From NCBI GenBank assembly GCA_030145275.1, contig JAQYVV010000001.1, positions 275,269 to 339,268 of the forward strand: a DNA stretch of 64,000 nt, written 5' to 3'. Of this stretch, positions 1 to 64,000 are shown in pieces (positions within the stretch are counted from its first letter, which is position 1; every line of letters begins with the position of its first letter). Source of the DNA: Desulfurivibrionaceae bacterium. Lineage in GTDB: Bacteria; Desulfobacterota; Desulfobulbia; Desulfobulbales; VMSU01. Below the pieces are notes generated by a model, which was given only the letters and a program-made list of their open reading frames with translations, ran no database searches and was not told where the DNA came from. The position numbers and the translations under genes are program-made.

Positions 1-749
1 TGGTTGACGACGGGTCAACGGACAATACGGTGCAAATTGCCATGAATGCAGGCGCCAATGTCTGGCCCCACCCCTACAATATTGGCAATGGCGCCGCCGT
101 CAAGACCGGTTTGCGCTGCGCAGCTGGAGACTGGGTTGTAATGATGGACGCCGATGGGCAGCACGATCCGGCCGATATTGCCCGCTTGCTGGAACATAAA
201 GATAAGTATGACATGGTAATTGGCGCCAGGGGCAAAGGGTGCCACAGTTCCCTACACCGAAATCTGGCAAACTGGTTTTACAACCGCTATGCCTCGTATA
301 TCACCAAGGTCAAGATACTTGATCTGACTTCAGGGTTTCGGCTGGTTAAGAAGGATGTGGCCCGGAAATTTTTGTATCTACTTCCCAATGGATTTTCCTA
401 CCCCACAACTATAACAATGGCCTATCTCCGCAGCGGCAGGACAGTAAAATATTTGCCGATCACCACGGCGAAGAGAAAGGGCAAAAGTAAAATAAAGCTT
501 CTGCAGGACGGCACCCGGTTTTTGTTGATCATTTCCAGGGTGGCTTTGCTTTTTTCACCATTTCGTATTTTTATGCCCATGAGTATCGCGCTGTTTTGCA
601 CAGGTGTTCTCTATTATCTGTTCACCTATTTTACAGGCGGACGTTTTACAAATATGGCAGCACTTCTTTTTAGCACTTCCGTTATTGTTTTTTTGATGGG
701 GCTCGTTTCCGAACAGATCTCCCAGATGCGCTATGATCGTACGGATTGA
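1..749 (+). CDS. Glycosyltransferase family 2, 5' truncated by the window
   Basis: The reading frame is open from base 3, before the tracked GTG at 30, and begins with VDDGSTDNT, the nucleotide-binding signature of GT-A family 2 enzymes, so the gene starts upstream of the window. MMDADGQHDP supplies the metal-binding DxD-type motif, and SGFRLVKKD matches the acceptor-side loop of dolichol/undecaprenyl-phosphate sugar transferases. Two hydrophobic stretches near the C-terminus (after LLIISRVALLFSPF and around AALLFSTSVIVFLMG) look like membrane anchors. It probably moves a sugar from a nucleotide donor to a polyprenyl phosphate at the inner face of the membrane. The acceptor cannot be read from sequence. 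The class assignment is firm. Confidence 0.9.
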   Translation, partial: VDDGSTDNTVQIAMNAGANVWPHPYNIGNGAAVKTGLRCAAGDWVVMMDADGQHDPADIARLLEHKDKYDMVIGARGKGCHSSLHRNLANWFYNRYASYITKVKILDLTSGFRLVKKDVARKFLYLLPNGFSYPTTITMAYLRSGRTVKYLPITTAKRKGKSKIKLLQDGTRFLLIISRVALLFSPFRIFMPMSIALFCTGVLYYLFTYFTGGRFTNMAALLFSTSVIVFLMGLVSEQISQMRYDRTD

Positions 750-761
750 TTTAAATTAGAA

Positions 762-949
762 AGTGGCTCTATAGCAAACTCAGCTTAGTTAACTGGATCG
801 GAGTCTGCGCTACCTCCGGCTAAAAACATGCCGGAGGTAAGCGCAGACTCCGAAGACGGCATAATCACTTTACTCGTCATCCCTGAATGTTTTTATCAGG
901 GATCCAGGGTAGTTATGTTTTTTTTAGCTGAGTTTGGTTAATAGGCACT
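762..949. mobile_element. MITE-like palindromic element with 8-bp flanking duplication
   Basis: The ends are inverted repeats of 24 bases (762-785 and 926-949, 19 of 24 matching; shared core AAACTCAGCT). The element is flanked on both sides by the identical octamer AATTAGAA (754-761 and 950-957), as expected for a transposition target duplication. It has no ORF. It contains a strong nested hairpin at 798-853 and a smaller one (ATCCCTGA/TCAGGGAT) near 880-902. It fills the gap between the GT2 gene and the MBL gene and probably also terminates transcription. The family is not recognised; a non-autonomous element is inferred. Confidence 0.65.
798..853. repeat. Long hairpin inside the 762-949 element
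   Basis: The arms TCGGAGTCTGCGC-TACCTCCGGC and its complement at 830-853 pair over about 23 bases with a single bulged A and a 9-base loop. The structure lies 49 bases after the GT2 stop codon. No T-run follows directly, so an intrinsic terminator role is possible but not shown. Confidence 0.6.
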
Positions 950-1031
950 AATTAGAATCAAAAAACAGCCGACGAATTACCTGTTCACATAAAAAGGGTT
1001 GGAATAGGGTTTTGTAAAAGGAATACTATAG

Positions 1032-2435
1032 ATGATGCAGGAAATGAAAAGCACTGACGCTAAAAGTGTGGAGGCTTCATACAGCCTTAAGCATCTTGGC
1101 GGCGAACAAACAGTCACCGGCTCCTGCCGCCTCTTGCAGGTCAAGGGAATCAACATCCTGGTCGATTGTGGTATTGCTCAGGGAGATGATACCGTCATTC
1201 CTACGGAAAAGTGGCCGGTCTCAGCCGGGCAAATTGACTACATTTTTCTGACCCACACGCATTTAGATCATGTGGGGCGATTGCCGGAAATTATTGCTAA
1301 AGGTTTCTGTGGTGAGGTTATCTGCTCCCACGCAACTAAAGCCCTTCTTGCTCCCATGCTTAAAGATGCTATGTCCATAAAGGGCATGTCCCCAGAGGAA
1401 AACGCACGTACCCTTGATAGGATTGAAGAGTTGTCTTGGGGGTTTGAGTATGGCACGGAGTTTAACTTGCGGAGAGGAATTGGTTTTCGTCTAGGCTGGG
1501 CCGGTCATATCCTCGGATCATGCTTTATTCGAATTCATTGGGATGATCCTCCTTTCAGTATCTTATTCTCGGGAGATTTAGGTTCCAGGCATACACCTCT
1601 TTTGCCGGATCCAGATCAGCCGCAGCATTCTGACCTGCTGGTGCTTGAATCTACCTATGGTGATCGTCTTCACAAGGACCGTTCCCAAAGGATGGAGGGC
1701 CTTGGCGATGTTTTATCCCGTGCCATTGCAGATAATGGCAAAGTTTTTATTCCGGCTTTTTCTCTTGGTCGAACCCAGGAACTTATCTATGAAATAGACC
1801 GGCTTCGCAGTGAGCCGAAATGGCAAAAACGTTTCCCGCATCTGGCCGATCGGAATTTGCCGGTTGTTGTCGACTCACCATTGGGGCTTAAGATAACCGA
1901 AGTGTACACTTCTCTGCATCAATATTGGGATGCCGAGGCAAAACAATTAGCCTCCAAAGGCGATCAGCCATTGAATTTTCCAGGACTGTATAGTGTCAAG
2001 CCCCATAAGGATCATCGGCGATTATTAGAGATGGATGGTCCCTGCGTAATTATTGCTGGCAGTGGCATGTGCACAGGAGGTCGTATCATAGGTCATCTGC
2101 TTGATGGCCTGCAAGATTCTCGCAACGATATCATATTTGTCGGATATCAAGCCCATGGAACACCTGGCCGCGATATTGTCAAGTATGGGGATAGGGCAAA
2201 TGGTTACGTGTTTATTGATGGCCAAAAGAGATATATTAAAGCCAAAATTCATGTGATGGGAGGTTATTCCGCCCATGCAGACCAACAAGGATTGATAGAG
2301 TGGGTTCAGAGCATGCCAAAAAAACCAGGAAATATTAAGTTGGTCCATGGTGAGATAAGTGCTCGGAAAACCTTGGCAGACAAACTTGCTAAGTTGGAAT
2401 ATAACTGTGTAGGGCATGGCCCATCAAGCAATTGA
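1032..2435 (+). CDS. MBL-fold / beta-CASP RNA-processing-type hydrolase (YSH1-like)
   Basis: A 467-residue protein with the full metallo-beta-lactamase motif set: VDCG (motif 1), HTHLDHVG (motif 2, zinc ligands), WAGHILGS (motif 3) and FSGDLG (motif 4). A beta-CASP insert follows with SGMCTGGR and a C-terminal GGYSAHAD, which carries the last metal-binding histidine. Length and motifs fit the bacterial CPSF73/YSH1-like exo-/endoribonuclease group, which cleaves RNA with two zinc ions. The substrate is unknown. AAAGGA lies about ten bases before the ATG at 1032; the ATG at 1035 is also possible. It stands alone between two palindromic elements, so it is probably transcribed by itself. Confidence 0.9.
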   Translation: MMQEMKSTDAKSVEASYSLKHLGGEQTVTGSCRLLQVKGINILVDCGIAQGDDTVIPTEKWPVSAGQIDYIFLTHTHLDHVGRLPEIIAKGFCGEVICSHATKALLAPMLKDAMSIKGMSPEENARTLDRIEELSWGFEYGTEFNLRRGIGFRLGWAGHILGSCFIRIHWDDPPFSILFSGDLGSRHTPLLPDPDQPQHSDLLVLESTYGDRLHKDRSQRMEGLGDVLSRAIADNGKVFIPAFSLGRTQELIYEIDRLRSEPKWQKRFPHLADRNLPVVVDSPLGLKITEVYTSLHQYWDAEAKQLASKGDQPLNFPGLYSVKPHKDHRRLLEMDGPCVIIAGSGMCTGGRIIGHLLDGLQDSRNDIIFVGYQAHGTPGRDIVKYGDRANGYVFIDGQKRYIKAKIHVMGGYSAHADQQGLIEWVQSMPKKPGNIKLVHGEISARKTLADKLAKLEYNCVGHGPSSN

Positions 2436-2463
2436 AAAAATATTAAAACCTGTTTCCGAAAAG

Positions 2464-2618
2464 GTTAGCGATCAATTAAGTACACCAAAGATTGCATAAC
2501 CCCCGAGTCCGTAAGCGTTTCAGGGGCACCCCGATGTGCGTGATCGAGCCACGCGATTATACCCCCTGTATATCACGGGGGGCGATCGCGTGTAGCGGGG
2601 TATTCATGGAGCGCTTAC
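2464..2618. mobile_element. GTTAGCG/GTAAGCG palindromic element, copy A (minus orientation)
   Basis: A 155-bp element whose ends read GTTAGCG on the left and CGCTTAC on the right. It is flanked by CCGAAAAG (2456-2463) and TCGAAAAG (2619-2626), an 8-bp target duplication with one change. Its reverse complement matches 52753-52905 nearly base for base, and a deleted version lies at 61100-61201. Inside is a long palindrome with GGGGCACCCC opposite GGGGTA. It begins 28 bases after the MBL stop codon. GTAA-type ends with 8-bp duplications are a known trait of IS66-family elements, so this is probably a non-autonomous relative. Confidence 0.8.
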
Positions 2619-2876
2619 TCGAAAAGAATGTAGAGACGATTCTATCTTCCGTTGAGAATGATGCCCCCCTTTTATCTCTATGGCTGACCAAACCTGAAAG
2701 ATGACAGTAGTCCCTTACATTTCAGCATTTCAAACCTTTCAGTGTCCAACCTTAGCTTGCCGATTAGGACAATTAGCCTTGTGAAAAACCACATTAAACA
2801 TATTTTAACCTTGTATTATTACGTTTAAGCGGTAAAATATATCACATATTGTAAGCGTTGAATATGAGGATGTACT

Positions 2877-4178
2877 ATGAAAAGAGATATTGTCGAGGTA
2901 ATGTTGCGGTGGAAAGATTCGCAAAGTCGTAAGCCGCTTATTGTTCGAGGTGCGCGACAGGTTGGAAAAACATATTCCGTAAAATTGTTCGGTGCTGAGC
3001 ATTTCAAAGATTGTGTTGTGTTTGATTTTGAGAGAGATAGATCGCTACAGGCCATTTTTTCAGGGGACCTTAGTCCTTCCAAAATTGTGCGGGAACTTGA
3101 GATATATGCGGGAAAACGCATTGTTCCAGGGGAAACCGTCGTTTTTTTTGATGAAATACAGGCGTGTGAGCGTGCTTTAATGAGTCTTCGCTATTTTTAT
3201 GAAGAAATGCCTGAACTTCATATTCTAGCGGCTGGTTCTCTGCTTGAATTTGCCATGAGCAGTATTTCCTTTCCTGTTGGCCGGGTAACATTTGAATGGA
3301 TGCGTCCCATGACCTTCAAAGAATTTCTCGTGGCCTCAGGAAAAGAAATTCTGGCAGAAAATATACCCGACCGTATTAACATATCCACTGTTTCAGAAAA
3401 TCTACACCATTCATTAGTTGAACAGCTGCGGCTCTATTTCCTGGTTGGCGGAATGCCTGAAGCCGTAAAGCGATTCGTTGAAACCGGCTCTCTTACAGAG
3501 GCGCAGAAAGTACATGAAGATATAATTCAGTCCTATCTTCAGTCACTGCTTTCATATGAGACCCGAACAGACTCAGGAAGTTTAGACCATCTTATGCGGT
3601 CGATTCCTAGCCATGTCGGAGCACAGATAAAATATACTCATCTTGACCCGGAAAGACGTATTGAAAAAACTAAAAAGTCACTCGCCGTTCTTGAAAAAGC
3701 TTTACTTGTTCATCTGATACAGGCGACTGATGTTTCTGGCCTTCCGCTTGGCGCTGGTACTTCTGCGAAAATCATGAAACCACTCTTTGTCGATATTGGG
3801 CTTATGCAGACTATCTGTGGAATTGACGTCAAGGAGATACTCCATGCAAAAGATATAAATCATGTGTACAGAGGAGCATTGGCCGAACAATTTGTCGGTC
3901 AGGAACTGCTTGCTGCCGGAGGCTCTGAAAATGGAAAACTGTATTACTGGTCAAGAAGAAAGAAGAGCAGTTCTGCCGAGGTTGATTTTGTCATTGCCAG
4001 GAATGGATGTATATATCCAATAGAAGTAAAAAGCGGAGCAGCTGGCAGGATGAAAAGTATGCACATTTTTCTTGCAGAACATCCCTTTGTGGAAAAAGGA
4101 TTTGTCCTATCGCCAGTTAAACATGAAAAGCAGGAAGTCGACAGGATTGAATTTTTACCATTATATGTAACCTTGTAA
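2877..4178 (+). CDS. AAA-type ATP-binding protein with DUF4143 domain
   Basis: A 433-residue protein. Walker A is GARQVGKT at about residues 25-32, Walker B is VVFFDEIQ near residue 90, and a sensor-like AAGS follows. The C-terminal DUF4143 part ends with EVDFVIARNG and PIEVKSG, which resembles a PD-(D/E)xK nuclease-type core. GAGGATG before the ATG is a good ribosome binding site. These widespread, mobile ATPases have no settled role; relatives are linked to defence or toxin-like functions. A second, distantly related copy is at 40402-41565. It is isolated between a repeat and the glycan operon, which suggests independent acquisition. Confidence 0.88.
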   Translation: MKRDIVEVMLRWKDSQSRKPLIVRGARQVGKTYSVKLFGAEHFKDCVVFDFERDRSLQAIFSGDLSPSKIVRELEIYAGKRIVPGETVVFFDEIQACERALMSLRYFYEEMPELHILAAGSLLEFAMSSISFPVGRVTFEWMRPMTFKEFLVASGKEILAENIPDRINISTVSENLHHSLVEQLRLYFLVGGMPEAVKRFVETGSLTEAQKVHEDIIQSYLQSLLSYETRTDSGSLDHLMRSIPSHVGAQIKYTHLDPERRIEKTKKSLAVLEKALLVHLIQATDVSGLPLGAGTSAKIMKPLFVDIGLMQTICGIDVKEILHAKDINHVYRGALAEQFVGQELLAAGGSENGKLYYWSRRKKSSSAEVDFVIARNGCIYPIEVKSGAAGRMKSMHIFLAEHPFVEKGFVLSPVKHEKQEVDRIEFLPLYVTL

Positions 4179-4262
4179 AAAATGCTCTTGCAAGACCTGA
4201 CCCTTCTCCTCTCAGATAAAATATACCCATCTTGGTCCTGAAAAATGTATTGAAAAAAATTA

Positions 4263-4291
4263 TTGACCAAGAAAAATCCGCCATGTATTAT
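4263..4291 (+). promoter_or_regulatory. Sigma-70-type promoter of the glycan operon
   Basis: TTGACC (4263-4268) and TATTAT (4286-4291) are separated by exactly 17 bases. This is a near-consensus housekeeping promoter just before the first gene of the surface-glycan operon. Transcription would start near 4298, giving an extremely short leader before the ATG at 4312. The -10 box overlaps the left arm of the palindrome at 4287-4313. Confidence 0.6.
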
Positions 4292-4313
4292 GTTCTGAAA
4301 AACAGAACATAAT
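4287..4313. promoter_or_regulatory. Palindromic operator candidate over -10 box and start codon
   Basis: ATTATGTTCTG (4287-4297) and CAGAACATAAT (4303-4313) form a perfect 11-bp inverted repeat with a 5-base AAAAA spacer. The left arm overlaps the -10 box, and the right arm ends on the first two bases of the ATG of the downstream winged-helix regulator. A dimeric regulator bound here would block RNA polymerase, so autoregulation of the operon is the simplest reading. An mRNA hairpin hiding the start codon is an alternative. Confidence 0.6.
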
Positions 4314-4881
4314 GCATAATATGACTTCTCTCTTCTCAGGCCTTATTACATCAAAGACACGCATCAAAATTCTGATGCGTCTCTTCATGAATCCGCAGCA
4401 GAGCGCCTATATGCGCGAACTGTCCGATGAGTTTCGCGTTTCCCCCAGTCAAATAAAAGACGAACTAAATCAACTTAGTCTGGCCGGTTTTCTTACGAGC
4501 AAAAAAAACGGTAGACAAATTCTTTTTTCAGCAAACAAGAAACACCCCCTCTTTTCTGAACTGAACTCCATGGTCAGAAAGTCCCTTGGCATGGACCGAA
4601 TTATTGATTCCATCGTTGAACGTCTTGGTGAACTAGAGGCCGCTTATTTGGTTGACGATTACGCCGAGGGCAAAGACACTGGCTTGATTGATTTGATTCT
4701 TGTGGGAGATGTCGAGCAAACTAACCTCACAGACCTGGTAGGTAAAACTGAAAAATATATCGGGCGAAAAATAAGAACGTTAACCTTGACCCATGAAGAA
4801 TGGGAGGCCTTGCTTCCCCGTTTAGAAAAACGGCCGATATTTCCTCTTTGGCATACCATGAATAAAATTGGTTTAAAATGA
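4312..4881 (+). CDS. Winged-helix (ArsR/MarR-like) regulator with NTase-like C-terminal part
   Basis: A 189-residue protein. The N-terminus (SLFSGLITSKTRIKILMRLF, then AYMRELSDEFRVSPSQIKDEL) is a winged helix-turn-helix typical of regulators that head polysaccharide clusters in Deltaproteobacteria. The C-terminal half (GLIDLILVGDVEQTNLTDLV) resembles a nucleotidyltransferase-fold core without a GS..DxD motif, so it is probably catalytically dead. No ribosome binding site is visible before 4312 or before the in-frame ATG at 4321, consistent with a nearly leaderless message. Its stop overlaps the ABC transporter start (ATGA). It is the likely regulator of the operon through the palindrome over its start. 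Confidence 0.75.
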   Translation: MHNMTSLFSGLITSKTRIKILMRLFMNPQQSAYMRELSDEFRVSPSQIKDELNQLSLAGFLTSKKNGRQILFSANKKHPLFSELNSMVRKSLGMDRIIDSIVERLGELEAAYLVDDYAEGKDTGLIDLILVGDVEQTNLTDLVGKTEKYIGRKIRTLTLTHEEWEALLPRLEKRPIFPLWHTMNKIGLK

Positions 4882-6686
4882 TCGGTAATTTAAAGAAAAT
4901 ATTTTCACTTATTTCCCCTCAGGAGAGGAGGCATGCGTACTGGTTGCTACTGGCAATCCTGATTATGGGGTTACTTGAAACGGCCGGCATAGCCTCCATT
5001 ATGCCATTTATGGCTGTCCTTGCCAATCCTGAAGTAATAAATACAAATGATTTTTTGTCTCAGGGATATGCTATAGCGGGGGCGGCAAATAGTGATCAAT
5101 TCCTGTTTGTTTTAGGAATTGTGGTCTTGATAGTTCTTGTCGTAAGTAACAGTTTCGCTGCCTTTACTACTTGGCTTTTACTCCGATTTGTTTATTTTAG
5201 CGGGCATAAACTTTCTTGTAGACTTTTTGAAAAATATTTAGGGGCACCTTATTCTTTTTTTCTCAGCAATAATTCTGCAGAGCTTGTGAAAAACATTACA
5301 AATGATGTCAATCGAACAGTTGTTGGGGTTATGACCCCATCCATGCAAATTATAACGAGAACTATTGTTGCATTGTGCATATTTTCTTTACTGGTAGTCA
5401 TGGATCCTCTTTTGGCTATAATTATCTTTTTGGTCTGCGGCGGATTGTATACTGTTGTCTTTAGATTATCCAAAAGTACATTAGCTAAAGTCGGTCAGAA
5501 ATCAACCAAGTCCCAAGGTCAGCGCTTTAAACTTGTTGGTGAAGCCTTTGGTGGCATTAAAGAGCTAAAAATATTGGGAAGAGAGGTTACATACAATAAC
5601 CGTTATTTGAAATCGTCTGAAAGTTTTGCTGCTTGTGAGTCTACAAACCAAGTAATAACCATTTTGCCAAAATATGCCCTTGAAACCATTATTTTTGGCA
5701 GCATATTGCTTATTATTCTTTATTTTATTGCTGTAAAGAAAGATGTTGCTCAAGTACTACCTATGCTTGCCTTATACGCCTTTGCCGGATATCGCCTTAT
5801 GCCTGGGTTTAACCAAATTTTTCAAGGTTTTTCTAAAATACGTTATAATTCTGCATCCCTAGATATTATACATAAACATTTCCAAATGGAGTCTCTTGTT
5901 GAAAGATTGACTCGAATTGATACTCAGTCAATTGATCCAATGTTGTTGAATACTGGAATTAAGTTGCAGGAGATAACATTTTCGTATCCAGAATCTGAAA
6001 CCAAAGTTATTAGGGATCTTAACTTGTTTGTAAAGGCCAATACTACTGTTGCTTTTGTCGGCAAGACCGGTTCAGGGAAAACAACCTTAATTGATATTAT
6101 TCTTGGGTTATTGCATATAGATTCTGGAGAAATTTATATTGATACTGTCTTATTGGATGATGCAAATTTAAGTAATTGGCAGAAAAACATTGGTTATGTT
6201 CCTCAGCAAATATTTTTGGCTGATGATTCAGTTACGAGGAATATTGCTTTTGGTATACCTGATGAAAAAATTAATCATGAGAAAGTCATAAGAGCTGCCA
6301 AGCTTGCTAACATTCATGATTTTGTCATTCAGGAGTTGTCGAATGGTTACCAGACAAAATTAGGGGAACGTGGAGTGCGCTTAAGTGGTGGGCAACTTCA
6401 GCGAATTGGCATTGCCCGGGCATTGTATCATGACCCTGCGGTACTTATATTCGATGAAGCAACAAGTGCGCTTGATGGTGTGACTGAAAACGTCATTATG
6501 GACGCCATTCATAGCCTTTCATATAAAAAAACCATTATTATGATAGCTCATCGTATTACAACAGTTAAAGAATGTAATGTAATTCATGTCATGGAGGGAG
6601 GTAGAATTATAGCTAGTGGAACTTATGAGGAACTAATGACTTCTTGTAAGCAATTTCGTGAGATTGCCGCTACTTCAACTTCCTGA
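4878..6686 (+). CDS. ABC transporter ATP-binding/permease protein (MsbA/PglK-like flippase)
   Basis: A 602-residue half-transporter with an N-terminal six-helix membrane domain (about residues 20-310). The ATPase domain has Walker A GKTGSGKT, the signature LSGGQLQRIG, Walker B AVLIFDEATSALD and the switch MIAHR. Exporters of this type move lipid-linked glycans or lipid A precursors across the inner membrane. Because it overlaps the regulator by four bases and precedes the pseudaminic acid genes, it is a good candidate to flip the lipid-linked product of this cluster, like PglK. The substrate is inferred from context only. Confidence 0.88.
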   Translation: MIGNLKKIFSLISPQERRHAYWLLLAILIMGLLETAGIASIMPFMAVLANPEVINTNDFLSQGYAIAGAANSDQFLFVLGIVVLIVLVVSNSFAAFTTWLLLRFVYFSGHKLSCRLFEKYLGAPYSFFLSNNSAELVKNITNDVNRTVVGVMTPSMQIITRTIVALCIFSLLVVMDPLLAIIIFLVCGGLYTVVFRLSKSTLAKVGQKSTKSQGQRFKLVGEAFGGIKELKILGREVTYNNRYLKSSESFAACESTNQVITILPKYALETIIFGSILLIILYFIAVKKDVAQVLPMLALYAFAGYRLMPGFNQIFQGFSKIRYNSASLDIIHKHFQMESLVERLTRIDTQSIDPMLLNTGIKLQEITFSYPESETKVIRDLNLFVKANTTVAFVGKTGSGKTTLIDIILGLLHIDSGEIYIDTVLLDDANLSNWQKNIGYVPQQIFLADDSVTRNIAFGIPDEKINHEKVIRAAKLANIHDFVIQELSNGYQTKLGERGVRLSGGQLQRIGIARALYHDPAVLIFDEATSALDGVTENVIMDAIHSLSYKKTIIMIAHRITTVKECNVIHVMEGGRIIASGTYEELMTSCKQFREIAATSTS

Positions 6687-6695
6687 AATATATAA

Positions 6696-7700
<1,005 letters not shown>

Positions 7701-7702
7701 TT

Positions 7703-8872
7703 ATGAAAACTATCCCATACGGTCATCAAAACATAAACAAAGATGATATTCAGGCTGTTGTTGAGGTGCTGAAGTCTGATTTCATAACGCAAGGGCCGAT
7801 TGTCCCCGCATTTGAAGCTGCGGTGGGTAGCTACTGTGGCACACAACATGCGATAGCAGTCAATAGTGCCACCAGCGCCCTCCACATAGCATGCCTGGCC
7901 TTAGGCGTTGGCAAAGGCGATGTGGTCTGGACGACCCCGATTACATTCGTGGCTAGTGCCAATTGCGCCTTGTATTGTGGTGCACAGGTTGATTTTGTGG
8001 ATATCGATTCGCGCACCTATAATCTTAGCGTGGAGCGACTGACAGAAAAACTGGCTCAGGCAGAAAAAGTCGGAAAACTACCCAAGGTTGTGATTCTTGT
8101 GCATATGTGCGGACAACCCTGCGATATGGCAGCTATTCACGCACTTCGTCTGAGATACGGTTTCAAGATCATTGAAGATGCAGCCCACGCCATCGGCGGG
8201 CGCTACAAAGACGAACCTGTCGGCAACTGCCACTACAGTGACATCACCGTGTTCAGCTTTCATCCGGTCAAGATAATCACGGCGGGAGAAGGCGGTATGG
8301 CACTGACAAACGATGCGCAATTGGCAAAGCAGATGCGGTGTCTTCGAAGTCATGGACTCACCAGCGATGTGGAAGATATGCACCCACGGCCACCGAAAGA
8401 AATCTGGAACTACCAGCAAATAGGCTTGGGTTTTAACTACCGCATGACCGATATACTTGCTGCGTTAGGTTTGAGCCAAATGCAACGATTGGACGAATTC
8501 GTTTCCAAGAGGCACATAATTGCAAAACGATATGATCAGTTGCTCTTGAGCCTGCCAGTGGTTACGCCATATCAATATGCGGATAGCTATTCCAGCTTTC
8601 ATCTCTACGTTATACGTTTGCAACTTGATGAAATCAATATAAAGCAACGACAAGTATATGAAGCTCTTCGGGCAGCAGGTATTCATGTGAATCTGCACTA
8701 CATTCCGGTGTACCGCCAGCCGTATTATTCCAATATGGGTTTCGAGACAGGTTATTGCCCAGAAGCTGAACAATTTTATGCTGAAGCTATTAGCATACCG
8801 ATGTTTACGGTGCTAACTGAAGTACAGCAAGACCATGTTGTGACCGCTTTAAAGGAGGCAACCAGCTTATGA
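7703..8872 (+). CDS. pseC: UDP-4-amino-4,6-dideoxy-N-acetyl-beta-L-altrosamine transaminase, PseC
   Basis: A 389-residue PLP-dependent DegT/DnrJ/EryC1-type aminotransferase. The pyridoxal lysine is in FSFHPVKIITAGEGG at residue 190; the cofactor-binding D is in IIEDAAHAIGG. It aminates C4 of the PseB product using glutamate. It starts two bases after the pseB stop and overlaps pseF by four bases, so the genes are translationally coupled. Length and motif spacing match PseC. Confidence 0.93.
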   Translation: MKTIPYGHQNINKDDIQAVVEVLKSDFITQGPIVPAFEAAVGSYCGTQHAIAVNSATSALHIACLALGVGKGDVVWTTPITFVASANCALYCGAQVDFVDIDSRTYNLSVERLTEKLAQAEKVGKLPKVVILVHMCGQPCDMAAIHALRLRYGFKIIEDAAHAIGGRYKDEPVGNCHYSDITVFSFHPVKIITAGEGGMALTNDAQLAKQMRCLRSHGLTSDVEDMHPRPPKEIWNYQQIGLGFNYRMTDILAALGLSQMQRLDEFVSKRHIIAKRYDQLLLSLPVVTPYQYADSYSSFHLYVIRLQLDEINIKQRQVYEALRAAGIHVNLHYIPVYRQPYYSNMGFETGYCPEAEQFYAEAISIPMFTVLTEVQQDHVVTALKEATSL

Positions 8873-9564
8873 AAATTGCTGTAATTCCCGCTCGGGGCGG
8901 CAGCAAACGCATCCAGCGCAAAAACATTAAAATGTTTGCGGGCAAACCGATAATTGCCTGGTCCATTGAAGCAGCTTTAGGTAGTGGCTTATTTGATCGG
9001 ATTATTGTTTCTACCGATGATCAAGAAATCGCCACTGTAGCTGAAAAATACGGTGCAGAAATACCTTTTCTGCGCCCCACAGAGCTAGCTGATGACTTTA
9101 CTGGAACCAACAGCGTCGTGAAACATGTTATCAAATGGTTTCATGAAAACAATTTCCCTGTTGAATTTGCGTGCTGTATATACGCAACGGCTCCTTTCAT
9201 TCAAATAAACTACCTACGTCAAGGCCTTGAACTACTGATTGAAAGTGGAAAATCATTTGCCTTTTCAGTCTCAATATTCACATCTTCGGTCCAGCGTGCT
9301 CTTTCGATCAATAGTGAGGGCTTCATTGAACCACTTTATCCGGAATACATTCAAACCAGAACACAGGACCTCCAGGAAGCATATCATGATGCCGGACAAT
9401 TTTACTGGGGTCGTTCCGAGGCATTTTTGAATGATGTGGTCACTTTTTCACAAGCATCTATACCTATTATCCTTCCCAGTTATTTGGCACAGGATATAGA
9501 TACCCTTGAGGATTGGCATCGGGCCGAATTAATTTATAAGGCGATAAATAAGCAAGATTTTTAG
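8869..9564 (+). CDS. pseF: Pseudaminic acid cytidylyltransferase, PseF
   Basis: A 231-residue CMP-sugar synthetase with the nucleotide-binding N-terminus PARGGSKRIQRKNIKMFAGKP and the acylneuraminate cytidylyltransferase motifs STDDQEIA and DAGQFYWG. It activates pseudaminic acid with CTP. It overlaps the pseC stop (ATGA) and sits between pseC and the pse-type methylase, which supports PseF over NeuA or KdsB. A second, divergent cytidylyltransferase lies at 22119. Confidence 0.92.
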   Translation: MKIAVIPARGGSKRIQRKNIKMFAGKPIIAWSIEAALGSGLFDRIIVSTDDQEIATVAEKYGAEIPFLRPTELADDFTGTNSVVKHVIKWFHENNFPVEFACCIYATAPFIQINYLRQGLELLIESGKSFAFSVSIFTSSVQRALSINSEGFIEPLYPEYIQTRTQDLQEAYHDAGQFYWGRSEAFLNDVVTFSQASIPIILPSYLAQDIDTLEDWHRAELIYKAINKQDF

Positions 9565-9600
9565 TATGAAATAACCAAATCTTGTTTAATGGGGAAAATA

Positions 9601-10251
9601 ATGACTAAGGTTTTTCAGACTCAGCAGGAAAAGTTTTGGGCAGGAGAATTTGGCGATGAATACTGTGAACGTAATGTCGGTCAGCAAAGGATCGCAAGTA
9701 GAATTGCGTTATATTCAAAAATTTTGGCACAATGTAATAATGTTAGTTCGGTAATTGAATTTGGCGCAAATATTGGACTTAATTTGATGGCTATCCGATC
9801 CTTGCTTCCCGACACTGAACTGGCAGCTATTGAAATAAACAAAAGCGCTGTTGAGCATATTCAAAATTGGGGGGGGACGTCGGAAATATATAACACTTCA
9901 ATATTAGATTTCACTACGGAGCGATCTTGGGATATTGCTTTAATAAAAGGAGTGTTAATTCACATAAATCCGGAGATGTTACCACAAGTGTACGAGTCAC
10001 TTTATCGAGCGAGCAGACACTATATTTTACTGGCAGAATACTATAATCCAACACCAGTTGAAGTTGATTATCGTGGCCATTCAGGCAAATTGTTCAAGCG
10101 TGATTTCGCAGGTGAAATAATGGATATATATCCTGATCTGCGTTTGGTTGACTATGGGTTTGTGTGGCGTAGAGACCCTGTGTTTCCTCAAGACGATTGT
10201 ACATGGTTTCTACTTGAAAAATCAATTTGTGAATGTCGTATTCGTATTTAA
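9601..10251 (+). CDS. Pseudaminic acid biosynthesis-associated methylase
   Basis: A SAM-dependent methyltransferase. The N-terminus TKVFQTQQEKFWAGEFGDEY and SAM motif VIEFGANIGLNL match the small methylase family regularly found in pseudaminic/legionaminic clusters. The track starts at 9589, but the GGGGA in that stretch makes a ribosome binding site for the ATG at 9601, so a 216-residue protein is preferred. It would methylate a nonulosonic acid or its precursor; the exact position is unknown. It lies 37 bases after pseF in the same operon. Confidence 0.82.
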   Translation: MTKVFQTQQEKFWAGEFGDEYCERNVGQQRIASRIALYSKILAQCNNVSSVIEFGANIGLNLMAIRSLLPDTELAAIEINKSAVEHIQNWGGTSEIYNTSILDFTTERSWDIALIKGVLIHINPEMLPQVYESLYRASRHYILLAEYYNPTPVEVDYRGHSGKLFKRDFAGEIMDIYPDLRLVDYGFVWRRDPVFPQDDCTWFLLEKSICECRIRI

Positions 10252-10349
10252 TGATTCAACCCAGTTTGTAGTGGTCATGTCATTCACTTAGGCCTTGGTT
10301 AACTCTCAAAAAATACGATAAGATAACCAACCTTTTCATAATAAATTTT

Positions 10350-10988
10350 ATGAATAAAAACAACGAATCAAATATTTGCATTTTGGATTATGGCAGTGGC
10401 AATACTAAGTCTGTGTTCAACCTACTAAGTACTTTGAGTGCCAGTGTTAAAATTTCAAATAGTGAAGAGGATATTATAAATGCAACCCATTTAGTGTTGC
10501 CGGGAGTTGGTGCATTTGGTGGGGCAATGGGGAAAATAAGGAGAAAGATTCCAGTCGACCTGCTCGAAAATGAGGTTTTATTTAAACAAAAACCATTCCT
10601 TGGAATATGCGTCGGGATGCAGGTTCTAGCCTCAAAAGGTTATGAACACGGCGAATGTGAGGGGCTAGGCTGGATCGCAGGCAAAACAACACGTCTGGAA
10701 ACAGATATAAACCCCTTGCCGCATATAGGTTGGAATAACTTGGAAATTATAAACCCTAGTCCTATTTTGGATGGTATTGACAACGAATATGATTTCTACT
10801 TCCTGCATAGTTATGCGTTCCGGCCTGAAGAAGAAAATTGCGTTGTTGCCAAAACTGAATATGGGGAGAATTTTGTCTCTGTAATTCAGCAAAAAAACAT
10901 TTTTGGCACCCAATTTCATCCGGAGAAGAGTCAAACCACTGGGAAATTACTAATTTACAATTTTTTGAAATTCAATGAAAAAGAATAG
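10350..10988 (+). CDS. hisH: HisH-like glutamine amidotransferase for sugar amidination
   Basis: A 212-residue class-I glutaminase resembling imidazole glycerol-phosphate synthase subunit HisH: YGSGNTKSV at the N-terminus, nucleophile cysteine in LGICVGMQ and the His/Glu of FHPEKS. No other histidine-pathway genes are nearby. In glycan loci such pairs (HisH2/HisF2 with WbpG in Pseudomonas aeruginosa O antigen) supply ammonia to a sugar amidotransferase. It overlaps the HisF-like gene by 14 bases and precedes the PseA-like gene, so that role is inferred here. Confidence 0.85.
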   Translation: MNKNNESNICILDYGSGNTKSVFNLLSTLSASVKISNSEEDIINATHLVLPGVGAFGGAMGKIRRKIPVDLLENEVLFKQKPFLGICVGMQVLASKGYEHGECEGLGWIAGKTTRLETDINPLPHIGWNNLEIINPSPILDGIDNEYDFYFLHSYAFRPEEENCVVAKTEYGENFVSVIQQKNIFGTQFHPEKSQTTGKLLIYNFLKFNEKE

Positions 10989-11784
10989 GTTGATTCCAGT
11001 TTTATTGCTTAAAGATGGTTGGTTAGTTCAGAGCAAAGGATTTTCCAGACATCAAAATCTCGGCAATCCGACTATTGCGGTAAAAAGGCTTAGTGAATGG
11101 GCAGCAGATGAATTGATTTATTTGGATATTTCTTCTGGAGAGGCAACTTATGATTTACGGCGGGATGATTTGAAACACCCCAATAGACACAATTTTCTCG
11201 ATATAATTGAGGATGTTTCAAAGTGCACCTTTATGCCAATAACTGTTGGAGGAAATATCCGATCATTAAACGATATTGAGGATCGACTGAAACGGGGAGC
11301 TGACAAAATATCAATTAATACAAAACCGCTTAATGATAAATCATTTATCACTGAAGCAGCTAAAGAATTCGGAGCACAATGCATCGTTGTATCAATAGAT
11401 ACAAAAGTTATTAATGAAAAGCATATCGTGATGAAACACGGTGGCAAGGAGGTAACAGATTTTACTGCCATTGAATGGGCGAAAATTTCCGAAGATATGG
11501 GGGCTGGCGAAATATTGCTGAATTCTGTTGATCGTGATGGTAAGCGAACTGGTTATGATATTCCATTGCTCACATTGTTATCCGACACCGTCAAAATCCC
11601 GGTTATTGCCCTCGGCGGAGTTGGTGAGTGGCAGGATTTTGAAGATGCGTTATCAGAAACTAATGTTGATGCAGTTGCTGCAGCAAACATATTTCATTAT
11701 ACGGACCAAAGCGTTTATTTAGCTAAAAAGCATTTGTTTGATAGAGGTTGCAACGTTAGACGGCCATTTATAACTAATTTTTAA
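10975..11784 (+). CDS. hisF: HisF-like ammonia-channel partner for sugar amidination
   Basis: A 269-residue TIM-barrel protein of the HisF type: RLIPVLLLKDGWLVQ at strand 1, TVGGNIRS, ILLNSVDRDGKRTGYD and IALGGVGEW at the phosphate-binding strands. In HisH/HisF complexes ammonia passes through the HisF barrel. Several positions differ from true HisF (LLLKDGWLV in place of LDV-type strand 1), which fits a paralog specialised for O-antigen or nonulosonate amidination. It is coupled to hisH by overlap and is followed 17 bases later by the amidotransferase. Confidence 0.83.
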   Translation: MKKNRLIPVLLLKDGWLVQSKGFSRHQNLGNPTIAVKRLSEWAADELIYLDISSGEATYDLRRDDLKHPNRHNFLDIIEDVSKCTFMPITVGGNIRSLNDIEDRLKRGADKISINTKPLNDKSFITEAAKEFGAQCIVVSIDTKVINEKHIVMKHGGKEVTDFTAIEWAKISEDMGAGEILLNSVDRDGKRTGYDIPLLTLLSDTVKIPVIALGGVGEWQDFEDALSETNVDAVAAANIFHYTDQSVYLAKKHLFDRGCNVRRPFITNF

Positions 11785-11801
11785 AAGGCGCAAAATATCC
11801 C

Positions 11802-13001
11802 ATGATCCATAAAATGACTTACTGCAAAAAATGTGTTTACCCCCAGATTTCAGTCAATTTATACGTTGATGATGATGGAGTGTGTTCCGCCTGTGAATCA
11901 GCTCAACAATTTGAAGAATTATCCCAAGATTTTTGGGATATAAGAAAAAGAAAATTTGAAAAAATAATTGAAGATACTTTGAGAAACAACACCTCTAATT
12001 ATGATTGCTTAATTCCAGTTAGTGGTGGCAAAGATAGCTATTATCAAGCGCATGTAATTGTAAAAGAATATGGCCTGAAACCACTTTTAATGACCTATCA
12101 TGGTAATAATTATCTGCCTGAGGGTGATTACAATCGTGACAGAATGAGGCACGTTTTTGATGCAGATCATATTGTTTACGGCCCAAGTATAGAGGTACTC
12201 AAAAAATTAAACCGCATTTGTTTTAAAAAAATGGGCGATATGAACTGGCAGAATCACTGCGGTATTTTTACCGCGCCTATTAAACTAGCAACCATGTTCA
12301 ATATACCATTAATGATTTGGGGAGAAACCGCTTGGGATATATCTGGCATGTTTGATCCTGACGATTTTGTTGAGTTCAGCGCTCGAGTGAGACATGAGCA
12401 TGGTTTACGCGGTTTTGAATGGTATGACCTGTTAGATGATCCTACAGACAATCTATCTGAAAAGGATTTGATTTGGGCAAAATACCCGACGGATGAGGAG
12501 ATACTCAGGGTTGGGGTCAAGGGGTTGTATATAGGTAATTTTTTCAAATGGGCTCCTAATGAAAATACAGAAAAGATGAAAGAACTTTATGGTTGGCAAC
12601 CAGCGGCTAAACCTTTCGAACGAACCTATCGCACCATGTCAAATCTGGATGACCGATATGAAAACGGCGTTCATGATTTGTTAAAGTTTATAAAATTTGG
12701 TTATGGTCGCGCCAGTGATCACGCTTCAAAAGATATCCGGGCTAATCTAATGTCCAGAGAAGATGGCATAAAGATGGTAAGGAAATATGACCATGTCGTC
12801 TCCAGTGATCTATATTATTGGCTTGATTATGTGGAGATGAGCGAGGATGAGTTTTGGCGAACCGCAGACACCTTCAGAGACTCCAGAGTCTGGTGGATAA
12901 AAGACGGTGAATGGTGGAAAGATAATATATGGGGTGAAGCATCACCGTACGGTAAAGTGTACTTACCAATTGAACAACAAAAAAATTACTTGATTGACTA
13001 G
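11802..13001 (+). CDS. N-acetyl sugar amidotransferase, PseA/WbpG type (copy 1)
   Basis: A 399-residue protein with an N-terminal cysteine cluster (CKKCVYPQ, CSACE) and the PP-loop ATP-binding motif PVSGGKDSY near residue 70. This is the PseA/WbpG family that converts an N-acetyl group to acetamidino using ATP and ammonia. An AAAAGGCG stretch lies about twelve bases before the ATG; the ATG at 11814 is a possible alternative. It directly follows the HisH/HisF-like pair. A second, clearly different paralog is encoded at 15288, which is unusual with a single ammonia-donor pair. Confidence 0.88.
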   Translation: MIHKMTYCKKCVYPQISVNLYVDDDGVCSACESAQQFEELSQDFWDIRKRKFEKIIEDTLRNNTSNYDCLIPVSGGKDSYYQAHVIVKEYGLKPLLMTYHGNNYLPEGDYNRDRMRHVFDADHIVYGPSIEVLKKLNRICFKKMGDMNWQNHCGIFTAPIKLATMFNIPLMIWGETAWDISGMFDPDDFVEFSARVRHEHGLRGFEWYDLLDDPTDNLSEKDLIWAKYPTDEEILRVGVKGLYIGNFFKWAPNENTEKMKELYGWQPAAKPFERTYRTMSNLDDRYENGVHDLLKFIKFGYGRASDHASKDIRANLMSREDGIKMVRKYDHVVSSDLYYWLDYVEMSEDEFWRTADTFRDSRVWWIKDGEWWKDNIWGEASPYGKVYLPIEQQKNYLID

Positions 13002-13003
13002 AA

Positions 13004-14026
13004 ATGACTAAAAAAGAAATATTCTCTGAGAATTCAATCAGGCCCACTGACTTAGTGCCTGGGCAATTAGAGGCAATGAGAAAAGATATTGATTGGTTGA
13101 TTGGCAACAAGGAAAATTTCGTTGATGTCCATTGTCCTGCATGCAATGACAGATCATCCACTAAATTGTTTGAAAAATATCACCTGAATTATGTCGAGTG
13201 TGAAAAATGCAAAACATTATACATAAGTCCCAGACCAACACCTGAAATTTTAGAGAAATTTTATAAAAAATCTGAAAATTATTCATATTGGAATAAATAC
13301 ATTTTTCCTGCATCTGAAAATGCGCGAAAAGAGAACCTTTTTGTCCCCAGAGTAGATAAGGTTATTAAACTTTGTGATAAATATAATGTGGATAAAAAGG
13401 CCATACTTGAAATAGGTGCTGGCTTCGGCACTTTCTGTGAAGTTATGCAATCGACAGGTCGATTTAGTCGTGTTGTTGGAATTGAACCAACTCCTGATTT
13501 AGCAAAAACGTGTAGGACTAAAGGCATAGAAATAATTGAAAAGCCGATTGAGAAAGTACGATTCTCTGAGAATGAATTATTTGATGTTGTTGTGAATTTC
13601 GAAGTAATAGAACACTTGTTTTCACCGAACAATTTTATTGTTCAGTGTAAAAGGATGCTACGCAAAAATGGGTTGCTTATAGTGACGTGCCCAAACGGAC
13701 AAGGTTTTGATATCATAACATTAAAGGAGATGAGTAAAACAGTTGATCATGAACACTTAAATTACTTTAACCCGGAGTCACTTAAATTGTTAATTGAGAA
13801 AACTGGATTTGAAGTTCTGGAAATTTCAACTCCGGGGAAATTAGACGCTGAATTAGTTAGGAATGAAATATTAGCTGGAAGTTTTGATGTGTCTGGACAA
13901 CCTTTTCTCAAAAGGGTTTTAGTGGACGGATGGGATTCTCATGGGGAAAAATTTCAACAATTTATATCCACAAATCTTCTCTCATCAAATATGTGGATTA
14001 TTGCACAAAATAAACAGGAAATATAA
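13004..14026 (+). CDS. Class I SAM-dependent methyltransferase with N-terminal zinc ribbon
   Basis: A 340-residue protein. CPAC and CEKC, spaced about 30 residues apart near residues 45-75, look like a zinc ribbon. The SAM-binding motif ILEIGAGFGTFCEVM and the post-motif VVNFEVIEHLF follow. Proteins of this layout are common in O-antigen and flagellin-glycan clusters as sugar methyltransferases. It starts two bases after the amidotransferase and its stop overlaps the next ATG (TAATG), so it is part of a tightly coupled cassette. The target sugar is unknown. Confidence 0.8.
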   Translation: MTKKEIFSENSIRPTDLVPGQLEAMRKDIDWLIGNKENFVDVHCPACNDRSSTKLFEKYHLNYVECEKCKTLYISPRPTPEILEKFYKKSENYSYWNKYIFPASENARKENLFVPRVDKVIKLCDKYNVDKKAILEIGAGFGTFCEVMQSTGRFSRVVGIEPTPDLAKTCRTKGIEIIEKPIEKVRFSENELFDVVVNFEVIEHLFSPNNFIVQCKRMLRKNGLLIVTCPNGQGFDIITLKEMSKTVDHEHLNYFNPESLKLLIEKTGFEVLEISTPGKLDAELVRNEILAGSFDVSGQPFLKRVLVDGWDSHGEKFQQFISTNLLSSNMWIIAQNKQEI

Positions 14027-15252
14027 TGAGCAATAAAAACATCAACGAACTTTGGGTTAACTGGGAAGAATTAATACGATTAGCATCAGGGAAGCGCATC
14101 ATTTTTTTTGGCAGGGGGGAGTGGTTAGAAAAATCATTGCCCTACTTAGGTCGTAAAGCTGATTATGTAGTCGACAATAATGAATATGAACAAGGACAGA
14201 TTGAACATGAATTAAATATAAAAAACCCTAATGTCCTAAAAGATGAAACTTTTGACGATATACTTGTAATAATTACAACAACTGGCTTCCTGGAAGTCAC
14301 AGCTCAACTGGTTGAATTTGGTTTGCTCCCAGGAAGAAATTTTATTATTTCTCCCTCCTTAAAGAATTTTCATTCAATCCAGCGGATTAACCAACAAAAC
14401 TGCACTTTGTTGTTTACTTGCGCAGATAGGCCGCAAAACGATCCTTTAAAGGGGGGCGGCTTTTATTCTTACGAATTGCAAAGAAGACAGTTGAAAAAAA
14501 TATTTAGCGGCGTATGCCACGGATTTATCTCTGGGAATGATTTAATCTATCTAGTTGATGACTTGATAGGTGTCAGGGTTCTAAATAAAGATCTGACAGA
14601 AATCACAAATTTTGATTTACCAGCAAAATCAAGACCTCATGGGATTGCATTTAGTAAAGAACATAAAAAAATATTTATAAATTTCGCAGGGAGAGACTCA
14701 ATAGGTGTCTACGATGCGAATACCTACGAAAAGACCAATGAAGTTTTTATCTCAAATAAATGGGAAGCAACCTCTATCCCACAACACCACTTAAATGATT
14801 TATATGCCCACGGAGATAGTTTGTATGTTTCTATGTTTTCATTAAGTGGGAATTGGAAACGAGGTGTTTATGATGGGGGGATATTGGAAGTCGATATAGG
14901 GACATTGGAAATAAAAGAGCCAGTTGTTACTAATTTATGGATGCCGCATAGTCCTGTAATGCTAAACGGGAATCTTTGTTATTGCGACTCAATGCGTGGG
15001 AGAGTCCATAACACTACATGGAAGCCAATCACCCAATTTAGTGGTTTTGTCCGTGGTATAGCCCACGATGGAGAGTTTTACTATGTCGGTCAGAGTATGC
15101 ATCGGTATGTTGACAGGCTGGAACATGCAACGAACAACATATCTTTGGATACCGGAATTTATATTGTGGATGAACACAATAAGACTACTAAGTTCTTTTC
15201 AATTCATCAATTGACAGATATCAAAGCAATTGGCTTGATGTCTGCTTCCTGA
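14026..15252 (+). CDS. Unknown protein: Rossmann-like N-terminus plus beta-propeller-like C-terminus
   Basis: A 408-residue protein not assigned to a known function. Residues 20-110 (RIIFFGRGEWLEKSLPYLG, then DDILVIITTTGF) look like a Rossmann-type nucleotide- or sugar-binding fold. Residues 125-400 form repeated beta blades (SRPHGIAFS, DGGILEVDIGTLEI, FVRGIAHDGEFYYVG, DTGIYIVDE), resembling DUF4915/TIGR03032-like propellers. No signal peptide is present, so it is probably cytoplasmic. It lies exactly between the zinc-ribbon methyltransferase and the second amidotransferase and overlaps the former by one base, implying a role in the same sugar-modification cassette. Confidence 0.6.
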   Translation: MSNKNINELWVNWEELIRLASGKRIIFFGRGEWLEKSLPYLGRKADYVVDNNEYEQGQIEHELNIKNPNVLKDETFDDILVIITTTGFLEVTAQLVEFGLLPGRNFIISPSLKNFHSIQRINQQNCTLLFTCADRPQNDPLKGGGFYSYELQRRQLKKIFSGVCHGFISGNDLIYLVDDLIGVRVLNKDLTEITNFDLPAKSRPHGIAFSKEHKKIFINFAGRDSIGVYDANTYEKTNEVFISNKWEATSIPQHHLNDLYAHGDSLYVSMFSLSGNWKRGVYDGGILEVDIGTLEIKEPVVTNLWMPHSPVMLNGNLCYCDSMRGRVHNTTWKPITQFSGFVRGIAHDGEFYYVGQSMHRYVDRLEHATNNISLDTGIYIVDEHNKTTKFFSIHQLTDIKAIGLMSAS

Positions 15253-15287
15253 TTAATCTTGTCTGCAACTAATTTGGGGTAATAAAT

Positions 15288-16388
15288 ATGTTCGAAATGT
15301 GCAAAAAATGCCTTATGCCAAATACTCGTCCGGAAACCCCCTTTGAAGGAGGGGGTTGTCAAGCTTGCAAAAATTTTGACACGAGAAAGCATGTGAACTG
15401 GGAAGAAAGATTAGATGAATTTAAAAGTATATGCAACCGGCACAAGCAAAATGACGGGAACTGGGACTGCTTCCTGCCCGTCAGTGGAGGTAAAGACAGT
15501 CATGCTATGGTTTACTGGGTAAAAGAGGTCATGGGAATGAATCCTTTATTAATCACTACAGGAGATCCATTTACCACAACGGAAGCAGGTTCAAAAAACT
15601 ATTTTAACTTAGGTAATACTTTTAATTGCGACCAGATTTTGGGTACAGTTAGTCCTGACTTGGCACGTCGGCTTATAAGAGCCGGATTTGAAGAATTCTT
15701 AGATCCATTACGTTTTATCGAACAAGTTTTAAACACAATCCCTTTTAAAATAGGTTCAAAGCTTGGGATTTCATTAAGTTTTAAAGGTGAATCCCCATAT
15801 ATTTATGGGGCTGTCAAAGAAGACAAGTCAGCATTGGAACAAATTCTTTATAGAACAACTCAATATGATGCAGATTACTGGATTAAACGCGGGGCAAAAA
15901 AAGAAGAATTAAACACCATTAATCCCCTCTCCGATGAAGAGTTAAGTAGTTTGAATCCGGAATGCTATTATATGAGCTATTTTGTGCCTTGGAGCAGCGT
16001 CTCAAACCGTAGGATAGCTCAAAGATATGGTTTTGTAGACATTACCCATGAATGGAAAAGAGAAGGATGTGTGGAGGATTTTGAGCAGATTGATTCTATG
16101 GCCTACTTGACACATCTTTGGCTAAAATATCCCAAATTCGGTTTCCAGAGAGCTTCGGATATTGTTTCTCGAAGAATTAGAGAGGGCAATCTCTCTATTG
16201 AAGAGGGGAAAAATCTTATTATGAAATACGACCACAAATTAGATCAGCTGGCGTTAAAAGATTTTAATGATTTTCTTGGATATTCTACAAAAGAATTCTG
16301 GGATGTCGTCGAAGGATTCTGGAACCCAAAAATATTCAGAAAAGATGGTATTGCCTGGGAAATGAAGGATTCACGCTTTCCTGTTTGA
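15288..16388 (+). CDS. N-acetyl sugar amidotransferase, PseA/WbpG type (copy 2)
   Basis: A 366-residue paralog of the gene at 11802. CKKCLMPNTRPE and CQACKNF form the N-terminal cysteine cluster, and LPVSGGKDSHAMVYW is the PP-loop ATP-binding motif. The two paralogs share layout but only scattered identity (different spacing after the PP loop, different C-termini), so this is not a recent duplication. It probably installs a second amidino group or works on a different substrate, sharing the HisH/HisF ammonia source. It is followed 49 bases later by the pseG fusion. Confidence 0.86.
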   Translation: MFEMCKKCLMPNTRPETPFEGGGCQACKNFDTRKHVNWEERLDEFKSICNRHKQNDGNWDCFLPVSGGKDSHAMVYWVKEVMGMNPLLITTGDPFTTTEAGSKNYFNLGNTFNCDQILGTVSPDLARRLIRAGFEEFLDPLRFIEQVLNTIPFKIGSKLGISLSFKGESPYIYGAVKEDKSALEQILYRTTQYDADYWIKRGAKKEELNTINPLSDEELSSLNPECYYMSYFVPWSSVSNRRIAQRYGFVDITHEWKREGCVEDFEQIDSMAYLTHLWLKYPKFGFQRASDIVSRRIREGNLSIEEGKNLIMKYDHKLDQLALKDFNDFLGYSTKEFWDVVEGFWNPKIFRKDGIAWEMKDSRFPV

Positions 16389-16437
16389 TGAATTTTTACA
16401 TTTAGTCAATTAATCATCGACATCTTTTGGGTAAATT

Positions 16438-17982
16438 ATGAAATCGTACCATTCGAGACAGAAGAAAATTGTTTTCAGAGTCGATTCGTCTCAAAACATT
16501 GGCAGTGGCCATGTTATGAGGTGTTTGACGCTTGCTGATGCATTAAAAGAATTTAATTCAGAGGTCATATTCATTTGTCGTGATCTTACCGGGAATATAA
16601 TTGATTTTATCGAAGCAAGTGGGTACAAAGTCTCACGATTGCAGACAAACTCCTCATCAAGAACGAAGCAAGACTTGAAGCAACATTCATCTTGGCTCGG
16701 TAGCGATTGGGAGCAGGATGCTCAAGAAACAATAAATATACTAAAAAATCTTAACGTCAAACCAAAATTTCTTATTGTCGATCATTATGCTATTGACCAC
16801 AACTGGGAAGTATTAACACGTTCTGTTGTTGAAAAAATAATGGTAATTGATGACCTTGCGGATCGGCGTCATGATTGTGATCTTCTTCTCGATCAGAACT
16901 TTTATGTAAATCCTGAACAAAGATATAAAGGACTAGTTCCTGATAATTGCATTAAATTGCTTGGACCCAGTTACGCCCTATTGCGTCCCGAATTTAGAGA
17001 TAAATATCCCTATAAAGAAAAGAAACGAAGCAATAATAAAAATATATTTGTCTTTTTTGGCGGAATTGATCCCAATAATGAAACGGCAAAAACCCTCAAA
17101 GCTATATTTTCACTAAAAAGACACAAACTCACAGCCGATATTGTAGTAGGTGAAAAAAACCAACACAAGTCACTGATTAAAAAGCTTTGCAAAGATCATT
17201 CTAATATTACTCTTCATTCCCATATAGACAACATGGCTGAGTTGATGTCTCATTGTCATGTAGCTGTGGGAGCAGGTGGTACCACAACGTGGGAAAGATT
17301 CTGTTTAGGCATACCTTCTATAGTTATCAGCATTGCAGCCAATCAGAAGGAAAATGCCAAGTATTGTTGTCGATGTGGTTGTCATATGTACCTGGGAGAT
17401 TCTAATGAGGTTTCTAGTTTCGACATTAGTGCTGCTATAAATACCGCTTTTCAATCACCGACTCTATTACAACATATTTCCGAACAAGCTAAAAAAATGG
17501 TTGATGGCAAAGGAATTTTTCGGGTAATTCCATTTTTGCTTCCTCCCAGTATTTCCCTAAGGCCCGCTGTCTTAAGTGACTGTCAAGACATATACAACTG
17601 GAGAAATGCTAAGGAGACACGTCTTCGAACATTTGACAAAGAAACAATCCCACTTGATGTTCATCAACGTTGGTTTGAACAATGCCTAGTAGATGAGAAT
17701 CGTATTCTGTTAATCGGGGAATGCGATGATAAACCGTTAGGGGTTTTGCGATTCGACTTGGAAAATCAGGAAGCCCTAGTGTCTGTTTATCTAGTGCCAG
17801 GCCAAAAAACAGCGGGGACAGGGTTTCAATTGATTCATTCTGGTAGTAATTGGTTACGAAAAAACTGTCCAAATATAAAAATAATCGAAGCTAAGATACT
17901 TAATACAAATATTGCATCTAAAAAAGCTTTTCAAAAAGCTGGATATTCACTTTGCAATTTGACTTTTTCTAAAGAGTTGTAA
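16438..17982 (+). CDS. pseG: PseG nucleotide-sugar hydrolase fused to GNAT acetyltransferase (PseH-like)
   Basis: A 514-residue two-domain protein. Residues 10-345 are a GT-B-like PseG hydrolase (FRVDSSQNIGSGHVMRCLTLA, FFGGIDPNNET, AVGAGGTTTWERFCLGIPS) that releases UDP from the 2,4-diacetamido-altrose intermediate. Residues 365-514 (ISLRPAVLSDCQDIYNWRN, ending KKAFQKAGY) are a GNAT N-acetyltransferase like PseH, which acetylates the 4-amino group just before. Stand-alone PseG is about 275-360 residues, so this is a real fusion of consecutive steps. The upstream GGGTAAATT is a weak ribosome binding site. It abuts pseI. Confidence 0.88.
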   Translation: MKSYHSRQKKIVFRVDSSQNIGSGHVMRCLTLADALKEFNSEVIFICRDLTGNIIDFIEASGYKVSRLQTNSSSRTKQDLKQHSSWLGSDWEQDAQETINILKNLNVKPKFLIVDHYAIDHNWEVLTRSVVEKIMVIDDLADRRHDCDLLLDQNFYVNPEQRYKGLVPDNCIKLLGPSYALLRPEFRDKYPYKEKKRSNNKNIFVFFGGIDPNNETAKTLKAIFSLKRHKLTADIVVGEKNQHKSLIKKLCKDHSNITLHSHIDNMAELMSHCHVAVGAGGTTTWERFCLGIPSIVISIAANQKENAKYCCRCGCHMYLGDSNEVSSFDISAAINTAFQSPTLLQHISEQAKKMVDGKGIFRVIPFLLPPSISLRPAVLSDCQDIYNWRNAKETRLRTFDKETIPLDVHQRWFEQCLVDENRILLIGECDDKPLGVLRFDLENQEALVSVYLVPGQKTAGTGFQLIHSGSNWLRKNCPNIKIIEAKILNTNIASKKAFQKAGYSLCNLTFSKEL

Positions 17983-17983
17983 A

Positions 17984-19051
17984 ATGACTGGTAATACTAT
18001 CCACCAAGTTCAGATAGGATCTAGAAGTATTGGCCCTGAATCTCCTCCTTTTGTAATAGCAGAGATGTCTGGAAACCATAATCAATCACTTGAGAGAGCA
18101 CTGGAGATTGTTGACGCTGCGGCAGCTTCTGGTGTACATGCTCTAAAGTTACAAACGTACACAGCCGAGACAATGACCCTTGATATTTCTGAGGGCGAAT
18201 TCTTGATAGAAGACTCAGGGAGTATCTGGCATGGCAGATCGCTTTATGAGCTCTACAATGAAGCTCATACTCCAAGAGAGTGGCATAAATCGATTTTCAG
18301 CCGTTGTAAAGATTTAGGTATGATCTGTTTTAGCACACCTTTTGATGCAACGGCTGTTGATTTTTTGGAAACCCTTGATGTCCCTTGCTACAAGATTGCT
18401 TCGTTTGAGAATACTGACCTACCGCTGATTCGTCGTGTGGCAGCTACCGGTAAACCATTGATCATTTCCACAGGAATGGCCACGGTTGACGAGCTAGATG
18501 AGACAGTGAGTGCTGCACGGGAAGCAGGTTGCAATAATCTAATTCTTCTTAAGTGCACCAGCACTTACCCAGCCATTGCAGAGAACAGCAACATCCTAAC
18601 TATTCCGCATCTGCGCGAGCTCTTTGATTGCGAAGTAGGCCTATCAGACCACACCATGGGCATTGGCGTATCGTTGGCTAGCGTTGCGCTAGGTGCCACT
18701 GTCATCGAGAAGCACTTTTCCCTCAACCGCGCTAATGGTGGTGTGGACAGTACTTTTTCAATGGAACCAGCCGAAATGTCCCAACTGGTGATGGAGACTG
18801 AACGAGTATGGCAAGCGCTTGGGAAAGTAAGTTATGGGCCGACTGCGGTCGAGGAAGAATCCCTTCAATTCCGCCGTTCATTGTACATAGTGCAAGACCT
18901 TAAGGCGGGGGAGGTGCTGTCGCGAGAGAATGTGCGCGCGATTCGTCCTGGGTTAGGGTTGCCGACTAAATATCTGGGCCAGATATTGGGAAAAATATTG
19001 AAGCAGGATGTAAAACGTGGCACAGCGTTGGGATGGGAATTGTTGGCATAA
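17984..19051 (+). CDS. pseI: Pseudaminic acid synthase, PseI
   Basis: A 355-residue NeuB-family enzyme. The TIM barrel opens with VIAEMSGNHNQSLERALEIV and ALKLQTYTAETMTLD; metal and PEP binding is around GLSDHTMG and VIEKHF. The C-terminal SAF/antifreeze-like domain begins at RRSLYIVQDLKAGEVL. It condenses the 6-deoxy-altrose sugar with phosphoenolpyruvate to give pseudaminic acid. EMSGNHNQ is typical of PseI. It begins one base after the pseG fusion and ends the densely packed part of the operon. Confidence 0.93.
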   Translation: MTGNTIHQVQIGSRSIGPESPPFVIAEMSGNHNQSLERALEIVDAAAASGVHALKLQTYTAETMTLDISEGEFLIEDSGSIWHGRSLYELYNEAHTPREWHKSIFSRCKDLGMICFSTPFDATAVDFLETLDVPCYKIASFENTDLPLIRRVAATGKPLIISTGMATVDELDETVSAAREAGCNNLILLKCTSTYPAIAENSNILTIPHLRELFDCEVGLSDHTMGIGVSLASVALGATVIEKHFSLNRANGGVDSTFSMEPAEMSQLVMETERVWQALGKVSYGPTAVEEESLQFRRSLYIVQDLKAGEVLSRENVRAIRPGLGLPTKYLGQILGKILKQDVKRGTALGWELLA

Positions 19052-19208
19052 AGTTTCAACTAGTGAAAATCTGCGATCCATCAGGCCGGGATGTAACCTG
19101 GAATTGTTTTGCTTCAGTTGGAATTGAATTTCTTTTAAATTGATTTAGTGAATAATATTAATTCAGCATGGTGCTGAGTATCAATTTTTCAATCAGGGAT
19201 TTGTGATT

Positions 19209-20792
19209 ATGCAGGGCACTTTTAATTTTGAAAAGAATAAACGCGAAATCCAATCAATAATTGGCGAGAAAGTTGCCATAGAATCTAATCCAAATAATGC
19301 TTTTGAAGCATTTGCTTTTGTAGCTAAAACATATTTCGAATCATGTGGATGCAAGGTGATAAGGTTTCATCGTGAATTGCCAAGTTTTACACAAATTCTA
19401 ATATCAAAAGTTTTGTTTTTATTAAACATCCGAAAAAAGAAGTTAACAGATGGTGGTGTCATCCCTGGGCTATTGATTGTGGGGATATGGAATATTCAGT
19501 CAATAATTTACAGTTATTACAATTTCCTTATGCTGTGTTTACACGTAAAAAATATTTTTAAACTTACAATTGATGATATTGATATCGGGGAAGAATTGGC
19601 TAGTGACGTGACTAGATTTAGCCAGAAACTTGACACCAAAAATATAATATCTTTCAGATTGATTAAATCAATGAAGAATTTTTATTTAACGTGTAAGTAC
19701 GCGAAATTTATATCAAATAAGTGTGGTGTGGATGCATTCATGGTTTCACATTATACTTATTCTTGGGCAATGTTCAGCAAGGTAGCAATTTTATTAAATA
19801 AAAAATATTTATTGCTCGGAAGATATCCATATTCAATATTTGTAACGCCTGAACATCGCAATCCGCATCACCCTCAAGCATTGAGCACATTACAAAAAAC
19901 TAAATGTAACAACAAGGAAAGAAGAGTAGCTGAGAATTATATGCAAGAAAGAATTTCACCTGACAAAATTATGCTTCACTATATGGAAGTTAGCGCTTAT
20001 TCAGTATCAGGTGAAAATTTTTTTCGTAAATATAATAGTGAAAAAGGAATTATCAATTGTTGCTTGTTCCTGCACTCATTTACGGACGCATTATTTACCT
20101 TTGGTTATGATTCATTTAACAATATTTGGCACTGGACAGATTTTACTATAAGAGAATTATCAAAAGAAAAAAACGTAAGAATTTTCATTAAACCACACCC
20201 AAGTCTAACCCATAAAATGAGAACTTCTTTTGATACATCAAAAAAGGATTATCTGGCATTCAGTTTATTAAAAGATAAATATGAATCTCACCCAGCAGTT
20301 GAATTTATACCACCTAGCACTTCTAATATTGATATAGCTTCGATGGAAAATTTCATAGGAATAACTCATCATGGTAACGTAGCGCCTGAGCTGGCTTTCT
20401 TAAATAAACCGGTAATTGCGTCTATACATGCGCCATGGAAATTTTTTAGTGACTTTTTAATTAGTTGGGAAAACAAATTCGAATATAAACAACAGTTGAA
20501 TAACTTAGAAAAGTATATTGATTTTACTCCCAACAAATCAAATTTGCTTGATTTTGTTTATATGTATTATATTGAACCCAATTTGATTTCGGACAGTAGA
20601 TTTTTCGGCCATAAACTCTATGAATTAATTTATGGAAAAGATGCAAAGTATCTTTCTGAAAGTATTCAAAAAGGTATTGAAATGTTGACTATAATTAGGA
20701 AGGATAAAAACAAACTGCAAGAAGGTTTAAGTATGTTTGATGGTATGATTAACCAGGCAATAATTAACTGTAGAAATGCATCTAAATTGTAA
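19209..20792 (+). CDS. Capsule-type GT-B-like protein, probable surface-glycan glycosyltransferase
   Basis: About 527 residues, AT-rich. Function is recognised only by class: RIFIKPHPSLTHKM and FIGITHHGNVAPELAFLNKP resemble the nucleotide-sugar-binding half of capsule polysaccharide GT-B enzymes. The ATG at 19209 is preferred over the tracked GTG at 19203, but CAGGG at about 19192 would serve either. A 150-base gap separates it from pseI, so it may have its own promoter. It could transfer a nonulosonic acid from CMP, given its position after the pseudaminic acid genes; this is inference. Confidence 0.55.
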   Translation: MQGTFNFEKNKREIQSIIGEKVAIESNPNNAFEAFAFVAKTYFESCGCKVIRFHRELPSFTQILISKVLFLLNIRKKKLTDGGVIPGLLIVGIWNIQSIIYSYYNFLMLCLHVKNIFKLTIDDIDIGEELASDVTRFSQKLDTKNIISFRLIKSMKNFYLTCKYAKFISNKCGVDAFMVSHYTYSWAMFSKVAILLNKKYLLLGRYPYSIFVTPEHRNPHHPQALSTLQKTKCNNKERRVAENYMQERISPDKIMLHYMEVSAYSVSGENFFRKYNSEKGIINCCLFLHSFTDALFTFGYDSFNNIWHWTDFTIRELSKEKNVRIFIKPHPSLTHKMRTSFDTSKKDYLAFSLLKDKYESHPAVEFIPPSTSNIDIASMENFIGITHHGNVAPELAFLNKPVIASIHAPWKFFSDFLISWENKFEYKQQLNNLEKYIDFTPNKSNLLDFVYMYYIEPNLISDSRFFGHKLYELIYGKDAKYLSESIQKGIEMLTIIRKDKNKLQEGLSMFDGMINQAIINCRNASKL

Positions 20793-20812
20793 AATGATCA
20801 TCATCTAATAGC

Positions 20813-20910
20813 GTAACTATTCTACCGCATCCCACCTGCGTGCGAGCAGACACATATATGATGGGGCGGCCTGATCGCCAGCATATATGTGTCTGCTGCT
20901 TAATAGTTAG
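20813..20910. repeat. Palindromic hairpin element related to the GTAACTATT family
   Basis: A 98-bp imperfect palindrome. The ends GTAACTATT and AATAGTTAG pair, and an inner perfect stem GCAGACACATATATG/CATATATGTGTCTGC follows. The outer sequence matches the ends of the elements at 35643, 51901 and 63857, but the interior is different and no flanking duplication is visible. The right end supplies TTAGGA, which serves as ribosome binding site for the gene at 20922. Confidence 0.6.
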
Positions 20911-20921
20911 GAAAAAGTGAT

Positions 20922-22064
20922 ATGCAAATTTATCAAGATATTTGGGTCAATGGAGTCGTGCAGACCAAAGGTATCCGTGATTGTGCCGGCAGGTATAAGC
21001 CTATACTAGCCCATTGCCAAAAATATAACCGCCCTTTTACAGTGTTGGATATTGGCGCCAATCTGGGCTATTTTTCCTCCCGTTTAGCTTCTGACTTTGA
21101 TTGCACATCAGTAATGATCGAAGGTGCTGAAGTTTATCAAAGGGCGCTGTTAAAGCTAGTCAAACAACAGGAATGTAGAGAGAACTTGATTCTTTTGGGG
21201 GTGGGAGCAAACCTGGCAACGTTGCGAGAACTATGTAAATGTGAGCATTTCGATGTTGTGTTAGCGATGCGGGTTGTCCATCACTTCAAGGAAAATTTCC
21301 ATGATGTCATAGATACAATCGTATCTCTGGGTGATTTCGTTTTTATGGAATTGCCTACTGCTGGAGAAGATGAAGTCCGTGCCAGTACCAGAGTTAAGAA
21401 GGAACTATCCGATCATTCCAAAGCGTTGGGCAATCAAACTTACAATAAGGTGGGCGAGTTTTCTATTCATGTCGGGTCTAGTCTGTCACCAATGTATCTT
21501 ATTGAAAATTCCCAACCGAAACAGATTCTTTCTCCCTTCTATGGTAGCCCGAGAAATACTCAACACCAGATTGAAAGTACGTTTGAAAATAAAAAGTTTT
21601 TTAAAAAAGATTCACTGAAACGGGGTGAACTAGTCAATGAGTGGGTGCCAGGGATAAATCTTTATACGTTCCATAAACTTAATGGCATATTTCCAGACAG
21701 AAAAAGGATCGCGAGGAAAATCAAGGGATACAATTTACCGACTGATAGCCCATTAACAGACATAACGCCTTGGAATTTTATTCTTAATGGATGTGAAATA
21801 GTATTGATTGATCATACCAGCGTGAATAACAGTTTGGGAAAACCATTTTTTAAAGGGAATTCAAAAAGATGCTTGTTAAATACAGCTTTATATATACTTG
21901 CAGGGATACAATCAGTTCCAAATATTTCCTATAGTAGGCATCCCACATTAACAAAATTGCTATTGTTACGTAAGGTAGTTCGAGAAATGCTTCACATTAT
22001 TATCGACAGTATGAGGAAGAGTTACGCTGGCTTGCAAAAGATTATTAACATTCTCATCTTTTAA
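20922..22064 (+). CDS. SAM-dependent methyltransferase-like protein
   Basis: A 380-residue protein. FTVLDIGANLGYFSSRLA near residue 40 is a clear SAM-binding motif I, and VVLAMRVVHHFKENF fits motif post-II. The C-terminal third has no recognised motif. The gene at 37485 shares this layout (LGANTGMFSLIAA, LALIHHLA). It probably methylates or otherwise modifies a glycan. AGGAAA, seven bases before the ATG, comes from the edge of the palindromic element, so that element may affect its translation. Confidence 0.7.
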   Translation: MQIYQDIWVNGVVQTKGIRDCAGRYKPILAHCQKYNRPFTVLDIGANLGYFSSRLASDFDCTSVMIEGAEVYQRALLKLVKQQECRENLILLGVGANLATLRELCKCEHFDVVLAMRVVHHFKENFHDVIDTIVSLGDFVFMELPTAGEDEVRASTRVKKELSDHSKALGNQTYNKVGEFSIHVGSSLSPMYLIENSQPKQILSPFYGSPRNTQHQIESTFENKKFFKKDSLKRGELVNEWVPGINLYTFHKLNGIFPDRKRIARKIKGYNLPTDSPLTDITPWNFILNGCEIVLIDHTSVNNSLGKPFFKGNSKRCLLNTALYILAGIQSVPNISYSRHPTLTKLLLLRKVVREMLHIIIDSMRKSYAGLQKIINILIF

Positions 22065-22118
22065 CAGTGTCTTGGTTTTTTTAAATTTCTGTTACGACCA
22101 GAGGGATAGAGGAAAAAT

Positions 22119-22805
22119 ATGAGAAAAATTACGGCGTTACTTCCGATGAAGGCTCATTCCGAGCGGGTACCTGAAAAAAACATCAAGCTGTTTGCCGGTA
22201 AACCATTATTCCAAAGAATTGCAGAAGTTTTGGAAACCTCGGTCCACATTGACCGCATCTTCATTAACACCGACAGCGAGGAGATTGCCAAGAATGCCGG
22301 CAAACACTTCTCAAAAGTCGAGATTGTCGTACGTCCGCCTGAGCTCAGAGGAGATTTCGTCCCCATGAATGATATTATCAGGCACGATATCCAGATTTCT
22401 AAATCTGAACATTTTCTCCAAACCCACAGCACCAACCCTCTCTTGGGTTTGAAAACCATAGAAACAGCCATTGAAAAATATTTTAACGGACTGTCCACAT
22501 ATGACTCACTGTTTTCGGTCACCAAAGTACAAAATCGTTTTTACTGGGAGTCTGGGGAACCTATCAACCACAACCCAGGAGAGTTGTTACGGACCCAGGA
22601 CCTTGAACCGATCTATGAAGAAAATTCCAATATCTATCTGTTTTCAGCCGCCTCCTTTGCTGCGTCCGGAAATAACAGAATAGGACTAAGACCGCAGATG
22701 TTTAGCATAGATAAATTGGAGTCTATTGATATCGATGACGAAGCGGACTGGCATTTTGCCGAAAGCCTCTATCATTGGATGCAAGGGGCAGCAAAGGGGC
22801 AATAA
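22119..22805 (+). CDS. Acylneuraminate cytidylyltransferase family protein (second CMP-sugar synthetase)
   Basis: A 228-residue NeuA/PseF-family enzyme: LLPMKAHSERVPEKNIKLFAGKP binds CTP, and INTDSEEIA and ENSNIYLF occupy the usual positions. It is clearly different from PseF at 8869: MKAHSERVPEKN replaces ARGGSKRIQRKN. GAGGGATAGAGGAA precedes the ATG. It activates a 2-keto-3-deoxy sugar acid with CMP. No second PEP-dependent synthase accompanies it. An HpcH-type pyruvate aldolase lies 1.4 kb downstream, which raises the question of how its substrate is made. Confidence 0.85.
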   Translation: MRKITALLPMKAHSERVPEKNIKLFAGKPLFQRIAEVLETSVHIDRIFINTDSEEIAKNAGKHFSKVEIVVRPPELRGDFVPMNDIIRHDIQISKSEHFLQTHSTNPLLGLKTIETAIEKYFNGLSTYDSLFSVTKVQNRFYWESGEPINHNPGELLRTQDLEPIYEENSNIYLFSAASFAASGNNRIGLRPQMFSIDKLESIDIDDEADWHFAESLYHWMQGAAKGQ

Positions 22806-22808
22806 CCC

Positions 22809-23996
22809 GTGCGAATCGAGCCTGAACATATCGTATCACGCATGAGAACGTTGCTAGCCAGGATAATAATACAATTATCCAGCTCCCTCTTTCTTCTGCT
22901 TAAAAAGACGGATCTGTTCTTTGTTAAGAATGATGATGTCCTAATCTGCTCTCCATCCATCACTCCGAAGCAACTCAACGAGATAAAGAAACGCCTTTCC
23001 TTCTATGCTCCGGCCTTGTCTGCACGGCAGCTGTTAATCTCAAACCGGCTGACCTTCAGGTACATTTTCAGTGATATGGTGATTTTGCTGTTCTCGGGCC
23101 AGGAATCGAATTCCTGTTGGATTTTTCTGCTTTTGCGTATGAGAAAATGGACCTATGACATCGACTTTCGCACCAACCACATGGACGGCTGGCGATGGTG
23201 CGCCTTGGCGCAGGATTTTTCCCCGCCACCCCCTTCGGCTCTCCAGCGCTTTCATGCGTGTGTGTCTGATTTAAAGAAGCTCGCGTTGCAAAAATGCTAC
23301 ATTTTCGGCACCGGACCCTCTCTGGAAGAGGCGGGCGGGCGGGACTGGTCAGATGGTTATCGGGTGGTCTGCAACACCATTGTACGAGATAAAGCCCTGT
23401 GGAACCATATCAAGCCCCATTTTATTGTCGCAGGCGACGCGATCTACCATTTCGGCCATACAGAATTTGCCAGACGCTTTCGTGCCGATCTGATAAAACG
23501 ACTCCAGGAAACAGATACATACTTTGTTTATCCTGCCCAATTTCATGCTATTGTTGGACGGGATCTGCACCAATTCGCCAACCGTTTGATCCCCATACCT
23601 ATCGGGTCCCACCACCGGATGCATATTGATCTGACCAAGACCTTCCAACTGCCGCAGCTCGGTAACGTCCTGCGCCTGCTGCTGCTGCCTCTGGGATGCA
23701 CCCTTTCAAAAAACGTCTATTTGTGGGGCTTTGACGGCAGGGCGCCGGATGACAAGCTTTTCTGGAGCAATTCCGACAAACACAGCTATCCAGAACTCAT
23801 GCCTACCCTCTGTGAAGCCCATCCTGCGTTTTTTAGCTATTATGTGCCAAAAGCAAAGCCTGACAGCTACGTGGCATACTTCCATGGAGACGCTTTAGAC
23901 AAGTCTATGTTAGATGCCGAGCATGATGGTTATGCATTCATTATGATGCATAAAAGTTGGACACAAACTCTGCAAAAAAGATTCACTGAAGAGTGA
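22809..23996 (+). CDS. Unknown protein with GTGPSLEE motif (DUF115/GT42-like)
   Basis: A 395-residue protein of unknown function. YIFGTGPSLEEAGG near residue 165, followed by VVCNTIVRDKALWNHIKPHFIV, resembles the N-terminal half of the DUF115/GT42 group, to which bacterial sialyltransferases belong (GNGPSL..). Two hydrophobic stretches occur before residue 105. The start is GTG at 22809, three bases after the cytidylyltransferase stop, so the two are coupled. It is a good candidate for the glycosyltransferase that uses the CMP-sugar made by its neighbour. A catalytic histidine cannot be assigned from sequence alone. Confidence 0.5.
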   Translation: MRIEPEHIVSRMRTLLARIIIQLSSSLFLLLKKTDLFFVKNDDVLICSPSITPKQLNEIKKRLSFYAPALSARQLLISNRLTFRYIFSDMVILLFSGQESNSCWIFLLLRMRKWTYDIDFRTNHMDGWRWCALAQDFSPPPPSALQRFHACVSDLKKLALQKCYIFGTGPSLEEAGGRDWSDGYRVVCNTIVRDKALWNHIKPHFIVAGDAIYHFGHTEFARRFRADLIKRLQETDTYFVYPAQFHAIVGRDLHQFANRLIPIPIGSHHRMHIDLTKTFQLPQLGNVLRLLLLPLGCTLSKNVYLWGFDGRAPDDKLFWSNSDKHSYPELMPTLCEAHPAFFSYYVPKAKPDSYVAYFHGDALDKSMLDAEHDGYAFIMMHKSWTQTLQKRFTEE

Positions 23997-24212
23997 GGCA
24001 TGCAACTAATTGACCATATCACTCACCTGAATGGACTGTATGGCATCCTCATCAAAAACATGTAATTACACTTCACTTACATAATGTTATAGTCTTTGAG
24101 GTGTGATTTACTGTAGACTTTTACGATGATGAAAAAAATATTTTGACATTATTGGGGAGCATGATAATACCACGTTTACCGAGGATAACCCGAACGGAGC
24201 GAAGAACAGCAA

Positions 24213-24971
24213 ATGACACTGAAACAAAGACTCAGCAAGCGGCAGGTAACCATCGGTTCCTGGATAACCATAGGGAACCCCATTGTCGCAGAAATAATGG
24301 CAAGATCAGGTTATGACTGGCTCACCATCGACATGGAACACAGCGCCATCACCCTTGACATAGCGCAGGAACTTATCCGGATCATAGAACTCTGCGGCGT
24401 CTCCCCCCTGGTGAGAGTCGGACATAATGATCCGTTACTCATCAAAAGAGTCATGGACTGCGGTGCTCACGGCGTCATTGTACCGATGGTTAACTCTGCC
24501 GAAGAGGCCCAACAGGCAGTGGCCTCAGTCAGATATCCACCGCAGGGCTTTCGCGGAGTCGGATTGGCACGGGCCCAGAGTTACGGCACCAACTTTGAAA
24601 GATACAAAGCCTGGAATAAAGAGGAGAGCATTGTCATTGTCCAGGTTGAACATATCAAGGCGGTGGAAAATCTGGAAGAGATTATTTCCCAGGATGGGGT
24701 CGATGGATTTATCATCGGACCATACGACCTTTCCGGATCCTTGGGGGTTCCGGGACAGTTTGATCATCCTGATGTAAAGGCCGCCCTGGATCATGTTATG
24801 CAGGTTAGCAAGCAACAAGACGCCCTGGCCGGATTCCATGTGATTCCTGCCGATCCGCACTCTTGTAAAGAAAAGCTGGATCAGGGATTCAAATTTATTA
24901 GCCACAGCCTCGATATTCTGCTTCTGGGGGATCAGTGCAGAAACGCAGTCAGCACTATTCGCAAAGAGTAG
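24213..24971 (+). CDS. HpcH/HpaI-family class II pyruvate aldolase
   Basis: A 252-residue TIM barrel with family motifs WLTIDMEHSA, PLVRVGHNDPLLIKRVMDCGA (catalytic arginine region), YPPQGFRGVGLARAQSYG and FIIGPYDLSGSLG. The metal-dependent enzymes of this family make or cleave 4-hydroxy-2-keto acids from pyruvate and an aldehyde. In a catabolic operon this would be a breakdown enzyme. Here it sits among CMP-sugar and sugar-modifying genes, so an anabolic aldol step giving a 3-deoxy-2-keto sugar acid is possible. A 216-base gap precedes it. Confidence 0.87.
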   Translation: MTLKQRLSKRQVTIGSWITIGNPIVAEIMARSGYDWLTIDMEHSAITLDIAQELIRIIELCGVSPLVRVGHNDPLLIKRVMDCGAHGVIVPMVNSAEEAQQAVASVRYPPQGFRGVGLARAQSYGTNFERYKAWNKEESIVIVQVEHIKAVENLEEIISQDGVDGFIIGPYDLSGSLGVPGQFDHPDVKAALDHVMQVSKQQDALAGFHVIPADPHSCKEKLDQGFKFISHSLDILLLGDQCRNAVSTIRKE

Positions 24972-24985
24972 TAATTTAACCTTAT

Positions 24986-25930
24986 ATGTTAGAAATAATG
25001 ACATCCATCCTGATTACCACATCATCATTCGGCAAACATGATCAGAGCTTAATTGACGATCTGACCAACAAAGGTATACAGATCACAGCCAACCCCTTCG
25101 GCCGCAAATTGACTGAGCCGGAGGTAACGGAGTTGATCACCCGACATCAGCCCCTTGGCATTATTGCAGGCGTTGAACCTTTGAGCCGCGCCGTTCTACA
25201 GCAGGCCATTAATCTGAAGATAATCTCGCGTTGTGGTATCGGCATGGATTCGGTGGACCTCAAAGCCGCCAAGGAATTAGGCATCAAGGTGACTAATACC
25301 CCGGATGGCCCGACGATCCCAGTGGCTGAACTGACTGTCGGTATGATTTTGGCGTTGCTGCGACGTATTCACCTTGTTGACGGCGCCATCCGGCGTGGGG
25401 AATGGGAGAGACCTATGGGCGGTTTGCTGTATGGCAAAACCGTCGGCATTATCGGCTGTGGCAGAATCGGTTCATATGTAGCAAAACTGCTGGCCAGTTT
25501 TGGCTGCAAGATCCTGGGATGTGATTTGTTCTGTAGCGAAAATGAATGCTATGAACCCACGGAGATTGATGAGTTATTGGCCGCAGCGGATATCGTAACC
25601 ATCCATATCCCCTACTCGGAGGAAAATCATCATTTTATCAATCGTGATCGGCTCAACATCATGAAGAAAGGAACGATCCTTGTCAACGCGGCCAGGGGTG
25701 GCCTGGTCAACGAAAAGGCGCTTTATGAGGCCCTTGAAAAAGGCCGATTGGCAGGGGCGGCCCTGGACAGCTTTGAGGAGGAACCCTATAAAGGTCCCCT
25801 GCGGAACCTAAATAATGTCCTGCTCACTTCTCATATCGGCTCCTATGCTAAAGAAGCCAGAGTTATGATGGAACGGCAAGCCGCAGAAAACTTGCTTCGA
25901 GAATTGAAAAAATTAGGGGCGATAAAATGA
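24986..25930 (+). CDS. D-isomer-specific 2-hydroxyacid dehydrogenase (SerA-like)
   Basis: A 314-residue NAD-dependent dehydrogenase: GKTVGIIGCGRIGSYVAKLL binds NAD, NAARGGLVNEKALYEAL holds the substrate region, and the C-terminal LLTSHIGSYA provides the catalytic histidine. It lacks the ACT/ASB domains of the housekeeping SerA at 46935, so serine synthesis is unlikely. It begins 14 bases after the aldolase and overlaps the next gene by four bases. It probably oxidises or reduces a sugar-derived hydroxy acid in the same pathway. The ATG at 24998 is an alternative start. Confidence 0.87.
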   Translation: MLEIMTSILITTSSFGKHDQSLIDDLTNKGIQITANPFGRKLTEPEVTELITRHQPLGIIAGVEPLSRAVLQQAINLKIISRCGIGMDSVDLKAAKELGIKVTNTPDGPTIPVAELTVGMILALLRRIHLVDGAIRRGEWERPMGGLLYGKTVGIIGCGRIGSYVAKLLASFGCKILGCDLFCSENECYEPTEIDELLAAADIVTIHIPYSEENHHFINRDRLNIMKKGTILVNAARGGLVNEKALYEALEKGRLAGAALDSFEEEPYKGPLRNLNNVLLTSHIGSYAKEARVMMERQAAENLLRELKKLGAIK

Positions 25931-26805
25931 AAGTTGTTGTATTTGGCGGGGCCGGATTTATCGGTAGCCATGTGGCAGATGTCTTGAGCGAAACGGGTCA
26001 CGATGTCACCATTTTTGATATCAAGCCATCACCATATCTCCAGAAGAACCAAACTATGCTGGTTGGAGATATCATGGATCAAAAACAGGTGGAAGAAATA
26101 GTTTCTGACAAATCCTTGGTCTACCATTATGCCGGCATCGCCGATATAGATGAGTGTGCCCTGCGGCCGGTGGATACAGTCAGATACAATATCCTCGGCA
26201 CAGTCCATATCCTTGAAGCCTGCCGCAAGGCTAGCGTAGAACGGTTTGTCTTTGCCAGTTCCGCATACGTTTACAGTGACGCTGGCTATTTCTACCGCAC
26301 CAGCAAGCAGGCTTGTGAGTCACTGATTGAAAATTATTGGGAATTATATGGACTTAAATATACCTGCCTGCGATATGGCTCGTTATATGGAGAAAGAGCC
26401 GATGATCATAACAGTATTTATCGGTTGTTAAAACAGGCCTTGCGAGATGGGAAACTCACCTATCATGGGACGGGAGAGGAAATTCGGGAATATATTCATG
26501 TGCGTGATGCGGCAGAGAACAGCGTCAAGATTCTTGCCAAGGAGTATGAGAACCAAAACATTATCTTGACTGGGCCTGAAACCATGAGTTACCGGAGATT
26601 ACTTGAAATGATCGATGAGATTCTCGGGGGAAGGATCGATATAGAAATATTGCCCACTAAACGTAAGGCCCATTACAAGATTACCCCATACAATTTTAGC
26701 CCGAAACTGGGACGAAAATTGGTTAACAATCCCGGCATTGATATGGGACAGGGAATGTTGCTTTGTATGGCCGAGATTTTTGAGAATATAAAAAAGGGGT
26801 CTTAA
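25927..26805 (+). CDS. NAD-dependent epimerase/dehydratase (extended SDR)
   Basis: A 292-residue extended SDR. GGAGFIGSHVADVL binds NAD; FASSAYVYSDAGYFYRTSKQ contains the SSAYVY and YRTSK (YxxxK) catalytic elements. It modifies an activated sugar by epimerisation or dehydration; the substrate is not deducible. It overlaps the dehydrogenase stop by four bases and ends the tight triple with the aldolase. Confidence 0.87.
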   Translation: MKVVVFGGAGFIGSHVADVLSETGHDVTIFDIKPSPYLQKNQTMLVGDIMDQKQVEEIVSDKSLVYHYAGIADIDECALRPVDTVRYNILGTVHILEACRKASVERFVFASSAYVYSDAGYFYRTSKQACESLIENYWELYGLKYTCLRYGSLYGERADDHNSIYRLLKQALRDGKLTYHGTGEEIREYIHVRDAAENSVKILAKEYENQNIILTGPETMSYRRLLEMIDEILGGRIDIEILPTKRKAHYKITPYNFSPKLGRKLVNNPGIDMGQGMLLCMAEIFENIKKGS

Positions 26806-26935
26806 CTAATTAGTGGAACAGAACTGCCGCTATTGATAGTAATCGGTTATTATTTATAGGCTACCCTATAGTTTTCCTTTTCTGGGTTTTTAATGCGTCC
26901 ACTCAGTGGGCGGTTGTTTGTGATGGTGTTTAGTT

Positions 26936-27571
26936 ATGACGATGAAAGCGGTTTTTTTTGATTTTGATGGGGTTATTCTGGATTCAGTTAATATTAAGAC
27001 AGCAGCTTTTGCTGCCATGTTTCGATCCTATGGGCCAGAGATTGAACAGCAAGTGACTGAGTACCATATTAATCATGGTGGCGTATCCCGATTTGATAAG
27101 TTCCACTATTATTATACCCAACTACTAGATAAGCCATTGTCGTCCATGGAACTTGAACGGTTGTGCCGGGAATTTTCAGCAATTGTCTTTAATCAGGTAG
27201 TACAAGCTCCTTTTATTAAAGGGGCGATGGCAACCCTTAAAGATCTTAAAAAATGCAATATCCCGGCTTTTGTAGTCTCTGGAACTCCAGATGCAGAGAT
27301 CAGGTCAATCGTGCAACTAAAAAACTTAGAATCTTTTTTCGTTGAAGTTCATGGTTCCCCTAAATCTAAGGAGGAGATAACTGCTGAACTCCTACGTCGA
27401 AAAAAATTTACCGCGAAAGAATGTCTGTTTGTCGGAGATTCAATGTCTGATTATTTGGCATCTACAATAAATAAAATGCCATTTCTCGGAATTGTGCCAG
27501 ATGGCGGGACCTCACCGTTTCCCTCCCATGTTACTATTGTACCAATTGTGCAACTGGCCATTAACATATGA
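26936..27571 (+). CDS. HAD-superfamily phosphatase
   Basis: A 211-residue HAD hydrolase with motif I FFDFDGVILDSV (nucleophile and general acid aspartates), motif II VVSGTPD and motif IV FVGDSMSDY. In nonulosonate and Kdo pathways a HAD phosphatase removes the phosphate left after aldol condensation, which fits a position after the aldolase and epimerase. The ATG at 26942 is equally likely as start. It overlaps the next gene by four bases. Confidence 0.87.
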   Translation: MTMKAVFFDFDGVILDSVNIKTAAFAAMFRSYGPEIEQQVTEYHINHGGVSRFDKFHYYYTQLLDKPLSSMELERLCREFSAIVFNQVVQAPFIKGAMATLKDLKKCNIPAFVVSGTPDAEIRSIVQLKNLESFFVEVHGSPKSKEEITAELLRRKKFTAKECLFVGDSMSDYLASTINKMPFLGIVPDGGTSPFPSHVTIVPIVQLAINI

Positions 27572-28497
27572 AAAAAATGATTCAAATCAATAAAATATGG
27601 GATTTCTGCAGAAATATAAGCCGAATCCCACTTAAAATGGACCAACTGCAAAAAGCTGTTGGGCGTATTGAATATCGTCAACTTCAAGCAACAGGATCCA
27701 AAGATATTCAAAATTATGAGTTTCAAGTTTTTTCACAATGGCAAGATGATGGTATAATTCAATATTTGATTCATAACACTCCTATACAAAATAAAATTTT
27801 TATCGAATTTGGTGTACAGGATTATACTGAATCAAATACTCGTTTTCTGCTGCAGAACAACAACTGGTCAGGCCTTGTCATTGATGGTTCGCAGGACAAT
27901 ATCAAATATATTAAAAATGACCCAATTTATTGGCGATATAATCTAAAAGCGGAATGTGCCTTCATTGATCGCGGCAACATAAACTCACTCATTTTAAACA
28001 GCGGCATTTCTGGGGATATTGGTCTTCTATCAATTGATATTGACGGTAATGACTACTGGGTTTGGGAGGCGATAGACTGTATCAGTCCACGTATTGTGAT
28101 CTGTGAATACAATAGCCTTTTTGGCCCTGTTTCCCAAGTTACAGTCCCATATGATAATAATTTTCAAAGGACGAAAGCCCATTTATCCAATCTCTATTTT
28201 GGAGCTTCAATTTCAGCCCTAAATTCTTTGGCCGAGCGGAAAGGTTATTCCCTCATCGCCGTAAACAGTGCTGGGAATAATGCCTTCTTTTTGAGAAATG
28301 ACCTCCTGGGTGATGACACAATCCCGCAATCCCCTGCAAATGTATACATTAAGGCACAATTCCGGGAATCTCGAGATAACAATGGAACTTTGACATTTAT
28401 TGATTTTGATGAAGGTCTTGATTTAATAAAAGATTTGATAGTTACTGATTTATCTTTAGATAGAGAAATTAAAGTTAAAGAGATTAAACCTTATTGA
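27568..28497 (+). CDS. FkbM-like putative methyltransferase
   Basis: A 309-residue protein. NKIFIEFGVQDYTESNTRFLLQ, then LVIDGSQDN and IGLLSIDIDGNDYWVWEAI match the layout of FkbM-type SAM methyltransferases in glycan clusters, although a canonical GxGxG is not evident (EFGVQDYTESN in its place). It overlaps the phosphatase by four bases and is the last intact gene before the insertion sequence, whose 5-bp duplication lies 53 bases beyond its stop. The substrate is unknown. Confidence 0.65.
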   Translation: MKKMIQINKIWDFCRNISRIPLKMDQLQKAVGRIEYRQLQATGSKDIQNYEFQVFSQWQDDGIIQYLIHNTPIQNKIFIEFGVQDYTESNTRFLLQNNNWSGLVIDGSQDNIKYIKNDPIYWRYNLKAECAFIDRGNINSLILNSGISGDIGLLSIDIDGNDYWVWEAIDCISPRIVICEYNSLFGPVSQVTVPYDNNFQRTKAHLSNLYFGASISALNSLAERKGYSLIAVNSAGNNAFFLRNDLLGDDTIPQSPANVYIKAQFRESRDNNGTLTFIDFDEGLDLIKDLIVTDLSLDREIKVKEIKPY

Positions 28498-28554
28498 GGC
28501 TACCTTGATTTTAAAACTTCACAAATATTAATCAAATCAATTTTCACACTACAT

Positions 28555-30277
28555 AAGGGTGTTGAAAAGTAACCGGCCAAAGGCTGGAAACAAATATCCA
28601 ATCGGCCAAATAGCCGTTTAAAGTTTTTGTTTTTTTGTCACTGCTAGCGATTAATATTACTAACTTGCGGGTGTGTTTTTGCACTTTTAAGCACCCTAAT
28701 TTGAGGGCAGCGCTATTTTACAGCAAGTTATTTACGCCAGCATATACATATACAAAAAATCACAATTGTAGTCTGTGTTTTATCTTGAAACTATAAAATT
28801 GTCAGTTTTTTATCGGTCAAGCAGCATTAGCAAAGAGAGTCTGTTGTTGCCTTTGATTGGTCGATTTCTTTTTCCTTGAACCGGCCATTTTTATCAGTAT
28901 TACAGCTATCGAGCTTAACGTGCACCTGGCCATGGTTGCACGCTGGCTCCGTACTCTTACAGTCTCAAGACCTGTTTGTTTTTTCAACAGGTTAAAAGGT
29001 CTTTCACAATTTTTGCGGATATCATGAGCCTGTTGGATCATTTCTGTTGCAAAGGGTATCCGCTGAAAAAGGCCTCTATCCATAGGGATAAAGCGGTATT
29101 GAGGACATGTCTGGGAGCAGGCACATTCTCCTGTTGTCGCACCACATTTATACTCGTGCTCCTGGCCTTTGTACCCGACATGCTGCATGGGGATGGTACA
29201 TTCATCATGGCAAAAAACTGCTCCAGTATCGCCATTGACATTTTCAGGCAAGGCCACCTTTGCAGACGGTGGTGTCGTAACAATGGTGCCAGTCTTTCTG
29301 TAAAGAGAACCATCTTTGTCATGGTAGGCTTCGTCAGCGGTAATGAGCTTTACGTCAATCCCCATTGCCTGGGCTAAACTAACCAGGAATGGAAGAAAAT
29401 GACTGTCATGATGATTGGCAGGGGCCAAGAGGGAAACAATAGGGTAGCTCTGTCCTGTTTGGGCATTGATAGCAGTAAGAGTATGGAGACGGTAACCAAT
29501 GACATATGCGGATTTATCCCGCTTATTACCATGCTTACCGCAATCACAGTCGAGGTCGTTGTAGATCCGTATCTTTTTACCTTTAATCGTGATAGTGGCC
29601 AAGGGAACCCTACAGTCATTGGCCAGTTCCGTTGAGTCAACTGCATGAAGAACACAATCGCCAAGAAGTCCTGACTGGTTAAAATGATGCAGGATATAGA
29701 CAAGCAAGTTGACCTGCTGCGAGAAAGAAAGATTGGATCTGAATTTACTCAGTTGACTATGATCGATCTTGGTCTTTTTATGCAATGCCATCGTAGGATA
29801 TAATACGGTTGATTATTCCGTCATCGATTAATCTATCAACAAAGGCAAGCTCCTCATCTTTGATATAGATGGAGGAACGATTATAAGTGCTGAACTTTAT
29901 GGTTTTATTGTTATTCGACCATGTCGATATATCGAGCCATTTTATCAAGTTTGATGATCCCAGCCGGAAGTTGTGCTTCTATGCCAAGAAGATCTTCTTT
30001 GGGGGCCTCGACGACTTGGGTGAAATCATATTCGGCTACTGTTTCAGCCAATATCTTCTTGGCTATATCTCTCTTTTGTTTTCTTGCCAATCTTTTCCAG
30101 TTTGGAAACTGTTTTTTTAGTTGTTTTCGTATGCTTAACTTGATACTTTTGTGGTGCATCACAGCCTCTTTTTTTGATGTTTATTCTTTTGATAGGGAAT
30201 CAACACCATCATAGAGGCTTTTTTTGTTTTAACTAAACGTTTTTATTGACTAAAACACTATTTACTTCAACACCTTT
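28555..30277 (-). mobile_element. Decayed 1.7-kb DDE-type insertion sequence
   Basis: The ends are short inverted repeats (AAGGGTGTTGAA at 28555 and its partial complement TTCAACACCTTT ending at 30277), bordered by TACAT on both sides (28550-28554 and 30278-30282), a probable 5-bp target duplication. The transposase reads leftward but is split over three frames. The element lies between an FkbM-like gene and a glycosyltransferase inside the glycan locus. The 244 bases left of the transposase hold only element sequence. Size and a single large ORF fit the IS1182/IS5-like DDE groups; the exact family is not certain. Confidence 0.75.
28817..30162 (-). pseudogene. DDE transposase, broken by two frameshifts
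   Basis: Three pieces in three frames form one transposase. The N-terminus is at 30162-29911 (MMHHKSIKLSIRKQLKK...), a short middle piece (FSTYNRSSIYIKDEELAFVD) lies in another frame at about 29910-29800, and the catalytic part is at 29791-28817. The last piece has HAVDSTELANDC (first Asp), LITADEAYHD (second Asp) and CERPFNLLKKQTGLE (Glu region), with a cysteine-rich insert (CGATTGECACSQTC). With two frame changes the enzyme is inactive unless both are sequencing errors. Confidence 0.8.
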
Positions 30278-30289
30278 TACATACCATTA

Positions 30290-31399
30290 ATGAACATTAT
30301 TTTTGACCATCAAGCCTTCAGCCGCCAAGACTATGGAGGAATAGTCCGCTATTTTGTCGAACTTATTAATTTTTTTAATAGGACTGGAGAGCATGTCGAA
30401 ATTAGAGCGCCGTTTTATGTGACAAAATACTTTGCAAATTCCAGAAAAAAACCAACCGGAATACTTATTCCTAAATTACCGAACTCAGTGGTGCTTTTAT
30501 CTTTGATCAACTCGTTTATTACGCCATTTTTTCGGTATCGAAATAAAGCAGCAGATATATATCATGAGACATACTTCACCCATGCCGACAACTGCCCTAA
30601 ATCTGCGGCTCGAATCATAACTGTCTATGATATGATCCACGAGAAATTCCCGAAAATGTTCTCGCGCTTCGATTATACCAGTAAGAACAAGCTGTTCGCC
30701 CTACATAGAGCAGATCACATTATCAGCATTTCACATAACACCAAGAGAGATCTTATAAAATACTTTGATATTGAAGCTGATAAAATATCTGTTGTTCATC
30801 TCGGCCACCTGCAACGCAATGTAAGAAACTTAGACAATTCACCTAATAGTTTTCAGCAACAACCATATCTGTTGTATGTTGGTGGCCGACGGGGATACAA
30901 AAATTTCAAATCTTTGCTTAAAGCATATGCAGAATCAGAGAATCTTAGGAAAGAATTCCGCCTGATTTGTTTTGGTGGAGGACAATTCAATCAAGATGAA
31001 GAAGAATTGATTGATCAACTACACTTGGACAAATCAAATATTATCCAGAAAGCTGGTGGTGATTTACTTTTAATTGACCTCTACAAAAAGGCTGCCGCTT
31101 TTGTCTATCCGTCCCTTTATGAAGGTTTTGGGATTCCACTCCTTGAAGCGATGTCTCTCGGCTGTCCTGTGATATGCAGCAATACCGGTTCCATTCCTGA
31201 AGTTGTCGGGGGTGCGGCTCAACAATTTGATCCCGCAGATATAGATTCAATTAGGACAGCCATTGAAAGTGCGGTATTCGACAGCGACCAGCGGCAAAAT
31301 CTTATTTCTCTTGGATACGAACAATCAAAGCTGTTCACATGGGAGAAGTGTGCCTCCAAAACTCTAGGGGTATACAAAGAGGTTATTGGGAATGAGTGA
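30290..31399 (+). CDS. Glycosyltransferase family 4 (GT-B)
   Basis: A 369-residue GT-B enzyme. The N-terminus IFDHQAFSRQDYGGIVRYFVEL and the donor-side YPSLYEGFGIPLLEAMSLGCPVICSN (E-x7-E motif) are standard for GT4. It transfers a sugar from a nucleotide donor to a growing glycan. It starts only 12 bases right of the insertion sequence, so its original promoter or operon link may have been cut. It overlaps the following dehydratase. Confidence 0.9.
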   Translation: MNIIFDHQAFSRQDYGGIVRYFVELINFFNRTGEHVEIRAPFYVTKYFANSRKKPTGILIPKLPNSVVLLSLINSFITPFFRYRNKAADIYHETYFTHADNCPKSAARIITVYDMIHEKFPKMFSRFDYTSKNKLFALHRADHIISISHNTKRDLIKYFDIEADKISVVHLGHLQRNVRNLDNSPNSFQQQPYLLYVGGRRGYKNFKSLLKAYAESENLRKEFRLICFGGGQFNQDEEELIDQLHLDKSNIIQKAGGDLLLIDLYKKAAAFVYPSLYEGFGIPLLEAMSLGCPVICSNTGSIPEVVGGAAQQFDPADIDSIRTAIESAVFDSDQRQNLISLGYEQSKLFTWEKCASKTLGVYKEVIGNE

Positions 31400-32351
31400 A
31401 TCTCGTAAAGCATTGATATGTGGTATAGGCGGCCAGGATGGTTCTTATCTTGCCAAACTCCTGCTGGGGAAAGGGTATCAGGTCTATGGTACATCAAGGG
31501 ATGCCCAGGTCTCGGAATTCAAAAACTTGACACGACTCGGCATCCTGACAGAAACCGAGGTTTTGTCGATGGCTCCAAACGACTTCAGAAGTGTACTACA
31601 AGTTCTTAATCAGGTTCAACCTGACGAGCTATATTATCTCGCTGGACAGAGCTCAGTTGGTCTATCATTTGACCAGCCTGTTGAGACCCTCGAGAGCATT
31701 TCATCGGGAGTGCTAAATCTGCTGGAAGCGATCAGGTTTTTAAATAAAGACATCCGCCTTTATAATGCCGGCTCCAGCGAGTGTTTCGGCGATACCGGTG
31801 CAACACCCGCAGATGAATCAACGCCATTTAAACCCAGGAGCCCGTACGCTATTGCTAAATCAACAGCTCATTGGCTTACTAACAACTATAGAGAATCGTA
31901 TGGTATTTATGCCGTTACCGGAATCCTCTTCAATCACGAATCCTGCCTGCGTCCATCTCGCTTTGTTACGAAAAAAATTGTCGATACCGCCAGAAGAATA
32001 GCAAATGGCTCCAAGGAGGATCTTGTACTCGGAAAAATCAATATTATTCGCGATTGGGGCTGGGCCCCTGAATATGTTGAGGCAATGTGGTTAATGCTAC
32101 AACAACAGCAACCCGAAGATTTTGTTATTGCTACTGGAAAAAGCTGTAGCCTGCAAACATTTATCTCCCTGGTGTTTCATGAATTTGGTCTCGACTGGCA
32201 GAAGCATGTTGAATTTTCCAGGGATTTATTCCGCCCCTCTGATTTAAGTGAGAGCAGAGCCAACCCGGACAAGGCACAAAACATTTTAGGTTGGAATGCC
32301 AGTTATTTTGTTGAAGAGATAGTAAAGATGCTTGTTAAAGAAAAAATTTAA
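31392..32351 (+). CDS. gmd: GDP-mannose 4,6-dehydratase-like enzyme
   Basis: About 319 residues. CGIGGQDGSYLAKLLLGKGY is the GMD-type NADP-binding motif; NAGSSECFGDT and RSPYAIAKS hold the catalytic S/E and YxxxK; ILFNHESCLRP is the substrate-binding NHES element. It makes the GDP-4-keto-6-deoxy-mannose precursor of rhamnose, fucose or perosamine. No reductase partner follows here, so the end sugar is open. The ATG at 31392 overlaps the glycosyltransferase stop, whereas the tracked TTG at 31386 has no support. Confidence 0.85.
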   Translation: MSESRKALICGIGGQDGSYLAKLLLGKGYQVYGTSRDAQVSEFKNLTRLGILTETEVLSMAPNDFRSVLQVLNQVQPDELYYLAGQSSVGLSFDQPVETLESISSGVLNLLEAIRFLNKDIRLYNAGSSECFGDTGATPADESTPFKPRSPYAIAKSTAHWLTNNYRESYGIYAVTGILFNHESCLRPSRFVTKKIVDTARRIANGSKEDLVLGKINIIRDWGWAPEYVEAMWLMLQQQQPEDFVIATGKSCSLQTFISLVFHEFGLDWQKHVEFSRDLFRPSDLSESRANPDKAQNILGWNASYFVEEIVKMLVKEKI

Positions 32352-32409
32352 CCAGCATTTAACCAGACAAAAATCTATTCCAATAGGACTTTGCCCACAA
32401 AATACGTGT

Positions 32410-33480
32410 ATGAAGCTTTTGTTTCTCTGTAAACGGCGGCCACAGGGCCGCGATCTGTTAACCAGCCCCTATGGAAGATTTTATCACCTGCCTCGATTGT
32501 TGGCACGTAAGGGGCATGAGGTAACTATCCTTTTATGTAGTTATAAGTGGGAGCCGAACGAGGGTGGCATTTGCGATGATGACGGGATCCACTGGCATTC
32601 CGTTAGCCTCTTAAACGGAAATCCCTGGCGATATTACCGCAAAGTTCTACAGCTGGTTCTGGAGATCCATCCTGACTGGATAGTGGGATTTTCAGATACA
32701 TATTATGGCATGCTTGCTCAACATCTTGCCCAAAAGTTCGGATGCAAATCCTTGATCGATGCTTATGACAACTATGAGAGCTATATTCCTTGGTGCAGAC
32801 CACTGCACTACCTGTGGCGTCGTGCTTTATCAACGGCTGATGTGGTTACTGTCGCAGGACCAAGCCTGGCTGAACTGATAGGGGAAAGCAGGAAGGAGAA
32901 ATATATTAAGGTGGTGCCAATGGCTGCTGATCCCATAGGATTTGTGCCTATGGATGCCCTTGACTGCCGAAAAAAAATTGGCTTGCCAGTTGATAAAAAA
33001 TTAATTGGATATTGTGGTGCTCTTCACCAAAATAGAGGGATATCTTTACTTTTTGAGGCTTTTAAAGAGTTGCACCAGAAGAATAAGCAACTTGAACTTG
33101 TTCTGAGCGGGAGGAAGTTTCCGGGTATTTCTATCCCGGAAGGAGCCCGGTGGTTAGGATTTTTGCCAGATGAAAAAGTTCCTTTTTTGCTTAACAGTAT
33201 GAATGTGCTGGCGGTAATAAATAAGAATTCTAAATTTGGCAATTACAGTTATCCCGTGAAGTTGTATGAAGCAATGTCCTGCCAAGTTCCGGTTGTTGCC
33301 TCAAGTTCAGATTCTGTTCGGTGGATTCTGAAAGACTTTCCTGAACTTCAGGCTGCTCCAGAAGATAAATCTGATTTGAGTGAAAAATTGTTAAATGCAT
33401 TAGAGAGGGGCAGGGTGGATTATGGCAGACAGCAGGGCTGGGATAATGAGGGTGTATTGTTTGAACGTGCTTTGGAATAA
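32410..33480 (+). CDS. Glycosyltransferase family 4
   Basis: About 356 residues from the ATG at 32410. The tracked start at 32332 adds 26 unconserved residues and overlaps the previous gene, while KLLFLCKRRPQGRDLLTSPYG is a natural first strand. Donor-side motifs are LIGYCGALHQNRG and YSYPVKLYEAMSCQVPVVAS. It adds a sugar to the surface glycan. It is the last plus-strand gene before the strand switch, and the neighbouring minus gene ends 46 bases on, tail to tail. Confidence 0.87.
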   Translation: MKLLFLCKRRPQGRDLLTSPYGRFYHLPRLLARKGHEVTILLCSYKWEPNEGGICDDDGIHWHSVSLLNGNPWRYYRKVLQLVLEIHPDWIVGFSDTYYGMLAQHLAQKFGCKSLIDAYDNYESYIPWCRPLHYLWRRALSTADVVTVAGPSLAELIGESRKEKYIKVVPMAADPIGFVPMDALDCRKKIGLPVDKKLIGYCGALHQNRGISLLFEAFKELHQKNKQLELVLSGRKFPGISIPEGARWLGFLPDEKVPFLLNSMNVLAVINKNSKFGNYSYPVKLYEAMSCQVPVVASSSDSVRWILKDFPELQAAPEDKSDLSEKLLNALERGRVDYGRQQGWDNEGVLFERALE

Positions 33481-33525
33481 AAGAGTTAAAACTATCCCTT
33501 GTTCTCCCCACCTTTGCACGTTTTA

Positions 33526-34332
33526 TCAAAAAATAACAGTTTTTTTGGGTTCCTCCTCTTGGTTATTCTTTTCTAAAATCCAGATATAGGTTGGGCAAAG
33601 CCAGTAGATATGTTTCGTAATAAAATTTGCTACAACATATTTTCTCGAGTTCGGTTTCAACATGTAATCTACTGCAAAATCTCCAGGTGATTCAACTATT
33701 TTTTTCGTATAGTCCACAACGGTGAAAGCCTGTACAAGTTTTTTTAACCCCCAATAGGTAAAATGGGTTTCGTGGTAATACTCCCCTTTTTTAGTAAGAC
33801 GCATATAGTAGTGAGCAAGGAATTTAGGCATAACTGAAAGAAAGAGTAGGTTGTGGTGGGGTTCTCGTAATATTATGCGGTTCTCAGCGGTAAAATAACA
33901 AGCTCCGTTTGGCTTGAGGAGACGGTGGATTTCGCTCATAAGCCGCTGGGCATCTGGGACATGTTCATAAATATGGTTGCAGAGAATGATATCAAACTTA
34001 TCTTTAGGGTAATTGGTATTTAAACCATCCTCCACTTGAAAGGTTAGATTTTGTTTTGTGAAGTTCTGTCGTGCGAAAAATATAGCATTATTGTCAACAT
34101 CGATGCCGGCGATCGACTTGCAGTTATCTGCTAAAAAATCTTCAATAACTCCGGTTGATGCGCCAATGGATAGTATTTCCGCGTTAGAAAGATCTGGACC
34201 ACAATAATCCTGCAGAACTTTGAGTATGGTGACGGCTTTTTTCAGCCGTTTTTCAGTGTCATACACATAATTGAAATTCTTTGAAAAGTTGCTTTGGTAT
34301 TCTGTGTCTTTATTCATTTTTTCTGAAAGCAC
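33526..34332 (-). CDS. Class I SAM-dependent methyltransferase
   Basis: A 268-residue enzyme with motif I ILSIGASTGVIEDFLAD, motif II IAGIDVDNNAI and the downstream ILCNHIYEHVPDAQRLMSEIHRLLKPNG, the Methyltransf_11 layout. The C-terminal part has hydrophobic stretches (LLFLSVMPKFLAHYY). An internal ATG at 34317 is an alternative start. It is probably a glycan methyltransferase and lies 21 bases downstream of the minus-strand glycosyltransferase. Confidence 0.83.
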   Translation of the reverse strand: MLSEKMNKDTEYQSNFSKNFNYVYDTEKRLKKAVTILKVLQDYCGPDLSNAEILSIGASTGVIEDFLADNCKSIAGIDVDNNAIFFARQNFTKQNLTFQVEDGLNTNYPKDKFDIILCNHIYEHVPDAQRLMSEIHRLLKPNGACYFTAENRIILREPHHNLLFLSVMPKFLAHYYMRLTKKGEYYHETHFTYWGLKKLVQAFTVVDYTKKIVESPGDFAVDYMLKPNSRKYVVANFITKHIYWLCPTYIWILEKNNQEEEPKKTVIF

Positions 34333-34353
34333 TAAATCTTTGTCTTGTGCGCT

Positions 34354-35529
34354 TTAATGGGCATTGTTTACGGTTTTTAAAAATTGTCTCAATTTCTTAC
34401 CATAATTGTGCCAGGAAAATTTACGGGCATGTTCGATACATTTTTGGTGGCTGATGTTCTGTGGGTTGGAGCTGAAATAATCAATGATAAGGGAACTTAT
34501 CTCCTTGTAGTTTCCTGAATGGACGAGAAAACCTGTTTCTCCATCGACTATGGCATCTTTGACGCCACCTGTGTCAAAAGCAACAACTGGCAGCCCGAAT
34601 GATGCGGCCTCAATGGCAACCATCCCAAACCCTTCCACGTCTCCTGGAGTATCAACGAGAGGGAAAATAAAAAGATCTGACTCGTTGTAAGCGTTTCTCA
34701 GGATATCCTCGCCTACTTTGCCGAGTAGAATTATTTTCTCTTCAAGATTGTATCTTAATATTAATTGATTGATTTCTTCCCCGACAGACCTTTGTTTCGA
34801 TAGAGCATCTTGAGGGTCACTGCCAATAATAACCAATTTAACTTTTGGGTTGGTGGAGATAATGTCGAGAAAAGCGTATTCAATAAATTCTGGCAGTCCT
34901 TTTCTCGGAATTAATCGACCAACAGAAAGTAGAATTTTGGCGTCTAGCAGGTTGTGTTTTTGTCTGAACGTTTCAGTGGGCTGAAGTTGCTTCTTTGATG
35001 GAAGTTCTACGCCTGGATGGATAATGTGTATTTTTTCGGGAGCGATTCCTATTGATTCTACCAAAGATTTTGTGTTGTTACTGTTAACTATGAGATGGTT
35101 AGCTTTAGCTGTAAAGGGAACAAAGAACCTCTGGAATATAAAATTATCGGCAATGATATCGAGGCCGTGAATAAAAAGAATAGATTTCACCCGAAATAAT
35201 TTGCTTAGCATCACAACAATGGGGGCCACTACTCCACTGCCACCAATAATTACATCTGGCTTTTGCCGAATACAAGCCCGAAAGGCTTTTATTGAAGCGA
35301 CGAAAAGAAAAGAAAAAATTGAACTGACCGGTGCTTCGCTGACGTAGGGAGAATTGTTGGTGTAATTTCTGCACCCAGATGGACCTACTAGGTGGCAGAA
35401 ATTATTTTTCGCTATCTCTAAGTATGTGTGGAGCAGCAATTTTTCCATGCCACCGGTTAATGGCGGAAAATTTCTGGTAATTATTAGTATTTTCTTTGGG
35501 TTTTGAAGAGTTTTGTTTTGTTTGGCCAT
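34354..35529 (-). CDS. Glycosyltransferase family 4
   Basis: A 391-residue GT-B enzyme: ILIITRNFPPLTGGMEKLL at the N-terminus (acceptor side), LLSVGRLIPRKGLPEFIEYA at the linker and IFPLVDTPGDVEGFGMVAIEAASFGLPVVAFD as the donor-side E-x7-E motif. It transfers a sugar in the surface-glycan pathway. It is the upstream gene of a two-gene minus-strand unit; a MITE copy lies between it and the sulfatase-fold gene. Confidence 0.9.
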   Translation of the reverse strand: MAKQNKTLQNPKKILIITRNFPPLTGGMEKLLLHTYLEIAKNNFCHLVGPSGCRNYTNNSPYVSEAPVSSIFSFLFVASIKAFRACIRQKPDVIIGGSGVVAPIVVMLSKLFRVKSILFIHGLDIIADNFIFQRFFVPFTAKANHLIVNSNNTKSLVESIGIAPEKIHIIHPGVELPSKKQLQPTETFRQKHNLLDAKILLSVGRLIPRKGLPEFIEYAFLDIISTNPKVKLVIIGSDPQDALSKQRSVGEEINQLILRYNLEEKIILLGKVGEDILRNAYNESDLFIFPLVDTPGDVEGFGMVAIEAASFGLPVVAFDTGGVKDAIVDGETGFLVHSGNYKEISSLIIDYFSSNPQNISHQKCIEHARKFSWHNYGKKLRQFLKTVNNAH

Positions 35530-35642
35530 GATAATGTTTTACTCATTACAGAGGTGTCAAACCTGTTATGGGTATTTGTGGTTCATACTAAAAAGAAGTT
35601 TTAGGTGGCTGATCAACTGAATTAATATTGATAAATTAGAAG

Positions 35643-35794
35643 GTAACTATTCAGCTGCACTCCATCTTCGCCCATTTAGGTCTTCTCGAATAGCACAAGT
35701 ATGCTTCGAAGCCCTAAATGAACGAATATGAAGCACATCTGAACAGTTACAGCCTGGAGTTAAGGGTAATTTCCAGCCTACCCTGAATAATTAC
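35643..35794. mobile_element. GTAACTATT palindromic element with 8-bp duplication (copy 1)
   Basis: A 152-bp element. The ends GTAACTATTCAG and CTGAATAATTAC are inverted repeats matching at 11 of 12 positions, and ATTAGAAG occurs directly on both sides (35635-35642 and 35795-35802). The first 139 bases are identical to those at 63857-63995. Bases 35643-35750 fold into one long imperfect hairpin. There is no ORF. It lies 106 bases downstream of the sulfatase-fold gene's stop codon. The GTAA ends and 8-bp duplication point to mobilisation by an IS66-type transposase. Confidence 0.88.
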
Positions 35795-35899
35795 ATTAGA
35801 AGAAACAATTGTTTTTTGTAGAAATTTTAATGGGTATGCATGGCAATTTTATTGGTTTAGCTGAGACTACATTCGTGTAGTTCTGCTTCACATTTTAAA

Positions 35900-37441
35900 T
35901 TAATTTTGTTTTTTCTTAAATTCCAGAGGGATATACTTGCTCAAAATTTTACCGTTACTTATGGCCAGCTGAGGTCCGTAGTCATAACTATCATCTTGTA
36001 CTTTATTCTCAAGAATCTCATTACTATTGCTCAAGTAAGCAAAAACATATCGAAATAAATTCACATGTGTTTTGAAGTCATTGTCAAATTGTCGTTTATA
36101 GTCTTCTGGGAAGCGTATGGCCATGAGGATACCAAATCTGTCCAGAGCATAAAGGCTGTCAGGGATGACTTTGCCATCCCCATCCTCTCTGATTCTGTAA
36201 CCCCATGAACCATGATCCCCTGCAATAATTATCAATGGATCGTTATCATATTTATGGATCAGATCGACCATCTCCAACAAATGTGTATTGGCTTTCTGTA
36301 TTTTTTCGTCATACCCCTGCCTAAAGGTCTCAAGAATTTTGTTGATTTCAATTCTGTTTCTCGACTTTATTCTGGAGGGGGAATGATGAGGTCGAGAAGT
36401 ATATATAAACGAAAAGGTGGGAGTGCCATTGGCGGCATTTTTTGAAAATCTGTCAGCAAGTGTTTTCATAAAGTTTATTTTACGCGTGGCGAAGATACTC
36501 TTTTTCGTGGTATCTTGATGGCTCAAAAATGTCTCAAGGGCCAAGTAAGCAGGTGCAACTGGCGAGAAATAATCAACCGATGCACCTCTCGGCAACAAAC
36601 TGTCGACACTAAACATATATTGGATTTCGTAGTTGTTCTGGCGGAAAATATCCACGACTGGATTATATGTATTTGACTCCAGCATACTTCTGCCTCCAAT
36701 AGAATCAAAATTACCAATATTTATCGAGTAATAGTGATGTTCCATTCCAAATAGTGAAGGTAGAGAAGCAAGGGTGTGGTTGTAGTTGCTAAAGTAATTA
36801 TGGTGCAGGGTAAATTTACGCTCTTCTAAATTTTCGTAAAAAGGACGATTGTCAAAACTATAAATTTTTCCTAACGCCTCTTTGTTCGGGTAACTCTCTG
36901 TAATGATAAAATATACATTTGGCTTTTTTGTAAACCTTATTTGATCATTGTCTTTTTTGTTTTGAGTTGTCCAATCCAAAATAGGGTTATTTGCCCTAGA
37001 AATACCAAGGACTAAGCCAGAAATTGAAACAACCGTCAGGACTAAAAAAAGAATACTTAATTTTTTCAACTCGGCATTTTTTATCTTGGATCGAGCAAAA
37101 ATAACAAAGACAACTATGAATGGAATTATTATTTCTGGTGACAAGTTGAGAGCCACAAAAGAATTTCTTAACAGAATTGCATTAAGAGATAATGATACAG
37201 CAACTACTGCAAGGTCTGTCCAATTGTTCAAATCAATTTTTTTGTTGAATTTTCTTGAAATAAAATTCGAGGCAACAATGATTACAAATGCAGTAAATAG
37301 TATCACCAGTGAGCAAATTATGGTCCCAAGCACTACCAGAAAAATATTCTGAACAGTGGGGTAGATATACCAATTATTGCTCAGAAAAAACGTCGTGCAA
37401 TATAGACCAGTAGCCAGTGATAGTAGAATTCTATTTAACAA
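35900..37441 (-). CDS. Membrane-anchored sulfatase/phosphoglycan-transferase-fold protein
   Basis: A 513-residue protein with about five transmembrane helices in residues 1-150 and a periplasmic alkaline-phosphatase-superfamily domain. PNVYFIITESYPNKEAL carries the metal-binding Glu, NYNHTLASLPSLFG a candidate nucleophile Thr, and IIAGDHGSWGYR the Asp-His metal pair. This layout is shared by lipoteichoic-acid-synthase-like and phosphoethanolamine transferases, which add phosphorylated groups to lipids or glycans outside the membrane. The substrate is unknown. Confidence 0.82.
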   Translation of the reverse strand: MLNRILLSLATGLYCTTFFLSNNWYIYPTVQNIFLVVLGTIICSLVILFTAFVIIVASNFISRKFNKKIDLNNWTDLAVVAVSLSLNAILLRNSFVALNLSPEIIIPFIVVFVIFARSKIKNAELKKLSILFLVLTVVSISGLVLGISRANNPILDWTTQNKKDNDQIRFTKKPNVYFIITESYPNKEALGKIYSFDNRPFYENLEERKFTLHHNYFSNYNHTLASLPSLFGMEHHYYSINIGNFDSIGGRSMLESNTYNPVVDIFRQNNYEIQYMFSVDSLLPRGASVDYFSPVAPAYLALETFLSHQDTTKKSIFATRKINFMKTLADRFSKNAANGTPTFSFIYTSRPHHSPSRIKSRNRIEINKILETFRQGYDEKIQKANTHLLEMVDLIHKYDNDPLIIIAGDHGSWGYRIREDGDGKVIPDSLYALDRFGILMAIRFPEDYKRQFDNDFKTHVNLFRYVFAYLSNSNEILENKVQDDSYDYGPQLAISNGKILSKYIPLEFKKKQN

Positions 37442-37484
37442 TTTTTAACTCCCTTTAACCCATAAGAATGGAAAAGTGATTTGT

Positions 37485-38867
37485 TCATTTTTTCAAAACC
37501 TCCATTAAATAAATTATTCGGTTTGTCTCCTCAAGTTGTTTACATGTAACAATTTTAAAATACTGAGAAAACGCCTCCTCAAAACCATTTTGGTTGTAGT
37601 TGGGGAAAATATCTTCTCGAGTGGCAAGTAGACGTTTTACTTGTGAATCTTCTTTCGGAACAAATTCGAGGATCACTATCTTTGCAATTTTTTGCAAAAA
37701 CCGGGCAATTTCATTCAGGGGCACATTGTTCGAGATTGCAAGGTGGTGTATCAAAGCCAGAACTAAACAAATACCTACTGGCCCTCTAGTAACCAAAGAA
37801 TCCCTTTCTTCAAGTGCCCAACCGATATTCGTACTGGGATTATTCAAGTCCTGCAGCAGTGGGAGTACATTCTCAATGCCTTTATTCCTGACACGCAAAT
37901 AGTTTTTCTCAACAGCACCAGGGTCGATATCGAAAGAGATGACGTTGGCTCCTGTTTCTGCGGCGATTAAGCTAAACATCCCAGTGTTTGCGCCTAAATC
38001 CCAAATTTGGTCAGCGTGGTATCTTTCAATATATGATTGAACAACTTTCTTCTTCTCCAACAATGTGGTCTCAGTATAGTTGGTATCAAGGTAATAGTTG
38101 CTCCACTCGGTCCCGCCTGGTTTCCAGTTTAACTTTTTAATAATAGTTTTTAGAGAATCAACAAGTCCCATGAGAGATTTTTTGCTGACATTGCTACTTT
38201 TAGTGTCTGGCGACTCTGTCTTATCGGCATACTTACGTTGGCTCCTTGAGTGCATATGAATATGGAGAAAAAGTGAAAAGTTGAGCCACGTTTTCAGCGG
38301 GAGCAGAGTAGAGGCAAGATCTAGAGGAATACCGTCTATGTTATTTGAGAGGAGACTAGAAAGCCGCACATCACATTTGCTCATCAGAGCAAGCGGGGCC
38401 AAAAAATGCTGGCAGAACTGACGATAGGCCGGCCAGATTGCTCCCTCTTCATACTGAGAGAATGACAGGGTATCAATGAATATTGGTTTCCCATGATGAA
38501 ACTGAACATTGTAAGCGCTAGCATCTTTCAAAATCATCCCATGATCGAGAGAAATAATCATGGTTTTCAGCGTCAGAAGAGCGGCATCTTTTAACTGTGA
38601 GAAACACCATTCGTAGGGATATGATATGAAATCAATCTCAACAGGTTTGATAGTTTTAAAGTGATCCGGGGCAACATCGAAAGGAGGAACAATCTCACTA
38701 TGCGGCACAAGCATTTCTTTCTCGACCAGTGAATCATATAAACCAGAGTTTATGAGTGTCTGGTAATCGACCGCATATTTAGACAATATTTCTCGATAAA
38801 GAATGTCTTCGTGGCGTAAAAGATACCCGCATGGGTCTCGAAATGAACTTTTCTGTATGAGTTTCAT
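37485..38867 (-). CDS. SAM-dependent methyltransferase-like protein with long N-terminal domain
   Basis: A 460-residue protein. The C-terminal half has motif I IWDLGANTGMFSLIAAETGAN and CLVLALIHHLA. The N-terminal 250 residues (FRDPCGYLLRHEDILYREI, HGMILKDASAYNVQFHHGKPIFIDT) carry a kinase-like DASAYNVQF segment, resembling a phosphotransferase catalytic loop. It overlaps the small membrane protein by four bases and precedes the sulfatase-fold gene. The combination suggests a bifunctional modifying enzyme, but activity cannot be called. Confidence 0.65.
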   Translation of the reverse strand: MKLIQKSSFRDPCGYLLRHEDILYREILSKYAVDYQTLINSGLYDSLVEKEMLVPHSEIVPPFDVAPDHFKTIKPVEIDFISYPYEWCFSQLKDAALLTLKTMIISLDHGMILKDASAYNVQFHHGKPIFIDTLSFSQYEEGAIWPAYRQFCQHFLAPLALMSKCDVRLSSLLSNNIDGIPLDLASTLLPLKTWLNFSLFLHIHMHSRSQRKYADKTESPDTKSSNVSKKSLMGLVDSLKTIIKKLNWKPGGTEWSNYYLDTNYTETTLLEKKKVVQSYIERYHADQIWDLGANTGMFSLIAAETGANVISFDIDPGAVEKNYLRVRNKGIENVLPLLQDLNNPSTNIGWALEERDSLVTRGPVGICLVLALIHHLAISNNVPLNEIARFLQKIAKIVILEFVPKEDSQVKRLLATREDIFPNYNQNGFEEAFSQYFKIVTCKQLEETNRIIYLMEVLKK

Positions 38868-39133
38868 TCCTTTTTATCTTTTTTGAAAATCTTCATAATA
38901 TTTCGCCAGTAGGTTTTTATGGTATATAATCCTCCCATAACAGCAGCAATTATCATTTGAAAAACTAAACTACCAGTACCTGGGTCAAGATAAGCCTCGC
39001 TTGTTCCAGGAAATACGAAAGTAACTGCCGAAGCAAATGAAATAACAAAATAATAAGTATTAAATTTGTCTATTCTGTCACTGCAGCGGCCCAATCGTTT
39101 TTTGTTCCCCAACTTTTGAAAATTTTTCATCAC
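38864..39133 (-). CDS. Small membrane protein with YLDPGTGS motif
   Basis: An 89-residue protein. A hydrophobic segment (YYFVISFASAVTFVFPG) is followed by AYLDPGTGSLVFQMIIAAVMGGLY, a second hydrophobic segment and a basic tail. The YLDPGTGS motif followed by a helix occurs in small proteins near glycan and sulfatase-type genes in many bacteria, with no known function. It overlaps the methyltransferase-like gene by four bases, suggesting cotranslation and perhaps a shared membrane complex. Confidence 0.65.
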   Translation of the reverse strand: MMKNFQKLGNKKRLGRCSDRIDKFNTYYFVISFASAVTFVFPGTSEAYLDPGTGSLVFQMIIAAVMGGLYTIKTYWRNIMKIFKKDKKE

Positions 39134-39522
39134 AAAATTTCCCCTATATTAATGTTAAGCAGTGATATGGCTAGTAGACTAGAAATGGAAAAATGATGCT
39201 CATCACTGCATCACACTATATTCAAACAGATTGATATCTAATATTTATGATTTACAGGGTCAAGATAAACCTATTCCCTGCGCATCCAAAAAGTATAAGC
39301 CTTCTCTGAAAAAATGAGACATTAAACCGATATACTTTGTTGATTACTGCAATATTTTATGGGCAAAACAAACCAGACCTACCTGTCCTTGTCAAACAGT
39401 TTGAATTGTCTCTTGAAAATCATTTAAACATTGCCGTCTTGTCTTACTCTTGCTACCAGTTTGCTCAGCCGTTTGCGATGCAAAGCGTGCAGAGTGGAGA
39501 AATTTTTTTTTGAGGATTTGAT
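39134..39522. other. AT-rich intergenic region, no gene seen
   Basis: A 389-base gap between the small membrane protein gene and the ElyC-type gene, both on the minus strand. It must hold the promoter of the three-gene unit to its left. No ORF longer than about 22 codons, no RNA gene and none of the repeat families of this window could be recognised. Confidence 0.5.
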
Positions 39523-40176
39523 TCAATTGGCATTGGACAATTTTCTTGTGAAGAGAAATAACCATGATCCATATTCATAAAGAATCTGCTTTGCATCCTT
39601 GCCGTTGTGCCACCAGTCGGTAGAGGAAAAACGGTCATCTTTAGCTGTGATGCTGATCAAGCTTAATTGCGTTTTAAAAAGATCTTTCCATATATGAATG
39701 GCTCTGGCTGAATGTGTTTTGCTTGTTGTAATAATGATTTTTTTTAGCCCCAAGGAAAGAATTATGGGACCAATTGTTTTGGCTTCTGTAATAGTGTCAT
39801 AAACGTCTTCAGCTGAAATGGAAATTATAGCGTGTCTGGGTACACCTAAGAGCTCAAGGATTCGTATAGTTTCTTCATTCCAGGCACAGCAAGGTTGAAG
39901 GCCCATGTTTTCAAGCTCTCTTAAAATTTCATTCTTTCTGTTCCCATTGATAATTACCTTGTCGGCATAGTCTTGGTTATAAAGGTTGGCGGCCTCCCTG
40001 AGGCGTTCGTATATGCCCATTCCCGTATTTAAAACGACAATGGCATCAGCGTTTTCTGGGGAGTCATCGGCGATGAGAAAATTGGCTAACGGAGTTAAAA
40101 TTGGTGCCGGGAACAGGTATACGGACAGGCCAGCAACACAAAGAAAGCATAAAATAGCAAAAAAGAATTTTTTCAT
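39523..40176 (-). CDS. ElyC/SanA/YdcF-type (DUF218) membrane protein
   Basis: A 217-residue protein: an N-terminal hydrophobic anchor (KKFFFAILCFLCVAGLSVYLF), then the DUF218 domain (ENADAIVVLNTGMG, VIINGN, ITTSKTHSARAIHIWKDLF). ElyC relatives act in envelope and undecaprenyl-phosphate metabolism in Escherichia coli; here the role is unproven. Four bases upstream of its ATG is the stop codon of a radical-SAM remnant, so it was once the downstream partner of that gene. Confidence 0.83.
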   Translation of the reverse strand: MKKFFFAILCFLCVAGLSVYLFPAPILTPLANFLIADDSPENADAIVVLNTGMGIYERLREAANLYNQDYADKVIINGNRKNEILRELENMGLQPCCAWNEETIRILELLGVPRHAIISISAEDVYDTITEAKTIGPIILSLGLKKIIITTSKTHSARAIHIWKDLFKTQLSLISITAKDDRFSSTDWWHNGKDAKQILYEYGSWLFLFTRKLSNAN

Positions 40177-40180
40177 AATC

Positions 40181-40345
40181 CTACTTATGCAGTTTAATGG
40201 TTTTTAAAAGACTTTTCGGAGAGCAGAAAACTCTGCACCACTCATCCCTATTGTTGAGTTGCCATAATGTCTGCATTATAATTCCTGGTCTGAAAATGGA
40301 ACTCTTTATAGGCCCTAGACAGGTTATGTTCAATCTCTTCGGTTA
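40181..40345 (-). pseudogene. 3' remnant of a radical-SAM gene (frameshifted)
   Basis: Read leftward, EEIEHNLSRAYKEFHF continues after a +1 frame change as PGIIMQTLWQLNNRDEWCRVF and ends KSLLKTIKLHK-stop. This matches the C-terminus of the fragment at 41654 (EELEHILARAYKEFYFRPGYILQTL..., ending LLRTIKLHK). Nucleotide similarity across the pair is roughly three in four by eye. It is therefore the dead tail of a diverged paralog, with the AAA ATPase gene between the two tails. Confidence 0.75.
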
Positions 40346-40401
40346 TGTTCGGGTTATTTGATAAAAAACAATGGTTAAGGGGGGGTAGGAGGGGATAAAA
40401 T

Positions 40402-41565
40402 TTAAATGAGAACATCTCCGATATTTCTCCATCCCATTATGTTAATATCTTGTCGCCTGTAGTTCTCCTCGCCGCCATATAACAAAGTTGGAGCTACCCC
40501 GGTATCTTTGGCTATGGAAAGCCATTTTTTCAGGCTGCTGAAGGATTCTTTGGTCAAGGTTTTACCTGACTTTATTTCGATAGGCATAAGTTTCCCATTT
40601 TTTTCGGCAATTACATCCACTTCATTTCCGTTGCTGTCACGCCAGAAAAACAGATCCGGTCGGTCACCGTTATTGAGGCGCGATTTCATTAACTCTGCTA
40701 TGACAAAGGTTTCAAACAGGCTTCCGCGCAGCGGGTGGGTTTCTATCTGTTCTGGTGCTCTTATTCCCAGAAGCCAGGAGGCTAGACCCACATCATAAAA
40801 ATATAGTTTTGGCATTTTCACTAATCGTTTTTTGAAATTGTTATGATGTGGGCGAAGAAGAAAAACAATGTAACTTGCCTCGAGTACCGATAACCATGAT
40901 TTAACGGTGTTATGGGTGATCCCGCATTCTGTAGCCAGTGACGAATAATTGAGCAATTGCCCGGTCCTGCCTGCACATAGGCGAATAAATCTTTGGAAGT
41001 TGTCAAGCTCATGTATTTTAAGCATTTGCCGGACATCTCTCTCTATGTAAGCTGTGGTGTATGCGCTGAACCAGGACTGAGGGGCGATGTCCCGGTCGTA
41101 GAGCGGCGGATAGCATCCCGTGAAGAGCATGGTGTCTGGGGCGGGGGAAAGTTTACTTGATCTAGCAAGCTCGTTGAGTGAAAATGGCAAAAGTTCCAGG
41201 AATGCTGTTCTGCCGGCCAGAGACTGACTTATACCCGAAAGTAGACCAAATTGCTGCGAGCCGGTCAGGATAAAAAGGCCCATTCTTCCATCGGCATCAA
41301 CAGTGGTCTGGAGATAGGAAAGCAGGTGGGGACAGCGCTGTATCTCATCAAGTACCGCACCATTAGGGAAACGCTCCAGAAATGAACGCGGGTCTTCCTG
41401 AGCAAAGAGCCTTGTGTCTGGGTCTTCCAGTGAGGTGTACGGCTTGTCTGCGAAAATCGTTTTTGCAAGGGTTGTTTTGCCGGACTGTCTAGGCCCGGTT
41501 ATTGTGACAATCGGAAAACCACGGAGGAGGTGATGGCATGTTTTTTCAGCGTCTCGAACAATCAT
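40402..41565 (-). CDS. AAA-type ATP-binding protein with DUF4143 domain (second copy)
   Basis: A 387-residue protein with Walker A GPRQSGKT at residues 24-31, Walker B AVLDEIQRCP and sensor ILTGSQQFGLL. The C-terminal DUF4143 part ends NEVDVIAEKNGKLMPIEIKSG, a PD-(D/E)xK-like motif. It has the same architecture as 2877-4178 but low identity, so it was acquired separately. It sits between two 3' remnants of radical-SAM genes, indicating a recombination hotspot or cargo insertion. The function of the family is unsettled. Confidence 0.88.
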   Translation of the reverse strand: MIVRDAEKTCHHLLRGFPIVTITGPRQSGKTTLAKTIFADKPYTSLEDPDTRLFAQEDPRSFLERFPNGAVLDEIQRCPHLLSYLQTTVDADGRMGLFILTGSQQFGLLSGISQSLAGRTAFLELLPFSLNELARSSKLSPAPDTMLFTGCYPPLYDRDIAPQSWFSAYTTAYIERDVRQMLKIHELDNFQRFIRLCAGRTGQLLNYSSLATECGITHNTVKSWLSVLEASYIVFLLRPHHNNFKKRLVKMPKLYFYDVGLASWLLGIRAPEQIETHPLRGSLFETFVIAELMKSRLNNGDRPDLFFWRDSNGNEVDVIAEKNGKLMPIEIKSGKTLTKESFSSLKKWLSIAKDTGVAPTLLYGGEENYRRQDINIMGWRNIGDVLI

Positions 41566-41653
41566 AACATGAGACTACTTTTTTTTATGTAATTTGTCAA
41601 AATGTTTTACAGAATGCATAGAAATGTTGGGCGCTCTGGAATCCTGGTAGTAT

Positions 41654-42208
41654 CTATTTGTGCAGTTTTATTGTTCTCAGAAGGCTTTTCAGTGAGCGGA
41701 AAACCCTATGCCATTCATCCATGCTGTTAAGATGACCTAATGTCTGCAATATGTACCCTGGTCTGAAGTAGAACTCTTTATAGGCCCTGGCCAGGATATG
41801 CTCCAGTTCTTCTCTTTCCATATCCATAGTTTTTACAACTGGACCGTGGGTCATGTCGAATTCTGCAAAATTCTTGGCAAGTAATAGATTATTTTCTTTT
41901 GCGTATTCGTAGAGTGATGTCCCTGGGTAGCTCATGTTAATAGAAAATTGTACTTGGTCAGGGGAGAGTTTCTTGGCAAAGGCAATTGTTTCCTCTACTG
42001 ATTTTTGGGTGTCATAGGGGAAGCCGAACATGAAACCGCCAAGGGCTTGAATTTTGTGCTTTTTAATGAGCTGGATGCCGTGTTCAATCTGTTCAAGGGT
42101 GAGACCTTTTTTAATTTTATCCAGAACCTCTTGGGAACCGCTCTCGACTCCGACTCTGATCATTCTGCAGCCGCTTGCTTTCATCTTGGCATAGAGGTAA
42201 TTAATCAG
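41654..42208 (-). pseudogene. C-terminal half of a radical-SAM protein, 5' truncated
   Basis: The readable frame starts at about LINYLYAKMKASGCRMIRVGVESGS and runs through VLDKIKKGLTLEQIEHGIQLI and GFMFGFPYDTQKSVEET to KLHK-stop. This is the second half of a B12-binding-type radical-SAM enzyme (often 450-500 residues). The CxxxCxxC iron-sulphur cluster and cobalamin domain are missing, and an in-frame stop lies just upstream where the HepT gene ends. It cannot be catalytically active. The tail is duplicated at 40181. Confidence 0.8.
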
Positions 42209-42615
42209 ATATTGATCGACTCTTCAATCTGCACGATAAACTTATCAATATCATTAAGTTTATTCATAACTTTCCTGCATATGTATTCCGCTTCAATTTT
42301 TTCGTAATCATGAGATAGAAAATTCCGAAATCCGGCAATTTGGGCAAAATCATACGCAAAATTTCTATCCAATATGCCGTTTTCTCCTAAAATATCAATT
42401 GAATCAGCATAGGTTTGGGGTATGCGTAAATTTTTTTCTTTTATGACCAGTTCTGCTAAAACTAAGCATCCGTCTGCCAACAGATAAAGATAGTGAAGTA
42501 TGGCACCTCGGTATATTTTGTCGGTATCAAATTTTTCAAAACACTCTTCTTTTACAGAGTGAATAAAAGTCAAATGTTCTTTTATTTTTCCGATTTTCTG
42601 TCTGATCCTTTCCAT
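42205..42615 (-). CDS. hepT: HepT-like HEPN toxin (DUF86)
   Basis: A 136-residue all-helical HEPN protein. RNFLSHDY at about residues 97-104 is the R-x4-H-x-Y motif that defines HepT toxins. Members act as RNases or are AMPylated on the tyrosine by the partner MntA. Its stop is directly joined to the truncated radical-SAM fragment. It overlaps the antitoxin gene by one base, with antitoxin first, the usual order for this pair. Confidence 0.87.
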   Translation of the reverse strand: MERIRQKIGKIKEHLTFIHSVKEECFEKFDTDKIYRGAILHYLYLLADGCLVLAELVIKEKNLRIPQTYADSIDILGENGILDRNFAYDFAQIAGFRNFLSHDYEKIEAEYICRKVMNKLNDIDKFIVQIEESINI

Positions 42616-43019
42616 TATACACCTAACGTCCTTTGTCGATGTTCAGTGAAATCGAGTATTTCGTGAAGTTTTTTGGCCTCAAACTCTTTCCTTTGAATAA
42701 TATCTTTTTCCCAAATTAAGGTGCCCTGGTGAATGATCCGGTCAATCAACATTAAATTTTTGGATGCTTTAAGCAAGATGAGATCTATGTCGTCTCTTTT
42801 TAAGAGCCTGCATAAATCTGTATAAAGGGAGTCTTTTAATCCAAATAGATATTGTTTGTCCCAGCTCACGGGTAGGACCGCAATATCTATGTCGCTTCTT
42901 GAGTGAGCTTTGTTTTCAGCGATTGATCCGAAAATATAAGCGGCAATGAGATCATCTGAATACCTGTCAAACAAGGGAACAAGCTTTGGGATTAATTTTT
43001 TTATAGTAAGCTCTTTCAA
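42615..43019 (-). CDS. mntA: MntA-like nucleotidyltransferase antitoxin
   Basis: A 134-residue minimal nucleotidyltransferase with AAYIFGSIAENKAHSRSDIDIAV, the GSx10DxD motif needed to transfer AMP. In known HepT/MntA modules it neutralises HepT by AMPylating the tyrosine of R-x4-H-x-Y. It is upstream of and overlaps hepT. A structured repeat starts 16 bases before its ATG (43035), so its promoter lies inside or beyond the repeat. Confidence 0.87.
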   Translation of the reverse strand: MKELTIKKLIPKLVPLFDRYSDDLIAAYIFGSIAENKAHSRSDIDIAVLPVSWDKQYLFGLKDSLYTDLCRLLKRDDIDLILLKASKNLMLIDRIIHQGTLIWEKDIIQRKEFEAKKLHEILDFTEHRQRTLGV

Positions 43020-43034
43020 AATTATTTCCGATAA

Positions 43035-43150
43035 TTTAGTACCTTATAAATAATTTTCGTGTTTTTTCTGGCAAGAAATGAAAAAAGAATATTCATTTAA
43101 AGGTGTTGCATCTACTGTTAAGGTACTTATTTCCGGTTTATCCGGATTAG
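43035..43150 (+). repeat. TTTAGTACC/GGTAC structured repeat, copy 1
   Basis: A 116-bp intergenic repeat starting TTTAGTACCTTATAA and ending GGTACTTATTTCCGGTTTATCCGGATTAG. The copies at 57435 and 50051 have TTTAGTGCCTTATAA and GGCACTTATT: the change in one arm is matched by the complementary change in the other, so pairing is kept. No flanking duplication is visible. It lies directly upstream of the HepT/MntA pair. Confidence 0.75.
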
Positions 43151-43437
43151 TAGCTTAGTAATTATTTTATTAGCCAACAAGACGGGCGTAATATGAATCG
43201 TGTTTTTATCCCCCTCAAGGGGGGACAGTACCGAGCACCCCTCTGGGGGGTACTGAACCAAGTGGCAAGAAATGAAAAAGGTGTATTTATTTAAAGATGT
43301 TGCATCTACTGTTAAGGTACTTATCCTTCTTTTCCGGTTTATCTGGGTTAGGGATGGGTTGTTTACTCAGAAAAGTATAGCAAACCATAAATAATCTAAT
43401 ATTAAAAGAGGGGAGGGGACATTAGATATAAAAGAAG
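43151..43437. other. Intergenic region with GC-rich palindromes
   Basis: The stretch holds a cluster of palindromes at about 43208-43258 (CCCCTCAAGGGG, then CAGTACC paired with GGTACTG around CCCCTCTGGGGGG) and the partial repeat at 43263. No ORF is supported. It separates the toxin-antitoxin/repeat block from tRNA-Gln. Confidence 0.5.
43263..43351 (+). repeat. Partial second copy of the 43035 repeat
   Basis: TGGCAAGAAATGAAAAA and the core TGTTGCATCTACTGTTAAGG repeat the 3' three quarters of the element at 43035 with small changes. The left arm (TTTAGTACC) is missing, and a few bases (TTATCCTTCTTTTCCGG) differ before the end. It looks like a tandem duplication of the repeat region that lost one arm. 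Confidence 0.7.
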
Positions 43438-43512
43438 TGGCTGGGGTGCAAGGATTCGAACCTTGAGATGACGGCGTCAGAGGCCGTTGCCTTACCGTTT
43501 GGCGACACCCCA
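43438..43512 (-). tRNA. tRNA-Gln (anticodon CTG)
   Basis: Read on the minus strand, the acceptor stem TGGGGTG pairs with CACCCCA, followed by discriminator G and an encoded CCA (75 bases in all). The anticodon stem ACGGC/GCCGT encloses loop CTCTGAC, giving anticodon CTG for codon CAG. The T arm is present as AGGTTCGAATCCT. A second glutamine tRNA (TTG) is at 50174. Confidence 0.95.
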
Positions 43513-43713
43513 GTATAGGTGTGAAATTAAGTTTGTCAAAATAGAAGAAGCTCTACTTTATGTCAAGGAAAAATAAATTTCATGGCTTTTCTATTTCACC
43601 ATAAGCGGGATTTCGTCTTGATGATAGAGCGTATGTTTGTAAATTAAAAGAATAATTTTTGATTTGCAAACATATCTTACTCGGTTCCAGGAAAAATAAA
43701 ATCATCCCCCTAT

Positions 43714-44520
43714 TTATAAGATAATGTACCCGGCGTAGCCGACAACATGGTCGGTGTCGCCGCTGGTTTCTCCTGAGTCGGTGTAGCGGACAAGCTCAGC
43801 CTTTGTTGCGCCGAGGAAGTTGGCGGCGGTCAGGGCAATGGTGGTCGGCATGATGCCGCACATGGAGATTCTGTTGCCGACTACGGTGTTATACAGGGCC
43901 TGCGGGTCTAGTTTGTCAATCTTTTCCATGGCCATCTTGTCTTTTTGGCTGGCTGATTTCCTAGATTCATAATGGGTCATATCGGTGCTGGCCACGATCA
44001 GGACTGGTTTGTTATATTCCTTAATGGCTTCGGCTAAATTTTCGCCTGCTTTTCGGCAATCCTCAAAAGATATATACGAGACGCAGATTGGCACAATGGC
44101 TATATCTGCATTGTGATATTGCAGGAAGGGGACCTGGACTTCCATCGAGTGTTCTGGGATATGTGCCTGAGTGTCTGCTTTGAATAGATCTGACTTGTTT
44201 AAAACTGTTCGGGCTAATTCTTCATTTATTGATACGGTCCCAAAGGGCATATCCCAGGTTCCTTTATCCATGACTGCTAACCGTTCCCCCGCACCATGGT
44301 GATTAGGGCCTAGAATTATAATATCATTTGGTAGGTTTATTTGGGCAAATGTTTCAGCCGCAACACCTCCGGAGTAGATATACCCGGCATGGGGTGATAT
44401 CGCTACAATGGCATTTTTCTGGATTCCTGGCCCTTGTGGTGTGAGCTCGGAGATGGTTTGTCGTAGAGTGGATGGGGAGGCTGGGTAGAATTGGCCGGCT
44501 ACTGCTGGAGTTCGTATCAT
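43714..44520 (-). CDS. amrB: MEMO1 family protein (AmmeMemoRadiSam system protein B)
   Basis: A 268-residue protein with VAGQFYPASPSTLRQTI, SPHAGYIYSGGVAAETFAQI, LGPNHHG and STDMTHYES, the conserved histidine/aspartate pocket of the MEMO/extradiol-dioxygenase-like fold. Bacterial members are often found with AMMECR1 and a radical-SAM enzyme (AmmeMemoRadiSam set); neither intact partner is in this window. Function is unknown. It is separated from cysS by a palindromic repeat. Confidence 0.88.
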   Translation of the reverse strand: MIRTPAVAGQFYPASPSTLRQTISELTPQGPGIQKNAIVAISPHAGYIYSGGVAAETFAQINLPNDIIILGPNHHGAGERLAVMDKGTWDMPFGTVSINEELARTVLNKSDLFKADTQAHIPEHSMEVQVPFLQYHNADIAIVPICVSYISFEDCRKAGENLAEAIKEYNKPVLIVASTDMTHYESRKSASQKDKMAMEKIDKLDPQALYNTVVGNRISMCGIMPTTIALTAANFLGATKAELVRYTDSGETSGDTDHVVGYAGYIIL

Positions 44521-44646
44521 GATGGTTCCTCCAATTTAAATATAGGGGATATAAACTTATTATACGAATTCAGGTAAAGCAAGTTGGTGTTTCTTTGTTC
44601 ACAAAAAGCCAATAAACAGAATATTTGTCATTTTAGCGTAAGCGGG

Positions 44647-44681
44647 AGTCCAGGTTTTTGTTGCCTGAAAACGCCTGGACT
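44647..44681. repeat. Palindromic hairpin between cysS and amrB
   Basis: AGTCCAGG and CCTGGACT pair perfectly around a 19-base loop, and GCGGGAGT occurs on both outer sides. It lies about 50 bases downstream of the cysS stop codon (minus strand) and may end cysS transcription or be an unrelated REP-like unit. No T-run follows on the minus strand. Confidence 0.45.
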
Positions 44682-44732
44682 TTCGCCTATGCGGGAGTGA
44701 CGGAAGGGGAAAACCTATAACTCGTTTTAGTC

Positions 44733-46196
44733 CTACGCCGTCACTTTCCAGGTGGTGCCCTCAGGGCTGTCTTTGAGTTCGATTCTTTTTTCTAGTAATT
44801 GGTCTCTGATTTCATCTGCTCTGGCCCAATTTTTATTGGCACGGGCCTCTAGTCTTTCTGCAATAAGCTGCTCTAATTCTTCCTCCGTCATAGAAACGAG
44901 GCTAAGATGTTGGGCCTGAACCTCTTGGATGAATTTGTTTGGGTCAAGGCGAAGCAGTCCCATGATGTTTGCAAGCTCTGTTACTGTTTTTGCGCCGTTT
45001 TGAAGCAGATCTATGTCATTATTGTTTGGTTTTTTTGCTAAGGTCTGTCTTATCCGGTTTAAGGTTTTTACCGTTTCGAACAGGGTGCCGAGGGCTTGGG
45101 CCGTATTGAAATCATTGTCCATGGCGGTGTTGAAACGTTCAGGCAGGCTGCGTAGTATTTCAGCCTCTTTTTCCGATGAAATTTGTTTCCCCTCGTCGTG
45201 TCCTGGCGGCAAGTTTGTGCAGTCTAGCATGCAGTTATATAGGCGAGTGAGGCCGGACATGGCATCGTGCAAAGAATCTTCGGAATAATCCAGGGGGTGA
45301 CGGTATTGGGTTGAGAAGACTGCAAGTCGCAATGCTTCCGGATGGTGCTCTTTTAACACTTCCCTGATGGTCAAGAAATTGTTCAGGGATTTTGACATCT
45401 TTTCTTCACTTATGGTTACAAAGGCGTGGTGAATCCAGGTCGTGACAAATGGTTTTCCTGAGGCCGCTTCACTCTGGGCCACTTCGTTTTCGTGGTGGGG
45501 AAAGACAAGGTCCTCGCCACCTCCGTGTATGTCGAAGCTCTCACCCAGATATTTTCGACTCATGGCGGAACACTCAATGTGCCAGCCAGGTCGGCCTGGT
45601 CCCCAAGGGCTGTCCCATACAGGCTCGCCTGGCTTACTGCCTTTCCAGAGGGCGAAGTCCATGGGGTTCTTTTTCTTGTCGTTTATTGTAATGCGGGCGC
45701 CTGCCTGTAGATCTTCAAGGTTTCTACCTGATAAGGCGCCGTATTTGGGGAACTTTGCTACTTCAAAATAAACATCGCCATCCGCTTGATAGGCAATTCC
45801 TTTTTCTTCAAGATCTTTGACTATATCTATTATGTCCTGGATGTGCTCTGTTGCTTTGGGCTCAGCAGTTGGTGTGCCGATTCCAAGCGTTTTCATGTCT
45901 GTGTAGAATTCATCAATAAATTTTTCAGCCAGTTCAGTGCATGTCGTATTTTGTTCATTTGCCCGCTTGATAATTTTGTCATCGATATCGGTGAAATTAC
46001 GGATGTAGGTAACCTTGTAACCACTGTGTTTAAGATAATTAACCATCATATCAAAAACTAAGGCGGATCTGGCGTGACCGATGTGGCAGAAATCATATGA
46101 AGTGATTCCGCAAACGTACATTTTAACGTGTCCGGGCTCAAGGGGGACAAAAAGTTCCTTGTTCCTGGTTTTAGTGTTATATATGTGCAAACTCAT
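44733..46196 (-). CDS. cysS: Cysteinyl-tRNA synthetase
   Basis: A 487-residue class I synthetase. The HIGH box is CHIGHARSALVF, the KMSKS box is EKMSKSLNNFL, and the zinc-site region includes CGITSYDFCHIGH and WHIECSAMS. It charges tRNA-Cys. Length and motif spacing are normal, and the start at 46196 matches the family N-terminus (LHIYNTKTRNKELF). It appears monocistronic, and a palindrome follows its stop codon. Confidence 0.97.
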   Translation of the reverse strand: MSLHIYNTKTRNKELFVPLEPGHVKMYVCGITSYDFCHIGHARSALVFDMMVNYLKHSGYKVTYIRNFTDIDDKIIKRANEQNTTCTELAEKFIDEFYTDMKTLGIGTPTAEPKATEHIQDIIDIVKDLEEKGIAYQADGDVYFEVAKFPKYGALSGRNLEDLQAGARITINDKKKNPMDFALWKGSKPGEPVWDSPWGPGRPGWHIECSAMSRKYLGESFDIHGGGEDLVFPHHENEVAQSEAASGKPFVTTWIHHAFVTISEEKMSKSLNNFLTIREVLKEHHPEALRLAVFSTQYRHPLDYSEDSLHDAMSGLTRLYNCMLDCTNLPPGHDEGKQISSEKEAEILRSLPERFNTAMDNDFNTAQALGTLFETVKTLNRIRQTLAKKPNNNDIDLLQNGAKTVTELANIMGLLRLDPNKFIQEVQAQHLSLVSMTEEELEQLIAERLEARANKNWARADEIRDQLLEKRIELKDSPEGTTWKVTA

Positions 46197-46357
46197 TGTA
46201 TCTTAGTGTCTCCGGTTTAAAATTTCAGCTGGATATGGTAGATAGCATAAACTCTATACTATAATTTTATAAAGAATTATTTCAAGAAAATCTGTCAGTT
46301 TAACAAAAAATCGGAAAGGGTTCATTAATAATATTTACGAGAAAGGAGCACTTATAA

Positions 46358-46804
46358 ATGTCGATAATTGAAGAGAAAAAACTGTCAACTGGTGCAGTGA
46401 TGACCATTACGGATGAATCAAAAAAGCTTGCCGCAGATCGATGGTTGGTCAAGCTGCAGTGTGTCGTGACGATTCCCTGGGCTGAATGGATGGATCAATA
46501 TTTAGATAAAAATGATGGGTCTTATGAAGATGTTCGCACAAGTATAGAGCCAATAATGTATGAAATGGTCAAAGAACGAAATTTTATCGATCATAGTGAG
46601 AAAGAAGAAATGCTATTGGATATACAAGCTAAGATTCATGAAAATATAGGCCAGTATGTTGATAGACCCGATTTTAGCAATAAGGTTTTCCATAAACAAC
46701 TGCAGGAATGGCGCGACACACAAAGATTGATGGCATCTATGCCGCTTGAGAATGAACTCGGAGATGTTGAGGAACCAGACGATTTCTCGGCATGTTTCAA
46801 GTGA
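46358..46804 (+). CDS. Conserved protein of unknown function
   Basis: A 148-residue acidic, soluble protein with no signal peptide or known motif. The N-terminal part may be a beta-rich domain (TGAVMTITDESKKLAADRWLVKL) followed by helices, ending in an acidic tail (NELGDVEEPDDFSACFK). GAAAGGAG, eight bases before the ATG, is a strong ribosome binding site and supports a real gene. It lies between cysS and serA; no function is proposed. Confidence 0.7.
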   Translation: MSIIEEKKLSTGAVMTITDESKKLAADRWLVKLQCVVTIPWAEWMDQYLDKNDGSYEDVRTSIEPIMYEMVKERNFIDHSEKEEMLLDIQAKIHENIGQYVDRPDFSNKVFHKQLQEWRDTQRLMASMPLENELGDVEEPDDFSACFK

Positions 46805-46820
46805 TTGTCCTTAAATAATC

Positions 46821-46849
46821 TTGACAAAATCGGCCAATAGCATCATATT
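46821..46849 (+). promoter_or_regulatory. Sigma-70-type promoter of serA
   Basis: TTGACA (46821-46826) and CATATT (46844-46849) are spaced 17 bases apart, 86 bases before the preferred serA ATG. The -35 box is perfect and the -10 box differs from consensus in two positions. It probably drives serA and the genes after it. Confidence 0.6.
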
Positions 46850-46934
46850 GTCGGTTTTTCCTACGAAAGGCTGTGGTTAAAAGTCGCCTTAATACTAAAT
46901 AAAAGTGATAGGTCTTCCCATAAGAGGTGTAACG

Positions 46935-48527
46935 ATGAAGGTATTAATTAGTGATAATCTTGCTCCGGTTGGCGCAGAAATCCTTGAAAGAGCAGGATTG
47001 GAAGTTGATATAAATACAGGACTGGCACCTGAAGAACTGAAGAAAATTATAGGCAACTATGATGGTCTTGTAATCAGAAGTGCAACCAAGGTCACAGAAG
47101 AGATCATTGATGCGGCTGATAATTTAAAAGTCGTGGGTCGTGCTGGTATTGGTCTTGATAATGTTGATATTCCAACTGCCAGCAAGAAAGGCATTGTGGT
47201 TATGAACGCTCCTGACGGCAATGCAACAACTGCAGCCGAGCACGCCATCGCTATGATGATGTCGTTGACCAGGAATATACCCCAGGCGACCGCTTCCATG
47301 AAAGCCGGGAAATGGGAGAAAAAGAAATTCGGTGGTCGTGAAGTTACCGGAAAGACTTTAGGTATCGTAGGTATCGGACGGATTGGTTCAATTGTGGCGG
47401 ACAGAGCCCACGGACTGCGCATGAAGGTAATTGCTTTTGATCCCCATATGCCTAAAGAACTGGTCGATAAGATCGGGGTGGAATTGGTCAGCCTTGATGA
47501 ACTGTGCAAAAGAGCTGACTATATTTCCGTTCATGTGCCATACACCAAGGAAACTGCCAAATGTTTGAGCACCGAGCAGTTTAAACTGATGAAAAAAGAG
47601 GCTATGCTTATTGATTGTGCCCGTGGTGGTGTGGTTGATGAAGAGGCCCTTTATGAAGCATTAAAGAACAATAAGATAGCAGGAGCGGGTCTTGACGTAT
47701 TTGCAGTTGAACCCACAACTAATGAAAATACCCCTCTTCTTGCTCTGGATAATTTTATATGTACCCCGCATTTAGGTGCCTCGACTGCTGAAGCTCAGGA
47801 GAATGTGGCGGTTGCCATTGCCGAGCAGATGGCTGATTATCTTCTCAATCAGACGGTTACTAACGCAGTGAATGTACCATCTGTCAGTGCGGAGGTTATG
47901 TCCCAGGTTGGACCTTATCTAAATCTTGCCGACATGCTCGGTTCTTTCCATATGCAGATTGCTAAGGGCGGGGTCGAAGAGATCAATATTGAATATGTGG
48001 GAGATTTGGCTGAGCTTAACACCACTCCGATAACTGTTGCCTTTTTGAAAGGGCTATTTACCCCAATCCTGAAAGATGCGGTGAATTTTATTAATGCACC
48101 TATGATTGCAAAAGATAGAGGTATTCGGGTTGTTGAGTCAAAAACACAAAGTTCGGATGATTTCACCAGCCTGCTAAAGGTTAAAGTGACTACTTCCGAG
48201 GGTGAAAATATCCTTGCTGGTACAGTATTTGGAAAAAACGAACCAAGGCTTGTGCGCTTGAACACCTTCAGACTCGAAGCTTTGCCTGCCGGCCCTATGC
48301 TTTATGTGCATAACAATGATGTCCCTGGCGTCATTGGTGCTATTGGTACAAAAATAGGGAGTTTTGGCGTAAATATTGCCAACATGACTGTGGGAGCTGA
48401 AGCAGAAAAAGGTGTCAATGTCATTTTGCTAAATACCGGTACTCTGTTGAGCAAAGATCAGCTTCAGGGAATTTCTGAACTTGATAGTGTCAATAGTGCT
48501 ATGGCGCTGGAACTTCCAGCGCAGTAA
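46935..48527 (+). CDS. serA: D-3-phosphoglycerate dehydrogenase, SerA
   Basis: A 530-residue long-form SerA: GKTLGIVGIGRIGSIVADRA binds NAD, DCARGGVVDEEALYEAL and CTPHLGASTAEA carry the catalytic residues, then an intervening domain and a C-terminal ACT domain (LYVHNNDVPGVIGAIGTKIG), the usual serine feedback site. It makes 3-phosphohydroxypyruvate for serine. AGAGGTG precedes the ATG at 46935. The tracked start at 46905 is a GTG without support and adds ten residues outside the family N-terminus (KVLISDNLAPVG). Confidence 0.95.
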   Translation: MKVLISDNLAPVGAEILERAGLEVDINTGLAPEELKKIIGNYDGLVIRSATKVTEEIIDAADNLKVVGRAGIGLDNVDIPTASKKGIVVMNAPDGNATTAAEHAIAMMMSLTRNIPQATASMKAGKWEKKKFGGREVTGKTLGIVGIGRIGSIVADRAHGLRMKVIAFDPHMPKELVDKIGVELVSLDELCKRADYISVHVPYTKETAKCLSTEQFKLMKKEAMLIDCARGGVVDEEALYEALKNNKIAGAGLDVFAVEPTTNENTPLLALDNFICTPHLGASTAEAQENVAVAIAEQMADYLLNQTVTNAVNVPSVSAEVMSQVGPYLNLADMLGSFHMQIAKGGVEEINIEYVGDLAELNTTPITVAFLKGLFTPILKDAVNFINAPMIAKDRGIRVVESKTQSSDDFTSLLKVKVTTSEGENILAGTVFGKNEPRLVRLNTFRLEALPAGPMLYVHNNDVPGVIGAIGTKIGSFGVNIANMTVGAEAEKGVNVILLNTGTLLSKDQLQGISELDSVNSAMALELPAQ

Positions 48528-48547
48528 TAAATTCTGTGGAGTCGGCC

Positions 48548-48856
48548 ATGAGTAGTGAAAAGAAAAAATGCTGCCCGGAAGGGATGGTTAAAAAAGATGG
48601 CAAATGTGTTCTGCCGGATGTGACCTTTACCTCTTTTTTTATGGCCCTAAACACCTCTACTCTTTTTCACCTTGGTGAGATAGCAGATCCTAGCACCGGG
48701 AATAAACATAAAGATATCTCCATGGCTAAACATACAATAGACACGATGCTCCTTTTGCAAAAAAAGACAGAGGGTAATTTAAGCCAAGAAGAAAAAGAAC
48801 TTGTTGAAACCAGTCTGTATGATCTTCAAATGCGTTTTGTGAATGCAAATAAGTAG
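48548..48856 (+). CDS. DUF1844 domain protein
   Basis: About 102 residues from the ATG at 48548. A short cysteine-containing N-terminus (CCPEGMVKKDGKCVLPDV) is followed by the DUF1844 helical domain (FTSFFMALNTSTLFHLGEIADP, HTIDTMLLLQKKT). The function is unknown; the family is conserved in Deltaproteobacteria and other phyla. The tracked start at 48536 is a GTG and less likely. A mobile palindrome begins on the last base of its TAG stop codon. Confidence 0.83.
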   Translation: MSSEKKKCCPEGMVKKDGKCVLPDVTFTSFFMALNTSTLFHLGEIADPSTGNKHKDISMAKHTIDTMLLLQKKTEGNLSQEEKELVETSLYDLQMRFVNANK

Positions 48857-49010
48857 TAAATATTCGGGTTAGCACCTCATCTTCGCCCATTTGGTCCGGT
48901 TCGAGTAGCACAAGTACGCTTCACCGGCCCAAATGAACAAATATGAGGCACTACCCCAAACATTTAAATTCCCGGTTTATGGTAAATTTTAGCACAACCC
49001 GAATATTTAC
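48856..49010. mobile_element. GTAAATATTCGGGTT palindromic element with perfect 8-bp duplication
   Basis: A 155-bp element with perfect 15-base terminal inverted repeats (GTAAATATTCGGGTT at 48856-48870 and AACCCGAATATTTAC at 48996-49010), flanked by AATAAGTA on both sides (48848-48855 and 49011-49018). The interior hairpin CATCTTCGCCCATTTGG is related to the elements at 35643 and 63857. It inserted exactly into the TAG stop codon of the DUF1844 gene: the duplicated octamer ends with TA and the element supplies G. There is no ORF. Confidence 0.88.
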
Positions 49011-49091
49011 AATAAGTAGTACCTGCATTGAAAAATATGGCCATCATATAATGATTTCTTTGTTTCAGTCCAGAGACCTTGCTGAAGTTAT

Positions 49092-50018
49092 ATGATTGCT
49101 GGCAATATAGAAATACTGGCGCCTGCAAAAATAAATCTCTACTTATCCATTAAGAGAAAACGGCAGGATGGTTATCATGAACTTGAAACGGTTATGCAGA
49201 AAATCAATCTTGCTGACCGAGTTACCCTGACCAGGGTTGATTCCGGGATATCACTCAGATGTGTACAGGGGCAAAATGGGGCGCTTACAGATTGTAGCGT
49301 TCCTGGTGACGAGACAAACCTAGCTTATCGAGCGGCCTCCGTCTTTTTTGCTGAGGCTGGATGTGACGGGGGAGTTACAATATCCTTGGAAAAAAATATT
49401 CCAGTTGCTGCTGGACTTGGTGGCGGCAGCAGTGATGCCGCTGCGGTTCTTTCTGGTCTATCTCATTTGTTCCCGGAAAAAGTATCTTACAAAAAAATGT
49501 TGGAATTAGGCGGCACCCTTGGGGCCGATGTCCCATTCTTTGTTGATTCGTCAGCAGCTGTGCTTGCTAGTGGGATTGGTGATGTGCTGCAGCCGATAAC
49601 GCCATTAGACCGATGTTGGATTGTCCTGGTTAATCCTGGTTTTCCTGTGTCTACGAAATGGGTGTATGACAATTTTGCGTTGACATCCGGGGATAATCCA
49701 TATACTTTAGGCGCCAACTTTTTTCTTAACAAGAAACTAGATTGGTTCTCTGCAATGTCTGCTGATTTGGCAAGGTGTTCAGTGGCCTCACTGTATAATG
49801 ACCTTGAAATGGTCACTGAGGGTAAATATCCTGAGATTGCCCAGTGTAAGCAGCGCCTCATTGAAGGTGGGGCCGACATTGTGCTTATGTCGGGAAGTGG
49901 ACCTACGGTATTTGGCATTTTTAGCAGTGAGCAAAAGGCTCAAGAAAGTCACGACAAGTGCAAGGAAAAATATGCTGCGGTCTTTCTGTGCCAGCCGATA
50001 TCTTTCCAGAATTCATGA
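49092..50018 (+). CDS. ispE: 4-diphosphocytidyl-2-C-methyl-D-erythritol kinase, IspE
   Basis: A 308-residue GHMP kinase: PAKINLYLSIKRKRQDGYHELETVMQKI at the N-terminus, the ATP-binding PVAAGLGGGSSDAAAVLSGL and the C-terminal LMSGSGPTVFGIF. It phosphorylates CDP-methylerythritol in the MEP isoprenoid pathway. It precedes tRNA-Gln and prs, an order known from related bacteria. A structured repeat lies 32 bases after its stop. Confidence 0.95.
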   Translation: MIAGNIEILAPAKINLYLSIKRKRQDGYHELETVMQKINLADRVTLTRVDSGISLRCVQGQNGALTDCSVPGDETNLAYRAASVFFAEAGCDGGVTISLEKNIPVAAGLGGGSSDAAAVLSGLSHLFPEKVSYKKMLELGGTLGADVPFFVDSSAAVLASGIGDVLQPITPLDRCWIVLVNPGFPVSTKWVYDNFALTSGDNPYTLGANFFLNKKLDWFSAMSADLARCSVASLYNDLEMVTEGKYPEIAQCKQRLIEGGADIVLMSGSGPTVFGIFSSEQKAQESHDKCKEKYAAVFLCQPISFQNS

Positions 50019-50050
50019 TATCATAGTGTTAAACTACTTCTATATATAAG

Positions 50051-50165
50051 TAATCCAGATAAACCGGAAATAAGTGCCTTAACAGTAGTCTTCAACATAT
50101 TGGAAGCATAATGCTTTTTTAAATTCCTGGTTTTTGTGACAGGATTCTAATTATAAGGCACTAAA
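50051..50165 (-). repeat. TTTAGTGCC/GGCAC structured repeat, minus orientation
   Basis: Read on the minus strand it starts TTTAGTGCCTTATAA, continues AATCCTGTCACAAAAA and ends GGCACTTATTTCCGG..., matching 57435-57549 closely and 43035-43150 more distantly. It sits between ispE and tRNA-Gln, ending eight bases before the tRNA. The two arms GTGCC and GGCAC pair. Confidence 0.75.
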
Positions 50166-50173
50166 TAAACTAC

Positions 50174-50248
50174 TGGGGCGTCGTCAAGCGGTAAGACACA
50201 GGCCTTTGACGCCTGCATTCGTAGGTTCGAATCCTACCGCCCCAGCCA
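50174..50248 (+). tRNA. tRNA-Gln (anticodon TTG)
   Basis: The acceptor stem TGGGGCG pairs with CGCCCCA, with discriminator G and encoded CCA (75 bases). The anticodon stem CAGGC/GCCTG encloses CTTTGAC, giving anticodon TTG for codon CAA. The T arm is TAGGTTCGAATCCTA. Only 12 bases separate it from the prs start, so it is probably cut from an ispE-tRNA-prs transcript. Confidence 0.96.
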
Positions 50249-50260
50249 AAGGAATAAACC

Positions 50261-51199
50261 ATGCTGAAAGACATGAAAGTGTTTACTGGCAATGCTAATC
50301 GGCCTTTAGCTGATGCTATTTGTCAACGTTTAAATATCCCTGTATCAGAGGCTGAGGTCAGGACTTTCAGTGATGGAGAAATTTTTGTAGAGATTGGTGA
50401 AAATGTTCGTGGACGGGATGTTTTTGTTATCCAGCCAACCTGTACCCCTGTAAACGACCATTTGATGGAATTGATGACAATGGTTGATGCTCTACGTCGT
50501 GCTTCAGCCCGTAGAATAACGGCGGTGATGCCATACTATGGTTATGCGCGCCAGGATAGAAAAGTTGCTCCAAGGGTGCCGATTACAGCTAAAATTGTTG
50601 CAGAGATGCTGATGGTGGTTGGTGTGCGTCGTGTCCTTACCATGGACCTGCATGCCGGTCAAATTCAGGGATTTTTTAATATTCCGGTTGATAATCTCTT
50701 TGCTGCCCCGGTCCTGTTGGAATATTTAACTGACGAATTTAAAGATATAATAATGGTCTCTCCAGATGCTGGAGGAACAGAAAGAACCAGAGCCTTTGCG
50801 AAGCGACTTGATAGCGATCTTGCTATTATTGATAAGCGTAGAGAGCGGGCTAATGAGTGCAACGCCATGAATGTTATTGGTGATGTTGCCGGTAAGACAG
50901 CAGTATTGCTTGATGATATGGTTGATACGGCAGGGACACTATGTTCCGCTGCCGATATCTTAATTGAAAAAGGGGCCAACGCTGTTTATGCATTTTGTTC
51001 CCATGGCGTATTGTCTGGTCCAGCAATTGAAAGGTTGGAAGCGTCTAAAATTTCCAAACTTGTTATTACTGATTCTATTCCGTTGAGTGAAAAAGCAAAG
51101 CAGTGCTCTAAAATTAAAGTCCTGTCAGTAGCACCGTTGTTGGCCAATGCGATTGATAGAATACATAATGAGGATTCAGTCAGTTCACTGTTTGTCTGA
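50261..51199 (+). CDS. prs: Ribose-phosphate pyrophosphokinase, Prs
   Basis: A 312-residue PRPP synthetase with the flexible-loop and binding motifs [23 protein letters not shown] and [18 protein letters not shown] (PRPP-binding loop). It makes PRPP for nucleotide, His and Trp synthesis. The ATG at 50261 is close to the tRNA; the ATG at 50273 ([10 protein letters not shown]) fits the family N-terminus slightly better. It is followed 48 bases later by rplY. Confidence 0.96.
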
Positions 51200-51247
51200 G
51201 ATTGTCGAAAATTTAAAATATACATTTGTTATTAGGAGGATGTTGGG

Positions 51248-51892
51248 ATGTTACAATACGATTTAAGCGCACAGGAAAGAGGTTCATTTGGAAAGGGTGC
51301 GTCAAAAAATTTAAGAAAAGCTGGTAAAACTCCGGCCATAATGTATGGCCCCAAAACTGAACCTTTGGCCCTTGCAATCGAGACCAAGGAGTTGATGAAA
51401 GCCCTATTGGATCTGCAAAGAAGAAACGCCGTGTTTAATATTGATGTGGAGGGCGAAGGCGCAACTTCCAAGCGACACGTTATGGTCAAAGAAATACAGA
51501 CAGAGCCTGTCAAGGATACCTTGGTTCATGCAGACTTTTGTGAGGTAGCTTTGGATCAGCCGATTGTTTTACAGGTTCCAGTCAAGTACACTGGAATTGC
51601 CAAAGGCGTGGAGTTGGGTGGTGAATTGGTTGTTAATTTGGCATCCGTCACGGTTCAGGGCCTTGTTCTTGATGTTCCTGATTACTTTGAGGTAGACGTG
51701 AGCTCTCTTCTTATGAGTGAAAGTGTCACCTGTGCTGACCTAACGGTTGCCGGCAATGTTGAGCTTATTAACGGTAAAGATGAGGTTTGTGCTTCCATTC
51801 AGGTAGCTAAGGTTGTTGTGGAAGAAGAGGAAGAAGAAACAGCAGAGGCATCAGAGGCCGAAGAAGGACAGGAAGAGGCTGCCCCTGAGTAA
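51248..51892 (+). CDS. rplY: Ribosomal protein bL25, long CTC/TL5 form
   Basis: A 214-residue protein: the N-terminal 5S-rRNA-binding domain (LSAQERGSFGKGASKNLRKAGKTPAIMYG) and the C-terminal beta domain of the CTC type, ending with an acidic tail rich in Glu (EEEEEETAEASEAEEGQEEAAPE). AGGAGG, seven bases before the ATG, is an ideal ribosome binding site. A mobile palindrome follows its TAA after only an 8-base duplicated octamer. Confidence 0.95.
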   Translation: MLQYDLSAQERGSFGKGASKNLRKAGKTPAIMYGPKTEPLALAIETKELMKALLDLQRRNAVFNIDVEGEGATSKRHVMVKEIQTEPVKDTLVHADFCEVALDQPIVLQVPVKYTGIAKGVELGGELVVNLASVTVQGLVLDVPDYFEVDVSSLLMSESVTCADLTVAGNVELINGKDEVCASIQVAKVVVEEEEEETAEASEAEEGQEEAAPE

Positions 51893-51900
51893 CAGAAATA

Positions 51901-52052
51901 GTAACTATTCAGCTGCACCTTATCTGCGCCCGATCAGGCCGGTCAGCATACTGATGTATAGCTGACCGCCCTGATCGAACACATCTAAGGCACATCTGAA
52001 CAGTTACGCTTGGGAGTTTACCCATGTTATGCAATTCTCTCTGAATGGTTGC
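51901..52052. mobile_element. GTAACTATT palindromic element with perfect 8-bp duplication (copy 2)
   Basis: A 152-bp element, the same length as the one at 35643. Its ends are GTAACTATTCAG and CTGAATGGTTGC (10 of 12 complementary). CAGAAATA occurs on both sides (51893-51900 and 52053-52060), and the left copy begins right after the rplY stop. The outer arms match copy 1, but the inner stem (GATCAGGCCGGTCAGC against GCTGACCGCCCTGATC) is a different sequence that still pairs. There is no ORF. Confidence 0.88.
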
Positions 52053-52088
52053 CAGAAATATTACAATTCATACATTTTTGTATACTGA

Positions 52089-52124
52089 GAAAAACCGGAA
52101 AAAGACTCCTTTTTTCGGTTTTTC
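52089..52124. terminator. Hairpin between rplY and pth
   Basis: GAAAAACCG and CGGTTTTTC form a perfect stem, continued inside by AAAAA and TTTTTT. The right arm is T-rich, so an intrinsic terminator is plausible, 62 bases before the pth start and just past the element duplication. Confidence 0.45.
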
Positions 52125-52185
52125 AATTTTAGGGCTCTGTAATATTTAACAGTTTTCGCCATTTCAATTTTTCAAAGGTGTTCAT

Positions 52186-52767
52186 TTGCATCTCATCGTT
52201 GGCCTGGGGAATCCCGGCGAGAAATATAAGAAAACCCGCCATAACGTGGGTTTTTCTTTTTTGGATCAGTTGGCTGAAAAACATAGTTTTTCATTCTCAG
52301 ATTCTAAATGGAAAGCAAAAACCTGCAAAACGATTTTATGGGGAGAGCCGGTGGTTTTGGCAAAGCCTGAAACGTTTATGAATCTCAGCGGCGAGTCTGT
52401 AGGGCGTATAGCATCCTATTTCAAGATTGCTGCCGAAAAAATTGTTGTTGTCCATGATGAGCTTGACCTACCAACAGGGCGGGTTAAAATGGTCGTGGAC
52501 CGCGGTCCCGGTGGTCATAAGGGGATTGTTTCAATAATATCTCACCTGAACAGTAAGAACTTTGCACGTATACGTATTGGAGTAGGAAGGCCGAAATCAG
52601 AAATGATGGAGGTGAGCAGTTTTGTGCTTGGGAAATTTGAGGGGGCAGAACTGCAAGACATTGAAAAGATGTATAATGACATTGAGCATGGCATGGAATT
52701 ATATGTTCATCAGGGCAGAGCGGTGGCAATGAACTTCCTTAATACAATCAAGGTAAGCGCTCCATGA
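52186..52767 (+). CDS. pth: Peptidyl-tRNA hydrolase, Pth
   Basis: A 193-residue Pth: VGLGNPGEKYKKTRHNVGF holds the catalytic histidine; KPETFMNLSGESV, VVHDELDLPTGRVKM and GPGGHKGI are conserved. It frees tRNAs from drop-off peptides. The start is TTG at 52186 with AAAGGTG six bases upstream. The last four residues (VSAP) and the stop are encoded by a mobile element inserted at 52753. Its duplicated octamer is followed at 52914 by TAG in the original frame, so the ancestral protein ended NTIK. Confidence 0.94.
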   Translation: MHLIVGLGNPGEKYKKTRHNVGFSFLDQLAEKHSFSFSDSKWKAKTCKTILWGEPVVLAKPETFMNLSGESVGRIASYFKIAAEKIVVVHDELDLPTGRVKMVVDRGPGGHKGIVSIISHLNSKNFARIRIGVGRPKSEMMEVSSFVLGKFEGAELQDIEKMYNDIEHGMELYVHQGRAVAMNFLNTIKVSAP

Positions 52768-52905
52768 ACACCCCGCTGCACGTGATCGCCCCCGTGATAT
52801 ACAGGGGGTATAATCGCGTGGCTCGATCACGCACATCGGGGTGCCCCTGAAACGCTTACGGACTCGGGGTTATGCAATCTTGGGTGTACTTAATTGATCT
52901 CTAAC
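52753..52905. mobile_element. GTAAGCG palindromic element, copy B (plus orientation)
   Basis: A 153-bp element almost identical to the reverse complement of 2464-2618. A perfect 8-bp duplication CAATCAAG flanks it (52745-52752 and 52906-52913). It landed in the last codons of pth; its left end, GTAAGCGCTCCATGA, provides the present stop codon. The interior palindrome pairs ATCGCCCCCGTGAT with related sequence around GGGGGTATAATCG. There is no ORF. Confidence 0.9.
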
Positions 52906-52940
52906 CAATCAAGTAGCTTTCTGATAGTTTTTCTTGTTGA

Positions 52941-52968
52941 TTGCATATAACTGAATATATGTTATAAT
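52941..52968 (+). promoter_or_regulatory. Extended -10 promoter upstream of the CarD gene
   Basis: TTGCAT (52941-52946) is separated by 16 bases from a perfect TATAAT (52963-52968), preceded by TG at -15/-14 (TGTTATAAT), an extended -10 element. Transcription would begin near 52975, giving a leader of about 205 bases before the CarD start. The promoter lies 28 bases after the end of the element's right duplication. Confidence 0.55.
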
Positions 52969-53181
52969 AGGGCCCATAAATATTATAGACCCATTCTGTG
53001 GCAATTTCTGAAAAGCCTTTTTTCGTTAAAGGCATCGCCGTTACCATATGTATTCACCTAATATATTCTTCTTTTTTCTAGTGTTGTCCACTGAACAAGT
53101 CAACACCTTTTCTTTTTCTAACTTAATGTCACCTGGTCCTTCTAGTTCCCGGTTGCAAAAAGTATCTATGAGGTTAATCCT

Positions 53182-53685
53182 ATGATTACAGAAACAGATT
53201 CACATGCGTTCGACATCGGTCAAATGGCAGTATACCCTGCCCATGGTGTTGGTCAGATAGAGTCCATTGAGTCCCGGGAAGTAGGCGGTATTTCCCAATC
53301 TTTTTATGTGATCCGTATTGTTGAATCAAATATGACAATAATGATTCCCACCAGCACAAGTGAAAATGTCGGTTTGAGAGCTATTATTGAAAAAGGTGAG
53401 GTAGATAAAATATTCGATATTTTGAAAAATCAGGATGTCAAAATAATGAGCCAGCCATGGAATCAGCGTTATCGTGAGTATATGGGTAAAATAAAAACTG
53501 GTTCTGTCTACGAAATAGCCGAAGTACTACGTGATTTATATATTCTGCAAGAGGACAAATCACTCTCTTTTGGAGAGAGAAAAATGATGGACACTGCCCA
53601 AAGCCTCCTTATTAAAGAAATTTCCATAGCCAACGAAATTCAGGAAGAAAAAGTAGAAGAAAACATAACACAGATTTTCTCCTGA
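53182..53685 (+). CDS. CarD family RNA-polymerase-binding regulator (CdnL-like)
   Basis: A 167-residue protein. FDIGQMAVYPAHGVGQIESIESREVGG is the N-terminal Tudor-like RNA-polymerase interaction domain; the helical C-terminus (YEIAEVLRDLYILQEDKSLSFGERKMMDTA) binds DNA upstream of the -10 box. Such proteins stabilise open complexes at rRNA and other promoters. TGAGGTTAAT before the ATG is a moderate ribosome binding site. A strong terminator follows 66 bases after the stop. Confidence 0.93.
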   Translation: MITETDSHAFDIGQMAVYPAHGVGQIESIESREVGGISQSFYVIRIVESNMTIMIPTSTSENVGLRAIIEKGEVDKIFDILKNQDVKIMSQPWNQRYREYMGKIKTGSVYEIAEVLRDLYILQEDKSLSFGERKMMDTAQSLLIKEISIANEIQEEKVEENITQIFS

Positions 53686-53751
53686 TCTCTCTTTCTTCTC
53701 TAATCTTCGCATGACCCCATGCCGCATTTTTTCCCTACCTACATTGTATTT

Positions 53752-53792
53752 AACAAACTGAAAAGGATTTTCCTTTTCAGTTTGTTGTTTTC
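53752..53792 (+). terminator. Intrinsic terminator after the CarD gene
   Basis: AACAAACTGAAAAGGA (53752-53767) and TCCTTTTCAGTTTGTT (53771-53786) pair perfectly over 16 bases with a 3-base loop, followed by GTTTTCTT. It is the clearest terminator in the window and ends the CarD unit. Confidence 0.8.
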
Positions 53793-53875
53793 TTATAATA
53801 TCATCACCAATGAGCCAATGTGAAAGGTATTGAGATTTACCCCTTTGAACATATTATATCTTTTACGCACGGAGT

Positions 53876-54847
53876 ATGTCTTTGAACCCTAGTCTTGCCG
53901 AGAAAATAGGTCAAAAAGAAAGAATTGATCTAGTTGTGGATCAGGAAAATGCTGGGCGGCGGCTTGATCATTTTCTTAGTCAGGCAAATCTCGAAAAAAT
54001 TGGCACGTTTAGTCGTTCCATGTTTAAAGGTCTTATCACCAGGGGTGAGGTTTTTGTTAATGGCAAGAATGCAAAAGCAAGTTTAAGGCCAAAAGTTAAT
54101 GATAAAATAACACTCTTTATTCCTTCCCCCGAACCGCTGGATTTGATACCTGAAAAGGTTTTTTTTGAAATTATTTTCGAAGATTCCGATATTATTGTCA
54201 TCTCTAAACCACCAAACCTTGTCGTTCATCCAGCTTGTGGCCATCAAAGCGGCACCCTTGTTCACGGGTTATTGTATCACTGTAAGGATCTTGGGGGAAT
54301 AAACGGGACTATAAGGCCAGGGATTATTCACAGGCTTGATAAAGATACCTCTGGGCTTATGGTTGTCGCTAAGAATGATTATGCTCTTGGCGAAATTGTG
54401 CAGCAGTTTAAAGCAAAGACGGTACGAAAAATATATTTGGCAATAGTCCATGGTGTTCCCAGGATGAGAGAGGGAACTATTTATGGCAACATTGGGCGCC
54501 ATCCGGTCAACAGGAAGAAAATGGCTGTTTTGGCACATGGCGGGCGTGAATCTGTTACGCACTGGCGGCTCATTGAAGAATTTAAAGGTTTTTCGCTGAT
54601 TGAACTACAGCTGGAAACGGGACGGACCCATCAAATACGAGTGCATCTGACATCCATTGGTATCCCTGTTGCCGGAGATGAAGTTTATGGGAAGAAAAAG
54701 ATTGCAGATCAGAGTCTTGGGATTCAGCGGCAGTGCCTCCATGCGGCCAAGTTGTCATTTGTTCATCCGAGGACAGGTGTAAAGTTGGATTTTTCTGCTC
54801 CCCTATGGCCGGACATGGAAAACAGTCTGAAAGTTTTGAGGCACTAG
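53876..54847 (+). CDS. rluD: RluD-type 23S rRNA pseudouridine synthase
   Basis: A 323-residue enzyme: an N-terminal S4 RNA-binding domain (GRRLDHFLSQANLEKIGTFSRS, GEVFVNGKNAKAS), then the RluA-family catalytic domain with HRLDKDTSGLMVVAKND (catalytic Asp) and QLETGRTHQIRVHL. It makes pseudouridines in 23S rRNA; the RluD assignment rests on the S4 domain and length. It starts after the CarD terminator with CACGGAG before the ATG. Confidence 0.88.
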   Translation: MSLNPSLAEKIGQKERIDLVVDQENAGRRLDHFLSQANLEKIGTFSRSMFKGLITRGEVFVNGKNAKASLRPKVNDKITLFIPSPEPLDLIPEKVFFEIIFEDSDIIVISKPPNLVVHPACGHQSGTLVHGLLYHCKDLGGINGTIRPGIIHRLDKDTSGLMVVAKNDYALGEIVQQFKAKTVRKIYLAIVHGVPRMREGTIYGNIGRHPVNRKKMAVLAHGGRESVTHWRLIEEFKGFSLIELQLETGRTHQIRVHLTSIGIPVAGDEVYGKKKIADQSLGIQRQCLHAAKLSFVHPRTGVKLDFSAPLWPDMENSLKVLRH

Positions 54848-54922
54848 AGCCTCACAGATTGTTTCCTTGGAGTCTTCATTTATCCCCGGATGGGGAGTTA
54901 AATCTGAGAGCGAAAGAGTAGC

Positions 54923-55525
54923 ATGATGATTGGTGTAACCGGAGGCATTAGTTCAGGAAAGAGCGCTGTAGTGGAACGTCTCTGCGAAGAGACCGGATTT
55001 TGTTCTGTGAGTGCTGATAAGATTGCAGCAGCTCTTCTTGCTGGCCCTGGGAGGCCTCTTGAGCTTCTTCGTAGGATCATCGGGGATAGTTATTTCTTTG
55101 CAGATGGGAACTTGGACAGAGCCTCTTTTAGACAGGCCCTGTTCTCAAACGCTTCTTTTCGTAAAGAAGTAGACGAGCTATTGCACCCTATAATCTTCGC
55201 TTCTCTGAAAGAAAAGGTGCGGAAGCTGGAAGCTGATACGGGGCGCCCGGTTATTGCAGAAATACCGCTTCTCTACGAGGCTGGCTGGCAGGATGAATTT
55301 TCTGAAATAGTTGTTGTTTACGCATCAGACCAGCTCTGTCTGAAACGCTTACGGGAAAGGGATAGTCTCAGTTTAGCAGCAGCCGAGAACACCATTGCAG
55401 CGCAGAAGCCAATTGAAGAAAAGGTCATTTTGGCTGATTACATTATTGATAACAGTGCTACATGGTCAGATACCTTACCGCAAATTAAAAGGCTCGGGGT
55501 AATTCTCCTTGCAAAAAGAGCTTGA
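54923..55525 (+). CDS. coaE: Dephospho-CoA kinase, CoaE
   Basis: A 200-residue P-loop kinase: GVTGGISSGKSAV (Walker A), SADKIAAALLAGPG and the lid segment LRERDSLSLAAAENTIAAQ. It performs the last step of CoA synthesis. The ATG at 54923 (or the adjacent ATG at 54926) fits, with a weak GAGCGAAAGAG upstream. A 76-base gap follows rluD, and a 338-base leader to rho follows. Confidence 0.94.
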   Translation: MMIGVTGGISSGKSAVVERLCEETGFCSVSADKIAAALLAGPGRPLELLRRIIGDSYFFADGNLDRASFRQALFSNASFRKEVDELLHPIIFASLKEKVRKLEADTGRPVIAEIPLLYEAGWQDEFSEIVVVYASDQLCLKRLRERDSLSLAAAENTIAAQKPIEEKVILADYIIDNSATWSDTLPQIKRLGVILLAKRA

Positions 55526-55863
55526 CATGGGAGTCTTGTGGCAATATAAGTGTATTCAGCATATTTCAGGAACATCTAGTTTCGAATTCACACACACCCA
55601 AAAATTCCCATTTATTGACAATCTATATTTTATATTTCAACCTATATAAATCTATAATATAACAACAAACTCATCATTTCTAACATATCATTGCCCTCAA
55701 TAATTCATATTTTCGCATAACAATTTTGCTCTTTGCCAATAACGCGTAATTTGGTTCATACTTTTTTGAACCGGCCGCGCCTGTCTAAACCGGTCTCCAG
55801 AAAACTTTTCTCTATGTTGTCTGTTTTTTGGCTGCCACGATTAACTTGGAGGATATTTCCCGG
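55526..55863 (+). promoter_or_regulatory. Long AT-rich leader upstream of rho
   Basis: A 338-base region without a gene. A perfect -35-like TTGACA at 55615 has no -10 at the usual distance; TATAAT at 55653 has a poor -35, so promoters are likely here but not fixed. Near the 3' end it becomes GC-rich (ACCGGCCGCGCCTG). The rho leader of Escherichia coli carries Rho-dependent attenuation, and a long leader here is compatible with autoregulation. GGAGG at 55848 sets the rho start. Confidence 0.45.
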
Positions 55864-57120
55864 ATGGATCTTGCTGTATTAAAATTAAAAAAAATCAATG
55901 AGCTTACTCAGCTTGCTAAAAAATACCGTATTGAGGGCTATAGTGGCCTGCGCAAACAAGAGCTGATATTTGAGATCCTTAAAGCCTATGCCGCCCAGGA
56001 AGTGGAAAAAGGCGCTAATCGGGGAAACGGCGTTTTAGAGATTTTACCTGACGGGTTTGGGTTTTTACGAGCCCCTGATTATAATTATTTGCCAGGCCCT
56101 GATGATATTTATGTTTCACCTTCTCAGATCCGCAGGTTGAACCTGAAAACTGGGGATACCATTGAGGGACAAATTCGTTCTCCAAAGGAAGGGGAAAGGT
56201 ATTTCGCCCTTTTGAAAGTTGATTCAATAAACTATGAGAAACCTGAGAAAAATAAGGATAAGACACTCTTTTCAAACCTGACACCTTTGCACCCCCAGGA
56301 TAAAATTAATATTGAGGCTGATCCTAAAAACTATTCGACCCGGGTGCTCAACTTCATGTCTCCGATCGGAAAGGGGCAGAGAGGCCTAATTGTTGCGCCT
56401 CCTCGAACAGGAAAGACAATTCTTTTAAAAGATATAGCAAACAGTATTATCAAGAACCATAAAGAGGTAATACTTATAGTTTTACTCATTGATGAACGTC
56501 CGGAAGAAGTTACTGATATGGCTCGTAGTGTTGACGCTGAAGTAGTTAGCTCCACTTTTGATGAGCCGCCCCAGAGACATATTCAGGTTGCTGAAATGGT
56601 GTTGAAAAAGGCCAGACGTCTTGTGGAACACAAAAAAGATGTTGTCATACTTCTGGATAGTATCACCAGGTTGGCCCGCGCCTATAATACGGTTGTGCCT
56701 CCAAGCGGCAAGATATTGTCTGGCGGAGTTGACTCTAACGCCTTACAGCGACCAAAAAGATTTTTTGGGGCAGCTAGAAATATTGAAGAAGGAGGCAGTT
56801 TAACAATTATAGCTACGGCACTTGTTGAAACAGGCAGCCGCATGGATGAGGTTATTTTTGAGGAGTTCAAGGGGACTGGCAATATGGAAGTGGTACTTGA
56901 CCGGAAAATGTCGGAACGCCGCATCTATCCAGCCTTTGATATAAATCGATCTGGAACCAGAAAAGAAGATCTTTTACTAACAAAAGAAGAGATGAACAAA
57001 ACCTGGATCTTACGAAATCTTCTTTCGCCCATGAACCCGGCGGATGCCATGGAATTTTTATTGTCTAAAATGAAAAGGACCAAGACCAACGAGGACTTTT
57101 TTGATTCAATGAATGGTTGA
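55864..57120 (+). CDS. rho: Transcription termination factor Rho
   Basis: A 418-residue RNA helicase from the ATG at 55864. The tracked TTG at 55828 is rejected because GGAGG precedes 55864 and the family N-terminus begins here ([20 protein letters not shown]). Domains: Rho-N, an RNA-binding cold-shock domain ([25 protein letters not shown]), then the ATPase with [13 protein letters not shown] (Walker A), [13 protein letters not shown] and the Q-loop region. It terminates untranslated transcripts as a hexamer. Confidence 0.96.
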
Positions 57121-57197
57121 AAAAAAAAGTGAGATGTTGTATATGATTCTGCTTCTGGTTTAAATGGTTGAAAAAAAATAATATTGAGGATTTTGTA

Positions 57198-57413
57198 ATG
57201 AAGAAAGATATCCACCCGGCATATAAAAACATAGTTGCTACCTGCGCTTGCGGTAACGAGGTAGAACTTGGTTCTGTCAATGATGAGATCAAAGTTGAGA
57301 TCTGTTCGGCTTGTCACCCGTTCTTTACAGGTAAACAGAAATTGATTGATACAGCAGGACGAGTAGAAAAGTTCATGAAAAAATACGAAAAACACTACAA
57401 CAAACCAAGCTAA
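57198..57413 (+). CDS. rpmE: Ribosomal protein bL31, zinc-binding form
   Basis: A 71-residue bL31 from the ATG at 57198; the tracked ATG at 57168 adds ten unconserved residues. [21 protein letters not shown] and [23 protein letters not shown] include the CxC and CxxC zinc ligands, marking the zinc-containing C+ type. It lies 77 bases after rho, a known neighbourhood, and is followed by a structured repeat and a terminator. Confidence 0.94.
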
Positions 57414-57434
57414 ATCGAGAGGTTTACACCTTTT

Positions 57435-57549
57435 TTTAGTGCCTTATAACTGAAATCCTGTCACAAAAAACAGATAAGCGAAGACTTCGATAATTCCAGT
57501 ATGTTGCAGACCACTGCTAAGGCACTTATTTCCGGTTTATCCGGATTAG
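57435..57549 (+). repeat. TTTAGTGCC/GGCAC structured repeat (type copy)
   Basis: A 115-bp repeat beginning TTTAGTGCCTTATAA, with a middle ATCCTGTCACAAAAAACAG and ending GGCACTTATTTCCGGTTTATCCGGATTAG. It matches the minus-strand copy at 50051 and the diverged copies at 43035 and 43263. It begins 22 bases after the rpmE stop. TCCGGTTTATCCGGA near its right end is a small hairpin. CCTTTTTT on both sides may be chance in a T-rich context. Confidence 0.75.
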
Positions 57550-57604
57550 ATCCTTTTTTACTATTGTTGTAATCGTTTCATTAGCACTGTCACATGATTG
57601 TGGC

Positions 57605-57636
57605 GGTGCTTCTGTCTTTTTAAGCACCTTTTTTTT
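57605..57636 (+). terminator. Intrinsic terminator between rpmE and prfA
   Basis: GGTGCTT (57605-57611) and AAGCACC (57622-57628) form a 7-bp stem with a 10-base loop, followed at once by eight T residues (57629-57636), a textbook intrinsic terminator. It lies 36 bases before the prfA ATG, so prfA needs its own promoter close by or is fed by read-through. Confidence 0.75.
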
Positions 57637-57672
57637 ATCTCACCCACCCAACTCTCTAAGAGAAGCATTCAC

Positions 57673-58740
57673 ATGTTTGAAAAATTTGAACATATTCAGG
57701 AAAAGCGACTTGAGCTTGAAGCGAAACTTTCAGATCCTGCCATTATAGGGAATCAGAATAAGTTTCGCGAAATTGCCAAGGAGCACTCCCATGTTTCTAA
57801 AATAGATGATTTATACAGCCAATATAAAAAGGTGCTTGCCGACCTGCAGGATAATAAGCAATTATTGCAGGAGGAAGATGATGACGAGATGGTTGCACTA
57901 ATTAAAAGTGAAATTGAAGATCTAAAGGAACAACGGTTAAATCTTGATAAACTATTGAAGATTCTTCTTCTTCCCCGGGACCCCAATGACGACAAGAATA
58001 TTCTTCTTGAAATCAGAGCCGGAACGGGTGGTGATGAGTCTGCCCTTTTTTCTGCAGATCTCTTCCGTATGTACAGCAGATATGCTGAGAGTCAGGGATG
58101 GAAAATCGAGATACTTTCCAGCAATCCCATAGGTATTGGTGGTTTTAAAGAAGTTATTGCACTCATTACTGGCAAACAGGTATACAGCAAACTAAAATAC
58201 GAATCTGGTGTGCATCGCGTCCAACGGGTGCCTGAAACTGAGGCCCAGGGTAGGGTACATACCTCTGCTGTAACTGTTGCCGTATTACCGGAGGCCGATG
58301 ATGTTGAGGTGCAAATCGACAATACTGAACTTCGGATCGACACCTATCGCGCTAGTGGAGCGGGCGGGCAGCATGTCAATAAAACCGAATCTGCTATCCG
58401 CATAACCCATCTTCCCACCGGCTTGGTTGTAACCTGCCAGGATGAATCATCCCAGCACAAGAATAAAGCCAAGGCCCTCAAGGTTTTAAAGGCCCGTCTT
58501 TTCGATGCCATGCAGCAGGAACAGCATGATCGTATGTCAGCCGATCGCAAGAGTCAGGTCGGTTCAGGTGACCGCAGTGAAAGAATCAGGACCTATAATT
58601 TCCCCCAGGGGAGAGTCAGCGACCACCGGATCAATCTGACGCTCTATAAACTTGATGATATAATGTTTGGGAAACTCGACAATGTCATTGATCCTCTTAT
58701 TGCCAACAATCAGGCAGAGGCCTTGAAAACGATCCAATAG
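57673..58740 (+). CDS. prfA: Peptide chain release factor 1
   Basis: A 355-residue class I release factor from the ATG at 57673; the tracked start at 57598 lies inside the terminator and adds 25 foreign residues. [15 protein letters not shown] contains the PxT codon-recognition tripeptide, and [14 protein letters not shown] contains the GGQ at residues 231-233 that triggers hydrolysis. It reads UAA and UAG. AAGAGAAG precedes the ATG. The stop overlaps the prmC start (TAGTG). Confidence 0.95.
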
Positions 58741-59600
58741 TGCTCATTTCAGAACTCTATAAGCATGGAGTCAAACTCCTCAACGATGCAGGTATTGCTG
58801 ATTCGGAGCTTGAAGTCTCTCTCCTGCTTGCACATTTTCTCCAAAAATCCAGAACATATATTTATTTATTCGGCTCAGAAACAGTTTCTGAAAACAGCAG
58901 AACTAAATTCGAAAATTCTCTGGCCAAAAGACTTGAACGGTTTCCGCTTGCCTATATTATAGGTGAACAGGAGTTCTGGTCTCTTCCTTTTACAGTCAGT
59001 CCTGATGTCCTTATTCCCCGGCCTGAGACAGAGCAGATGCTTGAAATGGTTTTGTCCGCCGTGCAAGATTATCCTTGTAAAGTTGAAAATATTCTTGACT
59101 TAGGGACTGGATCTGGTGCTATTGCAATTGTCTTGGCCAAGGAAATTGAGCAGGCATCAGTTGTTGCCATTGACAGATCAATGGCAGCTCTGAAAATTGC
59201 TCAGACAAATATTCTCAGACATGGTTTGTCCAATAGAGTACATTGTCTCTGTTCGGATTGGGGTAGATCCGTTGCTCCTCTGAAATGGGACCTGATTGTT
59301 TCCAATCCCCCGTATATCGCAGGTGATGTCATGGATGATTTGGAGCCAGAGGTGCAAAAAGAACCAGGCTCTGCTTTAGATGGTGGGATTCATGGCATGG
59401 AAACCATACAGGTCTTGGCCTCACAACTGCAAAAGTTGCTTAAACCAGGGGGATGGTTTTTTATGGAAATTGGCTATGATCAAGAACAGTATGTTCTTGA
59501 TCTTTTTCATTCTTTTTCGTGCTTTGAAAAAATACGGGTTAGGAAGGATCATGCCGGTTTGGCAAGAGTTTTACAGGCCCAAAAAGTAAATATCCGCTAA
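58740..59600 (+). CDS. prmC: Release-factor glutamine methyltransferase, PrmC
   Basis: A 286-residue enzyme: helical N-terminus, then ILDLGTGSGAIAIVLAKEI (SAM motif I) and IVSNPPYIAG (NPPY glutamine-binding motif). It methylates the glutamine of GGQ in release factors. It starts at GTG sharing a base with the prfA stop. Its last codons (VNIR-stop) seem to lie inside a palindromic element that begins at 59586, so the natural C-terminus was probably slightly different. Confidence 0.94.
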   Translation: MLISELYKHGVKLLNDAGIADSELEVSLLLAHFLQKSRTYIYLFGSETVSENSRTKFENSLAKRLERFPLAYIIGEQEFWSLPFTVSPDVLIPRPETEQMLEMVLSAVQDYPCKVENILDLGTGSGAIAIVLAKEIEQASVVAIDRSMAALKIAQTNILRHGLSNRVHCLCSDWGRSVAPLKWDLIVSNPPYIAGDVMDDLEPEVQKEPGSALDGGIHGMETIQVLASQLQKLLKPGGWFFMEIGYDQEQYVLDLFHSFSCFEKIRVRKDHAGLARVLQAQKVNIR

Positions 59601-59731
59601 CACTCCAGCTGCTGCGTGCGCTCAGGCTGACTCACGTAGAACCACTACGCTTCGTCATCCTGAACGTACACATCTGAAGCGTTATCAAACATTTACAATA
59701 TGGTGTTTTCTCTAGCAAGCCGAAAATTTAC
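59586..59731. mobile_element. Palindromic element overlapping the prmC stop codon
   Basis: A 146-bp element. The ends GTAAATATCCG and CGAAAATTTAC resemble the terminal repeats at 48856 (GTAAATATTCGGG). The internal stem pairs CAGCTGCTGCGTGCGCTCAGG with CCTGAACGTACACATCTGAAG imperfectly. The flanks (CCCAAAAA and AGGCAAAA) do not give a clean 8-bp duplication, so this copy is older or damaged. It covers the last 15 bases of prmC, including its TAA. Confidence 0.55.
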
Positions 59732-59839
59732 AGGCAAAAAACAATGGATTGAGAATGGGAAATGTGAATTATCTTTGCTTAAGTTTCCGACTTTTCTTAA
59801 TTCTTTCAACTTTCAACTTTCATCTTTCAACTCATAAAC

Positions 59840-61099
59840 ATGGATAAAATAATAATAAAAGGGGGTAAGCCCCTTCACGGAACTATTCAAATCAGTGGCG
59901 CTAAAAATGCTGCTCTGCCTCTTCTTGCTGCCACACTCCTCGTGCCGGGATGGCATACTCTGCATAATTTCCCAGACCTAAGAGATACGCGAACAACTCT
60001 TAAGCTTCTTGCCTCCCTTGGTGTTTTATGGGAAAAAATAGGTGAAAATTCTATCAGAATTAATTCTGAAAATCTAAAAAACATCGAGGCCTCCTACGAC
60101 CTGGTCAAGACTATGAGGGCTTCAGTTTTGGTTCTTGGTCCACTTTTGGCAAGACAGGGTAGGGCAAGGGTATCACTACCGGGAGGATGTGCCATAGGTG
60201 CTAGACCTATTAACTTTCATTTGCTAGGCTTTGAAAAAATGGGAGCTAAACTTGAACTTTTAGATGGCTACGTCGATGCGCATGTTCCTGGAAAGCTGCA
60301 TGGGGCAAACATATATTTTGATGTTCCTTCTGTGACGGGGACGGAAAATATTCTGATGGCTGCTGTTCTTGCTGAAGGGACAACGATTATAAAAAACGCG
60401 GCTCGAGAACCTGAAGTTGGTAACCTTATCGATATGCTCAACGAAATGGGTGGGCATATCGAAGGTAGAGGCTCTGACACCTTGACTGTTCAGGGCGTGG
60501 AAACATTACATCCTGCCGAGATGCGAATTATTCCCGATAGGATTGAGACAGGCACCTATATGATTGCTGTAGGAGCTGCTGGAGGTGATGTTACCCTGAC
60601 AAATTGCAGCCCCAATCACCTCCCCTCTCTTTTTGAAAAGCTTCATTCTGTTGGACTTAGCGTTGAAGGAAATGGTAGTTCGATAAGAATTAGAAGAACA
60701 GGTGGGCTTCAAAATGTAGATATTAAAACGCTGCCTTATCCTGGTTTTCCAACTGATCTTCAGGCTCAAATTATGGCACTTATGACCTTAACTGAAGGTG
60801 TTTCGATGATTAACGAAACAATTTTTGAAAATAGGTTTATGCATGTGGCAGAGTTGCGTCGTATGGGGGCACAAATAAAGACCGATGGTCGTACGGCAAT
60901 TGTGAATGGTGCTGGTTCTTTGACAGGTGCCAAGGTTATGGCTACAGATCTGAGGGCCTCAGCTTCACTTGTCATAGCCGCTTTAGCTGCAGAGGGGACA
61001 ACTGAAATCTCACGAATTTATCACCTGGAACGGGGGTATGATAATCTGGTCGGCAAACTCAGCTCTTTGGGTGCAGATATCTGCCAGGTTAAAGAATAG
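59840..61099 (+). CDS. murA: UDP-N-acetylglucosamine 1-carboxyvinyltransferase, MurA
   Basis: A 419-residue EPSP-synthase-fold enzyme: [25 protein letters not shown] binds UDP-GlcNAc, and [16 protein letters not shown] contains the catalytic, fosfomycin-sensitive cysteine at residue 117. It starts peptidoglycan precursor synthesis. The stop TAG is part of the octamer duplicated by the element at 61100. The 239 bases before it hold the prmC element and AT-rich sequence. Confidence 0.96.
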
Positions 61100-61201
61100 G
61101 TAAGCGCTCCATGAACACCCCGATGTGCGTGATCGGGGTGCCCCTGAAACGCTTACGGACTCAGGGGGATGCAATCTTGGGTGTATTTATTGATCGCTAA
61201 C
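61100..61201. mobile_element. GTAAGCG palindromic element, copy C (internally deleted)
   Basis: A 102-bp derivative of copies A and B, with the same ends (GTAAGCGCTCCATGAACACC and GATCGCTAAC) but lacking the central palindrome of about 50 bases. The flanks AAGAATAG (61092-61099) and AAAAATAG (61202-61209) are an 8-bp duplication with one change. The left octamer contains the murA TAG stop, so it landed exactly on the end of murA. Confidence 0.85.
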
Positions 61202-61342
61202 AAAAATAGTGTGGGAAGTTATCATTGCCGTACTCACTCAGAAACTGACAACTTAGACCTTGACAAGATGATTTACGCAAATCTATAGTGTGAATCACAT
61301 ATAGATTTTAAATCCCCTAATCATAAGGCAGTGAGGATTATT

Positions 61343-61693
61343 ATGTCTGAAGAATTAAGAAAACATCCAAGAATTGACTCTCTAAACCTGTCTTATTTAT
61401 GCATAGATGACGCTGGCACTATTATTGAGCAGAATATGGGACGTACATTGAACGTTTCTGCTACCGGGATTTGTCTTGAAACTCATTTCGAAATAAAGCC
61501 TAATTACAATTTAGTGTTGACTATTGCCTTCGAGGAAGACCTGATTGAAGTAAAGGGTAAAATCGCTTACTGCCGACCTGGCGTTGCCGATATGTATGAG
61601 ACGGGGGTTGAGTTTACGGATATGGACGATAATGCCAAGGAAATTTATCAAAAATATGTTCAGTTGTTTGATAAACAAAAGGCTAAAGCGTGA
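61343..61693 (+). CDS. PilZ domain protein
   Basis: A 116-residue single-domain protein: LRKHPRIDSLNLSYLCI (RxxxR-like c-di-GMP-binding N-terminus, here RKHPRI) and the beta-barrel segment LNVSATGICLETHF (DxSxxG-like, here NVSATG with Asn replacing Asp). EDLIEVKGKIAYCRPG and YETGVEFTDMD are usual in PilZ. The ATG at 61343 is preferred; the tracked GTG at 61331 is its ribosome binding site region (GTGAGG). It may sense c-di-GMP weakly. Confidence 0.85.
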   Translation: MSEELRKHPRIDSLNLSYLCIDDAGTIIEQNMGRTLNVSATGICLETHFEIKPNYNLVLTIAFEEDLIEVKGKIAYCRPGVADMYETGVEFTDMDDNAKEIYQKYVQLFDKQKAKA

Positions 61694-61711
61694 TTTTCTC
61701 TATTTTGGAAC

Positions 61712-63853
61712 TTGTGTGGCGCCTTGAATTATAAAATATTATCTTATCTTAGATCTTTTTACTCCAACAGACTATTCATCCCTTTAGTTCTTTTTCTTAT
61801 TATGCTCGCCGGATTTCTTGTCCGCTTTGATGACCTGAAATCCTGGGAAGAAAGACCAAACCATACCTTTTTTCAGGGCAAACCTCTTCTTACCACCTTT
61901 GATGGCTATTTCTATCTAAATCTTTCCCGAGATCTTCTCCGGGGCGAGTATGATACTGTTGACGAGAAGCAGGTTGTGCCTGCCGGTCGACCCAGACCAT
62001 ATCCTCCCCCCCTTCTCTCAGTTTTAGGTGCGGTTACCACTAAAATAACAGGCGCATCTCTTGACATGGTTGGAACTGTGTTACCTGCAGTGTTAGGGGT
62101 GTTATTGGCTTTGCCCCTCTACCTTCTGGGAAACTTTTTTGGTGGCAGGGCCATGGGGGTCACAGCGGCTCTATCCAGTGTCTTTGTTCCATATTATGTC
62201 TATCGCAGTAACGTTGGTTGGTATGATACCGACTGTATGAATGTGACCTTTGCCACCCTTATTGTCTATTTTACTCTGCAGTTTGCAATATGTGCCGGGC
62301 GGACTAGATATTTATATGCTGTAGCCTCCCTTTGCAGTTATTTGCTTTTTCTCTGGTGGTGGGATCAGGCTTTTGCGGTGGTCAGCGTGATTTTCTTTGC
62401 TACCTCATTGGTCGCCTTGCTCTTTTTTTATCGTCCAGGGAAAAAAGAGGGATATATCTTTTATGGAGCAGTGGCTGGACTTATTTTTCTTCTGCTTTTT
62501 TGGCAGGGCCTTGAACTTCCCCAAAAAATATACAGCACTATTGTCGGGAAATTTGACTATATTTACACCTCCAAGCAAATTGCAGGTATTTTCCCAAACC
62601 AGGCCATTACGGTGTCAGAGCAGGTGCGGCCAGGATTTAATGAAATTGTCTCAAAATCAACGGGTAGTATGCCTATATTCTTTACTGCCTGCGTTGGACT
62701 CTTGTATCTCTTTTATCGCAGGCCCAAAGATAGTCTTTTCCTTATAGTACCACTTTTGCTGGCCTCCCTATCTTTTCTTTTTGCCAAACGGTTTCTCATC
62801 TTTTTAAATCCAATCATAGCCCTTGGCCTGGGTAGTTTTATTGGCGCAATTTGGTATTTACGAAAAAGATATATAATCGCTGCTTATATTGCACCTGTTC
62901 TTGCACTCGTTCTTGTCTGGCCTAACTTGTCAGATAATTTGGCAAGGGTGCACTGGCCTAAAGAACCAGCGGCAATTGTGGCAGGAATGGCCGCTGCGGA
63001 AAAACATACTCCTGATGATGCAGTTGTCTGGGCCTGGTGGGATCATGGTTATAATATGAGATATTGGTCTGATCGCGGCGTCATAGCGGATGGAAGTTAT
63101 CATAGCGGCGAAATTTCCATGTATAATGCCTTGCCCTTGACGGTAAACAGTGAACAGCTGTCGGCAAATTTCATGCAATTTTATATTAATCGCGGCTCAA
63201 AAGGGATGGGGCAAGTATATCGGGCCTTTGACAACCAGCATGGTGAGGCCATGCAATTTCTGAAGAATGTATTAGCTGCTGGGCCGGAAAAGGCAGAAGA
63301 AATAATGAAAGATACCGGGGTTTTTCAAGATATTGAACGTTCTGATTCTGCTCTGGTAAATTCTGTTGAGTTTTATTTCCCCCCAAATAAAAAGCCTGTT
63401 TACCTTTTCCTGGATTGGCGTCTGACAAAAACCTCATATTGGTGGTTCTGGTTTGGCAGTTGGGATTTTGATAAACGAGACGGGATTAATCCTCGTTTTG
63501 AAATTTTTCAAGATGTCGGTATTCGAAAAAATCAGATATTAGGGAGGAGCAGTAGGGGCGGGTTTCGGGCTGATCTTAATACAGGAATGGTGAATTTAGG
63601 AAAGAATAGTATCCCAATGGCAAGTATCTCTTTTTTTGAACCTGATGGAAAGGTGAAGGTGGCAAAGTATAAGAGCAAGGGGGCTGGGCTGGAGGTTTCA
63701 TCAGCAACCCGATCTGCAGCTTTGCTTGATTACGCCATAGGAGAATCGGTCTTTAATCGCCTTTATTTAAGGCAACAATATGATCATAAGTATTTTGATC
63801 TTGTTGCTGAGGATTTTCCAGCCTGGCAGCTATGGAAAGTAAAGGCTGATTAG
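61712..63853 (+). CDS. pglB: STT3/PglB-type oligosaccharyltransferase
   Basis: A 713-residue membrane enzyme with about 11-13 transmembrane helices in residues 1-430 and a C-terminal periplasmic domain. GWYDTDCMNVTFA fits the DxD-like metal/lipid-pyrophosphate motif (DTDMxNV in PglB), and WAWWDHGYNMRYWSDR is the WWDxG acceptor-sequon motif, with His in place of Tyr. It would transfer a lipid-linked glycan onto asparagines of secreted proteins. The start is TTG; other starts within the first ten codons are possible. It ends at TAG inside the octamer beside the last element. Confidence 0.85.
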   Translation: MCGALNYKILSYLRSFYSNRLFIPLVLFLIMLAGFLVRFDDLKSWEERPNHTFFQGKPLLTTFDGYFYLNLSRDLLRGEYDTVDEKQVVPAGRPRPYPPPLLSVLGAVTTKITGASLDMVGTVLPAVLGVLLALPLYLLGNFFGGRAMGVTAALSSVFVPYYVYRSNVGWYDTDCMNVTFATLIVYFTLQFAICAGRTRYLYAVASLCSYLLFLWWWDQAFAVVSVIFFATSLVALLFFYRPGKKEGYIFYGAVAGLIFLLLFWQGLELPQKIYSTIVGKFDYIYTSKQIAGIFPNQAITVSEQVRPGFNEIVSKSTGSMPIFFTACVGLLYLFYRRPKDSLFLIVPLLLASLSFLFAKRFLIFLNPIIALGLGSFIGAIWYLRKRYIIAAYIAPVLALVLVWPNLSDNLARVHWPKEPAAIVAGMAAAEKHTPDDAVVWAWWDHGYNMRYWSDRGVIADGSYHSGEISMYNALPLTVNSEQLSANFMQFYINRGSKGMGQVYRAFDNQHGEAMQFLKNVLAAGPEKAEEIMKDTGVFQDIERSDSALVNSVEFYFPPNKKPVYLFLDWRLTKTSYWWFWFGSWDFDKRDGINPRFEIFQDVGIRKNQILGRSSRGGFRADLNTGMVNLGKNSIPMASISFFEPDGKVKVAKYKSKGAGLEVSSATRSAALLDYAIGESVFNRLYLRQQYDHKYFDLVAEDFPAWQLWKVKAD

Positions 63854-63856
63854 TTT

Positions 63857-64000
63857 GTAACTATTCAGCTGCACTCCATCTTCGCCCATTTAGGTCTTCT
63901 CGAATAGCACAAGTATGCTTCGAAGCCCTAAATGAACGAATATGAAGCACATCTGAACAGTTACAGCCTGGAGTTAAGGGTAATTTCCAGCCTACGCTGA
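63857..64000. mobile_element. GTAACTATT palindromic element (copy 3, cut by the window end)
   Basis: The first 139 bases are identical to 35643-35781, 28 kb away, including the long hairpin and the short CTGGA/TCCAG stem. The right end is missing because the window stops. The eight bases on its left, ATTAGTTT (63849-63856), contain the TAG stop of the STT3 gene. By analogy they should recur right after the element, about 8 bases past the window end. Confidence 0.85.

Follow-up and report, generated by a model that had tools for sequence, protein, structure and literature searches.

Two classes of N-acetyl sugar amidotransferase in one Pse operon of a Desulfurivibrionaceae bacterium, one HisH/HisF-linked and one of an apparently HisH/HisF-free clade

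Results

Gene content of the Pse operon

The window analyzed here, a stretch of 64,000 nucleotides from a Desulfurivibrionaceae bacterium, carries an operon for pseudaminic acid (Pse), a sugar of the sialic-acid-like NulO type, in which two N-acetyl sugar amidotransferases (NASAT1 and NASAT2) accompany a single HisH/HisF pair (Table 1). The equivalogs PseB, PseC, PseF, PseG, and PseI are all found above their cut-offs, and PseH is present as a fused domain that scores below its own. The intergenic gaps range from -14 to +98 bp from PseB to PseI and from -14 to +35 bp across the stretch from HisH to NASAT2 (10350-16388), in agreement with the tight packing described in the first-pass annotation, which also placed the zinc-ribbon methyltransferase and the propeller protein between the two amidotransferases. 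PseI is the only NulO synthase in the assembly, which has one real PF03102 (NeuB family) match; the genome is 84% complete, and a second synthase may be absent from the assembly for this reason. Many glycosyltransferase and sugar genes follow the cluster, including a second cytidylyltransferase at 22119-22805.

Table 1. Genes of the Pse operon, with their positions in the window and the profile scores on which their assignments rest.
Feature	Position	Strand	Profile evidence
PseB, UDP-GlcNAc 4,6-dehydratase (inverting)	6717..7700	+	TIGR03589 539 bits, cut-off 407.75
PseC aminotransferase	7703..8872	+	TIGR03588 542 bits, cut-off 423.5
PseF, CMP-Pse synthetase	8869..9564	+	TIGR03584 332.6 bits, cut-off 205.7
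Pse-associated methylase	9589..10251	+	TIGR03587 299 bits, cut-off 112
HisH-like glutaminase of dedicated ammonia pair	10350..10988	+	TIGR01855 230 bits
HisF-like ammonia conduit	10975..11784	+	WbuZ 251 bits, hisF 234 bits, both below cut-off
NASAT1, N-acetyl sugar amidotransferase (PseA-type), probably HisH/HisF-coupled	11802..13001	+	TIGR03573 306.8 bits
Zinc-ribbon SAM methyltransferase	13004..14026	+	Methyltransf_23 71.8 bits
Propeller protein (N-terminal alpha/beta domain and beta-propeller)	14026..15252	+	DUF4915/TIGR03032-like
NASAT2, amidotransferase of apparently HisH/HisF-free NulO clade	15288..16388	+	TIGR03573 243 bits
PseG hydrolase fused to PseH-like acetyltransferase	16438..17982	+	TIGR03590 328.6 bits; PseH domain 43 bits, cut-off 93.1
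PseI, Pse synthase	17984..19051	+	TIGR03586 497.8 bits, cut-off 340

Among the accessory genes, the TIGR03587 methylase goes together with a NASAT in 7 of 10 other genomes of the phylum, compared with an overall count of 42 in 394 genomes (p = 9e-6), and it probably acts on an amidine nitrogen or another nitrogen of Pse. The predicted model of the propeller protein is propeller-like (pLDDT 70). Homologues with 33% identity lie beside NASAT and HisH/HisF genes in two other loci (L197 and L239), and the protein is an accessory of NASAT loci; a literature search for TIGR03032/DUF4915 gave nothing.

Two diverged and apparently functional amidotransferases

Both amidotransferases score above the TIGR03573 cut-off of 203.2 bits and carry the CxxC...CxxC and SGGKDS motifs, and they are only 26% identical, which bears out their earlier description as diverged enzymes with a common cysteine cluster and loop. 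In NASAT2, the Zn-binding tetracysteine comprises C5, C8, C24, and C27 and the PP-loop spans S66-S71, with equivalents in NASAT1. NASAT2 is full length and retains all the family invariant residues together with the signature residues of its own clade. Its predicted model (pLDDT 92.8) has the LpNASAT structure 8wex_B as best PDB match (TM 0.88/0.83), with weaker matches to NH3-dependent NAD synthetases (1xng, 3p52). An inactive NASAT2 appears to be ruled out by the complete invariant residues and the confident model. An altered active site in one of the two enzymes had been named as evidence against two amidino-type activities; the four cysteines, the PP-loop, and the family invariants were found intact in both, and, judged by these residues, both NASATs are apparently functional. 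The GC content of the two genes is equal (0.387 for NASAT1 and 0.386 for NASAT2), so that composition is uninformative on horizontal import. No third NASAT was found in the genome.

NASAT1 and the HisH/HisF pair

NASAT1 lies 17 bp downstream of HisF, and the tree and neighborhoods place HisF next to the amidotransferase in all eight non-redundant rows of the NASAT1 clade. The nearest relative, in L065, is a fusion with HisF, and such HisF-NASAT fusions, preceded by HisH, are followed by a homologue of the zinc-ribbon methyltransferase in L065, L079, L201, L251, and L252. The HisF-linked NASATs alone conserve an LxGxxxxDL loop. In alignment with 4gud, HisH retains the nucleophilic Cys in GICVGMQ and the His and Glu of FHPE. 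HisF retains D130, and its D11 is replaced by Leu, so that it lacks the Asp11 and Asp130 combination of the histidine pathway; a histidine-pathway pair was ruled out on the loss of D11. The score of this HisF falls below the amidino-type equivalog cut-offs (WbuZ TIGR03572, 251.3 versus 299.7; AglZ/HisF2 NF038364, 202 versus 310) and also below that of hisF (234 versus 294.6). The genome contains no second amidino-type HisF. From its sequence relationships, NASAT1 is probably an amidotransferase of the usual glutamine-coupled type, tied to the neighboring HisH/HisF. As an argument against a split ammonia supply, the pair of the window could serve both NASATs.

HisF in the loci and genomes of the NASAT2 clade

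NASAT2 belongs to a separate clade of 19 rows (SH-aLRT 100), which spans Pse and legionaminic-acid (Leg) clusters of Bacteroides, gut Clostridia, archaea, and CPR bacteria. Thirteen of these rows have no HisF in the locus, three are undecided, and three have one; in all of the latter, a second NASAT is closer to HisF. Across 83 NASAT2-clade loci, any HisF is found in 7, the window counted. No other glutaminase recurs in these 83 neighborhoods, where the constant neighbors are NulO genes, and a different glutaminase beside NASAT2 was ruled out on this basis.

The survey was extended to 31 whole genomes that contain a NASAT2-clade gene with no pair nearby. A dedicated HisF is absent from 23 of them. 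Fifteen have only the histidine-type HisF, including isolates of Bacteroides fragilis, B. gallinarum, Butyricimonas, Oceanimonas, and Anaerovorax, and the other eight, two separate Gastranaerophilales MAGs among them, have no HisF at all, although most of the latter are MAGs in which a missing HisF may reflect incompleteness. The remaining genomes have a dedicated HisF elsewhere (5/31) or are unclear (3/31). It follows that a dedicated HisH/HisF, adjacent or elsewhere in the genome, does not characterize this clade, which apparently represents, from sequence comparison, a new NulO-linked NASAT subfamily independent of HisH/HisF. Histidine-pathway HisH/HisF could still help in the isolates. Outside the NASAT2 clade, one genome (G462) carries four NASATs but lacks a dedicated HisF, indicating that dependence on a dedicated pair is not universal there.

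Loci with two amidotransferases

The phylum sample comprised 395 genomes, 43 of which bear a NASAT, and two NASATs occur within about 12.5 kb in 6 of these 43. The earlier statement that known loci normally have one such enzyme holds for the most part, with these paired cases and PseA plus PtmG of Campylobacter jejuni as exceptions. A NASAT2-clade enzyme and a NASAT of the other class are found together in six loci, including the window, and in all six HisF is nearer to the latter.

Discussion

Acetamidino NulOs alter the charge on flagella, capsules, and O-antigens, and phage proteins and host Siglecs recognize them; annotation takes HisH/HisF as required by the amidotransferases that make them. 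The results presented here indicate that a large NASAT clade of Pse and Leg clusters appears not to need the pair. Given that HisH/HisF is seemingly unneeded by this clade, amidino sugars may be far more widespread than searches for the WbpG-HisH2-HisF2 trio suggest.

The reading that we favor, with some confidence, is that one Pse operon holds two NASAT classes, a HisH/HisF-coupled NASAT1 and a HisH/HisF-free NASAT2, both acting on Pse. The two enzymes probably do not share the pair because the relatives of NASAT2 mostly lack HisH/HisF, and, with a single NulO synthase in the assembly, Pse or CMP-Pse is the probable substrate of both. For the ammonia source, the substrate position, and the product, we infer the following. 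HisH would hydrolyze glutamine, and the HisF-like barrel, without the catalytic Asp11 of histidine synthesis, would hand the ammonia to NASAT1, where ATP at the PP-loop would activate the N-acetyl oxygen and NH would replace it to give an acetamidino group. NASAT2 would perform the same chemistry without HisH/HisF, most likely with free ammonium, in the manner of NH3-dependent NAD synthetase. The two would act on different N-acetyl groups (C5 and C7, an assignment that is part of the proposal), giving bis-amidino Pse or a mixture; methylation of amidino or other groups would follow, by the TIGR03587 methylase and the zinc-ribbon methyltransferase. The leading guess for the product is a doubly amidinated Pse or two alternative forms of Pse; no bis-amidino NulO was found in the literature searched. 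The first-pass annotation had suggested two amidino groups or two separately modified sugars. Two such groups, or two amidino forms, are plausible, and the single synthase, in a genome of the completeness given above, favors two groups on Pse. The more specific claim, that NASAT2 is an undescribed glutaminase-independent NulO class that together with NASAT1 places acetamidino groups on both nitrogens of Pse, is put forward tentatively.

It is possible, though rather unlikely, that the enzymes serve different sugars of one glycan, NASAT2 taking Pse and NASAT1 a second N-acetyl sugar, or vice versa. Hexosamines are the substrates of NASATs such as WbpG and WbuX (PMC10607449), the downstream sugar genes include the second cytidylyltransferase, and L079 has its HisF-NASAT fusion and methyltransferase with no NulO gene in view. 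Nonetheless, most members of the NASAT1 clade are set in Pse clusters (L067, L070, L072, L074, L083), and both NASAT genes of the window lie between PseF and PseG/PseI.

The first-pass annotation had both enzymes share the pair, each docking on HisF in turn. The single dedicated pair of the genome, the common operon, the one pair that accompanies PseA and PtmG in C. jejuni, and three further loci with two NASATs and one pair (L066, L067, L197) are all compatible with this, but the NASAT2 clade is normally free of HisH/HisF in both locus and genome, and three genes separate HisF from NASAT2 while NASAT1 abuts it. Sharing is therefore unlikely in the window, and the claim is not supported by the 7/83 and 6/6 counts given above. 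True sharing is more plausible for L066, L067, and L197, where neither NASAT belongs to the HisH/HisF-free clade.

That NASAT2 obtains ammonia from the HisH/HisF of histidine synthesis, or from some other glutaminase of the cell, is improbable: the histidine-type HisF of 15 of the 31 relatives' genomes would allow it, but eight genomes of the clade, including the two Gastranaerophilales MAGs, have no HisF, and no glutaminase recurs beside NASAT2. Equally hard to credit is redundancy or decay, with NASAT2 an extra and dispensable copy gained at this position by horizontal transfer. This would fit the same-order genome G038, whose operon has NASAT1 alone and PseGH directly after it (L083), and the Pse clusters that carry the TIGR03587 methylase and just one class or the other, but not the full length, intact invariant and signature residues, and confident model of NASAT2. 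With both NASAT classes in one operon, the window offers a direct test of where the ammonia comes from and of whether Pse is amidinated twice.

The closest known arrangement is the flagellar locus of C. jejuni, with PseA (Cj1316), PtmG (Cj1324), HisH/HisF (Cj1315c/Cj1314c), and the methyltransferase PtmH (Cj1325) (PMC3766260, PMC4195440, PMC12102941). As in the window, one locus combines two amidotransferases, one HisH/HisF pair, and NulO substrates, and the methyltransferase acts after the amidino step (PMC3766260, PMC4195440, PMC12102941). PseA and PtmG serve two NulOs, Pse and Leg, made by separate synthases (PMC7371886), whereas the window has one operon and one synthase. LpNASAT of Legionella pneumophila (PDB 8WEX) shares with NASAT2 the fold, the Zn-binding Cys4, and the PP-loop SGGKDS (PMC10607449), but falls in a second HisF-linked clade, apart from NASAT1 and NASAT2, and is 78% identical to the other NASAT of L099. 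The WbpG/HisH2/HisF2 system of P. aeruginosa O5 and WbuX of E. coli O145 likewise combine a glutaminase, a HisF-like conduit, and a NASAT acting on an N-acetyl sugar; they differ in their hexosamine substrates (the ManNAc3N series and FucNAc) and in that only one NASAT accompanies the pair. NH3-dependent NAD synthetase, of another family and with another substrate, is a PP-loop enzyme that uses free ammonia, and thus provides an analogy for the ammonia source proposed for NASAT2.

Two amidotransferases in one Pse operon

The pseudaminic acid (Pse) operon encodes, in order, PseB, PseC, PseF, a TIGR03587 methylase, HisH, HisF, NASAT1, a zinc-ribbon methyltransferase, a propeller protein, NASAT2, a PseG-PseH fusion and PseI, with intergenic gaps of -14 to +98 bp. 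NASAT1 and NASAT2 both exceed the cut-off of the N-acetyl sugar amidotransferase family (TIGR03573) and are 26% identical, and no third family member was found in the genome (G000; 3.09 Mb, 84%-complete assembly), which bears out the first-pass annotation's description of two such enzymes with one HisH/HisF pair.

A 74-member family alignment shows that NASAT2 retains the four zinc cysteines, SGGKDS, and P86, G101, N104, G167-E168, W235, K283, G285, R298, D315, F337 and W357, together with clade-specific residues such as H72, S230, E255-W256-x-R258, Y273, P282, D319, N346 and F350. The NASAT2 model is of high confidence (pLDDT 92.8, pTM 0.91), and by far its top solved-structure match is the Legionella pneumophila NASAT (LpNASAT, PDB 8WEX; TM 0.88/0.83). 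Judged by sequence, both enzymes appear intact, which speaks against an inactive second enzyme.

Coordinates of the features discussed
Feature	Locus	Position	Remark
Pse operon	window	6717-19051	+ strand
TIGR03587 methylase	window	9589-10251	
HisH	window	10350-10988	
HisF	window	10975-11784	
NASAT1	window	11802-13001	
Propeller protein	window	14026-15252	
NASAT2	window	15288-16388	
Second cytidylyltransferase	window	22119-22805	
Transposase-like ORF	window	28817-29791	downstream of cluster; recognised by eye
STT3-like oligosaccharyltransferase ORF	window	61712-63853	near window end; recognised by eye
Propeller protein	L197	6533-7843	
Propeller protein	L239	11094-12329	
HisF-NASAT fusion	L065	12033-14105	
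HisF-NASAT fusion	L079	6709-8760	
HisF-NASAT fusion	L201	1520	
HisF-NASAT fusion	L251	7051	
HisF-NASAT fusion	L252	8317	
HisF-NASAT fusion	L220	604	

Association with HisH/HisF

The glutaminase residues Cys, His and Glu are conserved in the window HisH. Histidine-pathway HisF requires both D11 and D130; in the window HisF, Leu replaces Asp11 and Asp130 is kept, and the absence of Asp11 is in keeping with an ammonia conduit rather than a cyclase. HisF proteins of NASAT loci form two groups, one having lost D11 (window type) and one keeping it, often with Asp130 changed to Glu. A histidine-type HisF is missing from the G000 assembly, where the only other match is weak and HisA-like (C59), probably owing to assembly gaps. 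Two genomes of the same phylum (G038, G320) have another HisF match within a 526-532-aa frame that may encode a HisHF fusion.

Full-length NASATs with neighbourhoods (174, reduced to 73 at <68% identity) were placed in a maximum-likelihood tree (quick mode, without bootstrap), its rows labelled by HisF within 6 kb. HisF is adjacent in 8/8 rows of the NASAT1 clade, and the closest NASAT1 relative (L065) is a single HisF-NASAT polypeptide. The order HisH, fusion, homologue of the window zinc-ribbon methyltransferase is found at L065, L079, L201, L251 and L252, and such fusions offer a ready construct for structural study of ammonia transfer. A second HisF-linked clade, which includes LpNASAT, has HisF in 19/20 rows. 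NASAT2 belongs to a third, fully supported clade (SH-aLRT; 19 rows), in which 13 rows have no HisF and three are undecidable; in the other three (window, L097, L099) the HisF adjoins a different NASAT. At L097 the NASAT2 counterpart lies on the opposite strand. Given that HisF accompanies the NASAT1 clade throughout and is mostly missing from that of NASAT2, two separate ammonia routes are a better explanation than the sharing of one ammonia pair by both enzymes, as first proposed.

A clade mostly without HisH/HisF

Searching 84,980 species genomes with NASAT2 and its two nearest relatives in the phylum gave 438 encoded relatives, and the best 80 of these belong to Omnitrophota, Methanosarcina, Altiarchaeales, Lokiarchaeota, Patescibacteria, Bacteroides, Lachnospiraceae, Oscillospiraceae and others. 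Across 83 loci (these 80, the window and the two phylum relatives), the recurrent neighbours are PseB/LegB (58), NeuB (53), a CMP-transferase (49), PseC/LegC (48), a LegX/PtmE-type CBS-domain nucleotidyltransferase (43) and a NeuC-like epimerase (42). No recurrent glutaminase was found in the 83 loci save HisH at five, all of which carry HisF and a second NASAT as well. Any HisF at all occurs at 7/83 loci, counting the window, and is closer to the other-class NASAT in 6/6 loci with both classes and HisF in view.

All HisA/HisF matches were typed in 31 genomes with a clade member and no pair nearby. Histidine-type HisF only, usually adjoining HisA, was found in 15, including isolates (Bacteroides fragilis S82, B. 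gallinarum DSM 18171, Butyricimonas synergistica DSM 23225, Oceanimonas marisflavi, Anaerovorax odorimutans DSM 5092) and the 100%-complete G462 and G279, carriers of NASAT2's nearest phylum relatives. HisF is absent in eight (G528, G530, G534, G535, G541, G544, G545, G547), dedicated and elsewhere in the genome in five (G527, G531, G533, G543, G552), and ambiguous in three (G539, G540, G548). MAG gaps could account for some absences, but not for those in isolates. At L287 (G552, Kaistella jeonii) an amidino-type HisF spans two frames, apparently frameshifted. A nonulosonic acid (NulO)-linked NASAT subfamily appears to be independent of HisH/HisF. Since G462 has four NASATs (C4, C10, C11) and no dedicated HisF, partnerless NASATs are not wholly confined to the NASAT2 clade.

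Product and accessory genes

The NASAT1 clade occurs mostly in Pse clusters with HisH/HisF (L067, L070, L072, L074, L083), and NASAT2's nearest relatives in Pse clusters without (L085, L087, L089-L095, L098). PseI is the only NeuB-family synthase in G000, a second match being a sub-threshold fragment. On the simplest interpretation, both NASATs would have Pse as their substrate and modify it at C5 and C7; none of the literature we searched names a bis-amidino NulO. The second cytidylyltransferase is distantly PseF-like (91.6 bits, under cut-off), with no second NulO synthase in the assembly to go with it.

The TIGR03587 methylase is found next to NASATs of both classes; in the phylum sample, a NASAT is present in 7/10 other genomes with TIGR03587 versus 42/394 overall (p = 9e-6). 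This co-occurrence suggests that it may methylate amidinated Pse, as PtmH does amidinated legionaminic acid (Leg), by N-methylation of the amidine or the NulO. The propeller protein (DUF4915-like), an N-terminal alpha/beta domain followed by a beta-propeller, is encoded next to NASAT/HisHF genes in three genomes distant from one another, with strongly conserved QHHLND and SxSGNWKxGxYDGG motifs.

Comparison with known NASAT pairs

NASATs are present in 43/395 phylum genomes, and two lie within about 12.5 kb in 6/43 (G000, G178, G259, G281, G320, G462). At L067 (a Pse cluster) and L066 two NASATs flank one HisH/HisF pair, and at L197 a tandem pair of NASATs occurs with a propeller homologue, HisF and HisH. 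The alignment in the LpNASAT paper includes three NASATs of V. vulnificus, two of them under consecutive accessions, and two Campylobacter NASATs (PMC10607449). In C. jejuni, PseA forms amidino Pse and PtmG amidino Leg, the latter methylated by PtmH, and the one HisH/HisF pair (Cj1315c/Cj1314c) lies next to pseA (PMC3766260, PMC4195440, PMC12102941). PseA and PtmG resemble the arrangement in the window, with two NASATs per HisH/HisF pair.

Follow-up and report, generated by a model that had tools for sequence, protein, structure and literature searches.

A five-gene module in a Desulfurivibrionaceae bacterium, lying within the stretch of 64,000 nucleotides analysed here (the window), probably encodes a phosphoenolpyruvate (PEP)-independent route to a CMP-activated 2-ulosonic acid of the Kdo/sialic acid class, as judged from protein families and gene context. 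We infer the chemical steps, their order, the sugar, the part played by the dehydrogenase and the transferase as follows. A phosphorylated sugar would be converted into an aldehyde by an extended SDR protein (EPI) and a phosphatase (HAD), joined where present by a D-2-hydroxyacid dehydrogenase (HADH). A class II aldolase (ALD) would then add pyruvate, or perhaps hydroxypyruvate, to this aldehyde, and the resulting 4-hydroxy-2-oxo acid would cyclise to the ulosonic acid. A cytidylyltransferase (CMPS), replaced in other lineages by a KdsB-like relative, would couple the product to CMP. Pyruvate aldol additions are reversible, and this coupling would pull the reaction forward before a glycosyltransferase placed the sugar on a surface glycan. 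The core of such an aldolase-based route, proposed in a preliminary description of the locus, draws support from gene linkage and from genomes that lack NeuB or KdsA, whereas two of its parts, the need for HADH and the transferase proposed there, fare less well.

Gene content of the module

All genes of the window described here lie on the plus strand. CMPS (22119 to 22805) matches PF02348 with 79 bits and reaches 91.6 bits against the PseF equivalog model, under its cut-off of 205.7; a subfamily alignment identifies it as related to NeuA and PseF but belonging to a separate subfamily with the motifs PM[KR]xxSxRxPxKN, LQ[TS]HxTNPL, EENS and DID. ALD (24213 to 24971), an HpcH/HpaI class II 2-oxoacid aldolase (PF03328, 130 bits against a cut-off of 25), stays under the equivalog cut-offs of HpaI (204.7 against 368.8 bits), GarL (194.7 against 406.75) and RhmA (171.1 against 441) while keeping the catalytic positions of class II enzymes (EH, R, E and the D of GPYD). 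After a gap of 14 bases follows HADH (24986 to 25930; PF02826/PF00389), which is PGDH-like without a regulatory domain, scores 248.9 bits against the PGDH model (cut-off 454) and has 1wwk as its best PDB match. EPI (25927 to 26805; PF01370, 154 bits), whose gene shares 4 bases with that of HADH, is the signature protein of the module and represents a coherent subfamily, present in 29 of 395 genomes of the phylum of the window, with the motifs AGIAD, YVYxxxGxFYRxSKQ, LRYGSLYG and HYxxTPYxFxPK. The HAD-IA phosphatase HAD (26936 to 27571; PF13419, 68 bits) completes the set, and the open reading frames, spacings and families agree with those given in the preliminary description. A scan for promoters and terminators gave signals at chance level only.

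Outside the conserved gene set, an open reading frame overlapping HAD by 4 bases (27568 to 28497) encodes a candidate FkbM-like methyltransferase, which matches no family at 1e-3 and PF05050 at an E-value of 0.045. FkbM-type proteins occur in the modules of loci L037 and L038 too.

Between CMPS and ALD lies the gene for a protein with a GxGPSL motif (22809 to 23996), a motif like that of GT42 sialyltransferases and MptE-like (DUF115, Maf) proteins. The protein nevertheless remains below every cut-off, with no family match at 1e-3 and a partial MptE-like match of 18.2 bits at residues 160–211 (cut-off 34.6). Its single-sequence structure model (pLDDT 38) was too poor to use, and no homologues were found in the module loci examined. 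At its place locus L153 has an MptE-like protein, and in L192 a CST-I/MptE-like fusion lies near CMPS. The proposal that it is the CMP-sugar transferase is a weakly supported guess, mildly favoured by these neighbours.

An orphan cytidylyltransferase

A complete pseudaminic acid gene set directly upstream of the module has its own synthase and cytidylyltransferase, PseI (17984 to 19051; TIGR03586, 497.8 bits against a cut-off of 340) and its partner PseF (8869 to 9564, assigned from open reading frame and position; genome scan match G000:C62:284143), the first cytidylyltransferase of the window. PseI is the sole NeuB-type synthase in the genome sequence, and a weak NeuB match on contig C14 proved to be the KdsA gene. 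Against this one NeuB and one KdsA stand four clear cytidylyltransferases, namely KdsB, a second KdsB-like gene on contig C44, PseF and CMPS. By this count, made on a genome sequence that is 84.4% complete, CMPS is an orphan with no PEP-dependent synthase of its own, as the preliminary description had maintained.

Recurrence of the gene set

For the survey of other genomes, ALD was used to search the class and EPI the phylum, and the open reading frames of the neighbourhoods taken were labelled by phmmer matches to queries from the window or from locus L043, labels that may miss distant homologues. The co-occurrence check proposed in the preliminary description found the set elsewhere. Two further genomes of the phylum keep the gene order of the window, one without change in L035 (CMPS-ALD-HADH-EPI-HAD) and the other with insertions in L153, where CMPS, the MptE-like protein, ALD, a methyltransferase, HADH, EPI, a PF04199 cyclase and HAD follow one another. 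Four further loci (L156, L157, L160 and L168) combine CMPS with ALD, EPI and HAD, each with an HADH match, and in five others (L043, L158, L164, L169 and L171) a KdsB-like gene replaces CMPS. On an alphaproteobacterial plasmid, from Acuticoccus, all five genes form a compact, isolated island, ALD-CMPS-HADH-HAD-EPI, flanked by malate synthase/racemase genes on one side and repAB on the other; the encoded proteins are 34–48% identical to those of the window.

Across 43 EPI loci, around half of them from a single genus (g133) chosen because it bears EPI, HAD and a cytidylyltransferase of the CTP_transf_3 type were each found nearby in 41, ALD in 34 and HADH in 19. As an internal control, 73 loci were examined whose aldolases are more distant (scores below 195 bits), and the same phmmer labelling detected a cytidylyltransferase in none of them. 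The genes thus co-occur far beyond chance. Polysaccharide and catabolic genes might be imagined to have come together by chance, such islands being gene-dense and mosaic, but the survey contradicts this: the set recurs over many genera of the phylum, in Omnitrophota and on the alphaproteobacterial plasmid, against the empty control, leaving this explanation next to no probability. No EPI was found on viral contigs.

A dedicated aldolase clade and its partners

Among 110 aldolases compared in a maximum-likelihood tree, all 42 cytidylyltransferase-linked sequences group together with one unlinked sequence (fork support 94/77), and the linked label changes twice on the tree as compared with a mean of 33.7 changes when shuffled. 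ALD of the window falls inside this clade, where aldolases partnered by CMPS (window, L153, L156, L157, L160, L201) intermix with those partnered by KdsB-like enzymes (L158, L169, L171, L045, L202), although some rows have long branches that leave single placements (L035, L195) unsure. The intermixing indicates that two cytidylyltransferase families have partnered one aldolase lineage, as a common class of product would predict. To our knowledge every HpcH/HpaI enzyme with an established function acts in catabolism; for the linked aldolases, linkage and phylogeny make a purely catabolic role unlikely.

The linked KdsB-like enzymes have themselves changed. The motifs HxGxYA and EKLEQLR, kept in four KdsB sequences from outside modules, are present in none of the 37 linked rows. 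We take the His/Tyr segment (HxGxYA) to line the sugar site, as in KpsU structures, and its loss suggests that the substrate of the linked enzymes is probably other than Kdo.

Variants of the module

Not every EPI locus includes the aldolase. Five genomes (G524, G494, G628, G559 and G296) have EPI and HAD without an aldolase of the module type and carry a divergent cytidylyltransferase of another type, so EPI and HAD are not exclusively partners of the aldolase. Several of the five have radical SAM and aminotransferase genes nearby. These genomes lend some colour to the idea that the CMP-activated end product falls outside the ulosonic acids and is a different metabolite, acidic or amino, formed from the intermediate of EPI, HADH and HAD. 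We consider this very improbable, as an aldolase accompanies every NeuA-like CMPS or KdsB-like enzyme, in the locus, island or genome, with the sole exception of G642, in which none was found and the contig stops at the operon. Loci that at first seemed aldolase-less speak less clearly against the ulosonic acid pathway than they appeared to: in G372 and G307 the aldolase lies elsewhere on the same contig or gene island, a few kb from CMPS or directly before the KdsB-like gene, and in G675 it is located at a second EPI locus.

In L162 an Ldh_2-type dehydrogenase occupies the usual place of HADH, hinting that the step would be the oxidation or reduction of a 2-hydroxy or 2-oxo acid. In several loci without EPI (L031, L034, L036, L045 and L046), a Gfo/Idh oxidoreductase and, in some, an SDR accompany HADH, ALD and a KdsB-like gene. 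HADH resembles PGDH and glycerate/glyoxylate reductases, and class II HpcH-type aldolases accept both pyruvate and hydroxypyruvate, the latter serving as nucleophile, with polyhydroxylated aldehydes (PMC7610986). A different donor could accordingly be envisaged, with HADH, as a glycerate/hydroxypyruvate dehydrogenase-like enzyme, and HAD supplying hydroxypyruvate, which ALD would build into a non-deoxy ulosonic acid bearing a 3-hydroxy group, comparable to Ko but formed independently of oxygen; HADH near ALD and the KdsB-like gene in EPI-less loci such as L031, L034, L045 and L046 would fit such a scheme. It is unlikely, however, in view of the g133 operons, which keep ALD, EPI, the KdsB-like gene and HAD yet are without HADH, an absence that also leaves a need for HADH, as envisaged in the preliminary description, unsupported.

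Genomes without PEP-dependent synthases

The preliminary description had itself considered that CMPS might accept Kdo or pseudaminic acid made by other genes. In this alternative, CMPS would activate an ulosonic acid from PEP-dependent synthases elsewhere, and the genes around the aldolase would serve to form or break down another compound. In its favour, NeuB, KdsA or both are encoded in most genomes with the module, and CMPS resembles PseF and NeuA. Several observations nonetheless render this distinctly improbable: the 100% complete genome G327 contains the module but no NeuB, and its single KdsA is already served by a KdsB separate from CMPS; KdsA is missing from most g133 genomes; on a plasmid the module travels as an island complete in itself; and the KdsB-like partner has lost motifs of canonical KdsB.

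In genus g133, which is probably Desulfovibrio, EPI is present in 49 of 50 good genomes, and KdsA is absent from 40 of the 50. WaaA (PF04413) is absent from all 71 genomes, LpxC was found in none of the 16 tested, and a canonical KdsD exceeds the cut-off in just one of 16 (G597, which has KdsA too). The neighbourhoods taken from this genus nearly all follow the order ALD-EPI-KdsB-like-hexapeptide acyltransferase-HAD, and a four-gene core without HADH is near-universal; the contig of L190 ends before ALD is reached, and the second, different EPI locus of G675 is L192. An operon of this type is retained even in the 1.4 Mb genome G690. A thiobarbiturate-positive Kdo-type sugar has been described in the LPS of D. 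desulfuricans, in which an earlier report had found none (PMC3354558). It is possible, if on balance doubtful, that the aldolase route replaced the PEP-dependent Kdo route for a core envelope ulosonic sugar across this WaaA-less, mostly KdsA-less genus, and that the window holds a variant for surface glycans that has spread across phyla and onto plasmids.

Comparison with known pathways

We found no description of this gene set in the open-access literature, and every CMP-ulosonic acid pathway known to us builds its sugar by a PEP-dependent synthase. A dedicated, mobile aldolase alternative would, if true, represent a new biosynthetic logic for sialic acid- and Kdo-like sugars that would account for orphan CMP-sugar synthetases and could help to explain what takes the place of Kdo where bacteria lack KdsA and WaaA. 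The enzyme set is short and directly testable.

The module shares with the Kdo pathway (KdsD-KdsA-KdsC-KdsB) a phosphatase step and a PF02348 enzyme for the predicted CMP activation of a 2-ulosonic acid, but it has a putative metal-dependent pyruvate aldolase to form the C–C bond in place of the PEP-dependent KdsA, which is not in the set; it adds an SDR and a 2-hydroxyacid dehydrogenase, and its linked KdsB-like enzymes are without the canonical motifs. With the nonulosonic acid pathways (NeuB/PseI/LegI with NeuA/PseF/LegF) it has in common a NeuA/PseF-like cytidylyltransferase, although of a distinct subfamily and without NeuB. The synthases that define these two pathways were tested for and not found, and the module is classed apart from both, as a probable variant of CMP-ulosonate biosynthesis. 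Its aldolases resemble HpaI, GarL and RhmA/YfaU in family and catalytic positions and probably in class II metal-dependent pyruvate chemistry; unlike these catabolic enzymes, they adjoin CMP-sugar synthetases and form a clade of their own.

Discussion

At five neighbourhood loci (L036, L037, L038, L046 and L170) the aldolase and KdsB-like genes are repeatedly adjoined by 'surface carbohydrate' proteins of the LIC12162 and LIC13510 families, which are candidates for the transferase. The module at L153, L159, L161, L168 and L170 includes a PF04199 cyclase-family protein, adjoining the extended SDR, the 2-hydroxyacid dehydrogenase or the HAD phosphatase, and raising the question of a lactonase-like step. 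A second recurring set, pairing a divergent cytidylyltransferase with radical SAM (SPASM) genes, was observed at L161, L162, L170, L172, L201 and L204, most of which also contain HisC-like aminotransferase genes; this set possibly serves another undescribed CMP-activated sugar.

Within the window, the HisH/HisF-like pair and two PseA-like amidotransferases of the pseudaminic acid region (10350-13001 and 15288-16388) suggest an acetamidino-type modification; the second amidotransferase, the one tested, belongs to the WbuX family. Inspection by eye places a putative IS-type transposase (28817-29791, minus strand) a short way downstream of the module, and a large membrane protein at 61712-63853 is, on likeness judged by eye only, a putative STT3/PglB-like oligosaccharyltransferase. 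The window's genome has a second KdsB-like gene, in a gene cluster on another contig (G000:C44, about 95764; L193), which keeps the canonical HxGxYA motif.

In genus g133 (G441 and relatives), taken as Desulfovibrio by inference, LpxC was found in none of the 16 genomes tested and WaaA in none of 71, and KdsA is missing from most genomes; yet LPS has been reported for D. desulfuricans (PMC3354558), so that lipid A and core assembly in this genus may be unorthodox.
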